Shown: positions 1 to 64,000 of the stretch, in pieces
Position numbering within the stretch: position 1 is the stretch's first letter
Layout of the letters: each line of letters starts with the position of its first letter
Assembly (NCBI RefSeq): GCF_028882255.1
Contig: NZ_JARBUY010000001.1
Coordinates: 960,344-1,024,343, forward strand
Source of the DNA: Maribacter polysaccharolyticus
GTDB lineage: Bacteria; Bacteroidota; Bacteroidia; Flavobacteriales; Flavobacteriaceae
DNA length: 64,000 nucleotides
Reading direction: 5' to 3'
Notes under the pieces: model-generated
Database searches by the model: none
What the model was told of the DNA's origin: nothing
The model's input: the letters and a program-made list of their open reading frames with translations, nothing else
Program-made: the position numbers and the translations under genes

Positions 1-1620
1 ACTGGAACCCCTTCCCCCTTCAGGGGCCAATACATAACCTTTGCCGTAAAGTTCCATGGCAATTCCGTTGGAGTGGGTATGGTTGCCCAATGCACCTACC
101 TGAGACACCATCAATCCGTTATTGACATCCATTCCGTTACGCATAACCAACCAACTCACGTTAGGTGCGTAAAACGCGGCTGTGGTTTGATCGGATAGGT
201 TGGCCGCCCCAATACCTGGATCTAGATTGACATTGGTCGGGTAGAGCAATTCTTTAAAAACATTTTTAGGTTTCCCCGGTCGTACTGATCGCTCTTTTTG
301 CCGCAACATGTAAATAAGGCTCGTAAATTTTTCCTCTTGGGCCCTTTTACCGAATTTTTGGGCGTTATCGATCAGATCCAAAAACGGCTGGGATTTCAAT
401 TCACCATAGTGCGAATCGCCAAAAGCGACAATATGTTTGTTTGGAAACAAATATTGGGGCATTACCTCCACGGCTTTCGGAATGATAGGCATTTGGGGCA
501 TTATATCCATTGCCAAAGCATCTTGGATCACACCCGCCAGATGGGTAAACCCTTCCGCAACACTTAGTGCATACCCAGAGCTTTCATTCCATATACCGTT
601 TTCCTGATCATAGCCATAAGCCAAAACATCATTGACCGACCATTGTCGCGGTTCCGAATCGTTAAAAACGCGATTTAAATAATACTGACACCCTTTGCCA
701 TCGGAGTACATTTCATCTTCATCCAATACCAAGGCAATGGTAATTACTTTATTGGCTTGGTGTAAATTCCAGTTATTGTCGGGCACACCATTTTTTATGA
801 TTATTTCGGCCAGCTTTTTTAGGGACTCCAAATAAATGGGCAATTCCTCCTGCTTGTTCTTTTGCAGATACCCATATAAAAAATCGTAACATTCAGCGAG
901 TTCATCAACGATATTTTCTTTGATGACCTGAAAGGAAGTCAGACCGATCACATTTTGGATATTGCCATTTTGGAGGTCGATGGGCTCATTCCTATAATAC
1001 AGGCCTTTCATATAAACATCGAAGAGATGTGTGGCCAACCTTGCATAATCAACATCACCTTCAATAAAATAAATCAAGGCGGCATCACGGGCAATACCCA
1101 TGATCTTTTCATTGATATTTTCTATGACCCTACCGGTTTTGGAAGGATGTACCCATTCCCATTTACCGGAATTTTTATTTTGCAGGTATATTCCTTTTTT
1201 ATCTTCCCAATATGGTTTTACATCTTCTAACTTAGGGGTTTTATAATCCGTCACATAATCGCGCTGACCTGTAAACCTTACCGTGGGCACCGGTGCTTGC
1301 CCGTCTTCATGTGAATAATACTCCCCATCTACATATACATTGGTAGCGTGGGATTTCCAATACATTTGAAAACGCGATGACAACCACTCGGGGTCGGATT
1401 TATATTGGGTTACGTATTTGGCAATTTTACCTTTAAAAGTACGGTACGATTGTTTTATTTCCTCAGAACCATCGATGGCCTTTAGGATGTTTTCTTTGTT
1501 CGTTTTGGAGGATATCAACCGTGGATGTTCCCTTTCTATGTTCCCCATAAAAACAAATTGGGCAAAGGCCATCTTCCCCAAAAACAAACTCCAAATAACA
1601 AACAGTACCGTTTTTTTCAT
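1..1620 (-). CDS. Heparinase II/III-like polysaccharide lyase, secreted (partial, C-terminus beyond window)
   Basis: This reading frame stays open from an ATG at 1620 to base 1 (540 codons), so the 3' end lies outside the window. The N-terminus (MKKTVLFVIWSLFLGKMAFAQ) is a signal peptide. The middle is an alpha-helical toroid-like stretch, and the last residues (GNHTHSNGIAMELYGKGYV, about 512-530) resemble the start of the heparinase II/III C-terminal beta domain, where a conserved His and Asn lie near the catalytic site. Such enzymes cleave uronic-acid-containing polysaccharides by beta-elimination in the periplasm or at the cell surface. It is the last visible gene of the leftward operon, 13 bp after the sulfatase stop. 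Pairing with the GH88 protein at the head of the same operon fits, since GH88 removes the unsaturated uronate a lyase creates. The exact PL family cannot be fixed. Confidence 0.75.
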   Translation of the reverse strand, partial: MKKTVLFVIWSLFLGKMAFAQFVFMGNIEREHPRLISSKTNKENILKAIDGSEEIKQSYRTFKGKIAKYVTQYKSDPEWLSSRFQMYWKSHATNVYVDGEYYSHEDGQAPVPTVRFTGQRDYVTDYKTPKLEDVKPYWEDKKGIYLQNKNSGKWEWVHPSKTGRVIENINEKIMGIARDAALIYFIEGDVDYARLATHLFDVYMKGLYYRNEPIDLQNGNIQNVIGLTSFQVIKENIVDELAECYDFLYGYLQKNKQEELPIYLESLKKLAEIIIKNGVPDNNWNLHQANKVITIALVLDEDEMYSDGKGCQYYLNRVFNDSEPRQWSVNDVLAYGYDQENGIWNESSGYALSVAEGFTHLAGVIQDALAMDIMPQMPIIPKAVEVMPQYLFPNKHIVAFGDSHYGELKSQPFLDLIDNAQKFGKRAQEEKFTSLIYMLRQKERSVRPGKPKNVFKELLYPTNVNLDPGIGAANLSDQTTAAFYAPNVSWLVMRNGMDVNNGLMVSQVGALGNHTHSNGIAMELYGKGYVLAPEGGRGSS

Positions 1621-1633
1621 GGTTCAAAATGGC

Positions 1634-3127
1634 TTATTGCTCTTCGTTTCGGACCCAAATATGGCTATCCTCCAATAATTCCTTATATCGCATTTCAAAC
1701 TCTTTCTTCATGCTTTCAAAAACCGCAGCCTCCTTTACCGACAAATCCTCGGATTCGTTGATATCTTCCTTTAGATTGAATAGGACAAAGTCCGTAAGCT
1801 TGGCACTTTTCACAAGAGCCTCATTCCCATCGTATAAATTATGGATATGGGGTAAGGTGTTATTGTCGACTTCCAAGCGTCCCATGATTTTCCAATCCCC
1901 TTTTCGCATGGCTACCCTACGTTCATTGATCGCATCATAAAAAGCCCAGATCAAAGGTGTACTGCGTGCAAACTCCCCAGTATCCAAAAGGGATTTAAAG
2001 GATTCGCCATCCAATTCCCTATTGGGCAACTTGGCCCCTGATAATTCCGCAAATGTTGGTAAAAAATCCAAGGCCGATACTACGGCATCCTTTGTTCCGG
2101 AAACCTTGTTTTCCCCTACCCAACTTATAATTCCCGGCACCCTGAACCCGGCTTCATTCGTCCATAATTTCATTCCCTTCAACTCACCGGGAGATCCGTA
2201 AGAATGTTTGGCTTTTTCACCATATCTTAAAAGGGTTTCCGGACCATTGTCCGAACTAAAGACAATCAGCGTATTACCACTATGGTTTTTTTCCAAATAA
2301 GCTATCAATCGGCCTACGGCCTTATCCACATTTTCCACGTTCGCAAAATATTCCGCCTGTTCCCGGGTTTCGGCATAGGGCATATATTTTTCCACCAAAT
2401 CCTCGGGAGATGCAATGGGTTCATGGGGTTCATGAAAGGCAACTTCCAGAAAAAACGGATTATCCCCTTCTTTCTTTTGTAACCATTGAATCGCTTCATT
2501 GACCACAATTTGACTACTGAACCCTTCAATCTCACCGACCTCTTGCCCATTTCGCACAAAATTCTTGGGGTTTTTATGACTCGGTGCCGCATTGTTATGG
2601 GTAGCCATCCAATGGTCAAAGCCAAAATCATTGGGCTGTGGCTGCCTGTCGGAATTGAACCTTGATGAACAATGCCATTTACCCACTAAACACGTCGAGT
2701 ATCCCACAGTTTTCAACATGGCCGGAATCGTTTCCTCATAAGCTTGAAGATGCACTAAATCCCTATTGTCCTCGCTTTTTTTAAGTCCGGGGATAAAGTC
2801 GTAGACCCCTGCCTTATTCGGACTCCTCCCCGTAAGCAACCCTACCCTTGAAGGGGAACAAACCGGTGCCGTAGAATAGAAATTCGTCAGCCTGATCCCC
2901 GATGCGGCCAGTTTATCCAAATTCTCTGTTTTAATAATTGGGTGACCAAAAGACGACAGATCGCCATACCCCAAATCGTCGCATAACAACACCACGATGT
3001 TCGGTTGCTTTGCAATCGTTTCCTTTTTGGGTTGTTCCTCTTTTTTTGAAGATGCACCATTTGGCTTACAAGATACACTCGCAATAACCGTCAGTAGTAA
3101 AAAAAACCTAATCAATCTGGGTTTCAT
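1634..3127 (-). CDS. Lipoprotein sulfatase (S1 family, formylglycine type)
   Basis: This sulfatase removes sulfate esters from sugar residues at the outer membrane or in the periplasm. Starting at the ATG at 3127 gives 497 aa with a lipoprotein signal (LLLTVIASVSC, Cys20). An ATG eight codons upstream (3151) is possible but puts charged residues before the signal. The metal-binding DD is at about 50-51 and the formylglycine motif C-S-P-S-R begins at Cys90. The start overlaps the end of the esterase gene by 20 bp, which argues for translational coupling. The context (two fucosidases, esterase, lyase) suggests action on a sulfated fucose-containing glycan, but the position attacked cannot be read from the sequence. 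Confidence 0.9.
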   Translation of the reverse strand: MKPRLIRFFLLLTVIASVSCKPNGASSKKEEQPKKETIAKQPNIVVLLCDDLGYGDLSSFGHPIIKTENLDKLAASGIRLTNFYSTAPVCSPSRVGLLTGRSPNKAGVYDFIPGLKKSEDNRDLVHLQAYEETIPAMLKTVGYSTCLVGKWHCSSRFNSDRQPQPNDFGFDHWMATHNNAAPSHKNPKNFVRNGQEVGEIEGFSSQIVVNEAIQWLQKKEGDNPFFLEVAFHEPHEPIASPEDLVEKYMPYAETREQAEYFANVENVDKAVGRLIAYLEKNHSGNTLIVFSSDNGPETLLRYGEKAKHSYGSPGELKGMKLWTNEAGFRVPGIISWVGENKVSGTKDAVVSALDFLPTFAELSGAKLPNRELDGESFKSLLDTGEFARSTPLIWAFYDAINERRVAMRKGDWKIMGRLEVDNNTLPHIHNLYDGNEALVKSAKLTDFVLFNLKEDINESEDLSVKEAAVFESMKKEFEMRYKELLEDSHIWVRNEEQ

Positions 3128-3950
3128 ATGTATTCGCTTTAAAAAAATCATTGAAAAATAACATTTGATACTTGATGGAATTTCTCCAATATGCCTTGGT
3201 ATGCCCTCCTGGGCGCTCTATATAATCATGGGGAATGTTTCGTTCCAATAATTTCCTGTGAAGCCTTTTATTGGCATCGTAAAAGAAATCGTCGACTCCA
3301 CAATCGAACAGGAATTTCAGGTTTTTACCGTTTAATAAATGCACGAGATTCATTACGGTATTGCTTTCCCAATTCCCGGGATGTTCGGCGTAGGCACCTA
3401 ATCTTTCAGCAATATCCCACCGCAAAGGAAATGGTCGGATATCGACCCCTCCGCTCATACTGGCGGCAGCGCCCCAAATATCAGTATGTTTAAAAGCCAA
3501 ATAGAGTGCCCCATGACCTCCCATACTCAATCCTGTTATTGCCCTATTTTCCCTATTGGCCTTTGTATTGTACGAAGTATCCATTGCTGAAATGAGCTCT
3601 TTCGAAATATAGGTCTCATATTGCATTGTTGGATCGACCGGACTATCAAAATACCAGCTTGTCTTATATCCATCGGGACAAACGATGATCACATCGTAGA
3701 AATCAGCATAGGTTTTTATTTCCGGGGCTTTCTTCAGCCAATCCTTATGGTCCCCACCCGCTCCGTGTAAAAGGTAGATTACCGAAAAGGCCTTTCCTTT
3801 TTCCGAATAGGAATCGGGGGTAATCACCACATTCTTTATGGCCTTGTCCATCACCGAACTATGGACCACAAGGGTGTCGACCTTGGCGGCATGGGCAAAT
3901 GCCGAAGTAGCCAAAAACAAGATGAAACCTATGACGCTTTTTACTGACAT
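3108..3950 (-). CDS. Secreted carbohydrate esterase (esterase D / acetylxylan-esterase-like alpha/beta hydrolase)
   Basis: This 280 aa protein has an N-terminal signal peptide (residues 1-21, ending AFAHAA). It has an alpha/beta-hydrolase fold of the putative-esterase family: oxyanion segment LLHGAGG (60-66) and nucleophile elbow GLSMGG with Ser142. The C-terminal GGHTKAYW provides the likely catalytic His. Members of this family remove acetyl or feruloyl groups from sugars. In this operon deacetylation of an algal polysaccharide before glycosidase action is the natural inference. It lies 10 bp after the MFS porter gene and overlaps the sulfatase. Confidence 0.82.
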   Translation of the reverse strand: MSVKSVIGFILFLATSAFAHAAKVDTLVVHSSVMDKAIKNVVITPDSYSEKGKAFSVIYLLHGAGGDHKDWLKKAPEIKTYADFYDVIIVCPDGYKTSWYFDSPVDPTMQYETYISKELISAMDTSYNTKANRENRAITGLSMGGHGALYLAFKHTDIWGAAASMSGGVDIRPFPLRWDIAERLGAYAEHPGNWESNTVMNLVHLLNGKNLKFLFDCGVDDFFYDANKRLHRKLLERNIPHDYIERPGGHTKAYWRNSIKYQMLFFNDFFKANTYETQID

Positions 3951-3960
3951 TTATATGGTT

Positions 3961-5292
3961 TTATTTAGATCCCTTCAAGATGATTTTTTCCAACTCCTCC
4001 AAGGTCTTCCCTTTGGTTTCCGGCATCATAAAGGCCACGAACAATAGTTGCAGTACCATCATAATGGCAAAACACAGGAATACAACTCCGGGGCCGATCA
4101 TGGGGTGATTGAACAAGAACGGAATCAAAGAGGGAATGAGCGCAGCCAAGATCCAATGGGTGGAACTCCCGAAAGACTGTCCTGATGCCCTTAAATGATT
4201 CGGGAATATTTCCGAAATGAACACCCATATCACGGCACCTTGACCAACAGCATGGGCCGCAATGAACAAAAACAAGAATATAGGAACCGCCATCCCCGAC
4301 CAACCCAAAAAGAAGGCGGCAGAAACCAAGCTTAAGGAAATGATATACCCTACAGAACCTATATACATCAATGTTTTTCTTCCCAACCTGTCGATCAGGA
4401 ATACACCTAACAGCGTAAAGATAAGATTGGTAACGCCGATCCCAACACTACTCAATAAAGCGGTACTTTCTCCAAGACCGGCTTCTTCAAAGATCCTTGG
4501 GGCGTAATATAAAAAGGCATTGATCCCTGAAAATTGATTGAAAAATGCGATCAAAAAAGCTAATGTCAGGGGGAACCTATACTTTTTAATAAATATGGTC
4601 TCCGTAGTGTCCGGTTCTTCCTTTTCACTGGTAAAAGCCTTTAATTGCTCCTCTACGGGCACATCCGGATTGATGATCGCCAGGACTTTTTTAGCCTCCT
4701 CAATTTTGTGCTTTGCGTACAACCAACGGGGGCTTTTAGGGACTTTAAGGGCAAAAAGAATATAAAGAACAGCGGGAATGGCTTCTACCCCTACCATCCA
4801 ACGCCAGTCATTTTCCCCAATGCCACTCAATAGGTAATTGGATAAAAATGCGATCATTATCCCAAAAACGATATTGAATTGGTACATCGCTACCAATCGG
4901 CCCCTGTTTTTGGCCGGGGCGATTTCCGAAATATATGCCGGTGCCGCAATGGTCGATGCCCCGACCCCTACACCTCCGATAAAACGAAAGATCGCAAACA
5001 TCCATGGTCCTGTCGAAAGCCCTGACCCCAGTGCGGATACCGCAAATAGTATCCCTATGACGATCAGCGTGTTCTTACGTCCGTATTTGTTCGTGGGTAT
5101 TCCGCCAAAAATGGCGCCTAATACCGTTCCCCAGAGGGCCATTCCCATGACCACCCAACCGTGGAAGGCATCCGTGGACTCCCATAAGGCCTGTAATTTT
5201 TTGTCGGCACCCGAAATTACGACTACATCAAATCCGAATAAAAACCCTGCAAGGGCAGCAGTAATGGACCATAATATTATTTTCTTGTTCAT
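3961..5292 (-). CDS. MFS sugar porter (XylE/GLUT-type)
   Basis: A 443 aa inner-membrane transporter with about 12 membrane segments. The sugar-porter signatures are present: the NKYGRKNT loop between TM2 and TM3, DRLGRKTLM in the second half, and PETKGKTLEELE near the C-terminus. It probably imports a monosaccharide or small oligosaccharide released by the neighbouring enzymes, by proton symport. It sits inside the degradative operon, 42 bp downstream of the beta-propeller glycosidase gene. A separate FucP-type fucose permease is present at 29.6 kb, so this porter may carry another sugar of the same glycan. Its substrate is unknown. Confidence 0.88.
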   Translation of the reverse strand: MNKKIILWSITAALAGFLFGFDVVVISGADKKLQALWESTDAFHGWVVMGMALWGTVLGAIFGGIPTNKYGRKNTLIVIGILFAVSALGSGLSTGPWMFAIFRFIGGVGVGASTIAAPAYISEIAPAKNRGRLVAMYQFNIVFGIMIAFLSNYLLSGIGENDWRWMVGVEAIPAVLYILFALKVPKSPRWLYAKHKIEEAKKVLAIINPDVPVEEQLKAFTSEKEEPDTTETIFIKKYRFPLTLAFLIAFFNQFSGINAFLYYAPRIFEEAGLGESTALLSSVGIGVTNLIFTLLGVFLIDRLGRKTLMYIGSVGYIISLSLVSAAFFLGWSGMAVPIFLFLFIAAHAVGQGAVIWVFISEIFPNHLRASGQSFGSSTHWILAALIPSLIPFLFNHPMIGPGVVFLCFAIMMVLQLLFVAFMMPETKGKTLEELEKIILKGSK

Positions 5293-5334
5293 TTTATTCT
5301 ATCGTTTGTTGGTTGTTATTTGATTAACTTCTTT

Positions 5335-6420
5335 CTATTTTAAAGGAACTACCATGTTCCATGTTTTTGTACCATTACCGAATCCACCCGGCCCATCCAT
5401 GGTTGCAAAGAATATATGGGTGGGACGCCCATTTTCAACCAAGACAAAAGGGCGTTCCAATTGTCCTTGGCGTAGGGTTTCACCATTATCCCACTGAATT
5501 GTTTTCGTATAGGCTTTCGGATTTTCGTCTATGACCCAATCGATACCGTTTTTGGAATGTGCCAAAAGTCCATCGCCCTGCCCCCCGGTAATTTTACCCC
5601 GTTGGTCTTTTGCGATCATATGATACCCCGAATCATCGCTCCAAAGGTGTGGATCCTCGATTTCCCCAAAACGTTCCATTGAGAACAAGGGTTCATTTTT
5701 TACAACGGAATACCTTCCATCATATCTGGGGGCCGTGGCTACACCAATACCCATATCACTATGTTTTATACCATCTTCCTGATAGCTTCGTCCCTTAAAG
5801 AGTAAAACCACCGAGCCATCTTCCTTAATCAAGGGAGACGGATTTGAAGTTAAAAAACTATAGAACGTATTCGGACCAACATCCAATATAGGTGCATCCA
5901 AACGTTTCCATGGGCCGTACGGACTATTGGAAGTAGCCATTCCAACACGCTTTCCCCAGCGGCCTGCTATACACCATTTACTATCCAAAGTGAATTCATC
6001 GACATTATTTTCCGCCACATCCTCAAAAGGGTGCGTAGACCCCATATAATAAAGAATATAAACGCCTTTATATTTTACGATTTTAGGGTTATGGCAAGAC
6101 CTTCCGTCCCAAAATTGTGCTCCTCTGGCCCCTAGGGCCACATCTCGGAATTTATAAGGTCCTTCAGGAACATCCGAGGTGGCATGAACAATCTCTGAAG
6201 CGACCATCCAACCCGGATGAAAAGGCAGCCATTTTGGCCAACGGGAGGCGTACATATGGTAGATACCGTCGTCCCCTTTAATCACAGAACTCCCCCAAAC
6301 CCAATAATCTTCCATTTGGAGTCCGCCATTCATGGGGGCTTTTCCAAAATTATCATATAGGGCATTCTGCGCATTGCACGAGACGATAAATCCGATAAAA
6401 CAATAAACGAAATACCTCAT
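5335..6420 (-). CDS. Secreted glycoside hydrolase-like protein, predicted five-bladed beta-propeller
   Basis: A 361 aa exported protein; the N-terminus MRYFVYCFIGFIVSCNAQ is a signal peptide with a possible lipobox Cys15. It has repeated blade-like strands and acidic residues in motifs such as WVWGSSVIKGDDGIYHMYAS, WDGRSCHNPKIV, LTSNPSPLIKEDGS and GEIEDPHLW. The pattern resembles the GH43/GH117 type of propeller glycosidases. No stretch allows a firm family assignment. It sits between the GH29 fucosidase and the sugar porter, so an exo-glycosidase role on the same glycan is likely. The substrate is not deducible. Confidence 0.65.
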   Translation of the reverse strand: MRYFVYCFIGFIVSCNAQNALYDNFGKAPMNGGLQMEDYWVWGSSVIKGDDGIYHMYASRWPKWLPFHPGWMVASEIVHATSDVPEGPYKFRDVALGARGAQFWDGRSCHNPKIVKYKGVYILYYMGSTHPFEDVAENNVDEFTLDSKWCIAGRWGKRVGMATSNSPYGPWKRLDAPILDVGPNTFYSFLTSNPSPLIKEDGSVVLLFKGRSYQEDGIKHSDMGIGVATAPRYDGRYSVVKNEPLFSMERFGEIEDPHLWSDDSGYHMIAKDQRGKITGGQGDGLLAHSKNGIDWVIDENPKAYTKTIQWDNGETLRQGQLERPFVLVENGRPTHIFFATMDGPGGFGNGTKTWNMVVPLK

Positions 6421-6438
6421 TCTTAAATACTCTTTTTC

Positions 6439-8235
6439 CTATTTAGCGGGTTGGATTTTAATCCCACGCAAGTTTATGGGCTTCCAATGGCCGGCCACCG
6501 GCATTAGCGACACCTCATAGGTACCTGCTTTATTAAGACGGAACGTACCCAATTCGGTATTTTTAAACCGTTTTGGGTTACTTCCTGTTGCCCGAATTTC
6601 AATGTTCCTGGATTCCCCGTTCACTAAAACCGTTACTTCGGTATCCTCTTTTCCGGAATATGAGGCCACCAACGTATACCTACCCGGTTTGTCAATACCA
6701 ACTCCCCAATACACCCTGGCCGTTTCACTATCCCAACTCTCAATGCAATCCAAATGTTCGTTGTATTGCGCCCCCGGTCCTTGGAGATTCTCGTATTGTG
6801 CCCTATACGCCGGTAAATCAGCCACACCTTCACTATCTTGCCCCAATGGTTTTTGCGGCAACGCATCGGGAAGATCGGTTAATTTTAAAACGATAACCGA
6901 TGCCACACTATCCGGTGCTTGTCCTGTCAAGGCAACTTGGATTCCGTCTTCAAAATCGGTGGTTTTGAACGTCCTGCCCTTATCAGTGAGCAAATAACAT
7001 TCCGCAACCTTATTTTTAAGTCGGATCGGTAATGAGACACCCGCTTTCCAATCATAGACGTGAAGATACAAAATCCCCTTACCATCAACGGTCTTCATGG
7101 TTATTCGTCCCCATTCGGGTTGGGTAACGGGACTGGCTTGTGTACCGTAAATGGCTTCCCCGTTTTTATCGATCCAAGAGCCTATGGCCTTCAATCGATT
7201 AATCGCTTCAGGTCTCAACGTGCCTTCCGAAGTCGGACTCACATTCAATAAATAGTTACCTCCTTTACTGCTTTGGTCTATGAGGTTTCGAATCAGTGTG
7301 GGTATGGGTTTAAAATTATCATCATCACTACGATATCCCCAACTACCGCTGATGGGTTGGCAAAGTTCCCAATAATCCGCTTCAGGCTTGAATCTGGGAC
7401 CCTGCCTTTCAAAGGTCTTGTGATCGCCTGGATAATCCTCACCCAAACGATCGTTAGTGATAATGGCCGGTTGTAATGCCGTGGTAATATGATAAAGGCT
7501 ATCGACTACGGCTTTGGTCATTTTCCTGGGGGTATCCCACCAAAAAATGGCAATAGGGCCATATTCGGTCAAAAGTTGCTTCACTTCGGGAAGCGCTTTC
7601 TCATACACGTATTGATCGCTACTCACCCTAGTGATTGTAGAATCCCAATTGTTCCCCATACCCCCTGGGTGATGCCAATCTTGGGCCTGTGAATAATAAA
7701 AACCGAATCGTATCCCTTCTTCTTGGCAGGCTTTTGCCAAGTCTTTCAACACATCGCGTTTATAGGGTGTGGCATCCACGATGTTGTATTTGCTGCTTTT
7801 AGAACCGAACATGGAAAAACCATCGTGGTGTTTTGCGGTAATGACCATATATTTCATCCCCGCTTCCTTGGCCAAGGCCACGAATTCTTTGGCATTGAAT
7901 TTTTCCGGATTGAATCGGGCCGCAAATTTTTCATATTCCGCAATGGGAATCCTGCCCTTATTCATGATCCACTCCGCACTATTGGTCTGGGCTTCCCCAT
8001 TGTAAAAACCTGCGGGAACGGAATAAATACCCCAATGGATGAACATCCCGAAACGGGCTTCTTGCCACCATGCCATTCGTTCCTCATCGGTCATTTGTTT
8101 TCCCTCCGCATTGTTGGCAGCCCCATCATGGCGTTTATCCCCACAACCGACGTTGATCAGCAAGGCAATAATTAGGACTTTAAGTACTATTTTACGACTA
8201 TATATGTTTTTTAACTTTGTAACCATCAATCCCAT
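6439..8235 (-). CDS. Alpha-L-fucosidase, GH29, with C-terminal extension
   Basis: A 598 aa retaining exo-alpha-L-fucosidase acting in the periplasm or at the surface. A hydrophobic signal ends in LLINVGC, suggesting lipidation at Cys31. GH29 motifs: RFGMFIHWG (61-69), AKHHDGFSMF (134-143) with the sugar-contacting His pair, GFYYS (178-182), and the nucleophile Asp234 in FWWDTP. After the catalytic barrel (to about 350) come a GH29 C-terminal beta domain and a roughly 110 aa beta-rich tail, possibly carbohydrate-binding. The start could also be the ATG at 8226. The gene is 14 bp downstream of the second GH29 gene; the two share the fold but differ enough to suggest different linkages. Confidence 0.93.
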   Translation of the reverse strand: MGLMVTKLKNIYSRKIVLKVLIIALLINVGCGDKRHDGAANNAEGKQMTDEERMAWWQEARFGMFIHWGIYSVPAGFYNGEAQTNSAEWIMNKGRIPIAEYEKFAARFNPEKFNAKEFVALAKEAGMKYMVITAKHHDGFSMFGSKSSKYNIVDATPYKRDVLKDLAKACQEEGIRFGFYYSQAQDWHHPGGMGNNWDSTITRVSSDQYVYEKALPEVKQLLTEYGPIAIFWWDTPRKMTKAVVDSLYHITTALQPAIITNDRLGEDYPGDHKTFERQGPRFKPEADYWELCQPISGSWGYRSDDDNFKPIPTLIRNLIDQSSKGGNYLLNVSPTSEGTLRPEAINRLKAIGSWIDKNGEAIYGTQASPVTQPEWGRITMKTVDGKGILYLHVYDWKAGVSLPIRLKNKVAECYLLTDKGRTFKTTDFEDGIQVALTGQAPDSVASVIVLKLTDLPDALPQKPLGQDSEGVADLPAYRAQYENLQGPGAQYNEHLDCIESWDSETARVYWGVGIDKPGRYTLVASYSGKEDTEVTVLVNGESRNIEIRATGSNPKRFKNTELGTFRLNKAGTYEVSLMPVAGHWKPINLRGIKIQPAK

Positions 8236-8249
8236 TTTCCAAATTTGAA

Positions 8250-9602
8250 TTATTCCAAGAATTGCCCACTTATAACTCCATCAACCTCCAATTTAATCAC
8301 GCTTGCAATGGCATCGGGAGCCTTACGGGGTAGTTTAAGGACCACCCCATGATCCAAAGCTTTCACAGCGATCTTTTCATCGGAATCCAACAAACTGTAT
8401 TTCAATACCTTATTCTGTAATCCCGGAACGGTCAATTCCCCATCGGTGGGCCAGTCGAACACCGATAAATAAAGTACGGTATTTCCGTTTTCGACCCTTT
8501 GGGTACAACGTCCCCAATCGAATTTTCCAAAGGGACTGAAAGTAGTACCATAAATGGCTTCCCCATTGACGTTGATCCAATCCCCAACGGCCTTAAGTCT
8601 TTCGACCGATTCGGCAGGGATAACCCCCTCGCCGGTAGGCCCTACATTCAGTAAAAAATTCCCTCCTTTACTGGCGATATCGATTAAATGATGTATCAAT
8701 TCTTCACTGGTTCGCCAATCATTATCCGCTTTATTGTACCCCCAATGATTATTCATGGTCATACAGCTTTCCCAAGGTTTTATCGAGGCCCCTTCAGGCA
8801 CTTCCTGCTCATTAACGGTATAATCGCCCAAACAGGGACCTACCCTGCTATTGATGATACATTTAGGCTGTAATTCCCGGATTATATCCACGATTTTCTG
8901 GCCTTGTTGTTTACTTACCAATTCATAGGTATCGAACCACATCACGCCTATATCCCCATAGTCGGTCAATAATTCCTTTATTTGAGGTATGGCCTTTCTA
9001 TCCAAATATCGTTGTAGCTTCTTGTCTTTTTCAATAGGATAATCGATAAGATTACTTCTCCATGCGATGTTACCGGCATACCCGGTAGGGCAATCCGGAT
9101 CTTCCCAATCCCGACCCAAGGAATAATACACGCAAAAGCGCAAGCCCTGTTTTTTACACTCCTCGGCCAATTCTTTAAGTGGGTCCCTTTGAAAAGAAGC
9201 CCCTTTGATGATGTTATGGTCATTTACTTGGGAATTGTACATGGCAAACCCGTCATGGTGTTTTGAAGTGACCACAATATATTTCATTCCGGCATTTTTA
9301 GCAATGGACACCCATTCTTTGGCATCGAATTTTACCGGATTGAAAGTCTTGGCGTATGCCTTATATTCCTGAAGGGGAATTTTCGCGGTAAACTGTAACC
9401 ATTCGGCATGGTTCGTTTCCCCATTCCACTCCCCCCCGGCTTGGGAATACACTCCCCAATGGATGAACATGCCGAAACGTGCATCTTGCCACCATTCCAT
9501 TCGTTCTTCCGGAGAGATTTCAGTACTATTTGCTGCATTTTGGGCATTTGCCGAACCGAACACCAAAACAAAAAGCAATATGAAATTCTTGATTTTTCGC
9601 AT
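8250..9602 (-). CDS. Alpha-L-fucosidase, GH29, secreted
   Basis: Starting at the ATG at 9602 gives 450 aa beginning MRKIKNFILLFVLVFGSANA, a clean signal peptide; an in-frame ATG 30 codons upstream (9692) gives an unlikely hydrophilic leader. GH29 motifs: RFGMFIHWGVYS (42-53), SKHHDGFAMY (113-122), VYYSLGRDW, and nucleophile Asp224 in VMWFDTY. It lacks the long C-terminal tail of the adjacent GH29 and is close to the minimal catalytic plus beta-domain size. It hydrolyses terminal alpha-L-fucose; linkage preference is unknown. It is separated from the upstream nucleoside-hydrolase-like gene by about 120 bp, the largest gap in the leftward run. Confidence 0.93.
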   Translation of the reverse strand: MRKIKNFILLFVLVFGSANAQNAANSTEISPEERMEWWQDARFGMFIHWGVYSQAGGEWNGETNHAEWLQFTAKIPLQEYKAYAKTFNPVKFDAKEWVSIAKNAGMKYIVVTSKHHDGFAMYNSQVNDHNIIKGASFQRDPLKELAEECKKQGLRFCVYYSLGRDWEDPDCPTGYAGNIAWRSNLIDYPIEKDKKLQRYLDRKAIPQIKELLTDYGDIGVMWFDTYELVSKQQGQKIVDIIRELQPKCIINSRVGPCLGDYTVNEQEVPEGASIKPWESCMTMNNHWGYNKADNDWRTSEELIHHLIDIASKGGNFLLNVGPTGEGVIPAESVERLKAVGDWINVNGEAIYGTTFSPFGKFDWGRCTQRVENGNTVLYLSVFDWPTDGELTVPGLQNKVLKYSLLDSDEKIAVKALDHGVVLKLPRKAPDAIASVIKLEVDGVISGQFLE

Positions 9603-9723
9603 TTTCCAATTGTTTATACCATAGTTTGTTACTGACCTTTTCTTTAACAACTTACCGAAATACAAAAAAAATTGTTGATAGGTGTGCACCAACCCCTATT
9701 TTTCTTAAGCCAACCATGGATCA

Positions 9724-10602
9724 TCATTTTATTACCTGATGCGCTATGATCTCTTTGGCATCATTCGGATTCGTTTTTTGCTTACCTGTCAACAGGTAGA
9801 TGACCATTCCTGCATCCGAAGCGTCAAAATCCCCCTTTTTAATACAGGTCAACTGGCGCTGATACAACCAATCCATCTGCTTTTCTTTTTGGAGTGATTC
9901 CTTTCTGATGGGTGTTGTCTTTATCCAAGAGAACAATTCTTTAGGGGCTTTCATCCCCTCATAGTCCTCACCGCCATTCTGATCGAGGATTCGATCCAAA
10001 ACCAACCCCTCGGGTTCGAATTTGTTTTTGATTTGATCCCATGTCCATCCCGAATGGTTTTCCCAATCATAGGGTTTGTTCGAATGGTTGTTATTCCAAT
10101 TCGAATGTGATATAAGTCGAACAAATTTCAACTTGGAAGGTTTTGCCTTTTCGATGGCACAGCCTACCACATGCATTGGCCCGGCCGCAATAATATATAA
10201 CGGACTCTTCTCGCTCGATCTATCGATCGCATCGGTTATCGCACGAATTGCCTTTTTGGGGCGCTCCACAGCTTCAATAAAATTTGAATTCCCAAAGTTG
10301 AATATTTTTTTCCCTTCGAGAGCACTTACCAACATTTCTTCTTTACCTTTCTCCTTATCGTGGTTACTTCCCCAGATATGATCACTGAAAGTATAAACGG
10401 TAAGACTATCCTGTAATCCTTTCGCAGCAAGCAGCGCCAGGGAAAAAGGTGTTGCGGCCCAATCATCATGATCGTGCTCATTACCATCCGAGCTAATGAC
10501 GATCCTACCTTGAGCATACGGTATGGTTTGTGCTTTGCCTTCCAAAGAGGATACCCCTAGCAATATAAAAAGAATGCAATTATATGTTAGGCGCTTATTC
10601 AT
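9724..10602 (-). CDS. Exported nucleoside-hydrolase-like protein
   Basis: A 292 aa protein with a signal peptide (about 1-24, ending EGKAQ). Right after it comes SSDGNEHDHDDWAATP, resembling the DxDxxxDD calcium-binding signature of the inosine-uridine nucleoside hydrolase fold. A later segment YIIAAGPMHVVGCAI resembles the N-G-P-hydrophobic motif of that fold. A nucleosidase has no obvious place in a polysaccharide operon, so it may be a glycosidase built on this fold. The gene ends 121 bp upstream of GH29 and starts 8 bp after GH88, so it is firmly in the operon. Function unassigned. Confidence 0.6.
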   Translation of the reverse strand: MNKRLTYNCILFILLGVSSLEGKAQTIPYAQGRIVISSDGNEHDHDDWAATPFSLALLAAKGLQDSLTVYTFSDHIWGSNHDKEKGKEEMLVSALEGKKIFNFGNSNFIEAVERPKKAIRAITDAIDRSSEKSPLYIIAAGPMHVVGCAIEKAKPSKLKFVRLISHSNWNNNHSNKPYDWENHSGWTWDQIKNKFEPEGLVLDRILDQNGGEDYEGMKAPKELFSWIKTTPIRKESLQKEKQMDWLYQRQLTCIKKGDFDASDAGMVIYLLTGKQKTNPNDAKEIIAHQVIK

Positions 10603-10610
10603 ATAAAATG

Positions 10611-11828
10611 TTATGATTTAACCACGTTTTGACTATCCGCAGCTTCGTCCAATTTTTTCAATCGCAATAGGGCCTCCATATAGTAATAATCGGCATAAAC
10701 AATAGGAATGTCTATTTCAGAATTTTTGGGATAATGCCCCGTGGAATGTAGCAATAATGCCTGGTTGGCGTCCCCACTATAATATTCCTTGGACGAAAGT
10801 ACGGTAACCAAATGCCTGGCAGCATCTTCATATTTTTGCTTCAATTCCTCATTTTCGACCAAACCGGACAACTCCAACAAACCACATGCAGCCACCCCGG
10901 CCGCAGAGGCATCTTTTGGTGCGTTCGGGATATCCGGGGCATCAAAATCCCAGAATGGGATACCATCTTCAGGCAAACGGTTCAAGAAATGGTCCGCTAC
11001 CTTTATGGAAGTATCCAGAAAATCTTTTCTATTCGTTTCCCTAGCCGCAATGGCAAAACCATAAATCCCCCAAGTCTGTCCCCTGGCCCACATCGATTCA
11101 TCGGCATAACCCTGATGGGTTTTCCCTTCTATGAAATCTCCGGTAACCTCATCAAAGGAACCCACATGATATATGGCACTATCAGGTCTGACCAAATTCT
11201 TCATGGTCACATTGGCATGACTTTCCGCTATATCGTATAAGTCATGACTACCCCCGTTCTTTGCGGCCCAAAAAAGCAACTCCAAGTTCATCATATTATC
11301 GATGATGGTGTTGTGTTTGAATTTCTTTACCTGGGAAGGCCATGAAAGTATACTGCCCACATTCGGATTGTATAGTGTGGCCAAGGTATCGGCCGCGGAC
11401 AACAACACCTGTTTATATTCGGGATCCCCCGTTAATCGATACCCATGACCATAGCTTAAGTACACCATAAAACCAATATCATGGTTATCGGCAGGGCTAT
11501 AGGCGATGGTCTTTAATGGGGCGGTGAATTTTTCCGCTTCCTTCTTTATCGATTCGTCCCCTGAAGCTTCGTAGGCATACCACAGAATGCCGGGCCAGAA
11601 CCCACTACACCAATCGTATACATCGACCGTTTCCCAAGTGGTCTGTCCTTCCGGAATATTTCTAGGAAATTGATCGGCGCTTTCGACCGTTGACGCTGTC
11701 GCTTTAATTTTTTTGACATTATCGGATAACACCTTGGTAGGTGAAAATTCAATAATCTCCTTTTTTTCCGTGGCACATGAAACAATCAATAACGAAACAA
11801 ATAAAATTAGTGGTTGCCTTATTCTCAT
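10611..11828 (-). CDS. Unsaturated glucuronyl hydrolase, GH88 lipoprotein
   Basis: Taking the ATG at 11828 gives 405 aa with a lipoprotein signal (MRIRQPLILFVSLLIVSC, Cys18). A longer frame to 11909 adds a hydrophilic leader and is less likely. GH88 features: DWCSGFWPGILWYAYE (72-87), HDIGFM with Asp117, IIDNMMNLELLFWA with Asp177, and GYADESMWARGQTWGIYGFA. The two Asp residues correspond to the catalytic pair of this (alpha/alpha)6-barrel family. It hydrates the 4,5-unsaturated uronic acid left by a lyase. It is the first gene of the leftward operon and, with the lyase-like gene at the left edge, implies uronic acid in the substrate. Confidence 0.92.
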   Translation of the reverse strand: MRIRQPLILFVSLLIVSCATEKKEIIEFSPTKVLSDNVKKIKATASTVESADQFPRNIPEGQTTWETVDVYDWCSGFWPGILWYAYEASGDESIKKEAEKFTAPLKTIAYSPADNHDIGFMVYLSYGHGYRLTGDPEYKQVLLSAADTLATLYNPNVGSILSWPSQVKKFKHNTIIDNMMNLELLFWAAKNGGSHDLYDIAESHANVTMKNLVRPDSAIYHVGSFDEVTGDFIEGKTHQGYADESMWARGQTWGIYGFAIAARETNRKDFLDTSIKVADHFLNRLPEDGIPFWDFDAPDIPNAPKDASAAGVAACGLLELSGLVENEELKQKYEDAARHLVTVLSSKEYYSGDANQALLLHSTGHYPKNSEIDIPIVYADYYYMEALLRLKKLDEAADSQNVVKS

Positions 11829-12560
11829 CTGAAGTATTTTTTTGAACCCTTGCGAATTCATTAAGGTTGAAATGTTAGTATTAGTAAATAAGAAAATCAA
11901 TAAAATCACAAGGGTTTATCCGTTGGTTATTACTATGTATTTTAATATGGATTTCCTTGAATACAAGTTTACCGAGATTAGCCCACAGGGGAGATAAAAT
12001 ATCACTCATATCCTATAAAATATCATCCTACACCCCAAGATTATGGTTGTAAATGCACTTCAACGCAGAGTGATGGATTTTTTTTCCGAAATGGCCCCTT
12101 AAAAATCGACCCATTCATTAAAATCCGCAGCGTATCTTTAAGACATCATCCCGAAAAAAAATCAAAACCCCACCAAAACACCTCTCCCTACCCTATCAGA
12201 ACAGAATTTATGCAATACATTGATTTTAAGTTATTTACATGCGTTACATCCCATCAAAAAGGGTGTTTATCCTTATAATCAAGACGTTGTAAAAAACAAT
12301 GTACCGGCCATAAATAGGGAAATACGTTTTGTTGATGCTCCCCTTCGCTGAAGTAAAAATTACAGTACGACAGAAGTTTCATTACCTGTAATTTATCACC
12401 CATTTATCGTAAAGAACATATAATTTATACCTAATGAATCATAATTTATAGTCCTTTGCCTAAAATCTAGTTAACATTGCCTTAACAATTGTCAGATCGA
12501 CAGTTTTTACACTGTTATTTTTAAAATAAACTAACTTATGAACCTTTAAATGATAATTCT
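11829..12560. promoter_or_regulatory. Divergent intergenic control region of the fucan-type PUL
   Basis: About 730 bp separate the GH88 start from the divergent susC. No gene is visible. The susC side carries three copies of TAATTTAT at 12389-12396, 12421-12428 and 12442-12449. No exact TAnnTTTG promoter was found close to either start. The region is where the hybrid two-component regulator encoded at 18.3-22.4 kb would be expected to act; that is inference from location. Confidence 0.45.
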
Positions 12561-15500
12561 ATGATTAAACTAAGTATTCAATCAAAACAGAGGCTTTTTT
12601 CGAAGCTGTGCTGCATTTTGGGAGTTTTGGTTTTTGGTATGCAATACATGCATGCAGAAACCACAATTCCCAATTCAGGGGAAATAACCATTGACAAAAA
12701 CATTCAACAAGGCACAACGGTAACGGGTGTAGTTGTGGGCAGTGATGACGGAGTGGCGCTCCCAGGAGTTGCCGTAGTCGTTAAGGGGACCACCACAGGT
12801 ACGGTAACGGATTTTGACGGAAACTATACCATCACCGCTCCTTCAACCGATGCCGTATTGGTTTTCTCTTACTTAGGTTATGTGACCCAAGAAATCCAAG
12901 TGGGATCGAAAAGCGTTATCGATGTAACCTTGGAACCGGATACTACGGCACTGGACGAAGTGGTAGTAGTAGGTTATGGTACCGCCAAAAAAGAAACCTT
13001 GACAGGTTCTATTGAACAGGTAAAGTCCGAAGTTTTTGAGGATATCGCGACAGGTAGCCCTGCCTTGGCACTTCAAGGTAGAACACCGGGATTGGTCATA
13101 ACCCGTAATTCATCCAGACCTGGTGACGAGAATATTAATTTCTTGATTCGAGGGGCTTCTTCCACTAATGGAATAGATCCCCTAATTGTAATTGATGGGG
13201 TACCGGCAATCAACACTACCTCATTTACCGATATGAATCCAAATGACATTGAAAACATCAGTGTACTTAAAGGGGGCTCTGCCTCTGTATACGGTTCCCG
13301 TGCCGCCGGTGGGGTCATTTTGGTGACCACTAAAAAAGGGAAAGGCGATATCAAGGTTGATTTCAGTACGATTACCCGTATGGGAACCATAGGTATCCGC
13401 CCACCAACACCCACCATGGAAGAATATGGGCAATTATACCTAGAAGCAGTAGATGCTGATTTGGTCGCTGGTAAAAGTCCCCGATATTTCTTTTGGGATA
13501 ACCATGAAACATTGGAAAGAATCGCTAACGGTGAAGAAGGGTATTATGATTTAGCGATCAATGGAACAGTATGGATGGCAGAAGGGAATAGATTTGATGA
13601 AATGTTCGGTAATTCTTTCTCCACGCAACACAACTTTAGTATATCCGGGGGTACTGATAAAAGTAATTTCCGTATTTCTGCTGGTTATGATGAAAACGTG
13701 GGTGGTTTAAAAATAGCTGATGACTCTTCGGACAGATATAATTTCTCATTGAATTATAATGTCAATGTTTCTGATAGATTGAGCATTAATACCAACGTCT
13801 CTTATTTTCACAGACATATATCCGGGCCTACTGGAGGCTTATCAAGGGATGCCGCAACCTATGATGCGCCCTTATTCCCTTCATATAACCAATATGGACA
13901 ATATTATTCTGTCTTCGGGGGTGTGAACATCGCAGGTAGAAGAAACGCTGTTGCACAGGTTATAGATGGTGGGCGTACCAACGAAATCGACGAACAATTT
14001 AAAATATCCGCTTTACTTGATTATAAGTTAACCGATCATTTAAATGTAACGGCTTCCTACGCTATAAGTAAACAAAATAGTGAAGATCAGGCATACACCT
14101 TGTCTGTCCCCCTTTATGATTGGGACGGCAACCTTGCTACCACGATTACTGATCAAAGTAACACCTATATTGAGGAAGAAACCGGTAACGTAGTCTATAA
14201 AAACTACAAATCCACTTTAAATTACAACAATACTTTTGGGGATCACAAAATATCCGGATTATTGGCCGTTGAAGCTGAGAAAAACGAAAATAACGGACTA
14301 AGGGCCAGAAGAACCGGTTTTGTTGACTATGGGGTGTATGATTTGAATTTAGGTTCAACCGATGGAAATATTACAACCGAAGGTGGCGGAAACACTTGGG
14401 GTGCTTTTGGTTATATCGGTCGTTTAAATTACAATTATAAAGAAAAATATTTATTGGAGGTGCAAGGTAGACGCGATGGATCTTCCAGGTTTGCGGATGG
14501 TCAAAAATGGTCGAACTATTTTAGTGCATCCGGTGGTTGGGTCATCAGTTCCGAAAAATTCCTTGAAGATAACAACACCATTTCTTTCTTGAAATTACGG
14601 GGTGGTTACGGTGAATTGGGTAGTACATCCGGTTTCGGCAACTTTGGCTATTTATCCACTGTTAGTTTTGGAACTACCGTTTTTGGACAGACCGATGCAG
14701 GGCAACAGGTAACCACAAAAGCCAGTAGTTTGTTCAGTGATACTACGACCTGGGAACGTATCATAACCAAAGAAATCGGTGTGGATTTCAGATTATTCGA
14801 TAACCATGTATTCGGTTCTGTAGATCTCTATGAGAAAGATAATAAGGACATGTTGGTTAGCTTGGTTTACCCTGACCTACTCGGAACCGGGGCTCCTGTT
14901 ACCAATTCCGGTACCTTGGAAACCAGGGGATGGGAAGTTCAATTGGGATGGAATGGAAAAGTCGGTGATCTGGATATAAGCGTGGGTGCCAATATGAGCG
15001 ACTCAAGAAATAGACTTACGCAATACGATGGCGCCGAATCTATCCAAGCTGGTTTGAATGATGTGGACGATGATGAAAATATTTTAGGAAAACCCATCAA
15101 CTCCTTTTATTTGTATGACACCGACGGTTATTTCCAAACCCAGGACGAAGTAGATGCGTACTATGCTACCTATGGAGGGAAAGAAAACAGTATTTTATAT
15201 GATCAGAGTAATGCTGCAGGTTTGGTTCCCGGAGATACAAAAATCATAGATTCCAATGGGGACGGCGTTATCAACACGGATGATTTAACATATCATGGCG
15301 ATAACAGCCCACATTATACGTACGGATTCAATTTGGATTTGAAGTATAAGAATTGGGATTTTAGCACCTTTTTCCAAGGCGTAATGGATCAGAGTATTCT
15401 TAGAACAGGATACTTTTCAGCACCTTTTCAACAAATATGGCAAAACCAAGCCACAACTTGGTTAGGTACCACGTGGACACCGGAAAATACCAATGCACGA

Positions 15501-15797
15501 TATCCAAGATCCACTACACAAAGAAATGTAACTAATTGGAATTATATCAACAAAGATTTCATGTTGCAAAACAACAGGTACATCAGATTAAAATCCCTTG
15601 TTCTGGGCTATAGTTTTAAAGATCTTAAAATCGGTAATACACCCATTAACAACTTGCGGATTTATTTTTCAGGAAATGATTTATTCGAGTTCACCAGTGT
15701 AAAGGATGGTTATGACCCCGAGGCGCAAGAAGGAACAAATGATGCAACCTACCCATTCATGCGTACATGGGCATTGGGCTTAAAAGTTTCTTTATAA
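12561..15797 (+). CDS. susC: SusC/RagA-family TonB-dependent outer-membrane transporter
   Basis: A 1078 aa outer-membrane importer. Order of parts: signal peptide (about 1-32, ending MHA), a carboxypeptidase-regulatory-like beta domain (about 52-125, with GVALPGVAVVVKGTTTGT and DFDGNYTI), a TonB-box-like segment (DEVVVVGYGTAKKE, about 132-145), the plug domain (LIRGASST, VIDGVP, NDIENISVLKGGSASVYGSRAAGG), then a 22-strand barrel ending in ALGLKVSL. With the SusD lipoprotein it binds and imports oligosaccharides across the outer membrane. It is followed 33 bp later by susD and is divergent from the enzyme operon. The substrate is inferred to be a sulfated fucose-containing oligosaccharide. Confidence 0.96.
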   Translation: MIKLSIQSKQRLFSKLCCILGVLVFGMQYMHAETTIPNSGEITIDKNIQQGTTVTGVVVGSDDGVALPGVAVVVKGTTTGTVTDFDGNYTITAPSTDAVLVFSYLGYVTQEIQVGSKSVIDVTLEPDTTALDEVVVVGYGTAKKETLTGSIEQVKSEVFEDIATGSPALALQGRTPGLVITRNSSRPGDENINFLIRGASSTNGIDPLIVIDGVPAINTTSFTDMNPNDIENISVLKGGSASVYGSRAAGGVILVTTKKGKGDIKVDFSTITRMGTIGIRPPTPTMEEYGQLYLEAVDADLVAGKSPRYFFWDNHETLERIANGEEGYYDLAINGTVWMAEGNRFDEMFGNSFSTQHNFSISGGTDKSNFRISAGYDENVGGLKIADDSSDRYNFSLNYNVNVSDRLSINTNVSYFHRHISGPTGGLSRDAATYDAPLFPSYNQYGQYYSVFGGVNIAGRRNAVAQVIDGGRTNEIDEQFKISALLDYKLTDHLNVTASYAISKQNSEDQAYTLSVPLYDWDGNLATTITDQSNTYIEEETGNVVYKNYKSTLNYNNTFGDHKISGLLAVEAEKNENNGLRARRTGFVDYGVYDLNLGSTDGNITTEGGGNTWGAFGYIGRLNYNYKEKYLLEVQGRRDGSSRFADGQKWSNYFSASGGWVISSEKFLEDNNTISFLKLRGGYGELGSTSGFGNFGYLSTVSFGTTVFGQTDAGQQVTTKASSLFSDTTTWERIITKEIGVDFRLFDNHVFGSVDLYEKDNKDMLVSLVYPDLLGTGAPVTNSGTLETRGWEVQLGWNGKVGDLDISVGANMSDSRNRLTQYDGAESIQAGLNDVDDDENILGKPINSFYLYDTDGYFQTQDEVDAYYATYGGKENSILYDQSNAAGLVPGDTKIIDSNGDGVINTDDLTYHGDNSPHYTYGFNLDLKYKNWDFSTFFQGVMDQSILRTGYFSAPFQQIWQNQATTWLGTTWTPENTNARYPRSTTQRNVTNWNYINKDFMLQNNRYIRLKSLVLGYSFKDLKIGNTPINNLRIYFSGNDLFEFTSVKDGYDPEAQEGTNDATYPFMRTWALGLKVSL

Positions 15798-15830
15798 GTT
15801 ATATGAATATTTAAACTAAAAAATATACAA

Positions 15831-17618
15831 ATGAAAAACATAATATATATAATATTACCATGTATCATGGTATTCTTCACCTCATGTGAGGACGAATTTA
15901 TAGACTTAACACCCCCTGCGTCTATCACCGACGATGTGTATTACACCGAAGCAGAACACTTTGCAACAGGATCCAATAAGTTCTATCCGTACTTGATGGG
16001 CTGGGGCGATCAAGGGATTTATTCAGATCATGGCTCCGACTTAGTGGGTTATGAAGAAGGAAGTGATATGCAGGAATACGGTAGAGGAGAAACCATTGCA
16101 TCGGTAGATGATGATTATTACACCGATACGTATGAATATATACGGGACATCAACCTTTTATTGGAGCGTGCAGAGGATTATGATGGGGAAGAGAGTATCG
16201 TGGAATATGTAGCAGCCACTAAAATGCATAGGGCTTGGCAGTATTTCTTTTTGGTACAGCGATTTGGGGGCGTTACCTTGGTAACCTCCTCCTTGGATGT
16301 GGATTCCGAAGAATTATATGCCCCAAGAAACAGCCGATATGAAGTTGTCGCCCAAATCATCGAAGACCTTGATGATGCCATAGCAGGTTTACCCTATGAA
16401 GCCGAAATCGCTTCTGAAGACAAAGGCAAGTTCAGTAAGGAAGCCGCTCAGGCCTTTAAGGCAAAAGTTTTATTGCATGAAGCTACGTGGATGAAATATG
16501 TAGGTACCACTACCGATGGTGACGGTACCAGTACGGGGGCCGGTAGTGCAGGCTATGATGCTTCGAACATCACACCTTATTTACAGGAAGTGGTTTCCCT
16601 CACGCAATCCGTGATGAATTCAGGTACCTTTGAATTATGGGATTATAATGACGTGTTGGATGATTTGAGTTCCAATTTCCTTTTCAATTTGGAAGGTAGC
16701 GGATCTAACCCTGCCGGATTGGACAAGGCAACCAATAAAGAGTTCATTCTTTATGGTAAATATGATTTTACCTATAGGCAAGCAGGTACCTTGGTAAGCC
16801 ATGTTTACGAAGGAAGGTTAAAACCCAGTAGAAAAATGATGGATCTGTTTTTATGCACCACCGATGGTTTGCCTATAGACCAATCCAGTGATTTCATTGG
16901 CTATACGAATACCCCCGATGAGTTCGCAAATAGGGATTTACGTATGCGGGCGTATTTCACTTATCACCAAACCCTTGGCGAGATACCTCAGAATGGGGAC
17001 GTAGAATTATCGGGTGGTACCAATTATGGCTACTTCAACTCAAAGTTCATGAGCTGGAACTGGGGATCAACCGATGCTTATAGGGCAACAATGACCGAAT
17101 CGTATGACATTCCATTAATACGTTTGGCGGAAGTGTATTTGATGTATGCCGAAGCCCTGTATGAGTTGAATGGTAGTTTAACCGATACGGAAATGAATGC
17201 GTCTATAAACTTGATTAAGGACAGGGCCGGATTGCCCCCTATTTCCAATGCTTTTTTAGCCGTAAACAATATGGATATCAAAACCGAGATCCGAAGGGAA
17301 CGGGCCATCGAACTTTACGCCGAGAGCGGATCTAGGTATTCCGACTTAAGACGTTGGGGAATCGCCGAGGAAGAATTGGGTGAAGCGGTATATGGTGCTG
17401 TTTTGGAAGGTACTATTTATGAGGATAATGACGCGTTATACTCTCCCGATTCCTATAATTACCCCGCTGAAACGACTACAACAGGGGTTGGCGAAAGGGT
17501 TTGTCTTACCATACAACCTGCATCGATACGAAATTTTTCAAGGGAGAATTATTTATTCCCCTTACCGACCTCCCAGCTAAATTTAAATGATCAATTATTG
17601 CAAAACCCTGGGTATTAA
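15831..17618 (+). CDS. susD: SusD/RagB-family glycan-binding lipoprotein
   Basis: A 595 aa surface lipoprotein. The signal MKNIIYIILPCIMVFFTSC ends at Cys19, followed by EDEFID; acidic residues right after the lipidated Cys are typical of surface-exposed lipoproteins in this phylum. SusD traits include helical TPR-like segments (AKMHRAWQYFFLVQRFGGV), LIRLAEVYLMYAEALYELNG, INLIKDRAGLPPI, IRRERAIELYAE and a C-terminal LFPLPTSQLNLN. It forms the lid of the SusC transporter encoded just upstream. A strong terminator follows about 50 bp after the stop, ending this two-gene operon. Confidence 0.95.
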   Translation: MKNIIYIILPCIMVFFTSCEDEFIDLTPPASITDDVYYTEAEHFATGSNKFYPYLMGWGDQGIYSDHGSDLVGYEEGSDMQEYGRGETIASVDDDYYTDTYEYIRDINLLLERAEDYDGEESIVEYVAATKMHRAWQYFFLVQRFGGVTLVTSSLDVDSEELYAPRNSRYEVVAQIIEDLDDAIAGLPYEAEIASEDKGKFSKEAAQAFKAKVLLHEATWMKYVGTTTDGDGTSTGAGSAGYDASNITPYLQEVVSLTQSVMNSGTFELWDYNDVLDDLSSNFLFNLEGSGSNPAGLDKATNKEFILYGKYDFTYRQAGTLVSHVYEGRLKPSRKMMDLFLCTTDGLPIDQSSDFIGYTNTPDEFANRDLRMRAYFTYHQTLGEIPQNGDVELSGGTNYGYFNSKFMSWNWGSTDAYRATMTESYDIPLIRLAEVYLMYAEALYELNGSLTDTEMNASINLIKDRAGLPPISNAFLAVNNMDIKTEIRRERAIELYAESGSRYSDLRRWGIAEEELGEAVYGAVLEGTIYEDNDALYSPDSYNYPAETTTTGVGERVCLTIQPASIRNFSRENYLFPLPTSQLNLNDQLLQNPGY

Positions 17619-17665
17619 ATAATAAACATATTATTTGTTATTGTTAGTTTGAGTTAGTCTAGTTG

Positions 17666-17701
17666 AAAAGGTGGCCGTTGTAAAAACGGCCACCTTTTTT
17701 T
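17666..17701 (+). terminator. Rho-independent terminator after susD
   Basis: A 9-bp perfect stem (GGTGGCCGT at 17670-17678 with ACGGCCACC at 17686-17694) and a 7-nt loop, extended by AAAA/TTTT pairing and followed by a T tract. A conserved leader (17647-17673) overlaps the left arm; the same leader occurs before the terminator at 42.1 kb. Confidence 0.88.
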
Positions 17702-17702
17702 G

Positions 17703-18150
17703 TTATCGCCGTCGCCTATTCCAACGGTATCCAACCCCGTATAATGATCGTTGGTCATACTCAAGCCATACTTGTTTAGGTTTAAAATGGCTATAGAACC
17801 GGAATCCCATGTAATTTGACCCTTGCCCTGATTATTTCCAGGGCCCTAATAATTTTAGACTACCCTATCGTTCGCACTGGGGAAGAAAATCGCCAATAAG
17901 GGTAAGCTGCCCTAGGGAGCGTAAGCTTTATTAAAAATATATCTTTCCATTCCAAAGGATGGGACCAAAAAGGTTTGAAAGAAATCTTACCGCAATGGAT
18001 CATAGTATCCACACCACTACCTATGGTCTCCCCTATCCTGTCTTAGCGCTTCGTTACCGCATCCTTTTACAATGTACGGCACAATGTTTCCCTTGCTATA
18101 ATCCTCCCATAGAGACCATGTATGCCCTTTAAGACCCCTGAAATAAAGAT
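17703..18150 (-). pseudogene. Probable decayed gene remnant
   Basis: The space between the susD terminator and the regulator gene holds minus-strand fragments that read like real protein. From about 17845 to 17703 there are 48 stop-free codons including the segment GQITWDSGSIAILNLNKYG. A TAG stop lies directly before them. Further upstream on the same strand (about 18150-18020), in another frame, comes a segment containing KGHTWSLWEDYSKGNIVPY. Frames are broken by stops and shifts and no start is visible. I cannot name the ancestor. It could still be chance coding-like sequence. Confidence 0.33.
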
Positions 18151-18263
18151 TGAAGGGAATCTAATAACCCCTTCATATGAAAAGGCCATACCGGCCATTG
18201 GAAGTAATCCGAAATTTCTATTTGGAAACTAGTACTGCTCAAAGGTGGTTGCACTGCATTATT

Positions 18264-21200
18264 CTAGTCCGTCGTAATGGTGCTTTTCTTTTCCTCCATG
18301 AATTCCGTGGGGGTAACCCCGAACAATTCACGAAAGGTCTTACTGAAATACGCCGTGGAATTGAAACCGGACATATGGGTAACCTCTTTGATGGAATACG
18401 TATTTTTGAGCAACAGTTCCGAAGCATAGCGCAATCGTATCGTGCGAATGAAATGACTTGGGTTCTTGCCGGTCAAGGAATTGATCTTTCTATAGAACTG
18501 GGACCTTCCCACCCCTATTTCCTTGATGATATCTTCCTGCTTGAAATCAGGGTCATCAATATTTTCAAGCACGACTTTTGTAGCCTTGTCCAAAAATACC
18601 TCGTCGATATTGTTTGATGTCACCTCGCTTGAGGGAATTATCCCCCCGATTTCAGAGAACCTTTTTCTCAATCTTTTCTTGGCCTCGATCAAGTTCTTTA
18701 TCCTGGACCTCAAGACCCGTGTTACGAATGGTTTAGACAAATACCCATCGGCCCCATTGTCATATCCTTCTATACGGTCTACCTCTAAACTTCTGGCCGT
18801 CAACATGATGATGGGTATATGACAGGTTTCAAACTCCGTTTTCAACTGCTTGCACATTTCGAAACCGTCCATGACCGGCATCATCACATCACTGACAACA
18901 AGGTCTGGAAGGTGTTTTTTGACCATCGACAGACCTTCTTCCCCATTCTTGGCCTGTAAGACCTTATATTGATCTTCAAGATCGTTTTTCAAGTGCAACC
19001 TAAGCTCCTTATTATCCTCAACAAGCAAAATGGTAGGCTTTTCAATCTCACTATCCATCGCCTCGACAGACTGGGCAATAGCCTCGTCATCGGCTATATA
19101 CATATCATATTCCACCGATTTCATGGAGTTGATCAAAAATTCATTTTTGATATTCTCAACTTCCACTGGTGCGGCATCACTGTTCAAAGGCAACCTAACT
19201 ACAAATTTACTCCCTTGTCCGGGTTGGCTTTCTACCGTAATCTCCCCATTGTGCAACTCTACCAATCCTTTGGTAAAATTAAGCCCAATTCCTGTCCCCG
19301 ATTTCGTAACATCGATATGATAAAAACGGGAAAAAATATTTTTCAATTGCTCCTTGTTCAATCCTACCCCCGTATCTTTCACGACAATCTCAACATAATC
19401 CCCTAATTTATTCTTCTTTAGGAGGCTTCGGGCCGCCTTATTGTCCCCTTCCATGACTTTTTCTATGGAAACCGAGATTTCCCCTCCCGAATTGGTGAAC
19501 TTGATCGCATTGGAGATTAAGTTCGTTATTATCTTTTCCACCTTGTCATAGTCAAAGAGCATGGAAATTTTATCCTCAAGGGGTATAAATCGGTAATCGA
19601 TATCCTTTTTGGTCGCCAGACCGATGAACAACGAAAAAATATCTTCGGTAAATTGTACGATGTTCCCTTTTTCCAATTGCAAAGGGGCCATACCAACATC
19701 CATTTTCCTATAGTCCAACAATTGGTTGACCAAATGCAACAGCCTTCTGGCACTTCTTTGTATGGATATGGCCGAATTTTTGACCACCTCGGGATTCGTC
19801 TCAAAATTGGACAAAATTTTATCGACCGGATTCAATATGAGTGTCAAAGGGGTTCTGAATTCATGGGATACGTTTACGAAAAACTGCAGCTTCAATTGAT
19901 CCAGTTCGTGTTCCTGGGCTTCCTGTACCTTTAATGCGTAATACCGCATTATGACCCAAACGATGATCAATACGACGGCAATATATATGGTATAGGCCCA
20001 CCACGTTTTCCATGGAGGTGATAATATCTGGAATTGAACCCGGGCTACCTCTGCTTTGTCCCAATTACCGTCTACGGAAGCCTTTACTTCAAGCGTATAA
20101 TCCCCGGGCTGTAAGTTGGAATGGTTCACGACCCTGTTACTTCCTATATCCACGAAATCATTGTCCAAACCTTGCATTTTATAGGCATAATGCACCTGTT
20201 CGGGATTCTCAAAATAAAGGGCCACGAATTCAAAGGAAATGTAGTTCTCATTATACTTCAATCGTAGTTTTTCCCCGGCATCCAAAGGGTGTTTTATCAA
20301 AACCCGGCCATTAACGGAATCCCCTTGTACAATGGTTTTATTGTTCAGTTTAAATCCGGTTATCTTCGGGTGTAGTTTAACGGCCGTAGGTATTTTGATA
20401 TGATCCGGATGAAAAATATTGAATCCATTGATACCACCGGCTATGATACGCCCATCGGTTGTTTTTTCGATCGATTTACTCTGGAATTCGGGTCCTTGAA
20501 GTCCATCGTGACTATTGAAGTTATTGATTTGATCTGTTCGGGGATTCAATAAGGAAAGACCACTTTTGGTGGTAATCCAAAAGTTATGGTTATCATCTTC
20601 CAATAATCCCACTACCAGGTTGTTAGGCAGTCCGTTTTGGGAAGAATATGATTTCACCAAATTCAAATCCGGATCCAATTTGTATACCCCCGTGTCTGCC
20701 CCAATCCAAATGTTACCCAAGTGATCCTCAACGATATCATTGATCAGATTGTCTTCTATACCCCGTACCTTGATCTCGGAAAAAACGAGTTCTTCCGGTA
20801 CCGTTTGCCCCAATGTGTTCAAATCAACATAGTTGAGCCCCAACGACGTACCCACCAAAAGCCTATTCTTCGAATCTATGAACAGGAAGAACACAAAATT
20901 ACTGGCCAGGCCATTCTCGACCCCTGTAATGTTCTTATAATTGTGGAATTTTGATGTTGCGGGGTCGTACAAACTCAACCCTTCGGTTCGTAACCCCAAC
21001 CACAGCCTGTTGTTCCCGTCTTCGACCCCGGACCAAACCGAATTTTGACCTATTGAATTGGGATCCAAAGGGTCGTGCAGATAACGTTTTACATTATGGG
21101 TTATGGGGTCGAACCTATTTAATCCCCCGTCCAAGGTACACACCCAAATATTACCATCCTTGGACTCAAAGGTATATAGGATCTTATTCGAGCTTATGCT

Positions 21201-22448
21201 ATTTGTATCATAAGGGTCGTGGCTAAAATGCGCAAAGGAATTATTTTCCTCCTCAAAAAGGTTCAGGCCTCCGTTATAGGCACTGATCCAAATTTGTTCA
21301 TGGCAATCCTGTAATACCGATTGTACGGCCTTCTCGCTCAGGCCATTCGGCACATCGGGCTGATAATAATAATGTCCGAAGGCATTTCGTGAAAGATCTA
21401 ATTTACTTACACCCTTATCATAGCTCCCGATCCAGAAAATACCATCGCTACCCTTATAGATTTTGGAGGGTTTGTTATTGGGCAAGGAAAATGGATCCGA
21501 GAAGTTACTGACCAGGTTTTGTTCCACTTTTTCCAAGTCCTTATTCAGGAAAAATAGCCCATGCCCATCTGAAGATGCCCAAACAAACCCATTTTCATCC
21601 AAATAGAAATCCCTTATGGGTACATGTTCTTCGGTAAACGATTTATGGATGAAACTATTCTCCTTTCTGTTCCAAATAACGATATTGGAAAGATCGTTAC
21701 CGATCCAAAAATCGTTGTCGGCATCTATGAACAGATTTTTGGGAATATGGTTTAATTCATAGTTTTCCTTGTTCTGTATTAATATTCTTTCAAAATTATC
21801 ATGTACGGCATCGTAGCGATTTAAATGGGGACCATTCGTACCCACCCAAATGAAATTGTCCTTATCCTTTAGGATGATATTGACCACATTATTATCCAAT
21901 GAATTTAAATTGGAGGCCTCATTGAGGTAGTAGAAAAATTTCAGGTCATTTTCATTACGCTCGAAGTCCTCCAATAGGATTTTTATGACCCCATTGTTCG
22001 TGGCTACCCATAAGGCATTGCCAATTTCATCATATAAAAGGCCATTGATGAATTTACGGGTATTGTTCGTGAGCGATAACTGTTTGTAAAGATCGATACG
22101 CTTAAAATCATTCGTTCTTTTATTGAACAGGTTAAGCCCGTTATTGGTCCCGATCCATAAATTCCCATTGGCATCTTCCGCAATGGCATTGATCCTATTG
22201 TTGCTAATGGAAGTGGAATCGTTTAGGATCGATTTATAAACCTCGAATTCATAACCATTGTATTTATTCAACCCATCGATGGTACCAAACCACAAAAACC
22301 CTTCAGAATCTTGAAAAATGGTCAAACAAGTACTGCTGGAAAGGCCATCAACCGTATCTAAATTTTCAAATTTAAAGTTGCTGAATTGCCCTAAACATAT
22401 AAAGTTCGTTAAACAAAATAAGATAAGAATATAAAATCTAAAGCCCAT
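18264..22448 (-). CDS. Hybrid two-component sensor/regulator (HTCS)
   Basis: This 1394 aa single-protein signalling system senses a glycan fragment in the periplasm and activates the PUL. The ATG at 22448 gives MGFRFYILILFCLTNFICLG as signal peptide; a longer frame adds 27 residues without merit. Order: two seven-bladed propeller-type sensor halves built from repeats such as GFLWFGTIDGLNKYN and GNLWIGTNNGLNLF (about 30-700), a Y_Y_Y domain (about 715-805), one membrane segment (about 815-838), HisKA with NVSHEFRTPL (His near 861), a HATPase domain with N and G boxes, a receiver (about 1133-1245; phospho-acceptor Asp in VVSDVMMP near 1185), and an AraC-type HTH (about 1293-1394). It is convergent with susD and presumably controls both divergent arms of the locus. 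Confidence 0.96.
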   Translation of the reverse strand: MGFRFYILILFCLTNFICLGQFSNFKFENLDTVDGLSSSTCLTIFQDSEGFLWFGTIDGLNKYNGYEFEVYKSILNDSTSISNNRINAIAEDANGNLWIGTNNGLNLFNKRTNDFKRIDLYKQLSLTNNTRKFINGLLYDEIGNALWVATNNGVIKILLEDFERNENDLKFFYYLNEASNLNSLDNNVVNIILKDKDNFIWVGTNGPHLNRYDAVHDNFERILIQNKENYELNHIPKNLFIDADNDFWIGNDLSNIVIWNRKENSFIHKSFTEEHVPIRDFYLDENGFVWASSDGHGLFFLNKDLEKVEQNLVSNFSDPFSLPNNKPSKIYKGSDGIFWIGSYDKGVSKLDLSRNAFGHYYYQPDVPNGLSEKAVQSVLQDCHEQIWISAYNGGLNLFEEENNSFAHFSHDPYDTNSISSNKILYTFESKDGNIWVCTLDGGLNRFDPITHNVKRYLHDPLDPNSIGQNSVWSGVEDGNNRLWLGLRTEGLSLYDPATSKFHNYKNITGVENGLASNFVFFLFIDSKNRLLVGTSLGLNYVDLNTLGQTVPEELVFSEIKVRGIEDNLINDIVEDHLGNIWIGADTGVYKLDPDLNLVKSYSSQNGLPNNLVVGLLEDDNHNFWITTKSGLSLLNPRTDQINNFNSHDGLQGPEFQSKSIEKTTDGRIIAGGINGFNIFHPDHIKIPTAVKLHPKITGFKLNNKTIVQGDSVNGRVLIKHPLDAGEKLRLKYNENYISFEFVALYFENPEQVHYAYKMQGLDNDFVDIGSNRVVNHSNLQPGDYTLEVKASVDGNWDKAEVARVQFQILSPPWKTWWAYTIYIAVVLIIVWVIMRYYALKVQEAQEHELDQLKLQFFVNVSHEFRTPLTLILNPVDKILSNFETNPEVVKNSAISIQRSARRLLHLVNQLLDYRKMDVGMAPLQLEKGNIVQFTEDIFSLFIGLATKKDIDYRFIPLEDKISMLFDYDKVEKIITNLISNAIKFTNSGGEISVSIEKVMEGDNKAARSLLKKNKLGDYVEIVVKDTGVGLNKEQLKNIFSRFYHIDVTKSGTGIGLNFTKGLVELHNGEITVESQPGQGSKFVVRLPLNSDAAPVEVENIKNEFLINSMKSVEYDMYIADDEAIAQSVEAMDSEIEKPTILLVEDNKELRLHLKNDLEDQYKVLQAKNGEEGLSMVKKHLPDLVVSDVMMPVMDGFEMCKQLKTEFETCHIPIIMLTARSLEVDRIEGYDNGADGYLSKPFVTRVLRSRIKNLIEAKKRLRKRFSEIGGIIPSSEVTSNNIDEVFLDKATKVVLENIDDPDFKQEDIIKEIGVGRSQFYRKINSLTGKNPSHFIRTIRLRYASELLLKNTYSIKEVTHMSGFNSTAYFSKTFRELFGVTPTEFMEEKKSTITTD

Positions 22449-22473
22449 GTATCGTTCGGTTTCTAATTTTCCA

Positions 22474-22520
22474 TAAAAAAAAGGTTTTACAGCAAGAAGG
22501 CGTAAACCGATAAAACCTTT
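22474..22520 (-). terminator. Terminator downstream of the fucose kinase operon
   Basis: Read leftward, AAAGGTTTTA (22520-22511) pairs with TAAAACCTTT (22489-22480) across a 21-nt loop and is followed by a run of T. It lies about 130 bp beyond the kinase stop and just before the HTCS start, separating the two leftward units. Confidence 0.65.
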
Positions 22521-22652
22521 CAAAAGCAAAAAATAGTATGAACAATTCTAAGGAGACCATCAAATATGCCCCTTAATACCTTTCATTAAAACAAGTTTAA
22601 AAAAAAACCAAGGTACAAAAAAGCGGCGTATGGAAAAGGTTCATTTCCCGAT

Positions 22653-23963
22653 TTATAAATATTTTTTCATCAAAAGTGCAGCACCTAAAGCACTTGCATT
22701 TTTTATGGCCGGGAATACGATTTTTTGTTGTGGCATCATTTGGGAAAGAAACTCAACGAAAATATCGTTCTTATTGAACCCTCCGGTAATATACACCTTA
22801 CTCGGACTACTTCCGGCATCCAATATGAGCTGTATGCCTTCAAAAACCAGGTGGCTTATTTCATAAACCAATTGATGATAGGCCGATTCAAAACCGCTGA
22901 ATAGTCCAATTTGTGAAAAATCGCCCATATAATCCCCTGAAATCCCGTTCGGAAAAAATATACGGTTTGCCCCTTCTATGATATCCGCACAAGCTTGTTT
23001 GTCCAAAACCACATCAAGAAAATGATTTTCATCAACACCGAAATGGGTGCATAAGCTTTTGGTATTCACTTCATGGACATGCCCTAAAAACTGCATCGAG
23101 GACTTTATCTGCTGCCGACTAGGGGTCATAAAGCACAAACAATTGTTATTCAGCTGATGTGTGGTCAGGGTTTCCTTACTAAACGGATTCATGGCTATGA
23201 TCCAGGTACCTGTGGAAAGCAAAACAAAATCCCCATCACCATGGTCTTCCAATAGTGGGATAATGGAGGAAGAACTATCATGTAATCCCGCCCCGATGGC
23301 GATACGTTCCCCATTCACCTCTGCCACTATGGCTTCTTTCCCATCATTCGGTTCGGGCAATTCAATACCCTCATCCTTAAGCCAATCATGGTATCGCATA
23401 TTGTCAAAATCCCATGTGGCCGTATGCGCACCAATGTATGTATAATCGGCGGTTATTTCTTTGGTGAACAAGTAACTTAAATACTGCGGATAGTGTACTA
23501 TGGACTTTACCTTTCCCCAAACATCGGGCTTTTTATTTTTGAGCCAAACCATCTGCATGCCCGTGTTTAGCATACCATAGGCGGGAGATGCCGTTTTTCT
23601 TGAAAACTCCTCGACACCGCCATGAGCATCATATATAAACGAATAATCGCTGGACTCCAAAGGTTTTAGATAATTGTACAAAGGTGCCGAACGCTTCCCT
23701 TTTTCATCTAAATAAACCAATGAGGCACCATGGGTAGAAAAGTTGATGGCCTTTATGCTGTAGTTTCCTTCCGCCTGAATGTTCTTTATTTCACTTAAGA
23801 TCCAGTCTTCAATGGCATCCAAGTCATCGCAAGGAAAGCCGTCATCATCCTTGACCTCATCGAACTGTCTGTATTTCTGGAAAACCACTTGGAAAGATTC
23901 ATCGAACAGTAATATTTTTTTGTTCGTTTTTCCAATATCCAAGACTGCTATTACTTTCTTCAC
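22653..23963 (-). CDS. FGGY-family carbohydrate kinase, probable L-fuculokinase
   Basis: A 436 aa cytoplasmic kinase that by context phosphorylates L-fuculose to L-fuculose 1-phosphate. FGGY traits: the N-terminal phosphate loop VLDIGKTNKKI (7-17), INFSTHGASLVYLD, GAGLHDSSSSIIPL (probably carrying the catalytic Asp of the GxHD motif), LLSTGTWI and the C-terminal nucleotide-binding ITGGFNKN. It is shorter than the roughly 480-490 aa of E. coli FucK and RhaB. It is last in the leftward aldolase-FucI-kinase operon. The 156-bp gap after fucI contains an imperfect hairpin (about 23992-24021) that could modulate expression. The exact ketose substrate is inferred from FucI. Confidence 0.88.
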   Translation of the reverse strand: MKKVIAVLDIGKTNKKILLFDESFQVVFQKYRQFDEVKDDDGFPCDDLDAIEDWILSEIKNIQAEGNYSIKAINFSTHGASLVYLDEKGKRSAPLYNYLKPLESSDYSFIYDAHGGVEEFSRKTASPAYGMLNTGMQMVWLKNKKPDVWGKVKSIVHYPQYLSYLFTKEITADYTYIGAHTATWDFDNMRYHDWLKDEGIELPEPNDGKEAIVAEVNGERIAIGAGLHDSSSSIIPLLEDHGDGDFVLLSTGTWIIAMNPFSKETLTTHQLNNNCLCFMTPSRQQIKSSMQFLGHVHEVNTKSLCTHFGVDENHFLDVVLDKQACADIIEGANRIFFPNGISGDYMGDFSQIGLFSGFESAYHQLVYEISHLVFEGIQLILDAGSSPSKVYITGGFNKNDIFVEFLSQMMPQQKIVFPAIKNASALGAALLMKKYL

Positions 23964-24119
23964 ACCTTAAAATTTTATAGATGCCAAAGCTTCCCCTTTT
24001 ATCCTTTGAAGATAAAAAGGGAAAACACTTGATCATCACTTATGGAACAAACCAGGTAATCTATAACCAATCCAATATAAAAACTCAACCGACTACCTCG
24101 CACTATCCCATAAACTTTC

Positions 24120-25907
24120 TTAACCTTTAAAGCCATATAATGGCCCATAATTTTCACATGCCCTATAATCAGCACCTTCAAGGTCTTCACCAAAGGCAGA
24201 CCAAGCACTGGGCCTAAAGACATCATTTTCATCCACATTGTGCATGTTTACGGGTATTCTCAACATAGCTGCCAAAGAAATTATATCGGCCCCTATATGC
24301 CCGTGAGAAATGGCACCATGGTTTGCACCCCATTTGGCCATTACGGTATATACGTCTTTAAAGAAGCCTTTACCCGTAGTTCTTGGTACGAACCAAGTTG
24401 TAGGCCATGTTGGGTCTGTTCTTTCATTTAAAACGGTATGGATATCCTCTGGCAATTCAACGCTCCATCCCTCTACCAATTGTAAAACCGGTCCGATCCC
24501 TTTTATTAGGTTCACACGACACATGGTCAATGGCATAGTGCCCTTGGTCAAAAACTGGGATGAAAACCCACCGCCCCTAAAATATTCGGTAGTAGCGGGT
24601 GGCCATTTGGTGTTATCCAAACATCTTTGGACATCATCTTCCGTAATATCCCAAAAAGCTTTCATGGTTGGGTTCCCTTCAGCATCCAATTGTTGGGCCG
24701 TAGCATCCAAGGTTGTAGAGCCGGAGTTAATCAAGTGGATAATTCCATTTTCTGCAATCCCGGTTAATTTTTTCCCCGTTACACGTTCAACAGAATCCGG
24801 ACTCCAATAGGTACGTACATCGGAGAACAACTGTGCTTTATTCGTCAATAAATGACCAAACAACATGGATATGGCGTTTAGACAATCGTTTTCCGTTGCG
24901 AACACATAGGCCTGGCGAATACCGTTCCAGTCAAAAGATGAGTTTAGAATAGACTCCGTAAAATCGGCATTGGGTTGGTAATCGGTCCATTGTCGTTGTC
25001 CTTGGAAACCTCCCATAATGGCGTTTCGTCCTTTAGACTCCTCACCAAATCCCATCTCTTTCAACTTAGGGTTTCCGTTCATTAAATCTTTACAGATCAA
25101 AGTCATTTTCACGACTTTCTCCCACTCTTCATCTTTTTGTTCACGGGATTTCTGACTTTCAGGACTGTTTCTATCTTCGCCTTCTTTACAATTTTCTTTG
25201 GTCCAAGCAAGTGCTTTTGCATACTCTTCTTGATCGAAAATATTATTTTCCATACGGCGCAAAAGTTCAACAGATTCCACGAACTCTGCCCGAACCCCGA
25301 GGTAATCCTGTAAAAAATTCACATCTACCATAGAACCTGCAATTCCCATAGAACTATAACCAATGGATAAATACGATTTCCCTTTCATTTGGGCAACCGC
25401 CAAAGCACCCTTTACGAAACGTATGATTTTCTCGGAAACATCCTGGGGGATGGTTTTATCGCCACCATCTTGAACTTCTTTTCCGTATATTCCGAAGGCC
25501 GGTAACCCTTTTTGGGAATATCCTGCCAATGCCGCTGCCAAATAAACAGCCCCTGGTCTTTCGGTCCCATTAAAGCCCCAAACCGCTTTCGGTAATAAGG
25601 GATCGGTATCCATAACTTCGGTACCATAGCACCAACATGGCGTTACCGTCAAAGAAACCTCTACGCCTTCCCTTTTGAATTTATCTGCACATGCCGCTGC
25701 ATCCGCAACACCACCGATAGTAGTATCCGCAATAACACATTCTATTTTTTCCCCACTGGGAAAACGTAAGGTGTCCTGAATTAATTTTGCGGCCGCTTTG
25801 GCCATATCCATACACTGAACCTCTAAAGATTCCCTAACTCCTAATTCACGTCCGTCAATTACAGGACGAATACCTACTTTTGGCAACCTGCCTATTAGTC
25901 TACTCAT
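24120..25907 (-). CDS. fucI: L-fucose isomerase
   Basis: A 595 aa cytoplasmic aldose-ketose isomerase converting L-fucose to L-fuculose with a divalent metal. It closely follows the known E. coli FucI pattern (591 aa): [20 protein letters not shown] at the N-terminus, [56 protein letters not shown] with the metal-binding Glu, DVRTYWSP with the metal-binding Asp, and a C-terminal [11 protein letters not shown] with His. It is clearly FucI rather than RhaA (about 420 aa). It sits 21 bp downstream of the aldolase gene in the same operon. Confidence 0.98.
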
Positions 25908-25928
25908 ATTCGGATAAGTTTTATGTTT

Positions 25929-26723
25929 TTAGGTGAATTGTTCCAATTCAACCAATTGTTCGTTCGATAATCCTGCCGGTTTAAAACCAGCGGCCCAACA
26001 CATCATCAACAATTTGGCACCTTTGTTGGCCACATCCAACAAATCCCAAGCTTTCATGACATCCGGAGCGGTAGCAGTTGCACCATGCTTTTCCCATAAC
26101 GACACATTTCTTGTTTTAAACGCCTCTATGGTCACTTTTGCCAATTCTGCCGTACTGGACAACGCATAAGGTGTACAGTGGATGCCTTTGGGCACAAATA
26201 CTTTTACTTCCGGACACATCATCCAGATTTGCCTATTCAATTCTTCCTCATCATTGAACAACTCGTGGTGGCTCATACAAATCAACTCTAATGGATGCGT
26301 ATGCACTACCGCTAAGTTTTCGGGATGATGTTGTGAATTGAACAAATGGATACTGGCATGGGAGATCAATTCGCAAGTAGGTCCGAAATTATCCCGTTTT
26401 CCGCCCCAAATAATCGAATATGCCGTGGCGTCCTCATTGATATAAAGAATACAGGACACTTCTTCGAGTTTATCGACCAAATCGCGCAAATAACACCCGG
26501 TACCTGTTATGTAAATAACAAACCCTGCTGCCTCTTTCGGAAAATCGAAGGCCACTTCGGTACCGATCCCTTGAACTTCTTCTTTTGTAAAAAAAGAGGT
26601 CAAATTCATCGATATATTCCCTGCATTTCGCTCTGCCCATTCGCGCTGCCATAAATAGCCCGCTACTTCGGACACTTTTTTCAATTCTTTTTCTACCTGT
26701 AATGGAAGTTTTAAGGTTTTCAT
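25929..26723 (-). CDS. Class II sugar-phosphate aldolase, RhaD-type (probable fuculose-1-phosphate aldolase by context)
   Basis: A 264 aa zinc aldolase that should split L-fuculose 1-phosphate into dihydroxyacetone phosphate and L-lactaldehyde. Catalytic residues are visible: Glu118 in TCELI, His141 and His143 in VHTHPLE, and His213 in WEKHGAT. Length and spacing match rhamnulose-1-phosphate aldolase (E. coli RhaD, about 274 aa with zinc His141, 143 and 212) rather than the shorter FucA (about 215 aa with His92, 94 and 155). So the family signal says rhamnulose-1-phosphate aldolase, while the neighbour FucI says fucose. First gene of the leftward operon, divergent from the AraC regulator. Confidence 0.9.
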   Translation of the reverse strand: MKTLKLPLQVEKELKKVSEVAGYLWQREWAERNAGNISMNLTSFFTKEEVQGIGTEVAFDFPKEAAGFVIYITGTGCYLRDLVDKLEEVSCILYINEDATAYSIIWGGKRDNFGPTCELISHASIHLFNSQHHPENLAVVHTHPLELICMSHHELFNDEEELNRQIWMMCPEVKVFVPKGIHCTPYALSSTAELAKVTIEAFKTRNVSLWEKHGATATAPDVMKAWDLLDVANKGAKLLMMCWAAGFKPAGLSNEQLVELEQFT

Positions 26724-26748
26724 ATGCTATAATTAAACTATACACCAA

Positions 26749-26756
26749 CAAAAATA
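26749..26756 (-). promoter_or_regulatory. Bacteroidota -7 box for aldolase-fucI-kinase operon
   Basis: Read leftward the box is TATTTTTG, matching the phylum consensus TAnnTTTG. It lies 25 bases before the aldolase ATG. A clear -33 TTTG was not found. The mirror-image box for the AraC gene lies 36 bases away. Confidence 0.6.
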
Positions 26757-26792
26757 CTTCGACACTAAGTCCCATGAAATATGTAAAACACG

Positions 26793-26800
26793 TATTTTTG
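26793..26800 (+). promoter_or_regulatory. Bacteroidota -7 box for the AraC regulator gene
   Basis: TATTTTTG, identical to the opposite-strand box, 25 bases before the regulator ATG. The 36-bp stretch between the two boxes is the likely shared control point. Confidence 0.6.
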
Positions 26801-26825
26801 TATCTAATTTAAACATTGGGTATAA

Positions 26826-27725
26826 ATGAAACTTGTCAAGGATATAGAATTGGGCGATCCCTCATCAAACAAGCAGCATTTTATCGGGCTTAAATTAAAT
26901 TTACTTTGTTGCAGGTATTGGTTGCTTGATCTTTGGGATTGCCACGATATGGTTTTTCCTTTTTGGAGACTTTATTGGAACAAAAACGAGGGGGGCGAAT
27001 TAATCCACCAAAACAAGGTTTACACCATGACCCCAGACCATATCTACATCATCCCACCGTTCACATCCTTCTCAACCAGGTTTACCAAAAACCACATGTT
27101 CAATGAAGGAATACACGTTTCGGGAAAGCACCTTACCAACAATTACACAGAGGAAGAATATAAGGACGACTACCTGATCCATTTCTTTTCCCATTTCAAT
27201 TTGGGGGTTCCGTTCGATAACGTATATCCCGGGGTTTTTCAAATTGAATTAACTGATTATCTAAGGGATAGACTACAGTATTTAACCGAAAGGTTGAAAA
27301 TTGAAAATACCGATTTCAAATTGACTTTCAATCTAAAATTACAGGCATTCATCAAAGAAGCACTCACCAATATCGGACCCGAATTATGGAAGGCGATCAA
27401 CATCGATGAACGGGTCTTGAAAGTCATTCGCTTTATTGAAATAAACATCGAAAAAAAATTAAGCAACCCCAAAATGGCCGAGATTGCGAATATGGCCCCG
27501 AACTCCTTTGCCCGGCTATTTAAGGAAGAGATGAACATTACCGTACAGAATTTCATCCAAAACAGGAAAATAGCCAAAGCCTGTGATCTATTCGAACAAA
27601 CCAACGATTCGATCGAAGAGGTTTCCTTTAAACTCGGTTTTTCCGACCGTTACCATTTCTCCAGGGTATTCAAGTCCGTTATAGGATTAACCCCCGCCAC
27701 TTACAAATCGGGCAGATACACCTAG
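26826..27725 (+). CDS. AraC-family transcriptional regulator of L-fucose catabolism
   Basis: A 299 aa cytoplasmic DNA-binding protein. The N-terminal half (about 1-170) is a cupin-like sensing domain (FPFWRLYWNKNEGGELIH and YTMTPDHIYIIPPFTSFS). The C-terminal roughly 100 residues hold two helix-turn-helix units: KLSNPKMAEIANMAPNSFAR, then DSIEEVSFKLGFSDRYHFSR followed by VIGLTPATYK. It is placed between the two divergent fucose operons, so it probably senses L-fucose or a catabolite and activates both. It lacks the fused sensor of the HTCS and would respond to cytoplasmic sugar. Confidence 0.92.
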   Translation: MKLVKDIELGDPSSNKQHFIGLKLNLLCCRYWLLDLWDCHDMVFPFWRLYWNKNEGGELIHQNKVYTMTPDHIYIIPPFTSFSTRFTKNHMFNEGIHVSGKHLTNNYTEEEYKDDYLIHFFSHFNLGVPFDNVYPGVFQIELTDYLRDRLQYLTERLKIENTDFKLTFNLKLQAFIKEALTNIGPELWKAINIDERVLKVIRFIEINIEKKLSNPKMAEIANMAPNSFARLFKEEMNITVQNFIQNRKIAKACDLFEQTNDSIEEVSFKLGFSDRYHFSRVFKSVIGLTPATYKSGRYT

Positions 27726-27931
27726 GCGTAAGGCATCCTTTGTGGGTTAAATTGAATATCAAGACCTAGTTGAACCACCAAGCGTGATCATTACCCAAAA
27801 CCCTCAACCTAACCCATTTAACATGGCGGTCAGCTATTCGATATCAGCTTTTAAAATGTCACTTTACCCCTCTCAATGTTTAAATTATTCATATTATTGA
27901 TTGTTACAGATAAATACTTTCTTTTTGTTAT

Positions 27932-27950
27932 ATCCTAAATTTGTTAGGAT
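27932..27950 (+). promoter_or_regulatory. Inverted repeat overlapping the aldA-fucP-lut promoter
   Basis: ATCCTAA (27932-27938) and TTAGGAT (27944-27950) form a perfect 7-bp inverted repeat with spacer ATTTG. A TAAATTTG box (27936-27943), matching TAnnTTTG, lies inside it. The first codon of the aldehyde dehydrogenase is 114 bp downstream. The overlap suggests a repressor or activator site on the operon's own promoter. The 27726-28064 gap holds no gene. Confidence 0.55.
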
Positions 27951-28064
27951 GTTTATTGCCAAATGATGTAAAATTTCTTAATTCACTGAAATTTTGAAAA
28001 TACAAGGCATAAAGATCGAATTCTCCTTAACACTTGATCACTAATTAAAAAAAAAACGGAATAA

Positions 28065-29504
28065 ATGAAAGAATTTAATCAATTTATAAACGGGAAGTTC
28101 GTAAAATCGACTTCCACCGAAACCATAGAGATCACCAACCCATGCACCGAGGAAGTATTGTCGGTCATTCCCAAAGGATCGGCCACGGATGCGGAAAATG
28201 CATTGCAAGCCGCCCAGGCCTCACAACATACTTGGAAGTCACTCACAGCAATCGAAAGGGCCAATCACTTGAACAAAATGGCCGATGTTATCCGTGAAAA
28301 CAGGATCTTTTTGGCCGAAACATTGGCTTCGGAACAAGCCAAGGTTTTAGGTCTGGCCCAAGTGGAAATCGATGTGACCGCGGATTATTTTGATTACAAC
28401 GCAGGTTGGGCAAGAAGGATTGAAGGCGAAATAATACAAAGTGACCGTAAAAAAGAACATATTTACCTGCATAAGGCACCTATAGGGGTTGCCGTGGGCA
28501 TATTGCCCTGGAATTTCCCATTCTTCGTAATGGCCCGGAAAATAGCCCCTTCCCTGGTCACCGGGAATACCTGTATCATCAAACCGAGTTGCGAAGCACC
28601 CAACACCGTAATGGAATTCGCGAAGCTGATCGCGAACATTGGTTTACCGGCAGGGGTCCTGAATTTTGTATGCGGATCGGGTAGTATTGTCGGAAACACC
28701 TTGACCAAAAGTCCGATTACGGGAATAGTGAGTTTAACCGGAAGTGTTTATGCCGGACAAAAAATAATGGAAGCGGCAGCCGAGAACATTACCAAGGTTT
28801 CCTTGGAATTGGGAGGAAAAGCCCCGGCCATCGTCTGTGCCGATGCCAATATGGATTTGGCGGTAAACGCGGTCGTTTCATCCAGGGTCATATTCAGTGG
28901 TCAAGTTTGTAATTGCGCCGAACGTGCCTATGTGGAAGATTCCATATATGACGAGTTCATGGACAAGGTTCAGAAGAAAATGTCCCAATTGAAGGTTGAA
29001 GACGCCTTTGCCACCAATGACCCGGATATGAGCAGTATGGTGTCGAAAGACCAAGTGGAAAAAGTTTCCCAGATGGTTGAATTTGCCAAAAAGGAAGGTG
29101 CCGAAGTTGTTGTCGGTGGCACCCGGTCTGAAAGATTCGACAAAGGCTATTTTTATCAGCCCACCTTACTGACCAATGTTACCCAGGACATGCAAATTAT
29201 TAAAGAAGAAGTTTTTGGACCTGTATTACCTGTCATGAAATTCAGTACCTTAGACGAGGCTATTGCCTTGGCAAATGATTGTGAATACGGATTGACCTCT
29301 TCCATATTCTCCGAGAATTTCAATAAGGTAATGCATGCTTGTGAAGAACTGGAATTTGGTGAAACCTATGTAAACCGCGAACATTTCGAGGCCATACAAG
29401 GCTTTCATGCCGGCTGGAAAAAGTCGGGTCTAGGCGGTGCGGATGGTAAACACGGAATGGAAGAGTACTTACAGACCAAAGTTATCTACGCACAATATAG
29501 ATAG
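28065..29504 (+). CDS. aldA: Lactaldehyde dehydrogenase (AldA-type)
   Basis: A 479 aa cytoplasmic NAD-dependent aldehyde dehydrogenase, the same length as E. coli AldA. It oxidises L-lactaldehyde, the aldolase product, to L-lactate. Motifs: ILPWNFPF (146-153), IIKPSCEAPN, SLTGSVYAG, general-base Glu248 in SLELGGKAP, and catalytic Cys284 in GQVCNCAERAYV, the AldA-like context. First gene of the rightward operon. A broad-specificity aldehyde dehydrogenase is possible, but the pathway context is strong. Confidence 0.93.
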   Translation: MKEFNQFINGKFVKSTSTETIEITNPCTEEVLSVIPKGSATDAENALQAAQASQHTWKSLTAIERANHLNKMADVIRENRIFLAETLASEQAKVLGLAQVEIDVTADYFDYNAGWARRIEGEIIQSDRKKEHIYLHKAPIGVAVGILPWNFPFFVMARKIAPSLVTGNTCIIKPSCEAPNTVMEFAKLIANIGLPAGVLNFVCGSGSIVGNTLTKSPITGIVSLTGSVYAGQKIMEAAAENITKVSLELGGKAPAIVCADANMDLAVNAVVSSRVIFSGQVCNCAERAYVEDSIYDEFMDKVQKKMSQLKVEDAFATNDPDMSSMVSKDQVEKVSQMVEFAKKEGAEVVVGGTRSERFDKGYFYQPTLLTNVTQDMQIIKEEVFGPVLPVMKFSTLDEAIALANDCEYGLTSSIFSENFNKVMHACEELEFGETYVNREHFEAIQGFHAGWKKSGLGGADGKHGMEEYLQTKVIYAQYR

Positions 29505-29525
29505 ATACAAAAAATATTTAGAAGC

Positions 29526-29578
29526 AAAAAGCACTTGTTGATCTAGACCCCCCAATCTGTTTCAAAAAAGTGCTTTTT
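29526..29578 (+). terminator. Possible attenuating hairpin between aldA and fucP
   Basis: AAAAAGCACTT (29526-29536) pairs perfectly with AAGTGCTTTTT (29568-29578) across a 31-nt loop, ending in a short T run. It may reduce, rather than stop, readthrough into fucP. Confidence 0.5.
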
Positions 29579-29610
29579 GTTATTGACTGCAACCATCAAA
29601 CAGAGTTAGA

Positions 29611-30909
29611 ATGACCAATACCCAAAAAATCCCCGTAGTATCCAAAGAGGTACTTATCCCCTTTATTACCATCACCTCATTATTTGCCCTTTGGGGTTTC
29701 GCCAACGATATTACCAACCCTATGGTCGCCGCATTCGGTACCGTCATGGAAATTTCGACCGCCAAAGCCGCACTAGTACAATTTGCTTTTTATGGGGGGT
29801 ATGCCACAATGGCGATTCCGGCAGCCTTATTTGTTCGGAAATACAGCTATAAAAAAGGCATCATACTGGGCCTGATCCTCTATGCCATAGGAGCCTTGCT
29901 CTTTTATCCTGCAGCAAAGTTCGAAGTTTTCGGCTATTTTTTGGTTTCCCTTTATATTTTAACGTTCGGATTGGCATTTCTTGAAACAACGGCCAACCCT
30001 TTTATCCTTTCGATGGGTGATCAACAAACAGCTACAAGACGACTGAACCTAGCCCAAGCCTTTAATCCTATAGGATCTCTATGCGGCATGTTCGTGGCTT
30101 CCAAATTCATTTTGACCGCACTGGATTCCGACAAAAGAAACGAAGCTGGGGAACTGATTTTCAACACTTTGGATTCCATCGAAAAAGCAGCCATACGAAC
30201 CCACGATTTGGCGATAATCAGGAATCCGTACGTCATCCTCGGTTTTGTGGTCATCGGTATGTTGGTCATCGTATCAATCACGAAAATGCCCAAAAGGGCA
30301 CACAAGGAAAATCAGAGCAGCGCCCTTTCCTCTTTTAAAAGATTGTTTAAAAACAACAAATATAAAGAAGGGGTAATAGCACAATTGTTCTATGTGGCCG
30401 CCCAAATCATGTGTTGGACATTCATCATCCAATATGCCGGAAATTTGGGAATTCCGAAAGCCGAAGCCCAAAATTACAACATCCTGGCCATGAGTATTTT
30501 TCTATTGAGCCGTTTTATCAGTACATTTCTCATGAAGTACGTGAACTCCAGGAAATTACTCATGATCTTTGCGCTTTGCGGCATGGCTACGATAAGCGGT
30601 GTCATTTTAATTGAAGGTATCATGGGCTTATACTTATTGGTCGCCACCTCCGCTTTTATGTCTTTGATGTTCCCCACTATTTACGGAATCGCACTCAATG
30701 GCTTAAAAGAAGAAGATACGGCCTTGGGGGCAGCAGGATTGGTAATGGCCATTGTCGGCGGGGCTTTAATGCCCATAATGCAAGGGACACTTATCGATAT
30801 GGGAACCATAGGACCCTTCTCAGGCGTTAATTTTTCGTTCATTTTACCTTTTCTGTGCTTTACCTTTATCGCGATTTACGCCTATAGGACATTTAAGGTC
30901 CATAATTAA
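29611..30909 (+). CDS. fucP: L-fucose:proton symporter (FucP family)
   Basis: A 432 aa inner-membrane MFS permease of the FucP type. Typical features are SLFALWGFANDITNPMVAAF in TM1 (about 22-41), AFYGGYATMAIPAA in TM2, and FLETTANPFILSMGD near residues 120-135, followed by LNLAQAFNPIGS. It imports L-fucose released by the GH29 enzymes of region A. It is separated from aldA by a hairpin-containing 106-bp gap and is followed 13 bp later by the mutarotase gene. Confidence 0.95.
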   Translation: MTNTQKIPVVSKEVLIPFITITSLFALWGFANDITNPMVAAFGTVMEISTAKAALVQFAFYGGYATMAIPAALFVRKYSYKKGIILGLILYAIGALLFYPAAKFEVFGYFLVSLYILTFGLAFLETTANPFILSMGDQQTATRRLNLAQAFNPIGSLCGMFVASKFILTALDSDKRNEAGELIFNTLDSIEKAAIRTHDLAIIRNPYVILGFVVIGMLVIVSITKMPKRAHKENQSSALSSFKRLFKNNKYKEGVIAQLFYVAAQIMCWTFIIQYAGNLGIPKAEAQNYNILAMSIFLLSRFISTFLMKYVNSRKLLMIFALCGMATISGVILIEGIMGLYLLVATSAFMSLMFPTIYGIALNGLKEEDTALGAAGLVMAIVGGALMPIMQGTLIDMGTIGPFSGVNFSFILPFLCFTFIAIYAYRTFKVHN

Positions 30910-30922
30910 TCGAAAAATTGAA

Positions 30923-31258
30923 ATGAAGAAATATTGTTTGGCATTGGATCTAAAGGACGACCCCGAATTGATTGGGCAGTACAAGGAACATCACAGGAAA
31001 GTGTGGCCCGAAATCACAAAAAGCCTGAGGGATTCCGGGATTGAGAAGGCCGAAATTTACAACGTAGGGAATCGACTGTTCATGATTTTGGAGGTAAACG
31101 ACTCTTTTTCTTTTAAACAAAAAGAACAAATGGACAACGCCAATGAAAAGGTCCAGGAATGGGAGGATCTTATGTGGGAATACCAGCAAAAATTACCTTG
31201 GGCAAAGCAAAACGAGAAATGGATGTTAATGGATAAGATTTACGAATTAAAAGATTGA
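30923..31258 (+). CDS. RhaM-type L-sugar mutarotase
   Basis: A 111 aa cytoplasmic protein of the L-rhamnose mutarotase (DUF718) family. It has the ferredoxin-like small fold with YKEHHRKVWPEI (20-31, with the conserved His and W-P-E), EIYNVGNRLFMILEV and a C-terminal W-rich segment. It should interconvert alpha and beta anomers, here probably of L-fucose so that FucI receives the right form. The usual fucose mutarotase FucU is a different family and is not seen. It lies 7 bp upstream of lutA. Confidence 0.88.
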   Translation: MKKYCLALDLKDDPELIGQYKEHHRKVWPEITKSLRDSGIEKAEIYNVGNRLFMILEVNDSFSFKQKEQMDNANEKVQEWEDLMWEYQQKLPWAKQNEKWMLMDKIYELKD

Positions 31259-31265
31259 AAATCAA

Positions 31266-32003
31266 ATGAGAGTAGGCCTATTTATACCATGCTACATCAA
31301 CCAACTGTATCCGCAGGTGGCCATTGCAACTTTGGAAGTACTGGAAAAACTGGGAGTGGATGTATATTATCCCTCAGGACAAACCTGCTGCGGACAACCA
31401 TTGGGCAACTCAGGTTATGAAGAAGATGCAAAAGGAGCTTGCCAGGTCTTTGTCGAAAATTTCAAGGAATACGATTATATCGTAGGGCCTTCCGGGAGTT
31501 GTATCTATCACGTGAAAAAACATTTTGACATTTTGGAACAAACCCCTGATGTCATCAAGGTCAGGAACAATGCATTTGAATTATGCGAATTCATTGTAAA
31601 AGTATTGGGAAAGAAAGATTTGGGCGCCTCGTTCCCTTATAAAGTCGGTTTACATAAAAGTTGCCATGGTTTAAGGGGACTTAAACTTGGTTCCTGCTCT
31701 GAAAGAATGGATGCCCATTATTCAACAGAAGAAGATCTTTTGGCCCATGTTAAGGGACTCGAATTAATGTCGTTGACCCGAAAAGATGAATGCTGTGGTT
31801 TTGGAGGGACTTTCGCTGTTTTTGAAGAAGCCATTTCGGTTAAAATGGGACGAGATCGGATCCAAGACCATTTAAACAATGATGTAGAAGTAATAACCGG
31901 GGCAGATCATTCTTGTCTAATGCATTTGGAAGGATTGGTGAACCGAAAAAAACAACCTTTACGGGTAATGCATATTGCTGAAATATTAAATAGCAGCATT
32001 TAA
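31266..32003 (+). CDS. lutA: Lactate utilisation protein A (Fe-S/CCG domain)
   Basis: A 245 aa cytoplasmic iron-sulfur protein with two cysteine-rich CCG domains: CCGQPLGNSGY (about 40-50) and ECCGFGGTF (about 175-183). It is a subunit of the LutABC complex that oxidises L-lactate to pyruvate. The gene is 2 bp from lutB. In this operon it uses the L-lactate made by AldA from the methyl end of fucose. Confidence 0.95.
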   Translation: MRVGLFIPCYINQLYPQVAIATLEVLEKLGVDVYYPSGQTCCGQPLGNSGYEEDAKGACQVFVENFKEYDYIVGPSGSCIYHVKKHFDILEQTPDVIKVRNNAFELCEFIVKVLGKKDLGASFPYKVGLHKSCHGLRGLKLGSCSERMDAHYSTEEDLLAHVKGLELMSLTRKDECCGFGGTFAVFEEAISVKMGRDRIQDHLNNDVEVITGADHSCLMHLEGLVNRKKQPLRVMHIAEILNSSI

Positions 32004-32005
32004 TT

Positions 32006-33370
32006 ATGAACCACGCACAGAAAGCAGAAATATTCAATAAGGACGAAGCTAAGGTAAATTGGCACGATAAGGCTTTGTGGTATGTCAGGGAAAAAAGGGA
32101 CACTGCCGCCCATGGCGTTAAAGGCTGGGAACACTTAAGGGACCTTGCATCGGGAATCAAGGCCCATGTGCTATCCAATCTAGACGAGTACCTGATCACA
32201 TTCGAAAAGAATGCCCAAAAAAACGGAATTACCGTACATTGGGCCTCTAATGCCGAAGAGCACAATAAGATCGTCAACAAAATACTGGCCGACAATAACG
32301 CAAAAAAAGTGGTCAAGAGTAAATCGATGCTCACCGAGGAATGCCATTTAAACCCGTATTTGGAATCAAAAGGTATTGAAGTAGTCGATACTGACTTAGG
32401 GGAGTATATCGTTCAAATTGCCAAAGAAACCCCCAGCCACATCGTTTTACCGGCCATCCACAAGACCAAAGAAGAGGTAGACTCCTTATTCCAGGAACAT
32501 TTGGGCACAACACCGAGCAACGGTAATCCGGAATACTTGACCCATGAGGCCAGAAAGCACTTACGCGCTAAATTCCTAGAGGCCGATGCCGCCATCACCG
32601 GTGTCAATTTCGCCATAGCCGAAACAGGGGGATTCGTCGTCTGCACCAATGAAGGGAATGCCGATATGGGAGCACATTCGGCAAAAATACATATTGCCTG
32701 TATGGGAATGGAAAAGCTTATTCCCAAAGAAGCCCATCTAGGTATTTTTTTACGGCTCTTGGCCAGAAGTGCCACCGGGCAACCCATTACCACCTATTCA
32801 TCACATTTCAATAAACCCGGGCCAGAATCCCAAATGCACATCGTCATAGTCGATAATGGCAGAACCGAACAATTGAGTCGTGAAGACTTTAGGTCCTCCT
32901 TACACTGCATCCGTTGTGGGGCTTGTATGAACACCTGCCCTATATACCGACGAAGTGGCGGCCATAGTTATGACGCTACCATTCCCGGTCCAATAGGCTC
33001 CATATTATCCCCAGGAAAAGATTTGACCAAACACAGTTCGTTGCCATTTGCCTCAACATTATGCGGTTCCTGTTCCAATGTCTGTCCGGTAAAGATCAAT
33101 ATACATGAGCAATTGTATAAATGGAGACAGCTAATCACCAAGGACGTAAAGCAACCTTTTATCAAGAAAACGATACTAAAAATGACCGGCAAGGTCCTCT
33201 CCAATCCTAAACTCTATGGTTTTGGAGGAAGGTCGGTACGATTTATATTGAAGTATGCCCCCAGGTTCTTAGTGTATTCCAAATTGAATGCTTGGGGAAA
33301 GGCACGGGAGCTCCCCAAAATCAAAAACGGGAATTTTGATCAGTGGTACAAAGAAAAAAGAAAAAACTAA
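32006..33370 (+). CDS. lutB: Lactate utilisation iron-sulfur protein B
   Basis: A 454 aa protein with an N-terminal LUD-type domain and a C-terminal ferredoxin-like domain. Two 4Fe-4S motifs are visible: CIRCGACMNTCPIYRR (about 300-315) and CGSCSNVCPVKIN (about 352-364). It carries electrons in the LutABC L-lactate dehydrogenase. Its stop overlaps the lutC start by one base (TAATG), indicating translational coupling. Confidence 0.96.
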   Translation: MNHAQKAEIFNKDEAKVNWHDKALWYVREKRDTAAHGVKGWEHLRDLASGIKAHVLSNLDEYLITFEKNAQKNGITVHWASNAEEHNKIVNKILADNNAKKVVKSKSMLTEECHLNPYLESKGIEVVDTDLGEYIVQIAKETPSHIVLPAIHKTKEEVDSLFQEHLGTTPSNGNPEYLTHEARKHLRAKFLEADAAITGVNFAIAETGGFVVCTNEGNADMGAHSAKIHIACMGMEKLIPKEAHLGIFLRLLARSATGQPITTYSSHFNKPGPESQMHIVIVDNGRTEQLSREDFRSSLHCIRCGACMNTCPIYRRSGGHSYDATIPGPIGSILSPGKDLTKHSSLPFASTLCGSCSNVCPVKINIHEQLYKWRQLITKDVKQPFIKKTILKMTGKVLSNPKLYGFGGRSVRFILKYAPRFLVYSKLNAWGKARELPKIKNGNFDQWYKEKRKN

Positions 33371-33951
33371 TGGGCAAGGAAGAAATATTACGATCGGTTC
33401 GAAAAAACAAACCAACATTGATTCCTTTACCGGAAATCAATCTGGATACCTTTAATGAAACAATAGACCTTCTCGCGAATTTTAAAGAAAAAGTAGCTCT
33501 TGTCGGAGGCACCATCAAGGAATTATCGGCACTAAACGAAATTGATCGGGAAATCACGAAGTTGTTTCCCAATGCCAGGAACATCGTTGACTGTACCAAA
33601 TCATCCTCACTGGGAACGGTTTCCATTTCGGACAAAACCCAACCCCAAGATCTCGAAGGTGTTGATTTGGCCATAATACCCGGCGCATTCGGTGTTGCGG
33701 AGAATGGCGCTATTTGGATTTCCGATGATCGATTCCCCATCCGAATCTTACCTTTTATCACCAAAGAACTGCTCATCGTTCTGGAGAAAAAAAATGTGTG
33801 CTTGCATTTACACGATGCCTATGAATTACTTTCAAAAAGAGATCGGTCTTTTGGCGTATTCGTATCGGGACCGTCCAAAACGGCCGATATTGAACAATGT
33901 TTGGTCATAGGGGCCCAAGGTGCCTTAAGCTTAACCGTTGTATTGGTATAA
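33370..33951 (+). CDS. lutC: Lactate utilisation protein C (LUD domain)
   Basis: A 193 aa LUD-domain protein, third subunit of the lactate oxidising complex. The chosen ATG overlaps the lutB stop; an in-frame GTG nine codons upstream inside lutB is unlikely. Visible family features are LVGGTIKEL, TKSSSLGTVSISD and the glycine/glutamate segment IPGAFGVAENGAIWISD, ending GAQGALSLTVVLV. Last gene of the rightward fucose operon. No clear terminator was found in the 230 bp before the convergent lrp gene. Confidence 0.93.
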   Translation: MGKEEILRSVRKNKPTLIPLPEINLDTFNETIDLLANFKEKVALVGGTIKELSALNEIDREITKLFPNARNIVDCTKSSSLGTVSISDKTQPQDLEGVDLAIIPGAFGVAENGAIWISDDRFPIRILPFITKELLIVLEKKNVCLHLHDAYELLSKRDRSFGVFVSGPSKTADIEQCLVIGAQGALSLTVVLV

Positions 33952-34181
33952 CCCAATAAATCAAATAGCGAAAACCACACCCATGGCCCTCACATAGGAC
34001 CAATATTTTCACCATTTCAAAAAATGGTCAGGAACTGCCCACGTATTTGGTATGCACCCATTTTACCGGGAGGAGGTCGAACTAAAATACCAAAGCCATA
34101 TATTTTTGACCCTCATCACCTTAAAAGATCATTGATACCCAAACAACACCATTTTGTTTTTCAAGCATAAAGGATGGTATG

Positions 34182-34643
34182 CTATATATTAAACTCTGTT
34201 TTATTGAAAATCTCTTTTAAGACAAAATAACTTTCCAATACCCCTATATTATCAATTTTGGACAATTTCAATCGTACAAATTCGTGATATGCATCAAGGC
34301 TCTGAAGATTGATCTTTAAAAAAAAATCAACTTTTCCGGCCATGTGATAGCACTCTTGGACTTCCTTGAGATCCCGTATCTGTTCATCGAACCTATCGAT
34401 GAAACCCTCATGATGATACCTTAAAGAAACCATACATATGGCGGTTACCGGCCTATCGATCATTTTTTTATCCAGTAGCGCTACGTATTTCCTGATATAT
34501 CCATTCTTTTCGAGTCTCTTAATGCGCTCATACACCGGTGATACCGTTAGGTTAAGCATTTCAGCAACCTCCTTGGTGGTTTTTTTTGAATCCTCCTGCA
34601 GAATTCTTAAGATCTCCAAGTCTATACTATCCAATTTTTCCAT
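34182..34643 (-). CDS. Lrp/AsnC-family transcriptional regulator
   Basis: A 153 aa protein: N-terminal winged HTH (LDSIDLEILRILQEDSKKTT through VYERIKRLEKNGYI, about 3-52) and C-terminal RAM/ligand domain (VTAICMVSL, CYHMAGKVDFFLKI). These regulators bind amino acids. It is divergent from the threonine dehydrogenase/KBL operon, so it probably controls threonine-glycine catabolism. Its promoter box (TATATTTG read leftward, 34698-34691) is 47 bases from the ATG. Confidence 0.94.
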   Translation of the reverse strand: MEKLDSIDLEILRILQEDSKKTTKEVAEMLNLTVSPVYERIKRLEKNGYIRKYVALLDKKMIDRPVTAICMVSLRYHHEGFIDRFDEQIRDLKEVQECYHMAGKVDFFLKINLQSLDAYHEFVRLKLSKIDNIGVLESYFVLKEIFNKTEFNI

Positions 34644-34690
34644 TACAAATAAAATTACTAATAAACAGATTTATTTTAATTTAAAAAAGA

Positions 34691-34698
34691 CAAATATA
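34691..34698 (-). promoter_or_regulatory. -7 box for the lrp gene
   Basis: TATATTTG read leftward matches TAnnTTTG and lies in a very AT-rich divergent spacer (34644-34811). Confidence 0.5.
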
Positions 34699-34782
34699 CT
34701 TTATATTTATCTTTTTACAGATAATTATACTTTTTTTATTATTATTAAAAGTTGTTTTTATGTTTTATAGTGTTTATTTCAA

Positions 34783-34790
34783 TAAATTTG
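34783..34790 (+). promoter_or_regulatory. -7 box for the tdh-kbl operon
   Basis: TAAATTTG matches TAnnTTTG and lies 21 bases before the dehydrogenase ATG at 34812. Confidence 0.6.
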
Positions 34791-34811
34791 TTTTTTATCA
34801 AAAAATAATTC

Positions 34812-35774
34812 ATGATTATTGAAAAAATACTAGTAACGGGGGCTTGTGGTCAATTGGGCAATGTATTAACGTCTAAGCTACAGGAAAAATGGGGAACCAA
34901 CAATGTTATTGCTTCCGATTTACGCTCTTTAACCGATTTTAATGGTGTTTTTGAAACATTGGACGCTACTGATTATGATGCCATGGAGGCATTGGTGATC
35001 AAGCACGATATTACCCAAATATACCATTTGGCTGCCATTTTATCGGCCAAAGGGGAAAAAGAACCCTTGGACACATGGAATGTCAATATGAAGACATTGT
35101 TGAATGTCCTGGAAGTCTCTAGGCTTCATAAAGTCAAAAAAGTTTTTTACCCTAGTTCAATTGCGGTTTTTGGGGATAAAATTGAAAGGGTGAACACATC
35201 GCAATCCCCGAATCTGACCCCTACAACGGTATATGGGATGTCTAAGGTTGCCGGCGAAAATTGGGGGAATTACTACCATCATAAATATGGATTGGACATC
35301 CGTTCAATAAGATATCCCGGCATTATCGGGCACCAATCCCTTCCGGGGGGCGGCACTACGGACTATGCCGTTTATATATACCATAAGGCCATAAAAAACG
35401 AACAATTCGAATGTTTTCTAAAACCAAAAACCTTCTTGCCAATGATTTATATTGATGATGCCGTTAGGGCAACAATAGAGATCATGGATGCCCCAAAAGA
35501 AAAAATCACCATTAGGACTTCCTACAATATTTCAGGAATGAGTATTAGTCCGGAACAAATGGTAACCTCCATAAAAAACACCTATCCCGATTTCAAGGCA
35601 GTATATAATCCCGATTATAGGCAAAACATAGCCGATTCATGGCCTATGAGCATTGATGATTCTGCAGCAAGGACCGACTGGAATTGGATGCCTAAATACC
35701 TCTTGGAGGATATGACCAAGGAAATGATTGAAAAATTGAAACATAAGCACTCTCTAAAGGAAATACAACTATAG
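34812..35774 (+). CDS. tdh: L-threonine 3-dehydrogenase, SDR type
   Basis: A 320 aa NAD-dependent extended short-chain dehydrogenase. The nucleotide-binding GACGQLG starts near residue 10, the catalytic YGMSK is near 140-144 and SSIAVFG near 119. It oxidises L-threonine to 2-amino-3-ketobutyrate. The product assignment rests on the KBL gene 3 bp downstream, the next enzyme of the pathway, and on the divergent Lrp regulator. It differs from the zinc-dependent Tdh of E. coli. Confidence 0.9.
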   Translation: MIIEKILVTGACGQLGNVLTSKLQEKWGTNNVIASDLRSLTDFNGVFETLDATDYDAMEALVIKHDITQIYHLAAILSAKGEKEPLDTWNVNMKTLLNVLEVSRLHKVKKVFYPSSIAVFGDKIERVNTSQSPNLTPTTVYGMSKVAGENWGNYYHHKYGLDIRSIRYPGIIGHQSLPGGGTTDYAVYIYHKAIKNEQFECFLKPKTFLPMIYIDDAVRATIEIMDAPKEKITIRTSYNISGMSISPEQMVTSIKNTYPDFKAVYNPDYRQNIADSWPMSIDDSAARTDWNWMPKYLLEDMTKEMIEKLKHKHSLKEIQL

Positions 35775-35777
35775 ATC

Positions 35778-36968
35778 ATGTACGGCAGTATTAAAAAAGA
35801 TTTACAAAGTCAGATTGAGAACATAAAATCGGGCGGACTTTACAAGGAAGAACGCATCATAACTTCAAAGCAGGGCCCGGAGATCAGTACGACCACCAGT
35901 GGGGAGGCCCTTAATTTTTGCGCGAATAATTATTTGGGGCTGGCAGCAAGTCCCGAAGTTATCGATGCAGGTATCGAAGCCATAAGAACACATGGTTTTG
36001 GACTTTCATCAGTTCGCTTTATCTGTGGAACACAAGATATACATAAACAATTGGAGCAGAAAACCGCGGAATTCTTAGGCATGGAGGATTGTATCCTGTA
36101 TGCCGCGGCTTTTGATGCAAATGGTGGACTTTTCGAACCCTTGTTCTCATCAGAAGATGCCATCATCTCAGATGAACTTAACCACGCTTCCATTATTGAC
36201 GGTATCCGACTTTGCAAAGCGAAAAGATTCAGATACAAACACAACAATATGGAGGATCTGGAAGAACAACTTAAACAAGCCGGTTCTTCCAGACGGAAAT
36301 TAATTGTATCGGACGGTTCTTTTTCAATGGATGGCACCATAGCCCAATTGGATAAAATATGTGATTTGGCAGATACGTATGACGCATTGGTAATGATAGA
36401 CGAATGTCACTCCACAGGGTTTATCGGCAAAACCGGTAGGGGAACCCATGAATATCATGATGTGATCGATCGAATAGACATCATAACAGGTACTTTTGGA
36501 AAAGCCTTGGGGGGTGCATCCGGTGGCTTTACCGCGGCAAGAAAAGAAATCATTGACATCCTTAGACAACACTCCAGACCTTATTTATTTTCCAATACCT
36601 TGGCACCTGCCATTGTAGGAGCATCATTGAAGGTATTGGATATTGTTTCGAAATCGACCCATTTAAGGGATAAATTAGAGGAAAACACACTTTTTTTTAG
36701 ATCAAAAATGACTGAGGCCGGCTTTAAAATCGTAGAAGGCACCCATCCGATCGTTCCAATAATGTTGGGAGAAGCGACCATAGCCCAAGAATTTGCAAAT
36801 CGCCTCCTAGAGGAAGGTATTTATGTAATTGGATTTTTCTTTCCTGTAGTCCCCAAAGGCAAGGCAAGAATCAGAGTCCAACTTTCAGCTGCACATGACA
36901 AAACCCAAATCACAAAAACCATAAATGCTTTTATCAAAATAGGCAAAGCGATGAAAGTAATCGACTAA
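35778..36968 (+). CDS. kbl: Glycine C-acetyltransferase (2-amino-3-ketobutyrate CoA ligase)
   Basis: A 396 aa PLP enzyme converting 2-amino-3-ketobutyrate plus CoA to glycine and acetyl-CoA. Motifs: [15 protein letters not shown] near the N-terminus, [50 protein letters not shown], and the PLP-lysine context [14 protein letters not shown] (Lys near 241). Other alpha-oxoamine synthases share the fold, but the adjacent threonine dehydrogenase makes KBL the best call. The protein is of standard length. Confidence 0.95.
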
Positions 36969-37064
36969 GCACAATAAATCGATTGGCATTATCTAATTTT
37001 AGACCGGATTTACCTATTGAATACAATCGCCCAAATATTTAAATAACGACCAAAACCCAAAAAA

Positions 37065-37949
37065 ATGAAGAAAATCTCAATCCTTTGTATGCTCATACTC
37101 CACGGATTCTCATTTGCCCAATTAAAATCCCCGTTCGCCGAATCGAATGTCATATTGGAAGTTACCCCTTCAAAAACAGACCCCAGGATAACCGAAGCGG
37201 ACACACCGCACTTTGTTGTTTACGACCCAACAGTAAAACAAGGCAAATTATTATTGTTCATGCCCGGAACAAACGGTATCGCTTTAAAAGGCCCCAAGGA
37301 CCTTTTTGCCACAGCAGTGGATCAAGGCTATTATCTAATCAATTTATCCTATATAAACACCCCTGCCATTGCACGCATATGTAAAGGGGAAACATTGGAG
37401 GGAAATTCCGATTGCGCCTCGGATTTTAGGACCAACCGAATTTATGGGACAAATGATTTTCCCCATACCGACGACCAGTCTTATGATGCCATAATCAATA
37501 GGTTTACCAAATTGCTGGTTTACCTTGCCGAAAATGACAAAAAAGGAAATTGGGGAACATATCTGGAAAACGGAAGCCCAAAATGGGACCAAATTGCAGT
37601 GGCCGGACAATCACAAGGTGGTGGAATGGCAGCATTCATTGCCAAGCGTCATCGTGTTGCACGGGTAATAGACTTTTCTGGAGGATGGGACTATTCCGCA
37701 AAAAACAAAATTGCGAAATGGTATTTCAATGAGAGCATCACCCCTGCAGATAGATGGTATGGCACCTATCATGTTGAAGAGGGCGCCGCCAAAACCATCA
37801 TTGAGACCTATAAGGCAATGAACATACCACAAAATCATGTTTATGCCTTTAATTTACCGTATCCCGAAGGAAAAAGGCCACACTCTAATGGCATTAGGAA
37901 CCTGGCCTACAAAGATCTATGGATAGAAATGTTGGGAAAAGGAAATTAA
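37065..37949 (+). CDS. Secreted alpha/beta-hydrolase-like protein
   Basis: A 294 aa exported protein with a signal peptide (1-18, ending FSFAQ). Alpha/beta hydrolase features are KLLLFMPGTNG (61-71) and the nucleophile elbow AGQSQGGGMAAF (Ser183). A C-terminal HSNG could hold the His. Substrate unknown; an esterase or peptidase role is possible. It stands alone 96 bp after kbl and 120 bp before the sulfatase operon. A hairpin without a T run (37982-38000) follows it. Confidence 0.72.
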   Translation: MKKISILCMLILHGFSFAQLKSPFAESNVILEVTPSKTDPRITEADTPHFVVYDPTVKQGKLLLFMPGTNGIALKGPKDLFATAVDQGYYLINLSYINTPAIARICKGETLEGNSDCASDFRTNRIYGTNDFPHTDDQSYDAIINRFTKLLVYLAENDKKGNWGTYLENGSPKWDQIAVAGQSQGGGMAAFIAKRHRVARVIDFSGGWDYSAKNKIAKWYFNESITPADRWYGTYHVEEGAAKTIIETYKAMNIPQNHVYAFNLPYPEGKRPHSNGIRNLAYKDLWIEMLGKGN

Positions 37950-38069
37950 CCACTTGCCCCCCACAATGATCGAGTTCATACCCATAAATTAATTTTATGG
38001 ATAATAATGTCTATAAAAAGCAAAATTATGTCTTAAACTAAAAATAGTGAAACACCCTTCAAAAGTTAT

Positions 38070-39647
38070 ATGAAATCCATACACACCTATTTTTTAATCG
38101 TACTCACACTGATCGGCTGTACCGATAAAAAAGGAACGGCGTCGGTTGCCAAAGAACAATTGGCAAAAAAACCGAACATTCTATTCCTATCCATAGACGA
38201 CCTTAGACCCGACCTGGGAAGCTACGGGAACAAGGAAATCAAAACCCCAAATATCGATGCGCTGGCCGCTTCGTCGATGGTCATGTTAAACACACATTCC
38301 CAAGCCGCTGTTTGCGCCCCTTCCAGGGCGAGTACCCTTTTAGGATATAGACCGGATTCGACAAGGGTATGGCATCTCGGCGACAAGTTCAGGGAAATCA
38401 ATCCTGAGGCGGTTACCATGCCACAATATTTCAACAAGGAAGGGTATTACACGGTTAACATTGGTAAGATATTCCATAATTACATGCCCGATTCCATTTC
38501 TTGGGATGAACCCGATTTAAGGCCAGCCCCTTACAACACGGCCCCATATGTGAACAGGGATGCCGAAACCTATTATTACACCGAGGAAGCCCTTGAAATC
38601 CAAAAAAGGGACAGGGCGCTGTTATTGGAAAAAAGGAAAGGAAAGATTTATGGGGACGGTTGGAACAGGGGACCGGCCATTGAGAGTGCGGATGCCCCCG
38701 ATTCATTATATTATGATGCCATGCAAACGGAATTGGCATTACAGACCATTGACAGGATCAAAGACAAAAAGCAACCCTTTTTTATGGGATTGGGACTATA
38801 TAGGCCACACCTTCCTTTTGTAGCACCAAAGAAATACTGGGATTTGTATCCCGAAGGTTCCATTTCTCCCGCTGCCAATCCCAAATTACCTGAAAATGCC
38901 CCTATAATGTCCGCCAATTCCAATTATGAATTAAGGGCATATCACAATCCGTATGAGATTGGACGCCCTGAGGACGACCCGCTACCCGCGGAATATGCCG
39001 CAACCTTAAAAAGGGGGTATTATGCCAGCGTAAGTTTTATCGATGCCTGTGTAGGCAAGTTGATCGAAGGATTGAAAGAAAGGGGGTTATACGAAAATAC
39101 CATCATCGTACTCTGGGGGGATCATGGCTGGAAACTTGGGGACCATAATGGTTGGGGCAAAATGACCAATTTTTATATTGACACACATGTGCCTCTTATA
39201 ATTAAGCAAGCCAACCAAAATGAAGGGAAACAAATTGAAGCTCTTTCCGAGCTTGTGGATATATTTCCTACTTTATGTGATTTAGCAGAGGTTCATAAGG
39301 CCGATTATTTCCAAGGGACCAGTCTAACCCCCCTTTTCAACAACCCCGATCTGGAATGGAAAGACGCCGTTTTCACCCAATTTAGAAGACGGGCACGTGT
39401 TTCCAAAGACGGAAAGGAATATATGGGATATTCCATGCAGACGAAACAATATCATTATATAGAATGGTATCATTGGGATAATGAAACCAAGGTAAAGGGG
39501 ACATTTGCAGCTTCGGAACTTTATGACCACTCCGTTGACCCCAATGAAACCCTGAACATTGTGGATCGACCGGACAAAAAAGAACTCGTACAAAGGCTGT
39601 CGGAACGATTATCCAAAGGGTGGAAAGCCGCAGTACCCCAAATTTAA
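38070..39647 (+). CDS. Lipoprotein sulfatase (S1, iduronate-2-sulfatase-like)
   Basis: A 525 aa sulfatase with a lipoprotein signal (MKSIHTYFLIVLTLIGC, Cys17). Metal-binding DDLRPDLG is at 43-50, formylglycine motif C-A-P-S-R at Cys82, and GLYRPHLPF and WGDHGWKLGDHNGWGK further on. The RPDLGSYG and RPHLPF pattern is that of the iduronate-2-sulfatase-like S1 subgroup. It starts an operon with a second sulfatase 25 bp downstream. The substrate sugar is unknown. Confidence 0.92.
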   Translation: MKSIHTYFLIVLTLIGCTDKKGTASVAKEQLAKKPNILFLSIDDLRPDLGSYGNKEIKTPNIDALAASSMVMLNTHSQAAVCAPSRASTLLGYRPDSTRVWHLGDKFREINPEAVTMPQYFNKEGYYTVNIGKIFHNYMPDSISWDEPDLRPAPYNTAPYVNRDAETYYYTEEALEIQKRDRALLLEKRKGKIYGDGWNRGPAIESADAPDSLYYDAMQTELALQTIDRIKDKKQPFFMGLGLYRPHLPFVAPKKYWDLYPEGSISPAANPKLPENAPIMSANSNYELRAYHNPYEIGRPEDDPLPAEYAATLKRGYYASVSFIDACVGKLIEGLKERGLYENTIIVLWGDHGWKLGDHNGWGKMTNFYIDTHVPLIIKQANQNEGKQIEALSELVDIFPTLCDLAEVHKADYFQGTSLTPLFNNPDLEWKDAVFTQFRRRARVSKDGKEYMGYSMQTKQYHYIEWYHWDNETKVKGTFAASELYDHSVDPNETLNIVDRPDKKELVQRLSERLSKGWKAAVPQI

Positions 39648-39672
39648 GGTCAAGGAATTAAAAAAAACAATT

Positions 39673-41244
39673 ATGAAAATCAAACAAAGAGGATTACTTT
39701 ACGGCATAGCGTTTACTGCCTTACTATCCGGTTTCGGCTGTCAACCCGAAGCTAAAAAAACCGCTGAGGCAGAGGAACAAGAAAGACCCAATATCCTATT
39801 CATCCCCATCGATGATTTAAGGCCCGATTTGGGCTGTTATGGTGACGAAAATATACTATCCCCCAATATTGACAAATTGGCCGCCAATGGCGTAGTTTTT
39901 AACCGTGCCTATTGCCAGCAAGCGGTTTGTACAGCGTCGCGTACCAGCTTATTGACCGGATTAAGACCGGATTCCACTCAAATTTGGGATTTAAAGACAC
40001 ACTTCAGGGACAATCTTCCCGATCTCGTATCACTGCCCCAATTTTTCAAGAACAATGGCTACTACAGTGTTGGTTTGGGAAAAACATTCCACAACACCTT
40101 ACAAGACTCCTTGGCATGGAATGAATATGTACACGTTGACGGATTCCCATTTGACCCCGATGCGGTTTATGTGAACCAAGAAAACATCATTGAACAAAAA
40201 GAACTGGAACTCCAATTGTTAAAAGACGGAAAAGCGAAGTTCGACAAATATGGTTTCATTTATACCAAAACCCAATCCCATGAGATGGGAAATGCTGGGG
40301 ATGACGCCTATTATGATGGGGCGCAAACCACGATGGCCATCAAAAAATTACGTGAACTGAAAAACAAAAAAGAACCTTTCTTTTTATCCGTTGGGTATTA
40401 CAAACCCCACCTCCCTTTTAACGCCCCCAAAAAATATTGGGATCTTTATGATCGGGAAAATATCCCATTGGCCCCCAACCAATTCCCACCAAAAAACAGT
40501 CCAGCCTTTGCAGTACATGGCGATGCCGAACTTCGTGGTTATGTAGATGCCAAGGACAATTTACCTACCCCGACCCAAGGAACCTGGGATGAAGCGAAAC
40601 AACGGGAATTAAAACACGCCTATTATGCTTGTGTATCCTATATAGATGCCCAAGTGGGCCGATTGATGGATGAATTGGACCGTTTAGGGCTCAAGGACAA
40701 CACCATTGTGGTACTTTGGGGAGATCACGGTTGGAAACTGGGCGAACATAATGGCTGGGCCAAACAAACCAATTATGAAATTGATACCAGGGTCCCTATG
40801 ATTATCAGTGGGGACAAAGTTAACGCCAAAGGAAAAACCAGCAACGCATTAACGGAGTTCGTAGACATATACCCGACCCTTTGCGATATCACCGGTTTCA
40901 AGGTACCGGAATACCTGGACGGCGAAAGTTTAAAGCCATTACTTGAAAATCCCGACACAAAAGTCAAGGATGCCGCTTATAGCCAATTTTTATTGGGAAG
41001 ATACGGTCCTCCGGAAAACAGGAAAGTAGAAAGAATGGGATATACCGTTAGAACGGACCGTTATCGTTACGTGGAATGGTATACATGGATGAAAGATGAG
41101 AAAACAAAAGGGGAACTTATCGGCAGGGAACTATTCGACCATGAAAATGACTCCCAAGAGAACAACAATATTGCCAATGACCCTGGGAACAAAGAATTGG
41201 TCGGGCATTTGTCGGATGAATTAAAGAAAGGATTTGCATTTTAA
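39673..41244 (+). CDS. Lipoprotein sulfatase (S1, iduronate-2-sulfatase-like), second copy
   Basis: The ATG at 39673 gives 523 aa with a lipoprotein signal ending LSGFGC (Cys23). A longer in-frame extension overlaps the previous gene and lacks signal character. Metal-binding DDLRPDLG at 47-54, formylglycine motif C-T-A-S-R at Cys86 (Ala in place of the usual Pro), then YYKPHLPF and WGDHGWKLGEHNGW. It is clearly a diverged relative of the preceding sulfatase, so the pair probably arose by tandem duplication. It precedes the racemase-like lipoprotein gene by 13 bp. Confidence 0.92.
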   Translation: MKIKQRGLLYGIAFTALLSGFGCQPEAKKTAEAEEQERPNILFIPIDDLRPDLGCYGDENILSPNIDKLAANGVVFNRAYCQQAVCTASRTSLLTGLRPDSTQIWDLKTHFRDNLPDLVSLPQFFKNNGYYSVGLGKTFHNTLQDSLAWNEYVHVDGFPFDPDAVYVNQENIIEQKELELQLLKDGKAKFDKYGFIYTKTQSHEMGNAGDDAYYDGAQTTMAIKKLRELKNKKEPFFLSVGYYKPHLPFNAPKKYWDLYDRENIPLAPNQFPPKNSPAFAVHGDAELRGYVDAKDNLPTPTQGTWDEAKQRELKHAYYACVSYIDAQVGRLMDELDRLGLKDNTIVVLWGDHGWKLGEHNGWAKQTNYEIDTRVPMIISGDKVNAKGKTSNALTEFVDIYPTLCDITGFKVPEYLDGESLKPLLENPDTKVKDAAYSQFLLGRYGPPENRKVERMGYTVRTDRYRYVEWYTWMKDEKTKGELIGRELFDHENDSQENNNIANDPGNKELVGHLSDELKKGFAF

Positions 41245-41257
41245 ACAAAAGAAGGAA

Positions 41258-42067
41258 ATGAGGAAATTTATTTATGGTTTGTTGATTTTAGGTCTTGCAG
41301 CTTGTGCTGAAACCAACCAGGAAGCCAAAACAAAGGTTACAAAACCGGAAACCAACGCAAAAGGAATGAACACATTGGGTTTGATAGGTGGAACATCATG
41401 GCATTCGACCGTTGAATATTATAGTTTCATCAATCAATCGATCAATGATCATTACGAGAACAATACCAATCCCCCATTGGTCATATACAATCTTAACCAA
41501 GCGGAAGTCCATCGATTCCAAAAAGAGGACAAATGGGATTCCATCGCAAATATGCTGGTCAATGCAGCAATAAATCTCAATAAAGCAGGAGCAAGTTCCG
41601 TACTTTTTTGCGCCAATACGCCACATAAGGTATATAATTCGGTTCAGGAAAAATTGGATTTCCCAGTGATACATATTGCGGATGCCACCGCCAAAGCCAT
41701 TCATGCCAAAGGGTTAAAGAAAGTAGGTTTCTTGGGCACCAAGTATAGTATGGAACAAGACTTCATAACCAAAAGAATCGAAGAAAACGGTATTGAAGTC
41801 CTCGTTCCCAGGGAAGAAAAAGTGATCGAAGAGTTACATAGGATCATCCAAGAGGAACTTACCTATGGCCATATCAATGAACAATCAAAGAAATACGTAT
41901 TAAGTGTCATCAACGATTTAATTGGGGAAGGGGCCCAAGGGGTTGTTTTGGGTTGTACTGAATTTCCTTTGATGATCTTTCAAGAAGACCTTGATATTCC
42001 CGTTTTCGACACCACCAAAATCCATTCCATGGCAGCGGTTGAATATATTTTGGAAAATGTACAGTAA
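41258..42067 (+). CDS. Aspartate/glutamate racemase-family protein with lipoprotein signal
   Basis: From the ATG at 41258 the protein has 269 aa and begins MRKFIYGLLILGLAAC, a textbook lipobox with Cys16; an in-frame ATG eight codons upstream adds only charged residues. The mature part is a normal Asp/Glu racemase: GLIGGTSWHST (41-51), the first catalytic Cys in LFCANTPHK (Cys118) and the second in VVLGCTEFPLM (about 232). Such enzymes racemise aspartate or glutamate, or act as amidases or hydantoinases. Periplasmic or membrane location is unusual for the family. It is third in the sulfatase operon, ended by a terminator, with the peptidoglycan-type operon following. Confidence 0.88.
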   Translation: MRKFIYGLLILGLAACAETNQEAKTKVTKPETNAKGMNTLGLIGGTSWHSTVEYYSFINQSINDHYENNTNPPLVIYNLNQAEVHRFQKEDKWDSIANMLVNAAINLNKAGASSVLFCANTPHKVYNSVQEKLDFPVIHIADATAKAIHAKGLKKVGFLGTKYSMEQDFITKRIEENGIEVLVPREEKVIEELHRIIQEELTYGHINEQSKKYVLSVINDLIGEGAQGVVLGCTEFPLMIFQEDLDIPVFDTTKIHSMAAVEYILENVQ

Positions 42068-42116
42068 GGGCTTATCTGCCCTTGTACAACGATAGTTGTT
42101 TGAGTTAGTTGAGTTG

Positions 42117-42157
42117 AAAAGGTGTGGTGTAATTCCCCCAACCGCACCTTTTTTTTA
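42117..42157 (+). terminator. Rho-independent terminator after the racemase-like gene
   Basis: AAAAGGTGTGGT (42117-42128) pairs with ACCGCACCTTTT (42141-42152), with one G-U pair, a 12-nt loop and a T tract. The 27-nt leader at 42098-42124 matches the leader before the susD terminator at 17.65 kb at 25 of 27 positions. Confidence 0.85.
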
Positions 42158-42162
42158 TGTTG

Positions 42163-42798
42163 TTAAATAAACTCCGATTTTTTCTCCGATAGTTTTTTCG
42201 CTATCAATAAAAAGAGTGGATATCGCTTACCATTTTCCTTGGTGATGACATGGGGCGTACTGTAATGCACAACAGCGAACCCATGGGCCCGAAGTCGATC
42301 ACTCAATTGGGACTTATTAAATCCATGATGCCCATCAAAATTGAGTTCGGGTTTATGAAAGGTACCATCTTCTTCGACCAGATCGGCAATACACAAATAC
42401 CCATCCACATTCAAAAGATCATGGAAAACGGAAAAAGCCCTGTCCAGATCATGAATATGGTGCAAAGTCATTAAGGTATAGATGATATCAACAGCTGCAA
42501 TTTCGGTTTTATCCGCTAAAAGATCGACATGCAAAGGTTTAAAATTGGTAATACGTTGCTGTTTTATTTTTTCCTCTAAAACAGCGATCATGCCTTCAGA
42601 AGTATCGACAAGTGTAATATTCTTCATGAAATCTTTTAAGGCAAAACTCAATAAACCCGTACCACAACCGAACTCCAATGCGTTCCATTGCCCATTAGAC
42701 GGTAAAAAGGCAATGATCTCGTCAGCAAAAACCTTCGCTCTTACCTGTTTATCCTTGCTAATATCCCATGTTTTCGCTTTTATATCAAAATGATCCAT
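42163..42798 (-). CDS. Class I SAM-dependent methyltransferase
   Basis: The ATG at 42798 gives 211 aa beginning MDHFDIKAKTWDISKD; an upstream ATG adds eight residues without support. The SAM-binding motif I is ALEFGCGTGLLSF, with acidic motif II in ITLVDTSEGMI, DIIYTLMTLHHIHD and LCIADLVEEDG following. Substrate unknown; the pattern resembles small-molecule or quinone-type methyltransferases. It lies convergent with the sulfatase operon. The 268 bp upstream of it hold nothing recognisable. Confidence 0.85.
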   Translation of the reverse strand: MDHFDIKAKTWDISKDKQVRAKVFADEIIAFLPSNGQWNALEFGCGTGLLSFALKDFMKNITLVDTSEGMIAVLEEKIKQQRITNFKPLHVDLLADKTEIAAVDIIYTLMTLHHIHDLDRAFSVFHDLLNVDGYLCIADLVEEDGTFHKPELNFDGHHGFNKSQLSDRLRAHGFAVVHYSTPHVITKENGKRYPLFLLIAKKLSEKKSEFI

Positions 42799-43066
42799 TG
42801 CTATTGAATAAAAAATACACATCCAATTTACAACATTAAAATGTCCTGGAAGGTAACTTCATTTACCAAGTAGCCCAATCCTTAAAAAACGGTTCCATCC
42901 AAATAATGAAACGCTATTTTCTTGGATATCCATATATTTCTTCGGGACAGGAAACATCGTTGCCTTGATTTATGGAGAAATCCCGGAAACCCCTTAATTC
43001 CCGAATTTACCGACAGGTCGACCTCCAAGGACATCTTAGATCCGAATATGATATTTTAACGGAATC

Positions 43067-43738
43067 TCAGTGTTTTTCAATTTTGATCATCAAGGAAACC
43101 GGTGTTCCTTCATTGTTCAAAACCTCTTTTATGCCCCATTGTATATTTTTCAACCGGTTCAAGTCTTTGGACCAATCTTCCATAGTACGCGCATACCATG
43201 CATGTCCATCGGTAAAATCCCCGGGCAACCCTTTCCAAGAATCCTGAAGCCATTGACTTTTATAGGGCAATCCCATTTGCAGTAAGAAAAAAGGGTGTAA
43301 GGTCTGTATGACGACAACACCTTTTGGGGTCAGTTGTTGTAGCGTATTGGTTATAAGGGAAATAAGTCCCTCTTTTTGATAAAGGCTAAAATTGAATACG
43401 GCCACATCAAAAGGATGTCCAGCTAAAAGAGTTCCTGCGATAATAGCTTCGTAGGTTAGAAGGTGATAGGAATCCGAGCTGTTCTTTCTTGCCTCGACAA
43501 TCAGGGGTTCAATAGCGTCCAATCCGGCTGCCTCCCAACCCATTTTTCCCATTTCCCGGGTCAACCACCCTTCACCACAACCCACATCGATGATTTTTTC
43601 ACCCTTTAGGCTTCCCAGCAGCCTTAAAATCGCGGCATTGGTAAATTTTCTGGATGGAATACGCCTGTTTTGGATTACGTTGATCCATTCCTTAGCATTT
43701 TTCTCCCAAGATGCTATGATATCATCACCCATATGCAA
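43067..43738 (-). CDS. Class I SAM-dependent methyltransferase
   Basis: A 223 aa cytoplasmic protein with SAM motif KIIDVGCGEGWLTREM (about 48-63) and the acidic loop AAGLDAIEPLIVEAR. Later motifs are FDVAVFNFSLY and LTPKGVVVIQTLHPF. The substrate is not deducible. The start may be ATG 43738 or 43732. It lies 7 bp downstream of the deoR-type gene on the same strand, so the two may be cotranscribed. Confidence 0.85.
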   Translation of the reverse strand: MHMGDDIIASWEKNAKEWINVIQNRRIPSRKFTNAAILRLLGSLKGEKIIDVGCGEGWLTREMGKMGWEAAGLDAIEPLIVEARKNSSDSYHLLTYEAIIAGTLLAGHPFDVAVFNFSLYQKEGLISLITNTLQQLTPKGVVVIQTLHPFFLLQMGLPYKSQWLQDSWKGLPGDFTDGHAWYARTMEDWSKDLNRLKNIQWGIKEVLNNEGTPVSLMIKIEKH

Positions 43739-43745
43739 TCCACTT

Positions 43746-44501
43746 TTAAAGCATCTTTATGCCTTGTTTCCGGTAATCATCGAGCAAGGGGGAGTTCGGC
43801 TCCAATTCGGTAATCAATGTACCCAAATTTCCGATATCACAGATTTTATACCGATTATAAGTGTTCAGCTTTGCTGAGATACACAAAGAAACAACTTTCT
43901 TTGATGCCCGAATCATGGCCTTCTTCATTTGTGCTATCTCCCAATCAACTTCCGTTACCCCTTTCTTTACGTCCAGGTAACCCGTTCCCAAAAAACAGGT
44001 ATCGACCATGATCTCGGAAAGGATGTTTATGGATCCCCCGCCAACGGTCAACTGTGAACTTGGAGAAAGTTTCCCTCCAATAAGATAAATCTCACTGTAC
44101 CTTGGAGGTCTATGGGATAGTTCAATAGCCATCGAAAGACTCGGTGTAAAGAAAGTCAGGGACATTTTCTTTGGAATCATTTTGATCAATTCCAGGTTGG
44201 TAGACCCACCACTAATAAGCAATACATCGCCTTCTTTAATCAAGTGAAGGGCTTTTTGTGCAATAGTCACCTTACTGTCCAACTCAAAAATATCACTTGA
44301 TCGATTTGAATACGCATTAAAACCGTTTGAAACCGCACCTCCATGTACCTTTTTCAGCTTTTTTTCGGCAGCGAGTTCCTTAATGTCCCTTCGTACCGTA
44401 TCAATAGACACATTGAGCATATTCGCCAAATCGGCCAACACGACCCTATTTCGCAACTGTACTTCGCTCAATATGAAAAGTTGTCTTTTTGCTTTCGTCA
44501 T
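43746..44501 (-). CDS. DeoR/GlpR-family repressor, probable regulator of the MurNAc operon
   Basis: The ATG at 44501 gives 251 aa beginning MTKAKRQLFILSE; a longer frame adds 15 unsupported residues. The N-terminal HTH is LADLANMLNVSIDTVRRDIKEL followed by KKVHGGA, the family signature. The C-terminal domain has GDVLLISGGSTNLELIK and VDTCFLGTGYLDVKKGVTE, the sugar-phosphate-sensing fold. Such proteins respond to phosphorylated sugars; MurNAc-6-phosphate or GlcNAc-6-phosphate would suit the adjacent operon. It is divergent from susC, with five TGCAAT-type sites in the shared spacer. Confidence 0.9.
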   Translation of the reverse strand: MTKAKRQLFILSEVQLRNRVVLADLANMLNVSIDTVRRDIKELAAEKKLKKVHGGAVSNGFNAYSNRSSDIFELDSKVTIAQKALHLIKEGDVLLISGGSTNLELIKMIPKKMSLTFFTPSLSMAIELSHRPPRYSEIYLIGGKLSPSSQLTVGGGSINILSEIMVDTCFLGTGYLDVKKGVTEVDWEIAQMKKAMIRASKKVVSLCISAKLNTYNRYKICDIGNLGTLITELEPNSPLLDDYRKQGIKML

Positions 44502-44520
44502 AAAACAAACATACATATAA

Positions 44521-44626
44521 AATTGCATCTTTTTACTGCACATCATGCAATTACTATATCTTTTTGCAATTTAAAACAGCAAAATTATTGCATTAATAAA
44601 ATATGATTCCTAGATTTACTGCAATT
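44521..44626. promoter_or_regulatory. Cluster of TGCAAT(T) sites, putative DeoR operator
   Basis: In the 141-bp spacer between the repressor and susC the heptamer TGCAATT occurs at 44546-44552, 44565-44571 and 44620-44626. It occurs inverted as AATTGCA at 44521-44527 and as ATTGCA at 44587-44592. Five copies in 106 bp are far more than expected by chance even in AT-rich DNA. Use as the repressor binding site is inference. Confidence 0.6.
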
Positions 44627-44642
44627 CTAAACCACCTTTTTT

Positions 44643-47600
44643 ATGAAAAAACTCAAACATGTCTTCATGTTCTTGGTTCTCCTTCTTGGGTTGAACTCCG
44701 TTCTCGCCCAAACCAAGACCATTTCAGGGACAGTCAACGACACTGACGGCCAACCTTTGCCAGGGGCCAATGTATTTATCAAAGGCACTACCTACGGGGA
44801 AGTGACCGATTTTGACGGAAAATTCCAAATAGAGGTTGATGATGCCAGTAAAAAAACCCTGGTCATTAGTTATCTTGGTTTTGTAACCCAGGAAATTGTA
44901 CTTACAGGTGAAAGTCAAGATTTGACGATTGCCATGCCGGAAGATGCAAATAACTTGGACGAAGTGGTTGTTTTGGGATCATCGGTTACCCAAGAAAGAA
45001 AAAAACTTGGTAATGCCATTACAACCATAAAATCCGCCAAACTTATAGAAGCGGCCCCAGTAAGTGTAACTTCTTCGCTTCAAGGAAAAGTTCCGGGAGC
45101 ACAGATCACCCAGAACTCCGGTGATCCTGCCGGTGGATTTTCCATTCGATTGAGAGGTCCCAGTACCATTAAGGGGTCTTCTGAACCCTTGTATGTCGTG
45201 GATGGGGTTATCGCCAGTAACCTGACCACCAATGTCACCAACCTTAACGTATCTGCAGGCGATGCCAGTCCCGGACAGAATAGGATGGTAGATATCAACC
45301 CAAATGATATTGACAACATCAATATCCTGAACGGTGCAGCTGCAGCTGCTATTTATGGCTCCCGCGCCTCCAACGGGGTTGTGGTCATTACAACAAAAAA
45401 GGGCAAAACCTTTGAAAATGGTCCGGAAATGACCTTCAAAACCGGATTCAATATCAATACCGTCAGAAAAAAATTGGATTTAAATCTAATAGGAGAGGAA
45501 TTTGAGACCGTTCCTGTTGGATCCTTGGCCGGTAGACTATGGCCAATTTTCGGTTATGATACCGAAACCAATACTGCCACACCATATACGAATCTAAGTA
45601 CGGAAAAGTTCGAAACGACAAGATATGATTACCAAGATCAAATCTTCCAAACCGGTTTTGGTACCGATAATCATTTTATGGCCCGTAACGGCAACGGTGC
45701 TATGAATTATATGGCATCCGTAGGCTATACGAGCAATGAAGGTATTATCAAAAACACGAAGTACGATCGCTTTTCTGCCCGTTTGAAATTCGACCATAAT
45801 ATTGCCGATTGGATTTCATATGATATAGGCTTATATTTTTCATCCAGTAAATCCAATGAAAAACCGGATGGTAATGTTTTCTGGAGTCCCATCAACTCCA
45901 TGAATATCACCAACAACGTCTATGATATCACCCAACGTGATGCCGATGGCAACCTAATGGCCGTTGAACCTACCAGGATAAACCCTTTGAGCATCATTGA
46001 AACTTTTGATATTACCCAAAAGGTAAATCGAATTATCCCCAATGCCCATTTAAAAATAACCCCAATGGAAAATCTTACCATTGATCAGATTATTGGTGTG
46101 GACACCTATAATCAAAAAGGACATATTTATATCCCCGTTTACCCCTATGATGGAGTGAACGCGGCATACTATGACAACGGTTACCTAGGGAATGCAGAAG
46201 CCAAAATTTTTAACTGGAACTATGACATTACCGCCAACTATGATTGGAAGATCAGTGAAAAATTAAACTCATCCACTACTGGGGGGTATAGTTTCCAATC
46301 CAGCCAATTGGAAATGGACGCTACCCAAGGAAGGGGCTTGGACGACACCGGAACTCCAACCATCCCCTTACAATACAATCCAGTGGATTCCAACTTGGAC
46401 ATTTACGGGTTCTTCCTTCAAGAAACACTTAGCTACGATAACAAATTGTTCCTTACGGTTGCGGGTCGTATAGACGGTGCGACAAATTTTGATGTTGACA
46501 ACAGAAGTAATTTCTATCCAAAAGTTTCCGGTTCATACCTTCTCTCCAACGAACCTTTCTGGAATACGGATGGTTTCTTTAATTCGGCGAGACTAAGGGT
46601 ATCTTATGGCGAAGCGGGCAACCTCACCGCTATTTCCCCTTACGAAAGATTCAGCAGCTATACCCCCAATGAGTTTTCAGGCGCCGAGAGCCTTCAACAA
46701 AACAACACATTGGGCAATGAAGATTTGGTCCCTGAACGCACCAAGGAGTTTGAAATAGGTACAGATCTCAGTTTTTGGAACGACAGGGCCGGTTTGTTAC
46801 TGTCTTATTACAGCCAAAAAATCGAAGACCTTATTGTAACCCGTGTTTTGGCCCCTTCCATTGGTGGGGAATCGCGCACGGAAAATGTAGGTAGCATGCA
46901 AAATAAGGGATTGGAAATTTACGCGAGGATAACCCCGGTAAAAACAGCGGACTTGACTTGGGATTTGAACCTAAACTTCAGTACCAACAAGAATAAGGTC
47001 TTGGAAACCACTGGTGGCGACATCACAATATCCACCGTTGCCGGCGCAACCCCTATCGTACGTGAGGGAGAGGCCTTGGGCGTATTTTACGGCACCTATT
47101 ACGCCAAAGACGAAAATGGAGATCTAATTTTATCAGGAGCCTCGACAGATGGTTCACCGGTAGGTGTCCCACAACAAGAAAGAGGGGATGCCACAACCGG
47201 TATAGCCCAACGTGATGAGGATGGTCAACCAACAGGGGATGCTTTACGTAAAATCATAGGTGACCCGAACCCCGATTATATCATGGGCATAGGAACCGAT
47301 TTAAAATACAAGAACTTTAATTTTTCCATGTTGTGGGAATCCGTTCAAGGTTTTGATGTGTTCGATGCCGATAAGCGAACCCGACAAGGTGTTGGGTTAG
47401 GAAGGTTGGCAGCCCAAGAACTTACAGGAGAGCTTCCAAGAGGATACATTGCCGGCATTTACCCAATTGAAGAATTTAGGATCGAAGATGGTTCCTTTGT
47501 AAAACTAAGGGAAGTATCTTTATCTTACACCTTCCCTTCTTTGTTCAACGATACGCTGAAAAATGTAAAAGTATCATTGATAGGAAGAAACTTGATCTCC

Positions 47601-47729
47601 TTCGATAATTTTTGGAGTTATGACCCGGAAACCAACGCTGGTGGACAATCCAACCTGTTGCGTTCTGTAAACTTTGGAAACGTGCCAATACCGAGCACTT
47701 TCGCCCTGTCAATTAGCACTAACCTATAA
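44643..47729 (+). CDS. susC: SusC/RagA-family TonB-dependent transporter (MurNAc/peptidoglycan-type locus)
   Basis: A 1028 aa outer-membrane importer. Signal peptide 1-22 (ending SVLAQ), carboxypeptidase-regulatory-like domain (about 25-105, QPLPGANVFIKGTTYGEVTDF), TonB-box-like DEVVVLGSSVTQERK, plug with LRGPSTIKGSSEPLYVVDGV and NDIDNINILNGAAAAAIYGSRASNGVV, then the barrel ending TFALSISTNL. First gene of a five-gene operon whose other members handle N-acetylmuramic acid. The cargo is inferred to be muropeptide or MurNAc-containing sugar. The susD partner begins 10 bp downstream. Confidence 0.95.
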   Translation: MKKLKHVFMFLVLLLGLNSVLAQTKTISGTVNDTDGQPLPGANVFIKGTTYGEVTDFDGKFQIEVDDASKKTLVISYLGFVTQEIVLTGESQDLTIAMPEDANNLDEVVVLGSSVTQERKKLGNAITTIKSAKLIEAAPVSVTSSLQGKVPGAQITQNSGDPAGGFSIRLRGPSTIKGSSEPLYVVDGVIASNLTTNVTNLNVSAGDASPGQNRMVDINPNDIDNINILNGAAAAAIYGSRASNGVVVITTKKGKTFENGPEMTFKTGFNINTVRKKLDLNLIGEEFETVPVGSLAGRLWPIFGYDTETNTATPYTNLSTEKFETTRYDYQDQIFQTGFGTDNHFMARNGNGAMNYMASVGYTSNEGIIKNTKYDRFSARLKFDHNIADWISYDIGLYFSSSKSNEKPDGNVFWSPINSMNITNNVYDITQRDADGNLMAVEPTRINPLSIIETFDITQKVNRIIPNAHLKITPMENLTIDQIIGVDTYNQKGHIYIPVYPYDGVNAAYYDNGYLGNAEAKIFNWNYDITANYDWKISEKLNSSTTGGYSFQSSQLEMDATQGRGLDDTGTPTIPLQYNPVDSNLDIYGFFLQETLSYDNKLFLTVAGRIDGATNFDVDNRSNFYPKVSGSYLLSNEPFWNTDGFFNSARLRVSYGEAGNLTAISPYERFSSYTPNEFSGAESLQQNNTLGNEDLVPERTKEFEIGTDLSFWNDRAGLLLSYYSQKIEDLIVTRVLAPSIGGESRTENVGSMQNKGLEIYARITPVKTADLTWDLNLNFSTNKNKVLETTGGDITISTVAGATPIVREGEALGVFYGTYYAKDENGDLILSGASTDGSPVGVPQQERGDATTGIAQRDEDGQPTGDALRKIIGDPNPDYIMGIGTDLKYKNFNFSMLWESVQGFDVFDADKRTRQGVGLGRLAAQELTGELPRGYIAGIYPIEEFRIEDGSFVKLREVSLSYTFPSLFNDTLKNVKVSLIGRNLISFDNFWSYDPETNAGGQSNLLRSVNFGNVPIPSTFALSISTNL

Positions 47730-47739
47730 ATTGAAAGAA

Positions 47740-49047
47740 ATGAAAGGAATATATAAAATTATATTGTTGGTTACCTTGACCCTTGGGGCCATATCTTGCG
47801 ATAAGGTATATTTAGATCCCAATTCCACCCTGGAACCGGATGTGGAAACCGACACAGACAATCTAGTAAAATTGATAAATGGCATACAACAACGTTGGAG
47901 TGCCGAAAGGACGGGCTTACTGTATACCACGGTAAATATCACAGGCTTGAATACCGGTGAACTACAACTTCTCAATCCCGGTAACGAAGGGGAGAATGAA
48001 ATCCTTTTGGGTGGAGACGATGTTAGCGGTGACAATGAATTACTTGGCAATATGTGGACCAATGCCATGCTTTGTAGAAAAGAGGCCACCACGGTCATTA
48101 ACTCAGCTGAAATTGCTTCAGACGATACCTCGGTAAGTAATACGTTGAAAGCCCATGGCCTATTTTATAGAGCTTTGGTCCACGGAACATTGATTCAGTA
48201 TTTTGAACAAGTACCTCTTGAAATCATTGACAATGCCCCATTCAGCGATAAAACGACGGTCCTTCAAAATGCCATTTCCGATTTAAACGAAGCCAAAGGA
48301 TATATCGATACTGGATTAGCTACTGAAGTAACCACTGATCTTATTGGATCTGTAGATTTGGAAAATTCGGTTAATGCCTTATTGGCGCGCTTTAACTTAA
48401 TGGCCGGAAATTACCTTGACGCAATAGTGGCCGCGGATGAAGTGGACACCTCAATACAGTCTACCTGGTCATTTGACGCATCAATCCCAAATCCATTGGC
48501 ATTTTGGTTCGGATCACAAAACGTTACCCAAGCTAAGGACGCAAATTTTGCGCTTTCAGATGATTTGCTTCCGGAAGATGGGGATCAACGTGTAGACTTT
48601 TATGTCTATAGTGATGACCCGGATGCAGAAATACCGGTTTATGAGGTTACCGCATTTTTTGATGATGACCTGGATGAGATCCCCGTTTACCTGCCCGGTG
48701 AAATGACCCTTATTAAAGCTGAAGCCTACGCCCGAACCAATGATTTGGATAATGCGGTCACACAACTGAACTTGGTGCGCAATAAAACCGCTGCAGAAGA
48801 TGCCTTTGATTTAGGTGCCGCCTTGGACGACTACTCGGGATCGCTTGATGCCGAATCGATTTTGGATGAGATTTACCGAAATCGTAGAATCGAACTCTAT
48901 CTATCGAGTCTAGGTCTTGAGGATAGCCGAAGATTTGACCGACCTGGTCCTGAGGATGAAAATGCTGAACGCAATAGAAATTACTACCCTTACCCCAATG
49001 AGGAGAGGGACAACAACACGAATACCCCCTCAAATCCAACATCATAA
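47740..49047 (+). CDS. susD: SusD/RagB-family lipoprotein (short form)
   Basis: The ATG at 47740 gives 435 aa with lipoprotein signal (MKGIYKIILLVTLTLGAISC, Cys20); a longer frame overlaps susC. SusD traits include LLGNMWTNAMLCRKEATTVI, AHGLFYRALVHGTLIQYFEQVPL, MTLIKAEAYARTNDLDNAVTQLNLVRNK and ILDEIYRNRRIELYLSS. It is about 100-150 aa shorter than usual and ends in a low-complexity polar tail (NNTNTPSNPTS). It should serve as the binding lid of the preceding SusC. A terminator-like hairpin follows before the namZ-type gene. Confidence 0.92.
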   Translation: MKGIYKIILLVTLTLGAISCDKVYLDPNSTLEPDVETDTDNLVKLINGIQQRWSAERTGLLYTTVNITGLNTGELQLLNPGNEGENEILLGGDDVSGDNELLGNMWTNAMLCRKEATTVINSAEIASDDTSVSNTLKAHGLFYRALVHGTLIQYFEQVPLEIIDNAPFSDKTTVLQNAISDLNEAKGYIDTGLATEVTTDLIGSVDLENSVNALLARFNLMAGNYLDAIVAADEVDTSIQSTWSFDASIPNPLAFWFGSQNVTQAKDANFALSDDLLPEDGDQRVDFYVYSDDPDAEIPVYEVTAFFDDDLDEIPVYLPGEMTLIKAEAYARTNDLDNAVTQLNLVRNKTAAEDAFDLGAALDDYSGSLDAESILDEIYRNRRIELYLSSLGLEDSRRFDRPGPEDENAERNRNYYPYPNEERDNNTNTPSNPTS

Positions 49048-49098
49048 TCTAAAGATTGTTGTTAGTAACTAGTTGATGCCCTAGTTCTTGTTGCTTAT

Positions 49099-49130
49099 CC
49101 AAGCCAAATCAGGTATTTGGCTTGGATTTT
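49099..49130 (+). terminator. Hairpin between susD and the NamZ-type gene
   Basis: CCAAGCCAAA (49099-49108) pairs perfectly with TTTGGCTTGG (49116-49125) around a 7-nt loop, then ATTTTT. It lies 22 bp before the next ATG (49152). It probably attenuates expression of the cytoplasmic genes relative to susCD, or a new promoter follows; none was clear. Confidence 0.7.
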
Positions 49131-49151
49131 TCAATCTTAAAAAATGATGAT

Positions 49152-50342
49152 ATGCCGAAAATAAAAACAGGATTGGATGTACTTGTGGAAGATTATGGTC
49201 TTCAGCGTGAATTTCCAGGACAAGTCGCCCTGTTATGCCATAATGCTTCCGTGAATAGCAGCTTGGAACATGCCACACTGGCTTTTAAAAAAATTTTCTC
49301 AGATCGTTTTGTTAAGATATTTGGTCCCCAGCACGGGTTTTGTACCGATGCACAAGACAATATGATTGAAACGGCCCATAACGTACACCCCTATTTCAAT
49401 ATTCCGGTCTATTCCCTTTATTCGGAAACGCGGGTGCCAACGGAAGCCATGTTGGAAGGGGTCGACCATTTGTTCATAGACCTTCAGGATGTGGGCTGCA
49501 GGATGTACACCTACATCTATACGATGACCCTTATTTTAGAGGCTTGCGTATCGAAGGACATAGAAATCATCATCCTTGATCGACCAAACCCCTTAAACGG
49601 AATGGACTTGGAAGGTAACATCCTGAATATGGATTTTACCTCGTTCATAGGACGTCATCCCATACCCGTAAGGCACGGAATGACCATTGGTGAGGTTGCC
49701 TTAATGCATCAAAAACATTGGACCCATGAAAAAGCAAATTTACGGATCGTGGCCATGCAGGGTTGGAAAAGAGACATGTTTTATGAGGACACCGGACTAC
49801 CATGGTTATTGCCCTCACCCAATCTATCCAGGATTGAAAGCGCTTTTACCTTTCCCGGCATAGTGTTATTCGAGGGAACCAAACTCAGTGAAGGACGGGG
49901 CACCACACAGCCTTTGGAAATAATGGGCCATCCAAGCATAGAACCCTATGGTCTATGGGACACGCACTTGTCCAAAGCATTTGCCAAAAGTGGTTTGGAA
50001 GGCGTGGCTATACGCCCCATCAATTTCTTACCCACTTTTCAAAAACAGGCCAATGTAGCCTGTGGCGGTTTTCAAATGCATGTCTTGAATCGGAAAATCT
50101 TTAAACCTTGGAGAACCGGACAGTGGTTGATGCGGGAATTGTACAAACACATGGATACAAATTTCGAATGGCTTGACCCACCTTATGAATACGATTATGA
50201 CCATATGCCCATCGACATAATAAATGGTACCGATAAGCTGCGAAAATGGGTCGTTTCACAGGGATCGATGGCCGAACTGGATGCCATGGAAAACCTGTCG
50301 GGATATCAATCCATATTCTCGGACATTAAATTATACACCTAA
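49152..50342 (+). CDS. namZ: Exo-beta-N-acetylmuramidase, NamZ type (DUF1343, GH171), no signal peptide
   Basis: A 396 aa protein from the ATG at 49152; a TTG ten codons upstream lies inside the hairpin and is rejected. It matches DUF1343, the family of NamZ enzymes that remove MurNAc from the non-reducing end of peptidoglycan chains. Motifs: FGPQHGFCTDAQDN, LFIDLQDVGCRMYTYIYTM, LDRPNPLNG, and the strongly conserved LFEGTKLSEGRGTTQPLE. No hydrophobic leader is visible, unlike secreted homologues, suggesting cytoplasmic action on an imported MurNAc-containing disaccharide. The neighbours are a symporter and MurQ. Confidence 0.88.
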   Translation: MPKIKTGLDVLVEDYGLQREFPGQVALLCHNASVNSSLEHATLAFKKIFSDRFVKIFGPQHGFCTDAQDNMIETAHNVHPYFNIPVYSLYSETRVPTEAMLEGVDHLFIDLQDVGCRMYTYIYTMTLILEACVSKDIEIIILDRPNPLNGMDLEGNILNMDFTSFIGRHPIPVRHGMTIGEVALMHQKHWTHEKANLRIVAMQGWKRDMFYEDTGLPWLLPSPNLSRIESAFTFPGIVLFEGTKLSEGRGTTQPLEIMGHPSIEPYGLWDTHLSKAFAKSGLEGVAIRPINFLPTFQKQANVACGGFQMHVLNRKIFKPWRTGQWLMRELYKHMDTNFEWLDPPYEYDYDHMPIDIINGTDKLRKWVVSQGSMAELDAMENLSGYQSIFSDIKLYT

Positions 50343-50364
50343 TTACGAAATAAAATATCCTGAA

Positions 50365-51813
50365 GTGAAGCCATTTGTTGTATTTACGATTATTGTTGCC
50401 TATTTCTGTTTATTGATGGTTATCTCCTACCTGACTTCTAGAAAAACCGATAACGAAACCTATTTTACAGGAGACCGCAAGTCACCTTGGTTTTTAGTGG
50501 CTTTTGGTATGATCGGGGCCGGCTTATCGGGGGTAACTTTCGTTTCGGTCCCGGGTATGGTCGCCAACAATAACCTTTATTTTTTCCAATTTGTTTTGGG
50601 AAACGTACTCGGCTACCTCTTCATCACCTTTGTTTTGATTCCGTTGTATTATAAATTAAGGTTGGTTTCCATATATGGATATTTAAAGAATCGTTTTGGA
50701 ACTGTCTCCTATAAGACGGGATCACTCATTTTTTTGATTTCCCAGTCCTTCGGCGCCGCACTTCGACTACTTTTAGCCGCAAAAATCCTTCAATTTGTAT
50801 TCTTTGATTCCATTGGTGTCCCCTTTATCCTGACGGTGGTCGTCATATTGATCCTAGTGTGGTTATATACCAACAAATCGGGAATAAAAACCATTGTGTG
50901 GACCGATACCATACAGACGGCATTTTTGATCATGGGTGCGGTTTTTACCATTGTGGCCATAATGCAATCATTCAATTTCACCGTTGGTGGTGCGATCCAT
51001 GCGGTAAAGGAACACGAATATTTCAAAATCTTTGAATGGAACGGCAATTCGCCGAACAATTTTTTCAAACAGTTCATTTCGGGCTTTTTTATTGCCATTG
51101 CCATGATGGGACTTGACCAGAATATGATGCAAAAGACCTTAACCTGCAAAAATAGGTGGGATGCCCAAAAGAACACATTAACCTATAGTCTAATCTTGGC
51201 CGGGACCCAATTCTTGTTCTTGGGGTTAGGTATTTTACTCTACCTATATGCTGAAAACAACGGTGTTTACCTACCCCAAGATAAAAACGGGACCTTTCTG
51301 GATACCGACATGCTATTTCCCAATTTGACCATGAACTATCTTGGTACTTTGGCCGGGGTCAGTTTTTTATTGGGCATCATAGCCGCTTCGTTCTCCAGTG
51401 TCGATTCGGCCCTTACGGCATTGACGACTTCATTCACATATGACTTTCTTGAGATTGACAAAAAGATCGGCACCAACGTCAGATCCGTCAAGAACAAGGT
51501 ACTTATTGCCTTTTCCACTATCCTGTTTTTAATAATAATGGTGTTTTCAGGGAGTAAAGGTGATGTGATTTCGTTGGTGTTTACCATGGCAGGCTATACC
51601 TATGGCCCATTATTGGGACTATTTATGTTTGGAATGTTCACCAAAATACAACTTAAGGATAAGTGGGTGCCGATAATATGTGTATTGGCCCCAATATCCA
51701 CCTATTTCATCGGAATATTTTTAAAGGAATCATACGGTTTTGATATGGGCTTTTTTACAATTGCCGTAATCGGCGCCCTAACCCTTATTGGACTGATATT
51801 AATTAGAAAATAA
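50365..51813 (+). CDS. Sodium:solute symporter family transporter, probable MurNAc/disaccharide importer
   Basis: About 482 aa from a GTG start at 50365, 22 bp after the namZ stop. No ATG occurs at a sensible place, and the longer frame reads through namZ. It begins with a hydrophobic helix (VKPFVVFTIIVAYFCLLMVISYL) and then YFTGDRKSPWFLVAFGMIGAGLSGVTFVSVPG, the SSS core start. Further marks are GYLFITFVLIPLYYKLRLVSIYGYLKNRFG, GLDQNMMQKTLTCKN and SFSSVDSALTALTTSF, the sodium-site helix. Inner-membrane sodium-driven uptake of MurNAc or a MurNAc disaccharide is inferred from namZ and murQ. It ends 1 bp before murQ. Confidence 0.87.
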   Translation: MKPFVVFTIIVAYFCLLMVISYLTSRKTDNETYFTGDRKSPWFLVAFGMIGAGLSGVTFVSVPGMVANNNLYFFQFVLGNVLGYLFITFVLIPLYYKLRLVSIYGYLKNRFGTVSYKTGSLIFLISQSFGAALRLLLAAKILQFVFFDSIGVPFILTVVVILILVWLYTNKSGIKTIVWTDTIQTAFLIMGAVFTIVAIMQSFNFTVGGAIHAVKEHEYFKIFEWNGNSPNNFFKQFISGFFIAIAMMGLDQNMMQKTLTCKNRWDAQKNTLTYSLILAGTQFLFLGLGILLYLYAENNGVYLPQDKNGTFLDTDMLFPNLTMNYLGTLAGVSFLLGIIAASFSSVDSALTALTTSFTYDFLEIDKKIGTNVRSVKNKVLIAFSTILFLIIMVFSGSKGDVISLVFTMAGYTYGPLLGLFMFGMFTKIQLKDKWVPIICVLAPISTYFIGIFLKESYGFDMGFFTIAVIGALTLIGLILIRK

Positions 51814-51814
51814 T

Positions 51815-52633
51815 ATGAAAACATTTAATCCTATAACAGAACAACCTTCCCTATTTGACCATTTGGAGGATATGGACACATTGGAATTGTTGACCAACAT
51901 CAATAGTATGGACAAGACAGTTCCCCAAGCAATTGAAGTAGCCATTCCGGCTATAAAACGTTTTGTGGATGCAACTTACGAAAAGATGGAACATGGAGGC
52001 CGCCTATTCTATATAGGAGCGGGTACAAGTGGTCGTCTGGGGGTTCTGGATGCTTCTGAGTGCCCTCCCACATTTGGGGTAGACTATGATATGATCATCG
52101 GCCTAATCGCGGGGGGTGATTACGCCCTAAGAAAGGCGGTAGAGAATGCCGAGGATGATACCGAACAAGCATGGAAAGACCTCACTCAATTCGATATTGA
52201 CAAGAATGACGTGGTTTTGGGTATTGCCGCTTCAGGCACCACCCCCTATGTCATCGGAGGATTGAAAAAAGCCCGTATCAACGGTTTGGTTACAGGCTGC
52301 ATTGTCTGCAACCTCAATTCACCCATGGCTGAAGAAGCCACCTATCCCATAGAACTGGTAGTAGGTCCCGAATTTGTAACCGGGAGCACCCGTATGAAAA
52401 GCGGAACGGCCCAAAAATTGGTCTTGAACATGATATCAACCGCTATCATGGTCAAACTTGGGCGTGTAAAGGGAAATAAAATGGTGGATATGCAATTGTC
52501 GAATAAAAAACTGGTACAGCGCGCTATTCGAATGCTGATGGATGAACTTCATGTTAATGAAAAGGAAGCTTCCCTTTTATTGGAAAAACACCACAACGTG
52601 CGAAAGGTATTTAAGCATTACGGAAAGCATTGA
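51815..52633 (+). CDS. murQ: N-acetylmuramic acid 6-phosphate etherase
   Basis: A 272 aa cytoplasmic enzyme of the SIS fold that cleaves the lactyl ether of MurNAc-6-phosphate to GlcNAc-6-phosphate and D-lactate. Visible: GAGTSGRLG (68-76), catalytic Glu82 in ASECPPTFG (E. coli Glu83), Glu113 in ENAEDD (E. coli Glu114), IAASGTTPYVIGG, and the signature VGPEFVTGSTRMKSGTAQK. It is somewhat shorter than E. coli MurQ (298 aa) at the C-terminus. Last gene of the operon, followed by a terminator. It firmly marks the operon as one for MurNAc utilisation. Confidence 0.97.
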   Translation: MKTFNPITEQPSLFDHLEDMDTLELLTNINSMDKTVPQAIEVAIPAIKRFVDATYEKMEHGGRLFYIGAGTSGRLGVLDASECPPTFGVDYDMIIGLIAGGDYALRKAVENAEDDTEQAWKDLTQFDIDKNDVVLGIAASGTTPYVIGGLKKARINGLVTGCIVCNLNSPMAEEATYPIELVVGPEFVTGSTRMKSGTAQKLVLNMISTAIMVKLGRVKGNKMVDMQLSNKKLVQRAIRMLMDELHVNEKEASLLLEKHHNVRKVFKHYGKH

Positions 52634-52715
52634 AACGACCAAACATTAACTATCCTAAGTTAGGACACGCCCCTGGCTATGGCTTCTAACGGCGCTATTG
52701 GTATATGAACATAAC

Positions 52716-52744
52716 ATCCGATCACTTTTGTGGTCGGATTTTGT
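52716..52744 (+). terminator. Rho-independent terminator after murQ
   Basis: ATCCGATCAC (52716-52725) pairs with GTGGTCGGAT (52730-52739), with one G-U pair, a TTTT loop and a T run. The 52634-52987 gap holds no other recognisable element. Confidence 0.8.
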
Positions 52745-52987
52745 CAATCGTTGTATAGGGTTTTACCCAATCCACCCTATTTCAATGATCAATGGGCCAT
52801 TGGTTTTTCCTTTAGTGGCCGTAGGATAAGGCTTCCAATTAAATACCTCTGCTTTTGACTTCTTTTTTTGGGCACCACATCCAACTATATTATAGAATCA
52901 AACTCCAGCTTTTCTTTGATTGTCCAAAAAGCGGATTTCCATTCAATGTGCCCATTTACTCAATGTCCTTGTTTTTTACAAATAGGG

Positions 52988-53731
52988 CTACGTCTCCGAT
53001 GAACTGTAAATGACGGGCATTTTCCCTTTCCATTTTTGCCATAGGCCATCATTGATTATCAAAGCTGCCATAAAATGGGCAACATTGATCCTACTGACCT
53101 TTCCCGCTTCAAAGATGGCACTCCTGATCGGGGAAGGATGCAATTCGTATGACGAAACCTGCGGCTCATTGATCAGACCGTCGGGGCGGACAGCCGTCCA
53201 CTCGACCATGGCATCATTTTGACCGATTTTGGTCCGTAGATACTCCGCGGCCTTTTCATTATCCACATGGGGTGGCAACAACAACCGAAGTAAGGCGATT
53301 ACCATTTTTTGGCCCAAAGAAATCGGCTCGTTCAAATCGCGATTGCTACAGCCAGAAGAATTCATCAGAACATATTTTACGGGCTTTTCCGGTTTAGTTG
53401 CCTTTATCGCGTTGCATAATCTACGTGCGGCATCGGTCACCAATCTTCGCGGCTTACCATAAATGCCCTTAAAGGTCAGATTATGGCCCAAGCAGGAGGC
53501 AACAGCATCACAACCGGCTACATGTTCAGCCATTTCCGCATCGCTAAGATCCAAAATACTGGCTTCGATAATGGATAAACGGTCATGATTTTTCAGGGCT
53601 TCCGGTAATTTCCCTGCAGATCGTAGAACAGCTTTGACATACTGCCCCTGTTCAAGAAGTTGTGCAACCATTTGTTGTCCTGTTGCGCCACTTGCCCCTA
53701 CTACCAGTATGGTCATTTCTTTTGCTTTCAT
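52988..53731 (-). CDS. NAD(P)H-binding Rossmann-fold protein (atypical SDR)
   Basis: The ATG at 53731 gives 247 aa; an ATG at 53716 (MTILVVGASG) is equally plausible, and longer forms overlap the CPBP gene heavily. The dinucleotide-binding motif is VVGASGATGQQMV near the N-terminus, with VKAVLRSAGKL and VLMNSSGCSNRD following. It resembles NmrA/BVR-B-like atypical SDR proteins. Function unknown. It overlaps or abuts the CPBP protease gene, so they are probably cotranscribed. Confidence 0.82.
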   Translation of the reverse strand: MKAKEMTILVVGASGATGQQMVAQLLEQGQYVKAVLRSAGKLPEALKNHDRLSIIEASILDLSDAEMAEHVAGCDAVASCLGHNLTFKGIYGKPRRLVTDAARRLCNAIKATKPEKPVKYVLMNSSGCSNRDLNEPISLGQKMVIALLRLLLPPHVDNEKAAEYLRTKIGQNDAMVEWTAVRPDGLINEPQVSSYELHPSPIRSAIFEAGKVSRINVAHFMAALIINDGLWQKWKGKMPVIYSSSET

Positions 53732-53732
53732 T

Positions 53733-54587
53733 TTATAAATTTTCATTCCTGGCTTTTCTCCAAAAATACACTCCAAATGAAAAGGTTACTATGGCAAACA
53801 TAATTCCGTATTCCCCGAACCAGTATTCAGATCCTTCCATTTCCATTGTTAATGGAGGTAGTATTTTCTGTATATAAACATTGCTCACGGCATGGAAGAT
53901 TACGGCAGGCCATAAACTATTGGATTTAAAGGTATAATAGGTCATGATAAATGACATCGAAATTATTACAATAAAGAAAGTTATCAGTTCCAAAACGATA
54001 TTCCCTCCATAATATACGATCAAAGGCCAATGCCAAGAAGCCCAGATAAATCCACTAAAAAGGGAAACACCTGTAAATGGCAGCACCTTTCTTAATTCAT
54101 ATATAAAAAATCCCCGCCAACCGATTTCTTCCCCTAAGGTCGTTGCCATTGCCTTTAACACGCCAATGGTCCCCAATAATACAACACCCACGATGGTTGC
54201 AACCAACGGACTCAGGGTTCCTATCCCTACAAGACCAAGTTCTCTGGCCCAAGCCAAAATCATTTCTGCATCGGCCAGGCCTCCCAAGCCAAAAAGCCAG
54301 AGAAGCAAATAGGTAATCAAGACATATAGGGCAGGTACAACATAAGACCAGCGTATATATTTCCACTTGGCCCAATTCCAATTTAGTGAAGAAACAGATC
54401 GTCCAAGCAACGTTAAGGTAACAAAGGTAGCTATAGCCGGACTCCACATCAGTGCACCAACATAAAGGCTGGATGGGTACAAATTCACTATGGCATAATG
54501 AAACAGGGCACTTGTGGCCGTAACTATGGTCAAGAAAAGGAAGATTGACCTCCATGTTCCTTTATGTTCCAATTTCTTTTCTTGCAT
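53733..54587 (-). CDS. CPBP-family intramembrane metalloprotease
   Basis: A 284 aa protein with about eight hydrophobic segments. The CPBP/Abi motifs are intact: GEEIGWRGFF (Glu pair and Arg near 152-158), SGFIWASWHWPL with the first metal His, and VIFHAVSN with the second. It is an inner-membrane protease-like protein. Homologues process prenylated proteins or serve in peptide immunity, but no substrate can be inferred here. Confidence 0.88.
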   Translation of the reverse strand: MQEKKLEHKGTWRSIFLFLTIVTATSALFHYAIVNLYPSSLYVGALMWSPAIATFVTLTLLGRSVSSLNWNWAKWKYIRWSYVVPALYVLITYLLLWLFGLGGLADAEMILAWARELGLVGIGTLSPLVATIVGVVLLGTIGVLKAMATTLGEEIGWRGFFIYELRKVLPFTGVSLFSGFIWASWHWPLIVYYGGNIVLELITFFIVIISMSFIMTYYTFKSNSLWPAVIFHAVSNVYIQKILPPLTMEMEGSEYWFGEYGIMFAIVTFSFGVYFWRKARNENL

Positions 54588-54637
54588 TTTAGTTTTAATC
54601 GAATAAAAACAAGACGAACCGATTGAAGCTTTGTTAC

Positions 54638-55756
54638 TTAAACCTGATTGTTTTTAGTTGCCGCTCCCTTCCTATGAACCGTATACAACGCTATCTCTTC
54701 CTCCTTTCCTTTCAATTTGGCAATCCCCAAAGATTCGGTTTGAAATTTACTGCCGGATTGCAATGCAGTTAGCAGATCTTCCGAAATTAGGACATCCACA
54801 TCGTAAGTATTGCAGAGCCCCTGAATACGGGCGGTGGTATTTAAAACATCGCCGGTAAAAATGATTTCCTTTTTGAGTGCACCTATTTCACCGGTAGTCA
54901 CCTCACCCACATGCATTCCGGCTTTAAAAGTGGGTGCCACCCCGAAAGTTGTATTGTACCAATCCGTCCTTTTATCAAGGTCTTCTTTCATGGCAAAAAA
55001 GCAATTGATACAATTGTTGTTTTTAATCCCGTCTTCGTACTTCCAGGAAATGACGATTTCATCCCCGATATATTGATACACTTCCCCCGAGTAGCGAATA
55101 ATGGCATCGGAAAAGTCGGAATAGTATTCCTTTAACAATTCAAAATATATGATATGGCCCATTTGCTCGGCTATGGCCGTCGAGGACTTCATATCCGAAA
55201 ACAGGAAGATGCGTTTTTCCTCCTTTGGACGATGGTATTTTCCGGTAAAGAAATTCATCAATACCCCATGTCCTACATTTTCACTGATTTCAGAATAAAA
55301 AAGGCTTATAAAAAGACTGAAGGAAACCGAAACCATGGTACTGACAAAATCCATGCTGGCCAAGAAATTCGAGAATTTTTCAAAAACAAGCCTATCAAAG
55401 GGAGATACGTGTAATTCCAAACCGGCCGCTATGGGGTAGGTAATCAGAATTACCCCGAATAAGAAAAGGGAATAAAAAACCACCTTGTAGGCAATTTTCA
55501 GGGAAAAACTCTTTTTACCGAAAAGATTGCCCAACCACAACACCTCAATCGACCCCACCACAAGACCAACAATGGTCACGGCCAGACTGGCGAATACAAA
55601 AACGATCGGGGTCAAGGTGATTGTGGAAGTCGGGTTTATATTCTCACCTTGTGTGGCAGTCTCTTGGACAAAAAGAATAAACCACCCTAAAAAAAGCCAA
55701 ATGACCCCAAAAGGAACTATTCGCGAAATATTTCTTTTTGTTTTTGGAGTCAACAT
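54638..55756 (-). CDS. Membrane-bound class III adenylate/guanylate cyclase
   Basis: The ATG at 55756 gives 372 aa; an ATG at 55834 would add 26 hydrophilic residues. The first about 165 residues form four or more membrane segments. The cyclase domain (about 180-350) has IFLFSDMKSSTAIAEQMG (first metal Asp), YQYIGDEIVISW (second metal Asp), KAGMHVGEVTTGEIG and ILFTGDVLNTTARIQ-like text (IIFTGDVLNTTARI). It makes a cyclic nucleotide in the cytoplasm. No partner receptor gene is next to it. Confidence 0.9.
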   Translation of the reverse strand: MLTPKTKRNISRIVPFGVIWLFLGWFILFVQETATQGENINPTSTITLTPIVFVFASLAVTIVGLVVGSIEVLWLGNLFGKKSFSLKIAYKVVFYSLFLFGVILITYPIAAGLELHVSPFDRLVFEKFSNFLASMDFVSTMVSVSFSLFISLFYSEISENVGHGVLMNFFTGKYHRPKEEKRIFLFSDMKSSTAIAEQMGHIIYFELLKEYYSDFSDAIIRYSGEVYQYIGDEIVISWKYEDGIKNNNCINCFFAMKEDLDKRTDWYNTTFGVAPTFKAGMHVGEVTTGEIGALKKEIIFTGDVLNTTARIQGLCNTYDVDVLISEDLLTALQSGSKFQTESLGIAKLKGKEEEIALYTVHRKGAATKNNQV

Positions 55757-55877
55757 ATAAAACTTTTCAATATTTGACTTTTCGTAGATCGATGCATTAG
55801 TTACCGCATTATGGTTCGGAAAAAGGATATGCAACCAATTTTACCGTTCCTATTCAAAAAAAACAGCACTTTAGTCC

Positions 55878-56648
55878 CTAGTCTTTGTTCAACTCACTTT
55901 CCAACATTTCCAAAATTACCTTAAGGTCTTCCATCAAGGGCAAATAATGGTAACTCTCGGTGGTATATGTCGTAAGTATGAACATAAGTACATTATTTTC
56001 AAATTCTTTCGATTTCAATAATTTCAAGTTACCGTCTGTACGCTTCCCAAGGGGCAAATCCAATTCCTTACTTACTCCCGATAAATCAAAAATAGTACGT
56101 ATACTATATGCTTTGTTCCTGAACATGTCAAGGACTTTTCCCCTTTGGTTTGCGAGATCGTTTTCTTGTTTGGCGATATCTTCCAATGTCGACACCCAAT
56201 TGGTAAGATATATTCTTAGTTGGGTGTTGGAGATATCCTTCAAACTTCCCGAATTAATCATCTCATTTAAGAGTGAATTATTGGGGTTAAATGAAATATC
56301 AAGGGCAAATGATGCGTAAAGCAATTCCGAAAACTCTTTTTCGGTCAGGGTAACCGTATCATTTGAAAGGTGCGCCATTATGCTTTTTGCCCCTTCATAG
56401 TTGCCCTTATTCACTTTGATCAACTCCTCAAGTTTCAATTTACTGATTTGAAACTCTTTTTTTAATCCATTAAGGTAAATATCCTCCTTTATTCTAGTTG
56501 CCTTATATTGATTATTGTTGTTGATGGCCAGGGCGATCAAGATCCCAATTACCACAAGTATGATTTCCCCTATGGCATACAATAGGTAATTTCGGAGTTT
56601 TTTTTCAACAACGAACTTGAGTCTGTTTTTTCGAAAGAATTTCATCAT
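55878..56648 (-). CDS. DUF6090-type single-span membrane protein
   Basis: A 256 aa protein with positively charged N-terminus (MMKFFRKNRLKFVVEKKLRNYLLYAIGEI) leading into one membrane helix (IGEIILVVIGILIALAINN, about 27-45), then a long helical soluble domain. This start is typical of a family common and multi-copy in Flavobacteriaceae, with no known function. It lies between the cyclase and a serine hydrolase, all on the same strand but with gaps. Confidence 0.82.
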   Translation of the reverse strand: MMKFFRKNRLKFVVEKKLRNYLLYAIGEIILVVIGILIALAINNNNQYKATRIKEDIYLNGLKKEFQISKLKLEELIKVNKGNYEGAKSIMAHLSNDTVTLTEKEFSELLYASFALDISFNPNNSLLNEMINSGSLKDISNTQLRIYLTNWVSTLEDIAKQENDLANQRGKVLDMFRNKAYSIRTIFDLSGVSKELDLPLGKRTDGNLKLLKSKEFENNVLMFILTTYTTESYHYLPLMEDLKVILEMLESELNKD

Positions 56649-56785
56649 CGGTCTATTGATTGGTTAAAAGAATCACCTTCGGAACAGTGGCCGGTTGTCT
56701 TGCACATTTGTGAAGCAACACGAAAATTGAATACGGCAAGAACCCCATAATCCTTGAATGTCATTAGTATTGATTCCGCACATGT

Positions 56786-57817
56786 TCAAGAGCTTTTTTC
56801 CCTACCCACTATTTTTACAATACGGTTAATAACGATCTCGGATAAATTCCATTCGTACCCATTGAAATCAGTTGTATTTATAAATTGAACGACTACGGTA
56901 TCGATATCTTTGTGATATTCCGCAAGACTCTGATAGCCTGGAACCAGTCCGCCATGGTCATAGACGTAAGGATAGATTTCCTGTTCCCCTTCATCAAATA
57001 TTGAACCATCGTTCAATGCCCTGAGAAATATGCCTACGTCTTCTGCAGTAGCCAACATTCCATTTTCGTTTGTTTTAAAATCTTTGTCAACACCTACATA
57101 ATAGCCGCTCATCACATCGTCTATATTCACTTCCTTAAGCGAAAAGAACGTATTTTTTAACCCAAGTGGAATAAGGATTTCTTCCTTGATATACTGTTCA
57201 TGGCTATACCCTATCACTTTCTCGATGATCCGGCGAAGCAACAAATAATTCGTGTTTGAATATTCATACCCCTCATCGGGTTCAAAACTAGCAGGCAGAT
57301 CAAGGGCGAATTCCAGGGCTCTTTTACCATTTTCCTGTTCGTTTTCCCAATACGTAGGATTATCGGTGAAATTGGGAATACCACTGCGGTGTTGCACCAT
57401 CATTCTCAAAGTGATTTTATCCGCATTTTCAATCCTTCCTACAAGTTCGGGAAAATAATCAGCAAGCGTTTCATCCAAGGACAAGTGTTTGTCTTTGGCT
57501 AGTTTCGTAATAGCAACGGCAACATATAATTTACTGATACTGGCAATCTTGAATAAGGATTTCGGGTCGGCAGGTATTTTATTTTCCCGGTCGTTCCACC
57601 CCCCTGTATAAAATGCCGGTGGTTTGCCCGCTTCGTCCACATAAACGATCATGCCATCAAAGCCATGGCCAATGGCCTCTTCTACTTGTTCTTGAACCGT
57701 ATCGGGTAAGGGTAAAATCCAAGCCTTTACCAAGATCCATGGTACGAAAAACATGGAGACTATGGTTCCTATGAGCAATCCGATTCTAATAATCCGTTGT
57801 TTTTGTTTCTTGTTCAT
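56786..57817 (-). CDS. Serine hydrolase, beta-lactamase/DD-peptidase-like
   Basis: A 343 aa protein with an N-terminal membrane anchor (about 10-33). The penicillin-binding fold motifs are S-I-S-K (Ser93 to Lys96), YSNTNY near 195 and HGG near 290. Class C beta-lactamase-like proteins of this kind act as esterases, peptidases or amidases outside the cell. The substrate is unknown. The 57818-58298 gap upstream contains no gene I can recognise. Confidence 0.86.
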   Translation of the reverse strand: MNKKQKQRIIRIGLLIGTIVSMFFVPWILVKAWILPLPDTVQEQVEEAIGHGFDGMIVYVDEAGKPPAFYTGGWNDRENKIPADPKSLFKIASISKLYVAVAITKLAKDKHLSLDETLADYFPELVGRIENADKITLRMMVQHRSGIPNFTDNPTYWENEQENGKRALEFALDLPASFEPDEGYEYSNTNYLLLRRIIEKVIGYSHEQYIKEEILIPLGLKNTFFSLKEVNIDDVMSGYYVGVDKDFKTNENGMLATAEDVGIFLRALNDGSIFDEGEQEIYPYVYDHGGLVPGYQSLAEYHKDIDTVVVQFINTTDFNGYEWNLSEIVINRIVKIVGREKSS

Positions 57818-58298
57818 ACCATTGAATGTTATTCTAAAAACGTCTTTTTTTATTTCCTTCCATGAGGCATCCGCTGCTCATCCTCCTTCTAATTTGTCGA
57901 AAACCCGACGTGCATTTTTTCTTCGGGAATCCTATAATCCATCTTCTTTGATGCCGTTCTTTCCAATTTATATTCATTGGACCTACTGATTCCCCATCGC
58001 ACCAAATTGAAATGCTACTTAATCAATACAGTTTCGACAATGGGCAAAATATAGGCCTCCTGAAATACTTATCGATCGATACGCGCCATTTTTTACCTTC
58101 CTCGTATGGATATATTCCCCTCACAGCGCCTGCATGCTCTTTGGTCCATATTTTGACCGAAATCTATTTGCCCCTGAAATTTAACACTTTTTTGCTTTCG
58201 TTGCCAGACCTATAAATCAGTAACCCTTTGCATGTACACGGGAAGCTAGGACATGACTTCTCAATATCGAAGTATCGCGGATTCCGGCCCCAAAAAAG

Positions 58299-59411
58299 CT
58301 AATTTTCAGCATATTCCTTATTCGGGATGGATATTGGGGCTTGGACCTTATCGCTTTTTCTGGATGTCCATTTCATCCCAAATAAGGGACCCAAAAAATA
58401 GATCCGTCTGACCACGGATTCATATAGGACAAAACAACCTATTCCCGTAAACATGGTGATGGCCAAAAATTTTAGGACAACGGGGATTTCAAGGGGCAAA
58501 ATAAGCAATGCTCCGGCATACAGCACGAACATATGGATAATGTAGACGGGATATGCCGCTTTGCTTAAGTAACCCAGAAGAGCACTAGGACGGTTCAGAT
58601 TTTTGTGACCGAGACCGAATACCCAAAAAATCCAGCAATTGGATTCAATGGCCATTAGGTAACCCGGAGCTTCCGTTTCATACATAATGTATCGTACCCC
58701 ATATAAAACAACGGCCATTCCAAAATATAACCACCTCCATTTCAAAACGGTTTTCCAAAAGGCTTCACCACTGTACATCAGGATAAAACCAAAAAAGAAA
58801 GCGAGGAGCCCTATAAAAAACCCATGCCATGTTTGTGCATACATCGCGAATAGTTGGGGCCTTACCACTATGGTCTCAAGGACAAATACCAGGGACAATA
58901 ACAATGGCCCACCAGGATGCCCCATGACTAAGGATAATCCTTTTCTTAGTTTGCCTCCCCCTTTTTGCTTTAAACAGTAGAAAAACGGCAACAACACCAA
59001 TACGTACACAAATATATTTCCCAAGAACCATAAATGGCCTTGGTGGGGAAAATAGCCCAAGGGCATATTGTAATATTTTTGGAATATGAACATATGCAGT
59101 GGGGTTATGGCCACAATACCAAAGAGAAAAGGCAGGAGGATACGCATTGTACGCTCCAAAAGCAATTGCCTCCAACTTCTTTTCTTCATGGCAAAATACA
59201 GTCCCATCCCCGAAACATAAAATAACAAGGGAATCCTCCATACATTGAGCATTGTCATGGGTTTCCAGAGCCCTTCAAGAAGTTCATTACTCCTTATAAA
59301 GCCAATGAACATGGCCCAAGGCTGAAAAATTATGGCTATGTGATAGATGAGCAACAAGCCAATGGCCAATACCCGTAACCAATCAATATCGTGTCGTCTT
59401 TCTGTTGTCAT
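58299..59411 (-). CDS. Acyltransferase family 3 membrane protein
   Basis: A 370 aa protein with about ten membrane segments. The N-terminus RRHDIDWLRVLAIGLLLIYH carries the conserved Arg and His typical of acyltransferase-3 proteins, and VWRIPLLFYVSGMGLYFAM and RTMRILLPFLFG follow. They transfer acetyl or succinyl groups to surface or periplasmic glycans and lipids. It lies 21 bp downstream of the ankyrin lipoprotein gene. Confidence 0.87.
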   Translation of the reverse strand: MTTERRHDIDWLRVLAIGLLLIYHIAIIFQPWAMFIGFIRSNELLEGLWKPMTMLNVWRIPLLFYVSGMGLYFAMKKRSWRQLLLERTMRILLPFLFGIVAITPLHMFIFQKYYNMPLGYFPHQGHLWFLGNIFVYVLVLLPFFYCLKQKGGGKLRKGLSLVMGHPGGPLLLSLVFVLETIVVRPQLFAMYAQTWHGFFIGLLAFFFGFILMYSGEAFWKTVLKWRWLYFGMAVVLYGVRYIMYETEAPGYLMAIESNCWIFWVFGLGHKNLNRPSALLGYLSKAAYPVYIIHMFVLYAGALLILPLEIPVVLKFLAITMFTGIGCFVLYESVVRRIYFLGPLFGMKWTSRKSDKVQAPISIPNKEYAEN

Positions 59412-59432
59412 GGCTATAAAATTTTAAGTCCT

Positions 59433-60032
59433 TTATTGCAACATCATCGCAATGACCAGACGGGTTTTTTCTATTTCCTTTAAATCAATTTGCATACCCA
59501 ACGGCCCCAATTGTTGCTGAAGCATTTCATAGATGGGTTTCATTTCCTCAAAAGGCCCCATTACGGTTTCCCTTGCCGTAAGGCCAAAATTGTTTTTTAA
59601 GGTTTTATCCGCCTTGGCGTCGATTAGCAGCTGTACGACTTCCACCCTACCGAAGAATGCAGCAACATGTAAGGCCGTGGCCCCATCATTGTTCTTTAAC
59701 GTTAAATCCGCCCCGGCATCGATCAGCAGCTGCGATATCTTATTTTTTCCGAAACTTGCCGCAGTGATCAATGGGGTAGCGCCACTCATGGGGTCTTTTT
59801 TGTCAATATCCGTTCCAGCCTTAATGTGCTGTTCAACGGCTTCATGATTATCCGATAATATCGCTGCCTGAATATTGATTCCAGGTTTTTTGACGCTGGC
59901 CTCGGTTTTGATGCCAACAGCCGACCCTGCTTTTGGCTTATCGCCAGACTCCCCACAGGCACCTGTGAACAAAAGAAGGGCGAATGACATGTTTACCAAT
60001 GATTTCAATGGATTGATTTTGAAAGTTTTCAT
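59433..60032 (-). CDS. Ankyrin-repeat lipoprotein
   Basis: The ATG at 60032 gives 199 aa with a signal ending LLLFTGAC; a longer frame adds 23 unsupported residues. Three ankyrin repeats are clear: AAILSDNHEAVEQHIKAG, SGATPLITAASFGKNKIS and DGATALHVAAFFGRVEVVQL. The C-terminal about 45 residues are helical. A protein-interaction or inhibitor role in the periplasm is likely, but the partner is unknown. It is divergent from the AraC-TPR regulator. Confidence 0.87.
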   Translation of the reverse strand: MKTFKINPLKSLVNMSFALLLFTGACGESGDKPKAGSAVGIKTEASVKKPGINIQAAILSDNHEAVEQHIKAGTDIDKKDPMSGATPLITAASFGKNKISQLLIDAGADLTLKNNDGATALHVAAFFGRVEVVQLLIDAKADKTLKNNFGLTARETVMGPFEEMKPIYEMLQQQLGPLGMQIDLKEIEKTRLVIAMMLQ

Positions 60033-60269
60033 GATTCTAATTTTTAATTGTTGTTTGTAAATTTCGTTATCACAAATGTCGAACAGAACCTGATGCAACA
60101 CCTATGAGCTATGCGTAGAAAACCGTCAAGTTTCGGGAGGGCATAAAAATTATGGCGCAGGGATATCAATTATGATGCAAACGCGAACGAAAACTTTTCA
60201 AAAAGTGACCATCGGCACAATCTGAATTTTAACACATTTTTTCTAATTTAGAACCTGTAACGAAACCAT

Positions 60270-62330
60270 ATGGATAATCCCACATCATCTAGGTCGAATT
60301 TTATGGCACAAGCCGAGGCGATAATTCTGGAGCATATGGCCAATGAGCAATTTGGTGTATCCGAACTGGCCAAAGCCTTACATATGAGCAGGTCTAACCT
60401 ACTCAGGAAAATCAAGAAACATACACAGCTTTCGGCGAGCCAATTCATTCGTCAAGTTCGCCTTAGGGAAGGGATGGCGTTGCTAAAGGACACCTCCCTA
60501 ACGGTTTCTGAGATTTCCTATCAAGTAGGCTTTGGAAGTTCCTCTTATTTCATTAAATGTTTTCGAGAGCAGTATGGATATCCTCCCGGCGAGGTCGGTA
60601 AAGGTACCGTACAGATCGAAAGTGAAAAGATCAAGCCTAACTTTTTAAAAAAATACCGTTGGCCTACCATTGTTACGGCATCAATTCTAATAGTGGCGGT
60701 TTCCTTTTTCCTTATTGGCAAAAAAGATACCGTGAACAGGTTGGAAACCAAAAAATCGATAGCCGTATTGCCCTTTAAAAATGACAGTAGCGACTCCACC
60801 AATCTGTATTTTGTAAATGGGCTTATGCAATCGGCTTTGAACAATCTTCAAAAAATCGAAGCCCTAAGGGTAATCAGTAGGACCTCGGTAGAAAAGTACC
60901 GAAAAACCGAAAAGGGCATCCCTGAGATAGCCGAAGAACTGAATGTGGATTATTTGGTTGAAGGTAGTGGCCAAAGGGTCGATAATCAGGTGCTCCTCAA
61001 TATCCAATTGATCGAAGCGTCAACGGATACCCCTATTTGGGCCGAACAGTACAATCAGGAGGTAGTCGACATTTTTACGCTGCAAAACGATGTGGCCAAA
61101 AAAATTGCGGATGCCATTGAGACGGTCGTGACCCCGGCAGAAATGGAGCAAATTGATAAAAAACCAACTGAAAACCTTCTGGCCTACGATTATTACCTCC
61201 AAGCATTGGACCCTTTTTACTCACGCACTCCAGAAGGTTTGGAAAAAGCCATCCCTTTATTTGAAAAAGCCATAGAACATGATCCACAGTTCGCCCTCGC
61301 CTATGCTGACCTTGCCATATCGTATTACTATCTTGACATATACCGGAAGCAGAAGCGATATACCGACCTTATAAATAATTATTCGGATAAGGCCTTACTG
61401 TATGATTCCAAAAATGACGTAAGCCTAATCTCCAAGGCATTGTATTATATGCATACCGAGGAATACAGATTGGCATTGCCCCATTTGGAGAAGGCCCTGG
61501 AATACAATCCCAATTCGGCCGATGTTGTTCAAGTACTTTCCATCTTATACAACAGTTACATTCCAGATACTGCCAAATACCTCAAGTATGCCTTGATGGG
61601 TATTCAGCTTAATATTGCCTCCAACGACTCGGTTTCCAAAAGTTATATTTATTTAAACCTAAGCAATGCCCTTGCCCAAACCGGTTTTACCGACGAGGCA
61701 TTCACCTATATTAATAAGTCACTGGATTACGACCCCGGTAATTACTATGCCCCTTATTTAAAAATCTACATCCAGTATGCCAAGGATCGGGATATGGAGA
61801 AAGTCAAAAAATCATTACTGGAAGTATTGGAAAAGGATAGCACCCGCTTGGATATTTTACAGGAAGTGGGCAAAATGTACTATTTCCAAGAAGACTTCGA
61901 AAATGCTTTTAAGTATTATGAAAGGTTTGTAGCCATCCGGAAAAAGCAAAACTTGAGTATTTATCCCCATGAAGACGGAAAGATCGGTATGGTCTATGAA
62001 AAAATGGGGCTCGATGAACAAGCGTCTGAATTGTTCAAGGCGTATGCCGACTATTGTGAAAGGGACGAATCAATTTACAAAAATGCGAGTATGGCCCTGA
62101 AGTATGCCTATGAAGGGAAGATCGACCAAGGTATGGAACAGCTGAAAATCTTCGCATTACAAGACCATTACCAATATTGGATCTTATTGTTCCTCGAAAA
62201 AGACCCACTGATCGATCCGTTGAAAAAGCATCCTGAGTACAAAAAGACGATCCAAAAGATCAAAGACAGGTTTTGGGACAATCAGGCCAAACTGAAAAAA
62301 TCCTTGGAAGAGCAAGGGCTTATTTCATAG
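60270..62330 (+). CDS. Membrane regulator: AraC HTH, transmembrane helix, TolB-like domain, TPR repeats
   Basis: A 686 aa protein of unusual order. An AraC-type DNA-binding domain comes first (about 10-105: FGVSELAKALHMSRSNLLRKI, SLTVSEISYQVGFGSSSYF). One membrane helix follows (about 130-150), then a TolB-N/FlgO-like domain (SIAVLPFKNDSSDSTNLYF and VDYLVEGSGQRVDNQVLL, about 165-280). TPR repeats fill the rest (FEKAIEHDPQFALAYADLAI, LEKALEYNPNSADVV). The HTH is cytoplasmic and the TPR part periplasmic, so it may sense an envelope signal and act directly on DNA. The divergent ankyrin lipoprotein and acyltransferase genes are candidate targets. Confidence 0.9.
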   Translation: MDNPTSSRSNFMAQAEAIILEHMANEQFGVSELAKALHMSRSNLLRKIKKHTQLSASQFIRQVRLREGMALLKDTSLTVSEISYQVGFGSSSYFIKCFREQYGYPPGEVGKGTVQIESEKIKPNFLKKYRWPTIVTASILIVAVSFFLIGKKDTVNRLETKKSIAVLPFKNDSSDSTNLYFVNGLMQSALNNLQKIEALRVISRTSVEKYRKTEKGIPEIAEELNVDYLVEGSGQRVDNQVLLNIQLIEASTDTPIWAEQYNQEVVDIFTLQNDVAKKIADAIETVVTPAEMEQIDKKPTENLLAYDYYLQALDPFYSRTPEGLEKAIPLFEKAIEHDPQFALAYADLAISYYYLDIYRKQKRYTDLINNYSDKALLYDSKNDVSLISKALYYMHTEEYRLALPHLEKALEYNPNSADVVQVLSILYNSYIPDTAKYLKYALMGIQLNIASNDSVSKSYIYLNLSNALAQTGFTDEAFTYINKSLDYDPGNYYAPYLKIYIQYAKDRDMEKVKKSLLEVLEKDSTRLDILQEVGKMYYFQEDFENAFKYYERFVAIRKKQNLSIYPHEDGKIGMVYEKMGLDEQASELFKAYADYCERDESIYKNASMALKYAYEGKIDQGMEQLKIFALQDHYQYWILLFLEKDPLIDPLKKHPEYKKTIQKIKDRFWDNQAKLKKSLEEQGLIS

Positions 62331-62524
62331 CACGGAATAATTGCATCCTTCCCGGAATCTACAGGCATCCACATAGAAAAGACGGTATTTAAAAAAGGGG
62401 AAAGTTTTAAGACCACTGCCTTAATCCCGGTCCTCCCAAATAAGTAAAAACATAACTGGCCGCACAGGATTACCTCCCTGCGCTCGGTGAACCTGAAATG
62501 GGGTTGTTGCCCAAGATAATCCGA

Positions 62525-62553
62525 CACAGGCCACGGCCTGTGCGTATTTTTTG
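62525..62553 (+). terminator. Hairpin with T run downstream of the AraC-TPR gene
   Basis: CACAGGCC (62525-62532) and GGCCTGTG (62535-62542) form a perfect inverted repeat with 2-nt spacing, followed by a run of T. It lies about 195 bp after the stop. The interval 62331-62524 holds nothing else I recognise. Confidence 0.55.
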
Positions 62554-62599
62554 TTTTCCATTGCTTAAGTACCTAGCGGTACTGCACTACGGAAAACAA

Positions 62600-62629
62600 A
62601 AAATCCGACCACTTTCGTGATCGGATTTT
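62600..62629 (-). terminator. Terminator of the lost tRNA gene
   Basis: A 13-bp stem (62600-62612 with 62617-62629, one wobble pair) closes a 4-nt loop, GAAA when read leftward. Read leftward it is followed by a T-rich tract. It directly follows the tRNA 3'-end remnant on the minus strand, as for a native tRNA gene. Confidence 0.65.
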
Positions 62630-62631
62630 CT

Positions 62632-62663
62632 TGGTCGGGGTGGCAGGGCTTGAACCCAACCAC
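62632..62663 (-). other. tRNA 3'-end remnant, putative att site of an integrated element
   Basis: On the minus strand the sequence ends TTCAAGCCCTGCC then ACCCCGACCA: a T-loop, the 3' half of a T-stem, an acceptor strand and an encoded CCA. The 5' half of the T-stem no longer pairs well and no anticodon or D arm follows. Retention of just the 3' end is typical of a tRNA-targeted integration site. The intact tRNA copy is not in the window. Confidence 0.55.
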
Positions 62664-63297
62664 ATAAAACTTTACATACCAACAAGTTACATTTCAAAAA
62701 AACTTAACTGTTAGCCGATTTGTTGACGATACTTAAATGAACTTAAAGTAAAATGCCTTACTTCTGACGTTACGAATATAAAATATGTTAATTATTAAAA
62801 CAACATAATTCGCGTCGAATCTTATAGATGTGTGACTATCACATTAACCGTTCCTACAGAGCATTCTGATCTCCTCTTTAACGACATTCGGTTAAGGTTC
62901 TTAACTGCAGTGAATAATTCGTGTGAGTTCATTAGTAAAATATTGGGCAAGAGGACATATGAAGTTGAGGGTGTTTTCATTTGTTTCGTCATTTAATCAA
63001 CCACAGTATGTTGTCAGACGAAAGCCAAATCACTTAAAAAGATACATTTTATTACTGAACCGAAAAGGCCATTCCAACAATTAGATAGACACAAACGTTA
63101 AAACTGTTTTGTTATCCGATTTGTAGACTTTTCTTGACGGATTCAATTATTTCTCTTGATTCTTGAAAATACGATAAATCTTGAAAATCAACGGATTAAA
63201 TGCATTTTTTTAGAGATAAAATTAGCAACTATTTTCATATAGATTCATTTAACTTCAAATTAAACACTTTTCCAGCGGTAATTCGTTTCACAAAATC
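62664..63297. other. AT-rich region without recognisable genes
   Basis: About 630 bp markedly richer in A and T than the flanking core, with no convincing reading frame on either strand. It lies between the tRNA remnant and the broken ATPase gene and probably belongs to the integrated element. Confidence 0.4.
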
Positions 63298-64000
63298 TAT
63301 TTCGACGTATAATTGCTAAGAAAGCAATCGATATACCTCGGCAGTTGCATCCCCAAATAATAGGGTAAATTCATCAATAAGTAGGGAGTTCCTTCGATTG
63401 ATGTAAAATTTTAAATTCTCTCGCGTACATTCTCACAGCATATTGATGGTCTGTTCTATCCATAAATTGATGCAAGGATTTCAAGGTTCCTATTGCGCCA
63501 GACTTTATTTCAATTGGAACAATCTTATCACGATAGGCATCTACCAAATCTACTTCGGATGAAGACTATTTTCTTTCACGCACCCAAAAATGAGGTTTGG
63601 TATTTGTTATGGTGTTTAAAGATATGAGTTCTTGAGTGATTAAATGTGGTATTATAGCTCCTTTAAAGGCTTTGCTCAAATCATCCATACCTAATAACTG
63701 AGCTTGTACTCCCAAGCTGTAGTTCACTAATCCTGTATCCAAAAGTTGCAACCTTGGTGATTTTTTGATATCTGATTTGATAGGTGGCTCTATATCCGTG
63801 GTAGTATAAATAAGTTGTACAATCTTGGCTGCATCAAGATTACGCATGGCCTCCCCTACCTCCCTTGACCTATAGTTGGATTTTCCGAAATTTTGGAATT
63901 TGATTCGTTGGTCAATATGTAAGTGTGCGGTGCCCATGATATGTTTAATAACCTTTCATTCTGTGGCATTAGAAGTATATTTTTCAACATCCTCTTTGTA
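63298..64000 (-). pseudogene. Broken AAA-type ATPase with DUF4143 C-terminal domain (partial)
   Basis: The C-terminal part of a DUF4143 ATPase reads leftward from the window edge but is interrupted. In order: YKEDVEKYTSNATE, an in-frame TGA near 63958, then the stretch with NFGKSNYRSREVGEAMRNLD and LQLLDTGLVNYSLGVQAQLL, a TAG at 63566-63568 after WVRERK, continued in frame as SSSEVDLVDAYRDKIVPIEI. A frameshift near 63400 then restores the family's typical ending, PYLLMNLPYYLGMQLPRYI. The restored text on both sides of each lesion argues for a real pseudogene. The ATPase half lies beyond the window. Confidence 0.8.

Follow-up and report, generated by a model that had tools for sequence, protein, structure and literature searches.

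The window, by which we mean the whole 64,000-nucleotide stretch of Maribacter polysaccharolyticus DNA that was analysed, contains five genes that follow one another on the forward strand with intergenic gaps of 10, 104, 22 and 1 bp. The first, susC (44643-47729), encodes a SusC/RagA TonB-dependent outer-membrane transporter (TIGR04056, 655.6 bits against a cut-off of 368) with solved SusC relatives, and susD (47740-49047) encodes a divergent SusD-type surface lipoprotein, identified by a weak match to PF07980 (27.5 against 23.1) and by Foldseek matches. The third gene, namZ (49152-50342), encodes a DUF1343/GH171 homologue that has no evident signal but has both family domains, PF07075 (253.5 bits; cut-off 26.9) and PF20732 (120.8 bits; cut-off 25). 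It is followed by a gene with a GTG start for a sodium:solute symporter, SSS (50365-51813; PF00474 SSF, 90.7 against 22.8), which fell below the TIGR00813 cut-off (146 against 184) in the HMM search, and by murQ (51815-52633), one of two MurQ copies in the genome. The murQ product is an N-acetylmuramic acid (MurNAc) 6-phosphate etherase by the equivalog model TIGR00274 (327.9 bits against 302), and its E82 and E113 correspond to the two catalytic glutamates of E. coli MurQ. Divergent from the operon is deoR (43746-44501, reverse strand; PF00455 and PF08220 above cut-off), a DeoR-family regulator gene that probably starts at an in-frame ATG at 44501, M16 of a 266-residue open reading frame whose longest form extends to 44546. 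The coordinates, strand and gaps given in the first-pass annotation were all correct when checked against the open reading frames, and its SusC, SusD, DUF1343/NamZ, SSS, MurQ and DeoR identities all lie above HMM cut-offs.

Promoter region and the susD-namZ gap

Five TGCAAT/ATTGCA half-sites, a candidate DeoR operator region to which no strand is assigned, lie upstream of susC at 44522-44527, 44546-44551, 44565-44570, 44587-44592 and 44620-44625. They are five of the 36 such sites in 64 kb, all five falling in the 141-bp deoR-susC intergenic DNA; that number was reached in 16 of 5000 shuffles of the intergenic DNA and has a Poisson p of 5e-9 at the window rate, and both values are flattering because the motif was picked after being seen. 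The consensus of the -7-like promoter box is TAnnTTTG, and a box of this type, TAGATTTA (44611-44618, forward strand), stands upstream of susC and 18 bp after an ATTGCA. The arrangement ATTGCA-N18-TAnnTTTG recurs upstream of susC in loci L004, L007 and L028, and with N19 in L017; it was not found upstream of susC in L022. The palindrome TGCAAT-N4..6-ATTGCA was tried as a guide to a DeoR regulon in the organism's own genome and was set aside as uninformative: it occurs at two places on contig C19 and not at the operon, where 16 bp separate the two half-sites that face each other, and shuffled windows match the pattern with one mismatch in 24 cases out of 100. A 13-bp hairpin with a T tract (49097-49127, forward strand), resembling a terminator or attenuator, occupies the susD-namZ gap (z of -3.3 for the 104-bp gap). 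L004 and L028 have a hairpin with a T tract in the same gap, and the same rule found none there in L005, L007, L009 or L022.

A NamZ branch without an evident signal

The window NamZ lacks the EHG motif of exported members of its family and carries QHG...QDNM instead. We refer to the signal-less QHG...QDNM subfamily of DUF1343/NamZ by our own name, NamZ-Q. The motif is found in 40 of 76 distinct NamZ entries, the other 36 having EHG without QDNM, and the window NamZ falls in one supported clade of the NamZ tree that comprises 40 of the 76. A signal-like N-terminus was absent from all 40 NamZ-Q entries, the window NamZ included, by a hydropathy rule (a 12-residue window over the first 40 residues) that is not a trained predictor. 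One entry, L019, scores 2.05 solely through an upstream start codon; it was labelled by hand in the tree as lacking a signal, and L044 as having one.

Bacillus subtilis NamZ (YbbC), the founder of GH171, is secreted. The window protein shares its two-domain architecture (PF07075, PF20732) and differs from it in having QHG...QDNM and no evident signal; because of these two features the first-pass statement that NamZ releases MurNAc is not transferable as such. Any reaction of NamZ-Q is to be expected in the cytosol, since a signal is not evident, and because the motif glutamate of EHG is replaced by glutamine the protein may fail to hydrolyse the MurNAc-GlcNAc bond. The glutamate-to-glutamine change and the remodelled QDNM loop are the basis for a tentative proposal, which we consider possible but rather unlikely, that NamZ-Q is a separate intracellular class of DUF1343 enzyme without the exported enzyme's reaction. 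It might, for example, cleave MurNAc-6P-GlcNAc, which would make it the Bacteroidota counterpart of MupG, or phosphorolyse MurNAc-GlcNAc, and would receive its substrate from a Na+ symporter taking up the intact wall disaccharide that SusCD delivers. A phylum-wide search gave matches at E<=1e-75 in 37 of 345 genomes, 30 of the 37 being 36-41% identity matches from one other family; motif state was not part of this count, so it is not a tally of NamZ-Q.

Conservation of the operon and diversity of its SusCD pairs

Conservation in relatives of the susCD-namZ-SSS-murQ order had been put forward as a check in the first-pass annotation, and the order does recur: 17 of 30 flavobacterial NamZ-Q loci, not counting L002 and L059-L061, which duplicate others, run SusD-NamZ-SSS-(DUF6259)-MurQ, with SusD upstream in all 17. 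A divergent DeoR gene accompanies 15 of them, and the contigs of the other two (L005 and L008) stop short of that position. Galbibacter orientalis DSM 19592 (L022) and Kriegella aquimaris DSM 19886 (L017) are among the relatives that carry the operon. Genes in neighbouring loci were longest-ORF calls, of which a few wrong labels (e.g. an L051 gene overlapping NamZ) were left unused; one member per family (L006, L015, L017, L020, L023, L026 and L031) was scanned with HMMs and the remainder were assigned by BLAST. A survey of 149 genomes of the family, with neighbourhoods taken from tblastn tables, was unselected, yet it overlaps the named-locus scan in several genomes. NamZ-Q was present in eight of the 149, and nine of its ten matches lay inside a SusCD operon, eight with SusD immediately upstream. 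In the same genomes, ten of the 13 symporters of the operon type (at least 60% identity) had MurQ no more than 3 kb away, where an informal chance expectation, for genomes of 2-6 Mb with one to three MurQ matches each, is well under one. Other SSS genes in the listed matches were seldom near MurQ, G118 being the sole one noticed within 3 kb by eye rather than by a count. The survey included a single genome of the same genus, in whose retrieved 20 kb NamZ-Q stands by itself, and SusCD, SSS and MurQ are all missing from ten of the 30 NamZ-Q loci, some of which are on short contigs.

In the window susC and susD are adjacent, as in a SusCD-type PUL. The predicted SusD structure matched 17 solved chains at E<=1e-3, all titled SusD-type proteins or SusCD-type complexes, and a sequence search found no solved relative of SusD; reading a ligand from the fold neighbours was abandoned as the Foldseek matches were only generic SusD-type ones. 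The same core is served by different SusCD pairs: type a (PF07980), type b (PF12771 in the one member scanned, with a SusC 27-29% identical to that of the window) and a third type in Kriegella (L017), recognised by eye from sequence without an HMM. Like a canonical Bacteroidota PUL, the window operon has a susC-susD pair, degradative genes downstream and a linked regulator; unlike one, it has no surface endo-enzyme, and its DeoR differs from the usual PUL regulators. Its one glycan-degrading candidate is NamZ-Q, with no evident signal, and fuller relatives carry GH3 and GH18. Peptidoglycan-targeting families are described as under-represented in PULs in the part of PMC6499787 drawn on here.

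Two Lutibacter loci (L008 and L026) add AnmK, an epimerase-like protein, a D-2-hydroxyacid dehydrogenase and GH3, and the first three of these indicate peptidoglycan. We judge it very improbable that the ligand is instead another GlcNAc-rich glycan, such as chitin oligomers, with MurQ dealing with a minor by-product. Relatives do add GH18, GH3, NagX-like and NagB genes, which are also found in chitin loci, but the HMM scan recognised no chitin enzyme in the window operon, and we know of no role in chitin use for MurQ, AnmK or, as far as it has been characterised, NamZ.

The symporter, the kinase and a second MurNAc locus

The best solved relative of the window SSS is 5nv9, which we take to be the sialic-acid symporter SiaT, whose substrate is an acidic N-acetyl sugar. 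The carboxylate-binding arginine of SiaT (Arg135) is not at the same position in the window SSS, and it was dropped as a test of specificity for acidic sugars because a nearby arginine is also present in paralogues and does not discriminate. The SSS gene adjoins murQ, as in murTKQ-type arrangements, with a family-level likeness to MurT, and the MurK kinase is absent from the operon.

Three genomes (G012, G013 and G021) have a SusCD-SSS-MurQ operon in which an exported-type NamZ is the sole NamZ; G012 and G021 have no NamZ-Q in the genome, and that of G013 is some 10 kb distant, behind another SusCD pair. On the evidence of these operons the SSS can do without NamZ-Q and may transport free MurNAc. 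They favour a reading, a minority possibility in our estimation, in which exported-type NamZ, also present in this genome on contig C14, and other periplasmic enzymes would free MurNAc for import by the SSS, and NamZ-Q would be a side enzyme trimming occasional disaccharides. Lower-identity NamZ matches, assigned to the exported type by identity without individual inspection of signals, occur in nearly all of the 149 genomes, and the sections of PMC5790795 on which we draw describe Tannerella forsythia MurT as a MurNAc carrier of the sodium-symporter family. Such a side role would not lead one to expect that NamZ-Q is tightly tied to SusCD, even in the four cases (L103, L105, L106 and L108) where SSS or MurQ does not directly follow.

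The gap in the pathway drawn in the first-pass annotation is the kinase for MurNAc, a gene for which was not found by an HMM scan of the operon. The genome's single match to PF01869, on contig C17, is weak (4.1e-4), and the same protein matches MurK (8oqw) at 1.4e-46. It keeps the small residues at the lactyl pocket, but other positions of MurK are changed in it (T94 to E, FF to EV). A MurK-type kinase, unlinked to the operon here, was present in all 60 genomes of the family that were examined and, being family-wide, does not speak for this operon specifically. AnmK, known for its action on anhydro-MurNAc, was considered as the missing kinase and dropped, since it sits in an AmpG-like locus on C17.

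That separate AmpG-like/GH3/AnmK/MurQ/NagB locus has its own DeoR, so the window operon is a second and probably separately regulated route, and the suggestion that the bacterium uses it to recycle its own wall becomes less likely. We regard own-wall recycling as improbable. MurNAc turnover does look like housekeeping, given MurQ in 146 and NamZ-family matches in 147 of the 149 genomes as well as the family-wide MurK-type kinase, but NamZ-Q is confined to the eight genomes noted above, and periplasmic fragments need no outer-membrane importer.

Discussion

We marginally favour the window operon as an accessory locus for peptidoglycan-sugar utilisation that imports first and cleaves inside. That it is dedicated to MurNAc-containing wall fragments seems to us very probable; the import-first order, taken by itself, is evenly balanced. 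SusCD would bring soluble MurNAc-containing wall saccharides across the outer membrane with TonB energy, and the Na+ symporter would move a small MurNAc saccharide (MurNAc or, of greater interest, intact MurNAc-GlcNAc) across the inner membrane. Cytosolic NamZ-Q would work there on the MurNAc residue at the non-reducing end. MurNAc-6-phosphate would come from a MurK-family kinase whose gene lies elsewhere, or from some other sugar kinase, and MurQ would convert it to GlcNAc-6-phosphate and D-lactate for the Nag route and respiration. DeoR would repress through the TGCAAT sites, which would overlap the upstream element of the promoter, and a breakdown product would lift the repression.

In favour of this reading we count the synteny, the varied SusCD pairs around one core, the Lutibacter partners, the signal-less NamZ-Q, the likeness to SiaT, the family-wide MurK-type kinase and a parallel in Bacillus, where locus L041 combines an ABC sugar importer with a signal-less NamZ, MurQ, an RpiR-type regulator and a BadF kinase. 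(L042 has NamZ-MurQ with a weak BadF-type kinase match, and L043, read by eye, an ABC importer, a BadF-like kinase, NamZ and MurQ.) Against it we count the three operons with exported-type NamZ, the ten bare NamZ-Q loci, the lone NamZ-Q of the same-genus genome, the glutamate-to-glutamine change, the kinase differences and the SiaT arginine mismatch. The earlier idea of a PUL-like peptidoglycan system survives in the form of an operon that is coupled to SusCD and flanked by DeoR and whose ligand would contain MurNAc, borne out by synteny and by extra peptidoglycan-sugar enzymes in some relatives; the role given to NamZ and the missing kinase are where it falls short.

Tannerella forsythia has a muropeptide/MurNAc operon whose ybbC gene we take to be a NamZ. 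As set out in the parts of PMC5388701 and PMC5790795 used here, this operon (Tanf_08345-08385) comprises a xanthan lyase gene, two gtf genes, lytB, ampG, ybbC, murT, murK and murQ. It is like the window operon in that a NamZ-family gene shares its transcription unit with MurQ and a carrier of the sodium-symporter family, and in having no PTS. It differs in that those accounts list no SusCD, place the kinase inside the operon and describe GppX control (PMC5388701, PMC5790795); the window has SusCD, a signal-less NamZ-Q and a DeoR neighbour, and neither AmpG nor a kinase. The mupG-murQ-murP-murR system of Staphylococcus aureus likewise imports a MurNAc disaccharide, cleaves it in the cytosol and uses MurQ, but, in the sections of PMC6262408 consulted, a PTS phosphorylates the sugar as it enters and MurNAc-6P-GlcNAc is split by MupG (DUF871), whereas the window has a Na+ symporter and an enzyme of an unrelated family, with the kinase separate.

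If the favoured reading is right, some flavobacteria own a full route, from outer to inner membrane, for eating bacterial wall sugars, in which import would precede cleavage as it does in S. aureus but with unrelated parts. It would also provide a MurNAc-specific SusCD for study, reveal an apparently unrecognised cytosolic branch within GH171, and supply a marker, open to testing, of bacteria that feed on dead cells of others.

Conservation of the operon

The susC-susD-namZ-SSS-murQ operon (44643-52633, plus strand; SSS denotes a sodium:solute symporter) is a real, conserved locus. ORF calls bore out the positions that the first-pass annotation had given to its five genes and the divergent regulator, the intergenic gaps had the same values on re-measurement, and all five genes and the regulator exceed curated HMM cut-offs, the symporter passing that of Pfam and not that of TIGR00813. 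SusD is the weakest member by sequence (PF07980, 27.5 bits; cut-off 23.1), and a sequence search for a solved relative of it returned none. AlphaFold models were made for 12 window or locus proteins; that of SusD (mean pLDDT 68) had 17 matches among solved chains at E<=1e-3, each titled as a SusD-type protein or a SusCD-type complex.

Synteny, which the first-pass annotation had proposed as a check, is conserved. Named genomes scanned with the window NamZ, using exact peptide words and hence with a bias to close kin, yielded 54 loci, 30 of which form the close flavobacterial group (L004-L031, L036, L045; L014 is a MAG labelled Bacteroidetes). NamZ is followed by SSS and MurQ at 17 of the 30; SusD lies upstream at all 17, as does SusC except in L005, where the contig ends, and a DUF6259 gene is interposed in four (L011, L018, L029, L036). 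Three loci (L009, L013, L015) have SusCD and NamZ without SSS or MurQ downstream, and ten, several on short contigs, have no SusCD, SSS or MurQ. DUF6259 proteins occur within the gene runs of L011, L013, L015, L017, L018, L029, L036, L062 and L065; an HMM scan of the L017 member placed it in PF19773.

Because the named-genome scan favours close kin, a second survey was run on 149 unselected genomes of the family. MurQ matches were present in 146, NamZ-family matches in 147 and SSS matches (at 1e-100) in 147. Window-type NamZ (at least 60% identity) gave 10 hits in 8 genomes, with SusD the immediate upstream gene for eight; two genes separate SusD from NamZ in genome G113, and in G029, the sole same-genus genome surveyed, NamZ stands alone within the 20 kb fetched. 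Window-type SSS (at least 60% identity) gave 13 hits in 12 genomes, and MurQ lies at most 3 kb away for 10 of the 13; eight of these ten have a SusCD pair, G022 has none of the tested types and G127 meets a contig end.

The NamZ-SSS-MurQ core is paired with three kinds of SusCD. Six of the 17 loci carry a type related to the window pair (SusD 37-82%), in ten the pair is of a second type (SusC 27-29% to the window SusC; SusD matching PF12771 and not PF07980 in the member scanned, L006), and Kriegella (L017) carries a third. Outside the Flavobacteriaceae, Phaeodactylibacter (L037) has the complete set in changed order, SSS-SusD-SusC being divergent from DeoR-MurQ-NamZ. Units of SusCD and window-type NamZ with their own DeoR, and GH3 close by, were seen in L105, L106 and L108, adjoining an operon with the second SusCD type in the last two. 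In Maribacter loci L010, L012, L016, L019 and L021 a lone window-type NamZ precedes an ABC gene (minus strand) and a TPR protein (plus strand); in L028 and L005 the entire operon occupies the place in front of this ABC-TPR pair, a pattern that gain or loss of SusCD, SSS and MurQ at a single site would give.

Elsewhere in the window, translations read by eye outline a fucose/sulfated-fucan-like region (1634-33951) with a sulfatase, two GH29-like fucosidases, SusCD, a hybrid two-component regulator, fucose isomerase, aldolase, kinase, a FucP-like carrier and LutABC-like genes. A tandem sulfatase pair (PF00884) at 38070-42067 lies beside a protein of the Asp/Glu racemase family whose start resembles that of a lipoprotein.

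A NamZ subfamily without an evident signal

The first-pass annotation's idea of peptidoglycan scavenging stands in outline and has to be corrected at the central enzyme, since the window NamZ is signal-less by a hydropathy rule and carries QHG...QDNM. By that rule a signal-like N-terminus is present in no window-type NamZ and in all exported-type flavobacterial NamZ, the genome's own second NamZ among them. The signal label needs 2 changes on a 76-row tree; shuffles give 23.4, and none of 500 got down to 2. The clade that contains the window NamZ has 40 rows and support 100/98; Saprospiria and Balneolota belong to it as well, as do single MAGs labelled Nitrospirae, Desulfobacterales and Proteobacteria. 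QHG...QDNM occurs in 40 of the 76 rows, which matched by name are those of the clade; the remaining 36 have EHG without QDNM. Among these 36, seven (three Bacillaceae, three Oscillospiraceae and L056) are signal-less by the rule too. H61, D113, D143 and E181 are invariant across all 75 alignment rows.

In Bacillaceae loci L041-L043 a signal-less EHG-type NamZ (10001-11158 in L041) immediately precedes MurQ, accompanied in L041 by an ABC sugar importer, an RpiR-type regulator and a BadF-type kinase; this would be a separate instance of import before cleavage. In L032, a MAG labelled Proteobacteria, window-type NamZ was seen by eye beside a FucP/NagP-like MFS protein and a ROK-type kinase (2358-5727), the former apparently another type of carrier. 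The NamZ1/NamZ2 of T. forsythia and the NamZ of B. subtilis are reportedly each the subject of a published paper; our literature search, with most subscription papers beyond its reach, found no published SusCD-coupled MurNAc operon or cytosolic NamZ.

The proposed ligand and its candidate carrier

The best solved relative of the symporter is 5nv9 (2.5e-28), which we take to be SiaT. The carboxylate contacts of SiaT include Ser60, Thr63 and Arg135 (PMC5931594); the symporter retains the first two, and Arg135 is not aligned. An Arg one turn beyond that position is shared with paralogues. These residues are compatible with an acidic sugar and prove nothing. A paralogue at ~45-50% identity is near universal across the 149 genomes and may be a housekeeping transporter for a related sugar.

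We read the ligand as probably peptidoglycan because two Lutibacter operons (L008, L026) extend into AnmK, an FAD/FeS D-2-hydroxyacid dehydrogenase, a DgcA/L-Ala-D/L-Glu-epimerase-like protein and GH3. AnmK passed its NCBIfam cut-off (510.6 against 436); the dehydrogenase and epimerase score under their own cut-offs, which makes theirs a family placement only. MurQ's second product, D-lactate, would suit the dehydrogenase as a substrate. Additional genes in other relatives are GH3, GH18 (bearing a type IX secretion tail in the member scanned, L020), NagX-like, NagB and exported-type NamZ.

The candidate control region

Five TGCAAT/ATTGCA sites, a motif chosen by eye, lie in the 141 bp before susC; the whole 64-kb window has 36, below the shuffle mean of 51.6. 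Upstream of susC, ATTGCA is followed after N18 by TAGATTTA. ATTGCA-N18-TAnnTTTG, whose second part is the consensus of a -7-like promoter box, also precedes susC in L004, L007 and L028, with N19 in L017; neither spacing was found upstream of susC in L022. TGCAAT-N5-ATTGCA is present in L007, L017 and L028. At the second DeoR locus of the genome (L078) no half-site of this kind occurs. A 13-bp hairpin and T tract separate susD from namZ, and SusCD may therefore be produced in excess over the enzymes.

A second MurQ locus and a putative kinase

HMM searches found no kinase gene in the operon. PF01869 has one match in the genome, a weak one on contig C17, beside a GAPDH-like gene (by eye). This kinase, with relatives in all 60 family genomes examined, is closest by sequence to 1zxo and 1zbs, then to T. 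forsythia MurK (8oqw, 1.4e-46) and K1058 (8oqk, 3.5e-37), codes that the paper prints with Q in place of O. Compared at the MurK pocket positions described in PMC10465942, it shares the GTGSN stretch, and positions 133-135 are again small residues (TSL where MurK has SPL); T94 is replaced by E and F34-F35 by EV. Opposite the catalytic D95 of MurK it has Tyr in the HMMER and first MAFFT alignments and Asp in a MAFFT alignment with more orthologues. Given these pocket differences and the alignment-dependent D95 position, it is only a putative MurNAc kinase.

About 22 kb from the kinase on C17 (region 282833-317846; L078, L098, L058), a second MurQ locus has MurQ-DeoR divergent from a NagB/PIG-L fusion, a GHL10 protein, an AmpG-like transporter (TIGR00901, 189 bits, under the cut-off of 350) and a GH3 with no evident signal by eye, then AnmK. 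Its MurQ is 62% and its DeoR 48% identical to those of the operon. From its gene content this locus looks like a route for recycling anhydro-MurNAc, which would make the window operon a second route, probably under its own control, separate from the C17 locus.
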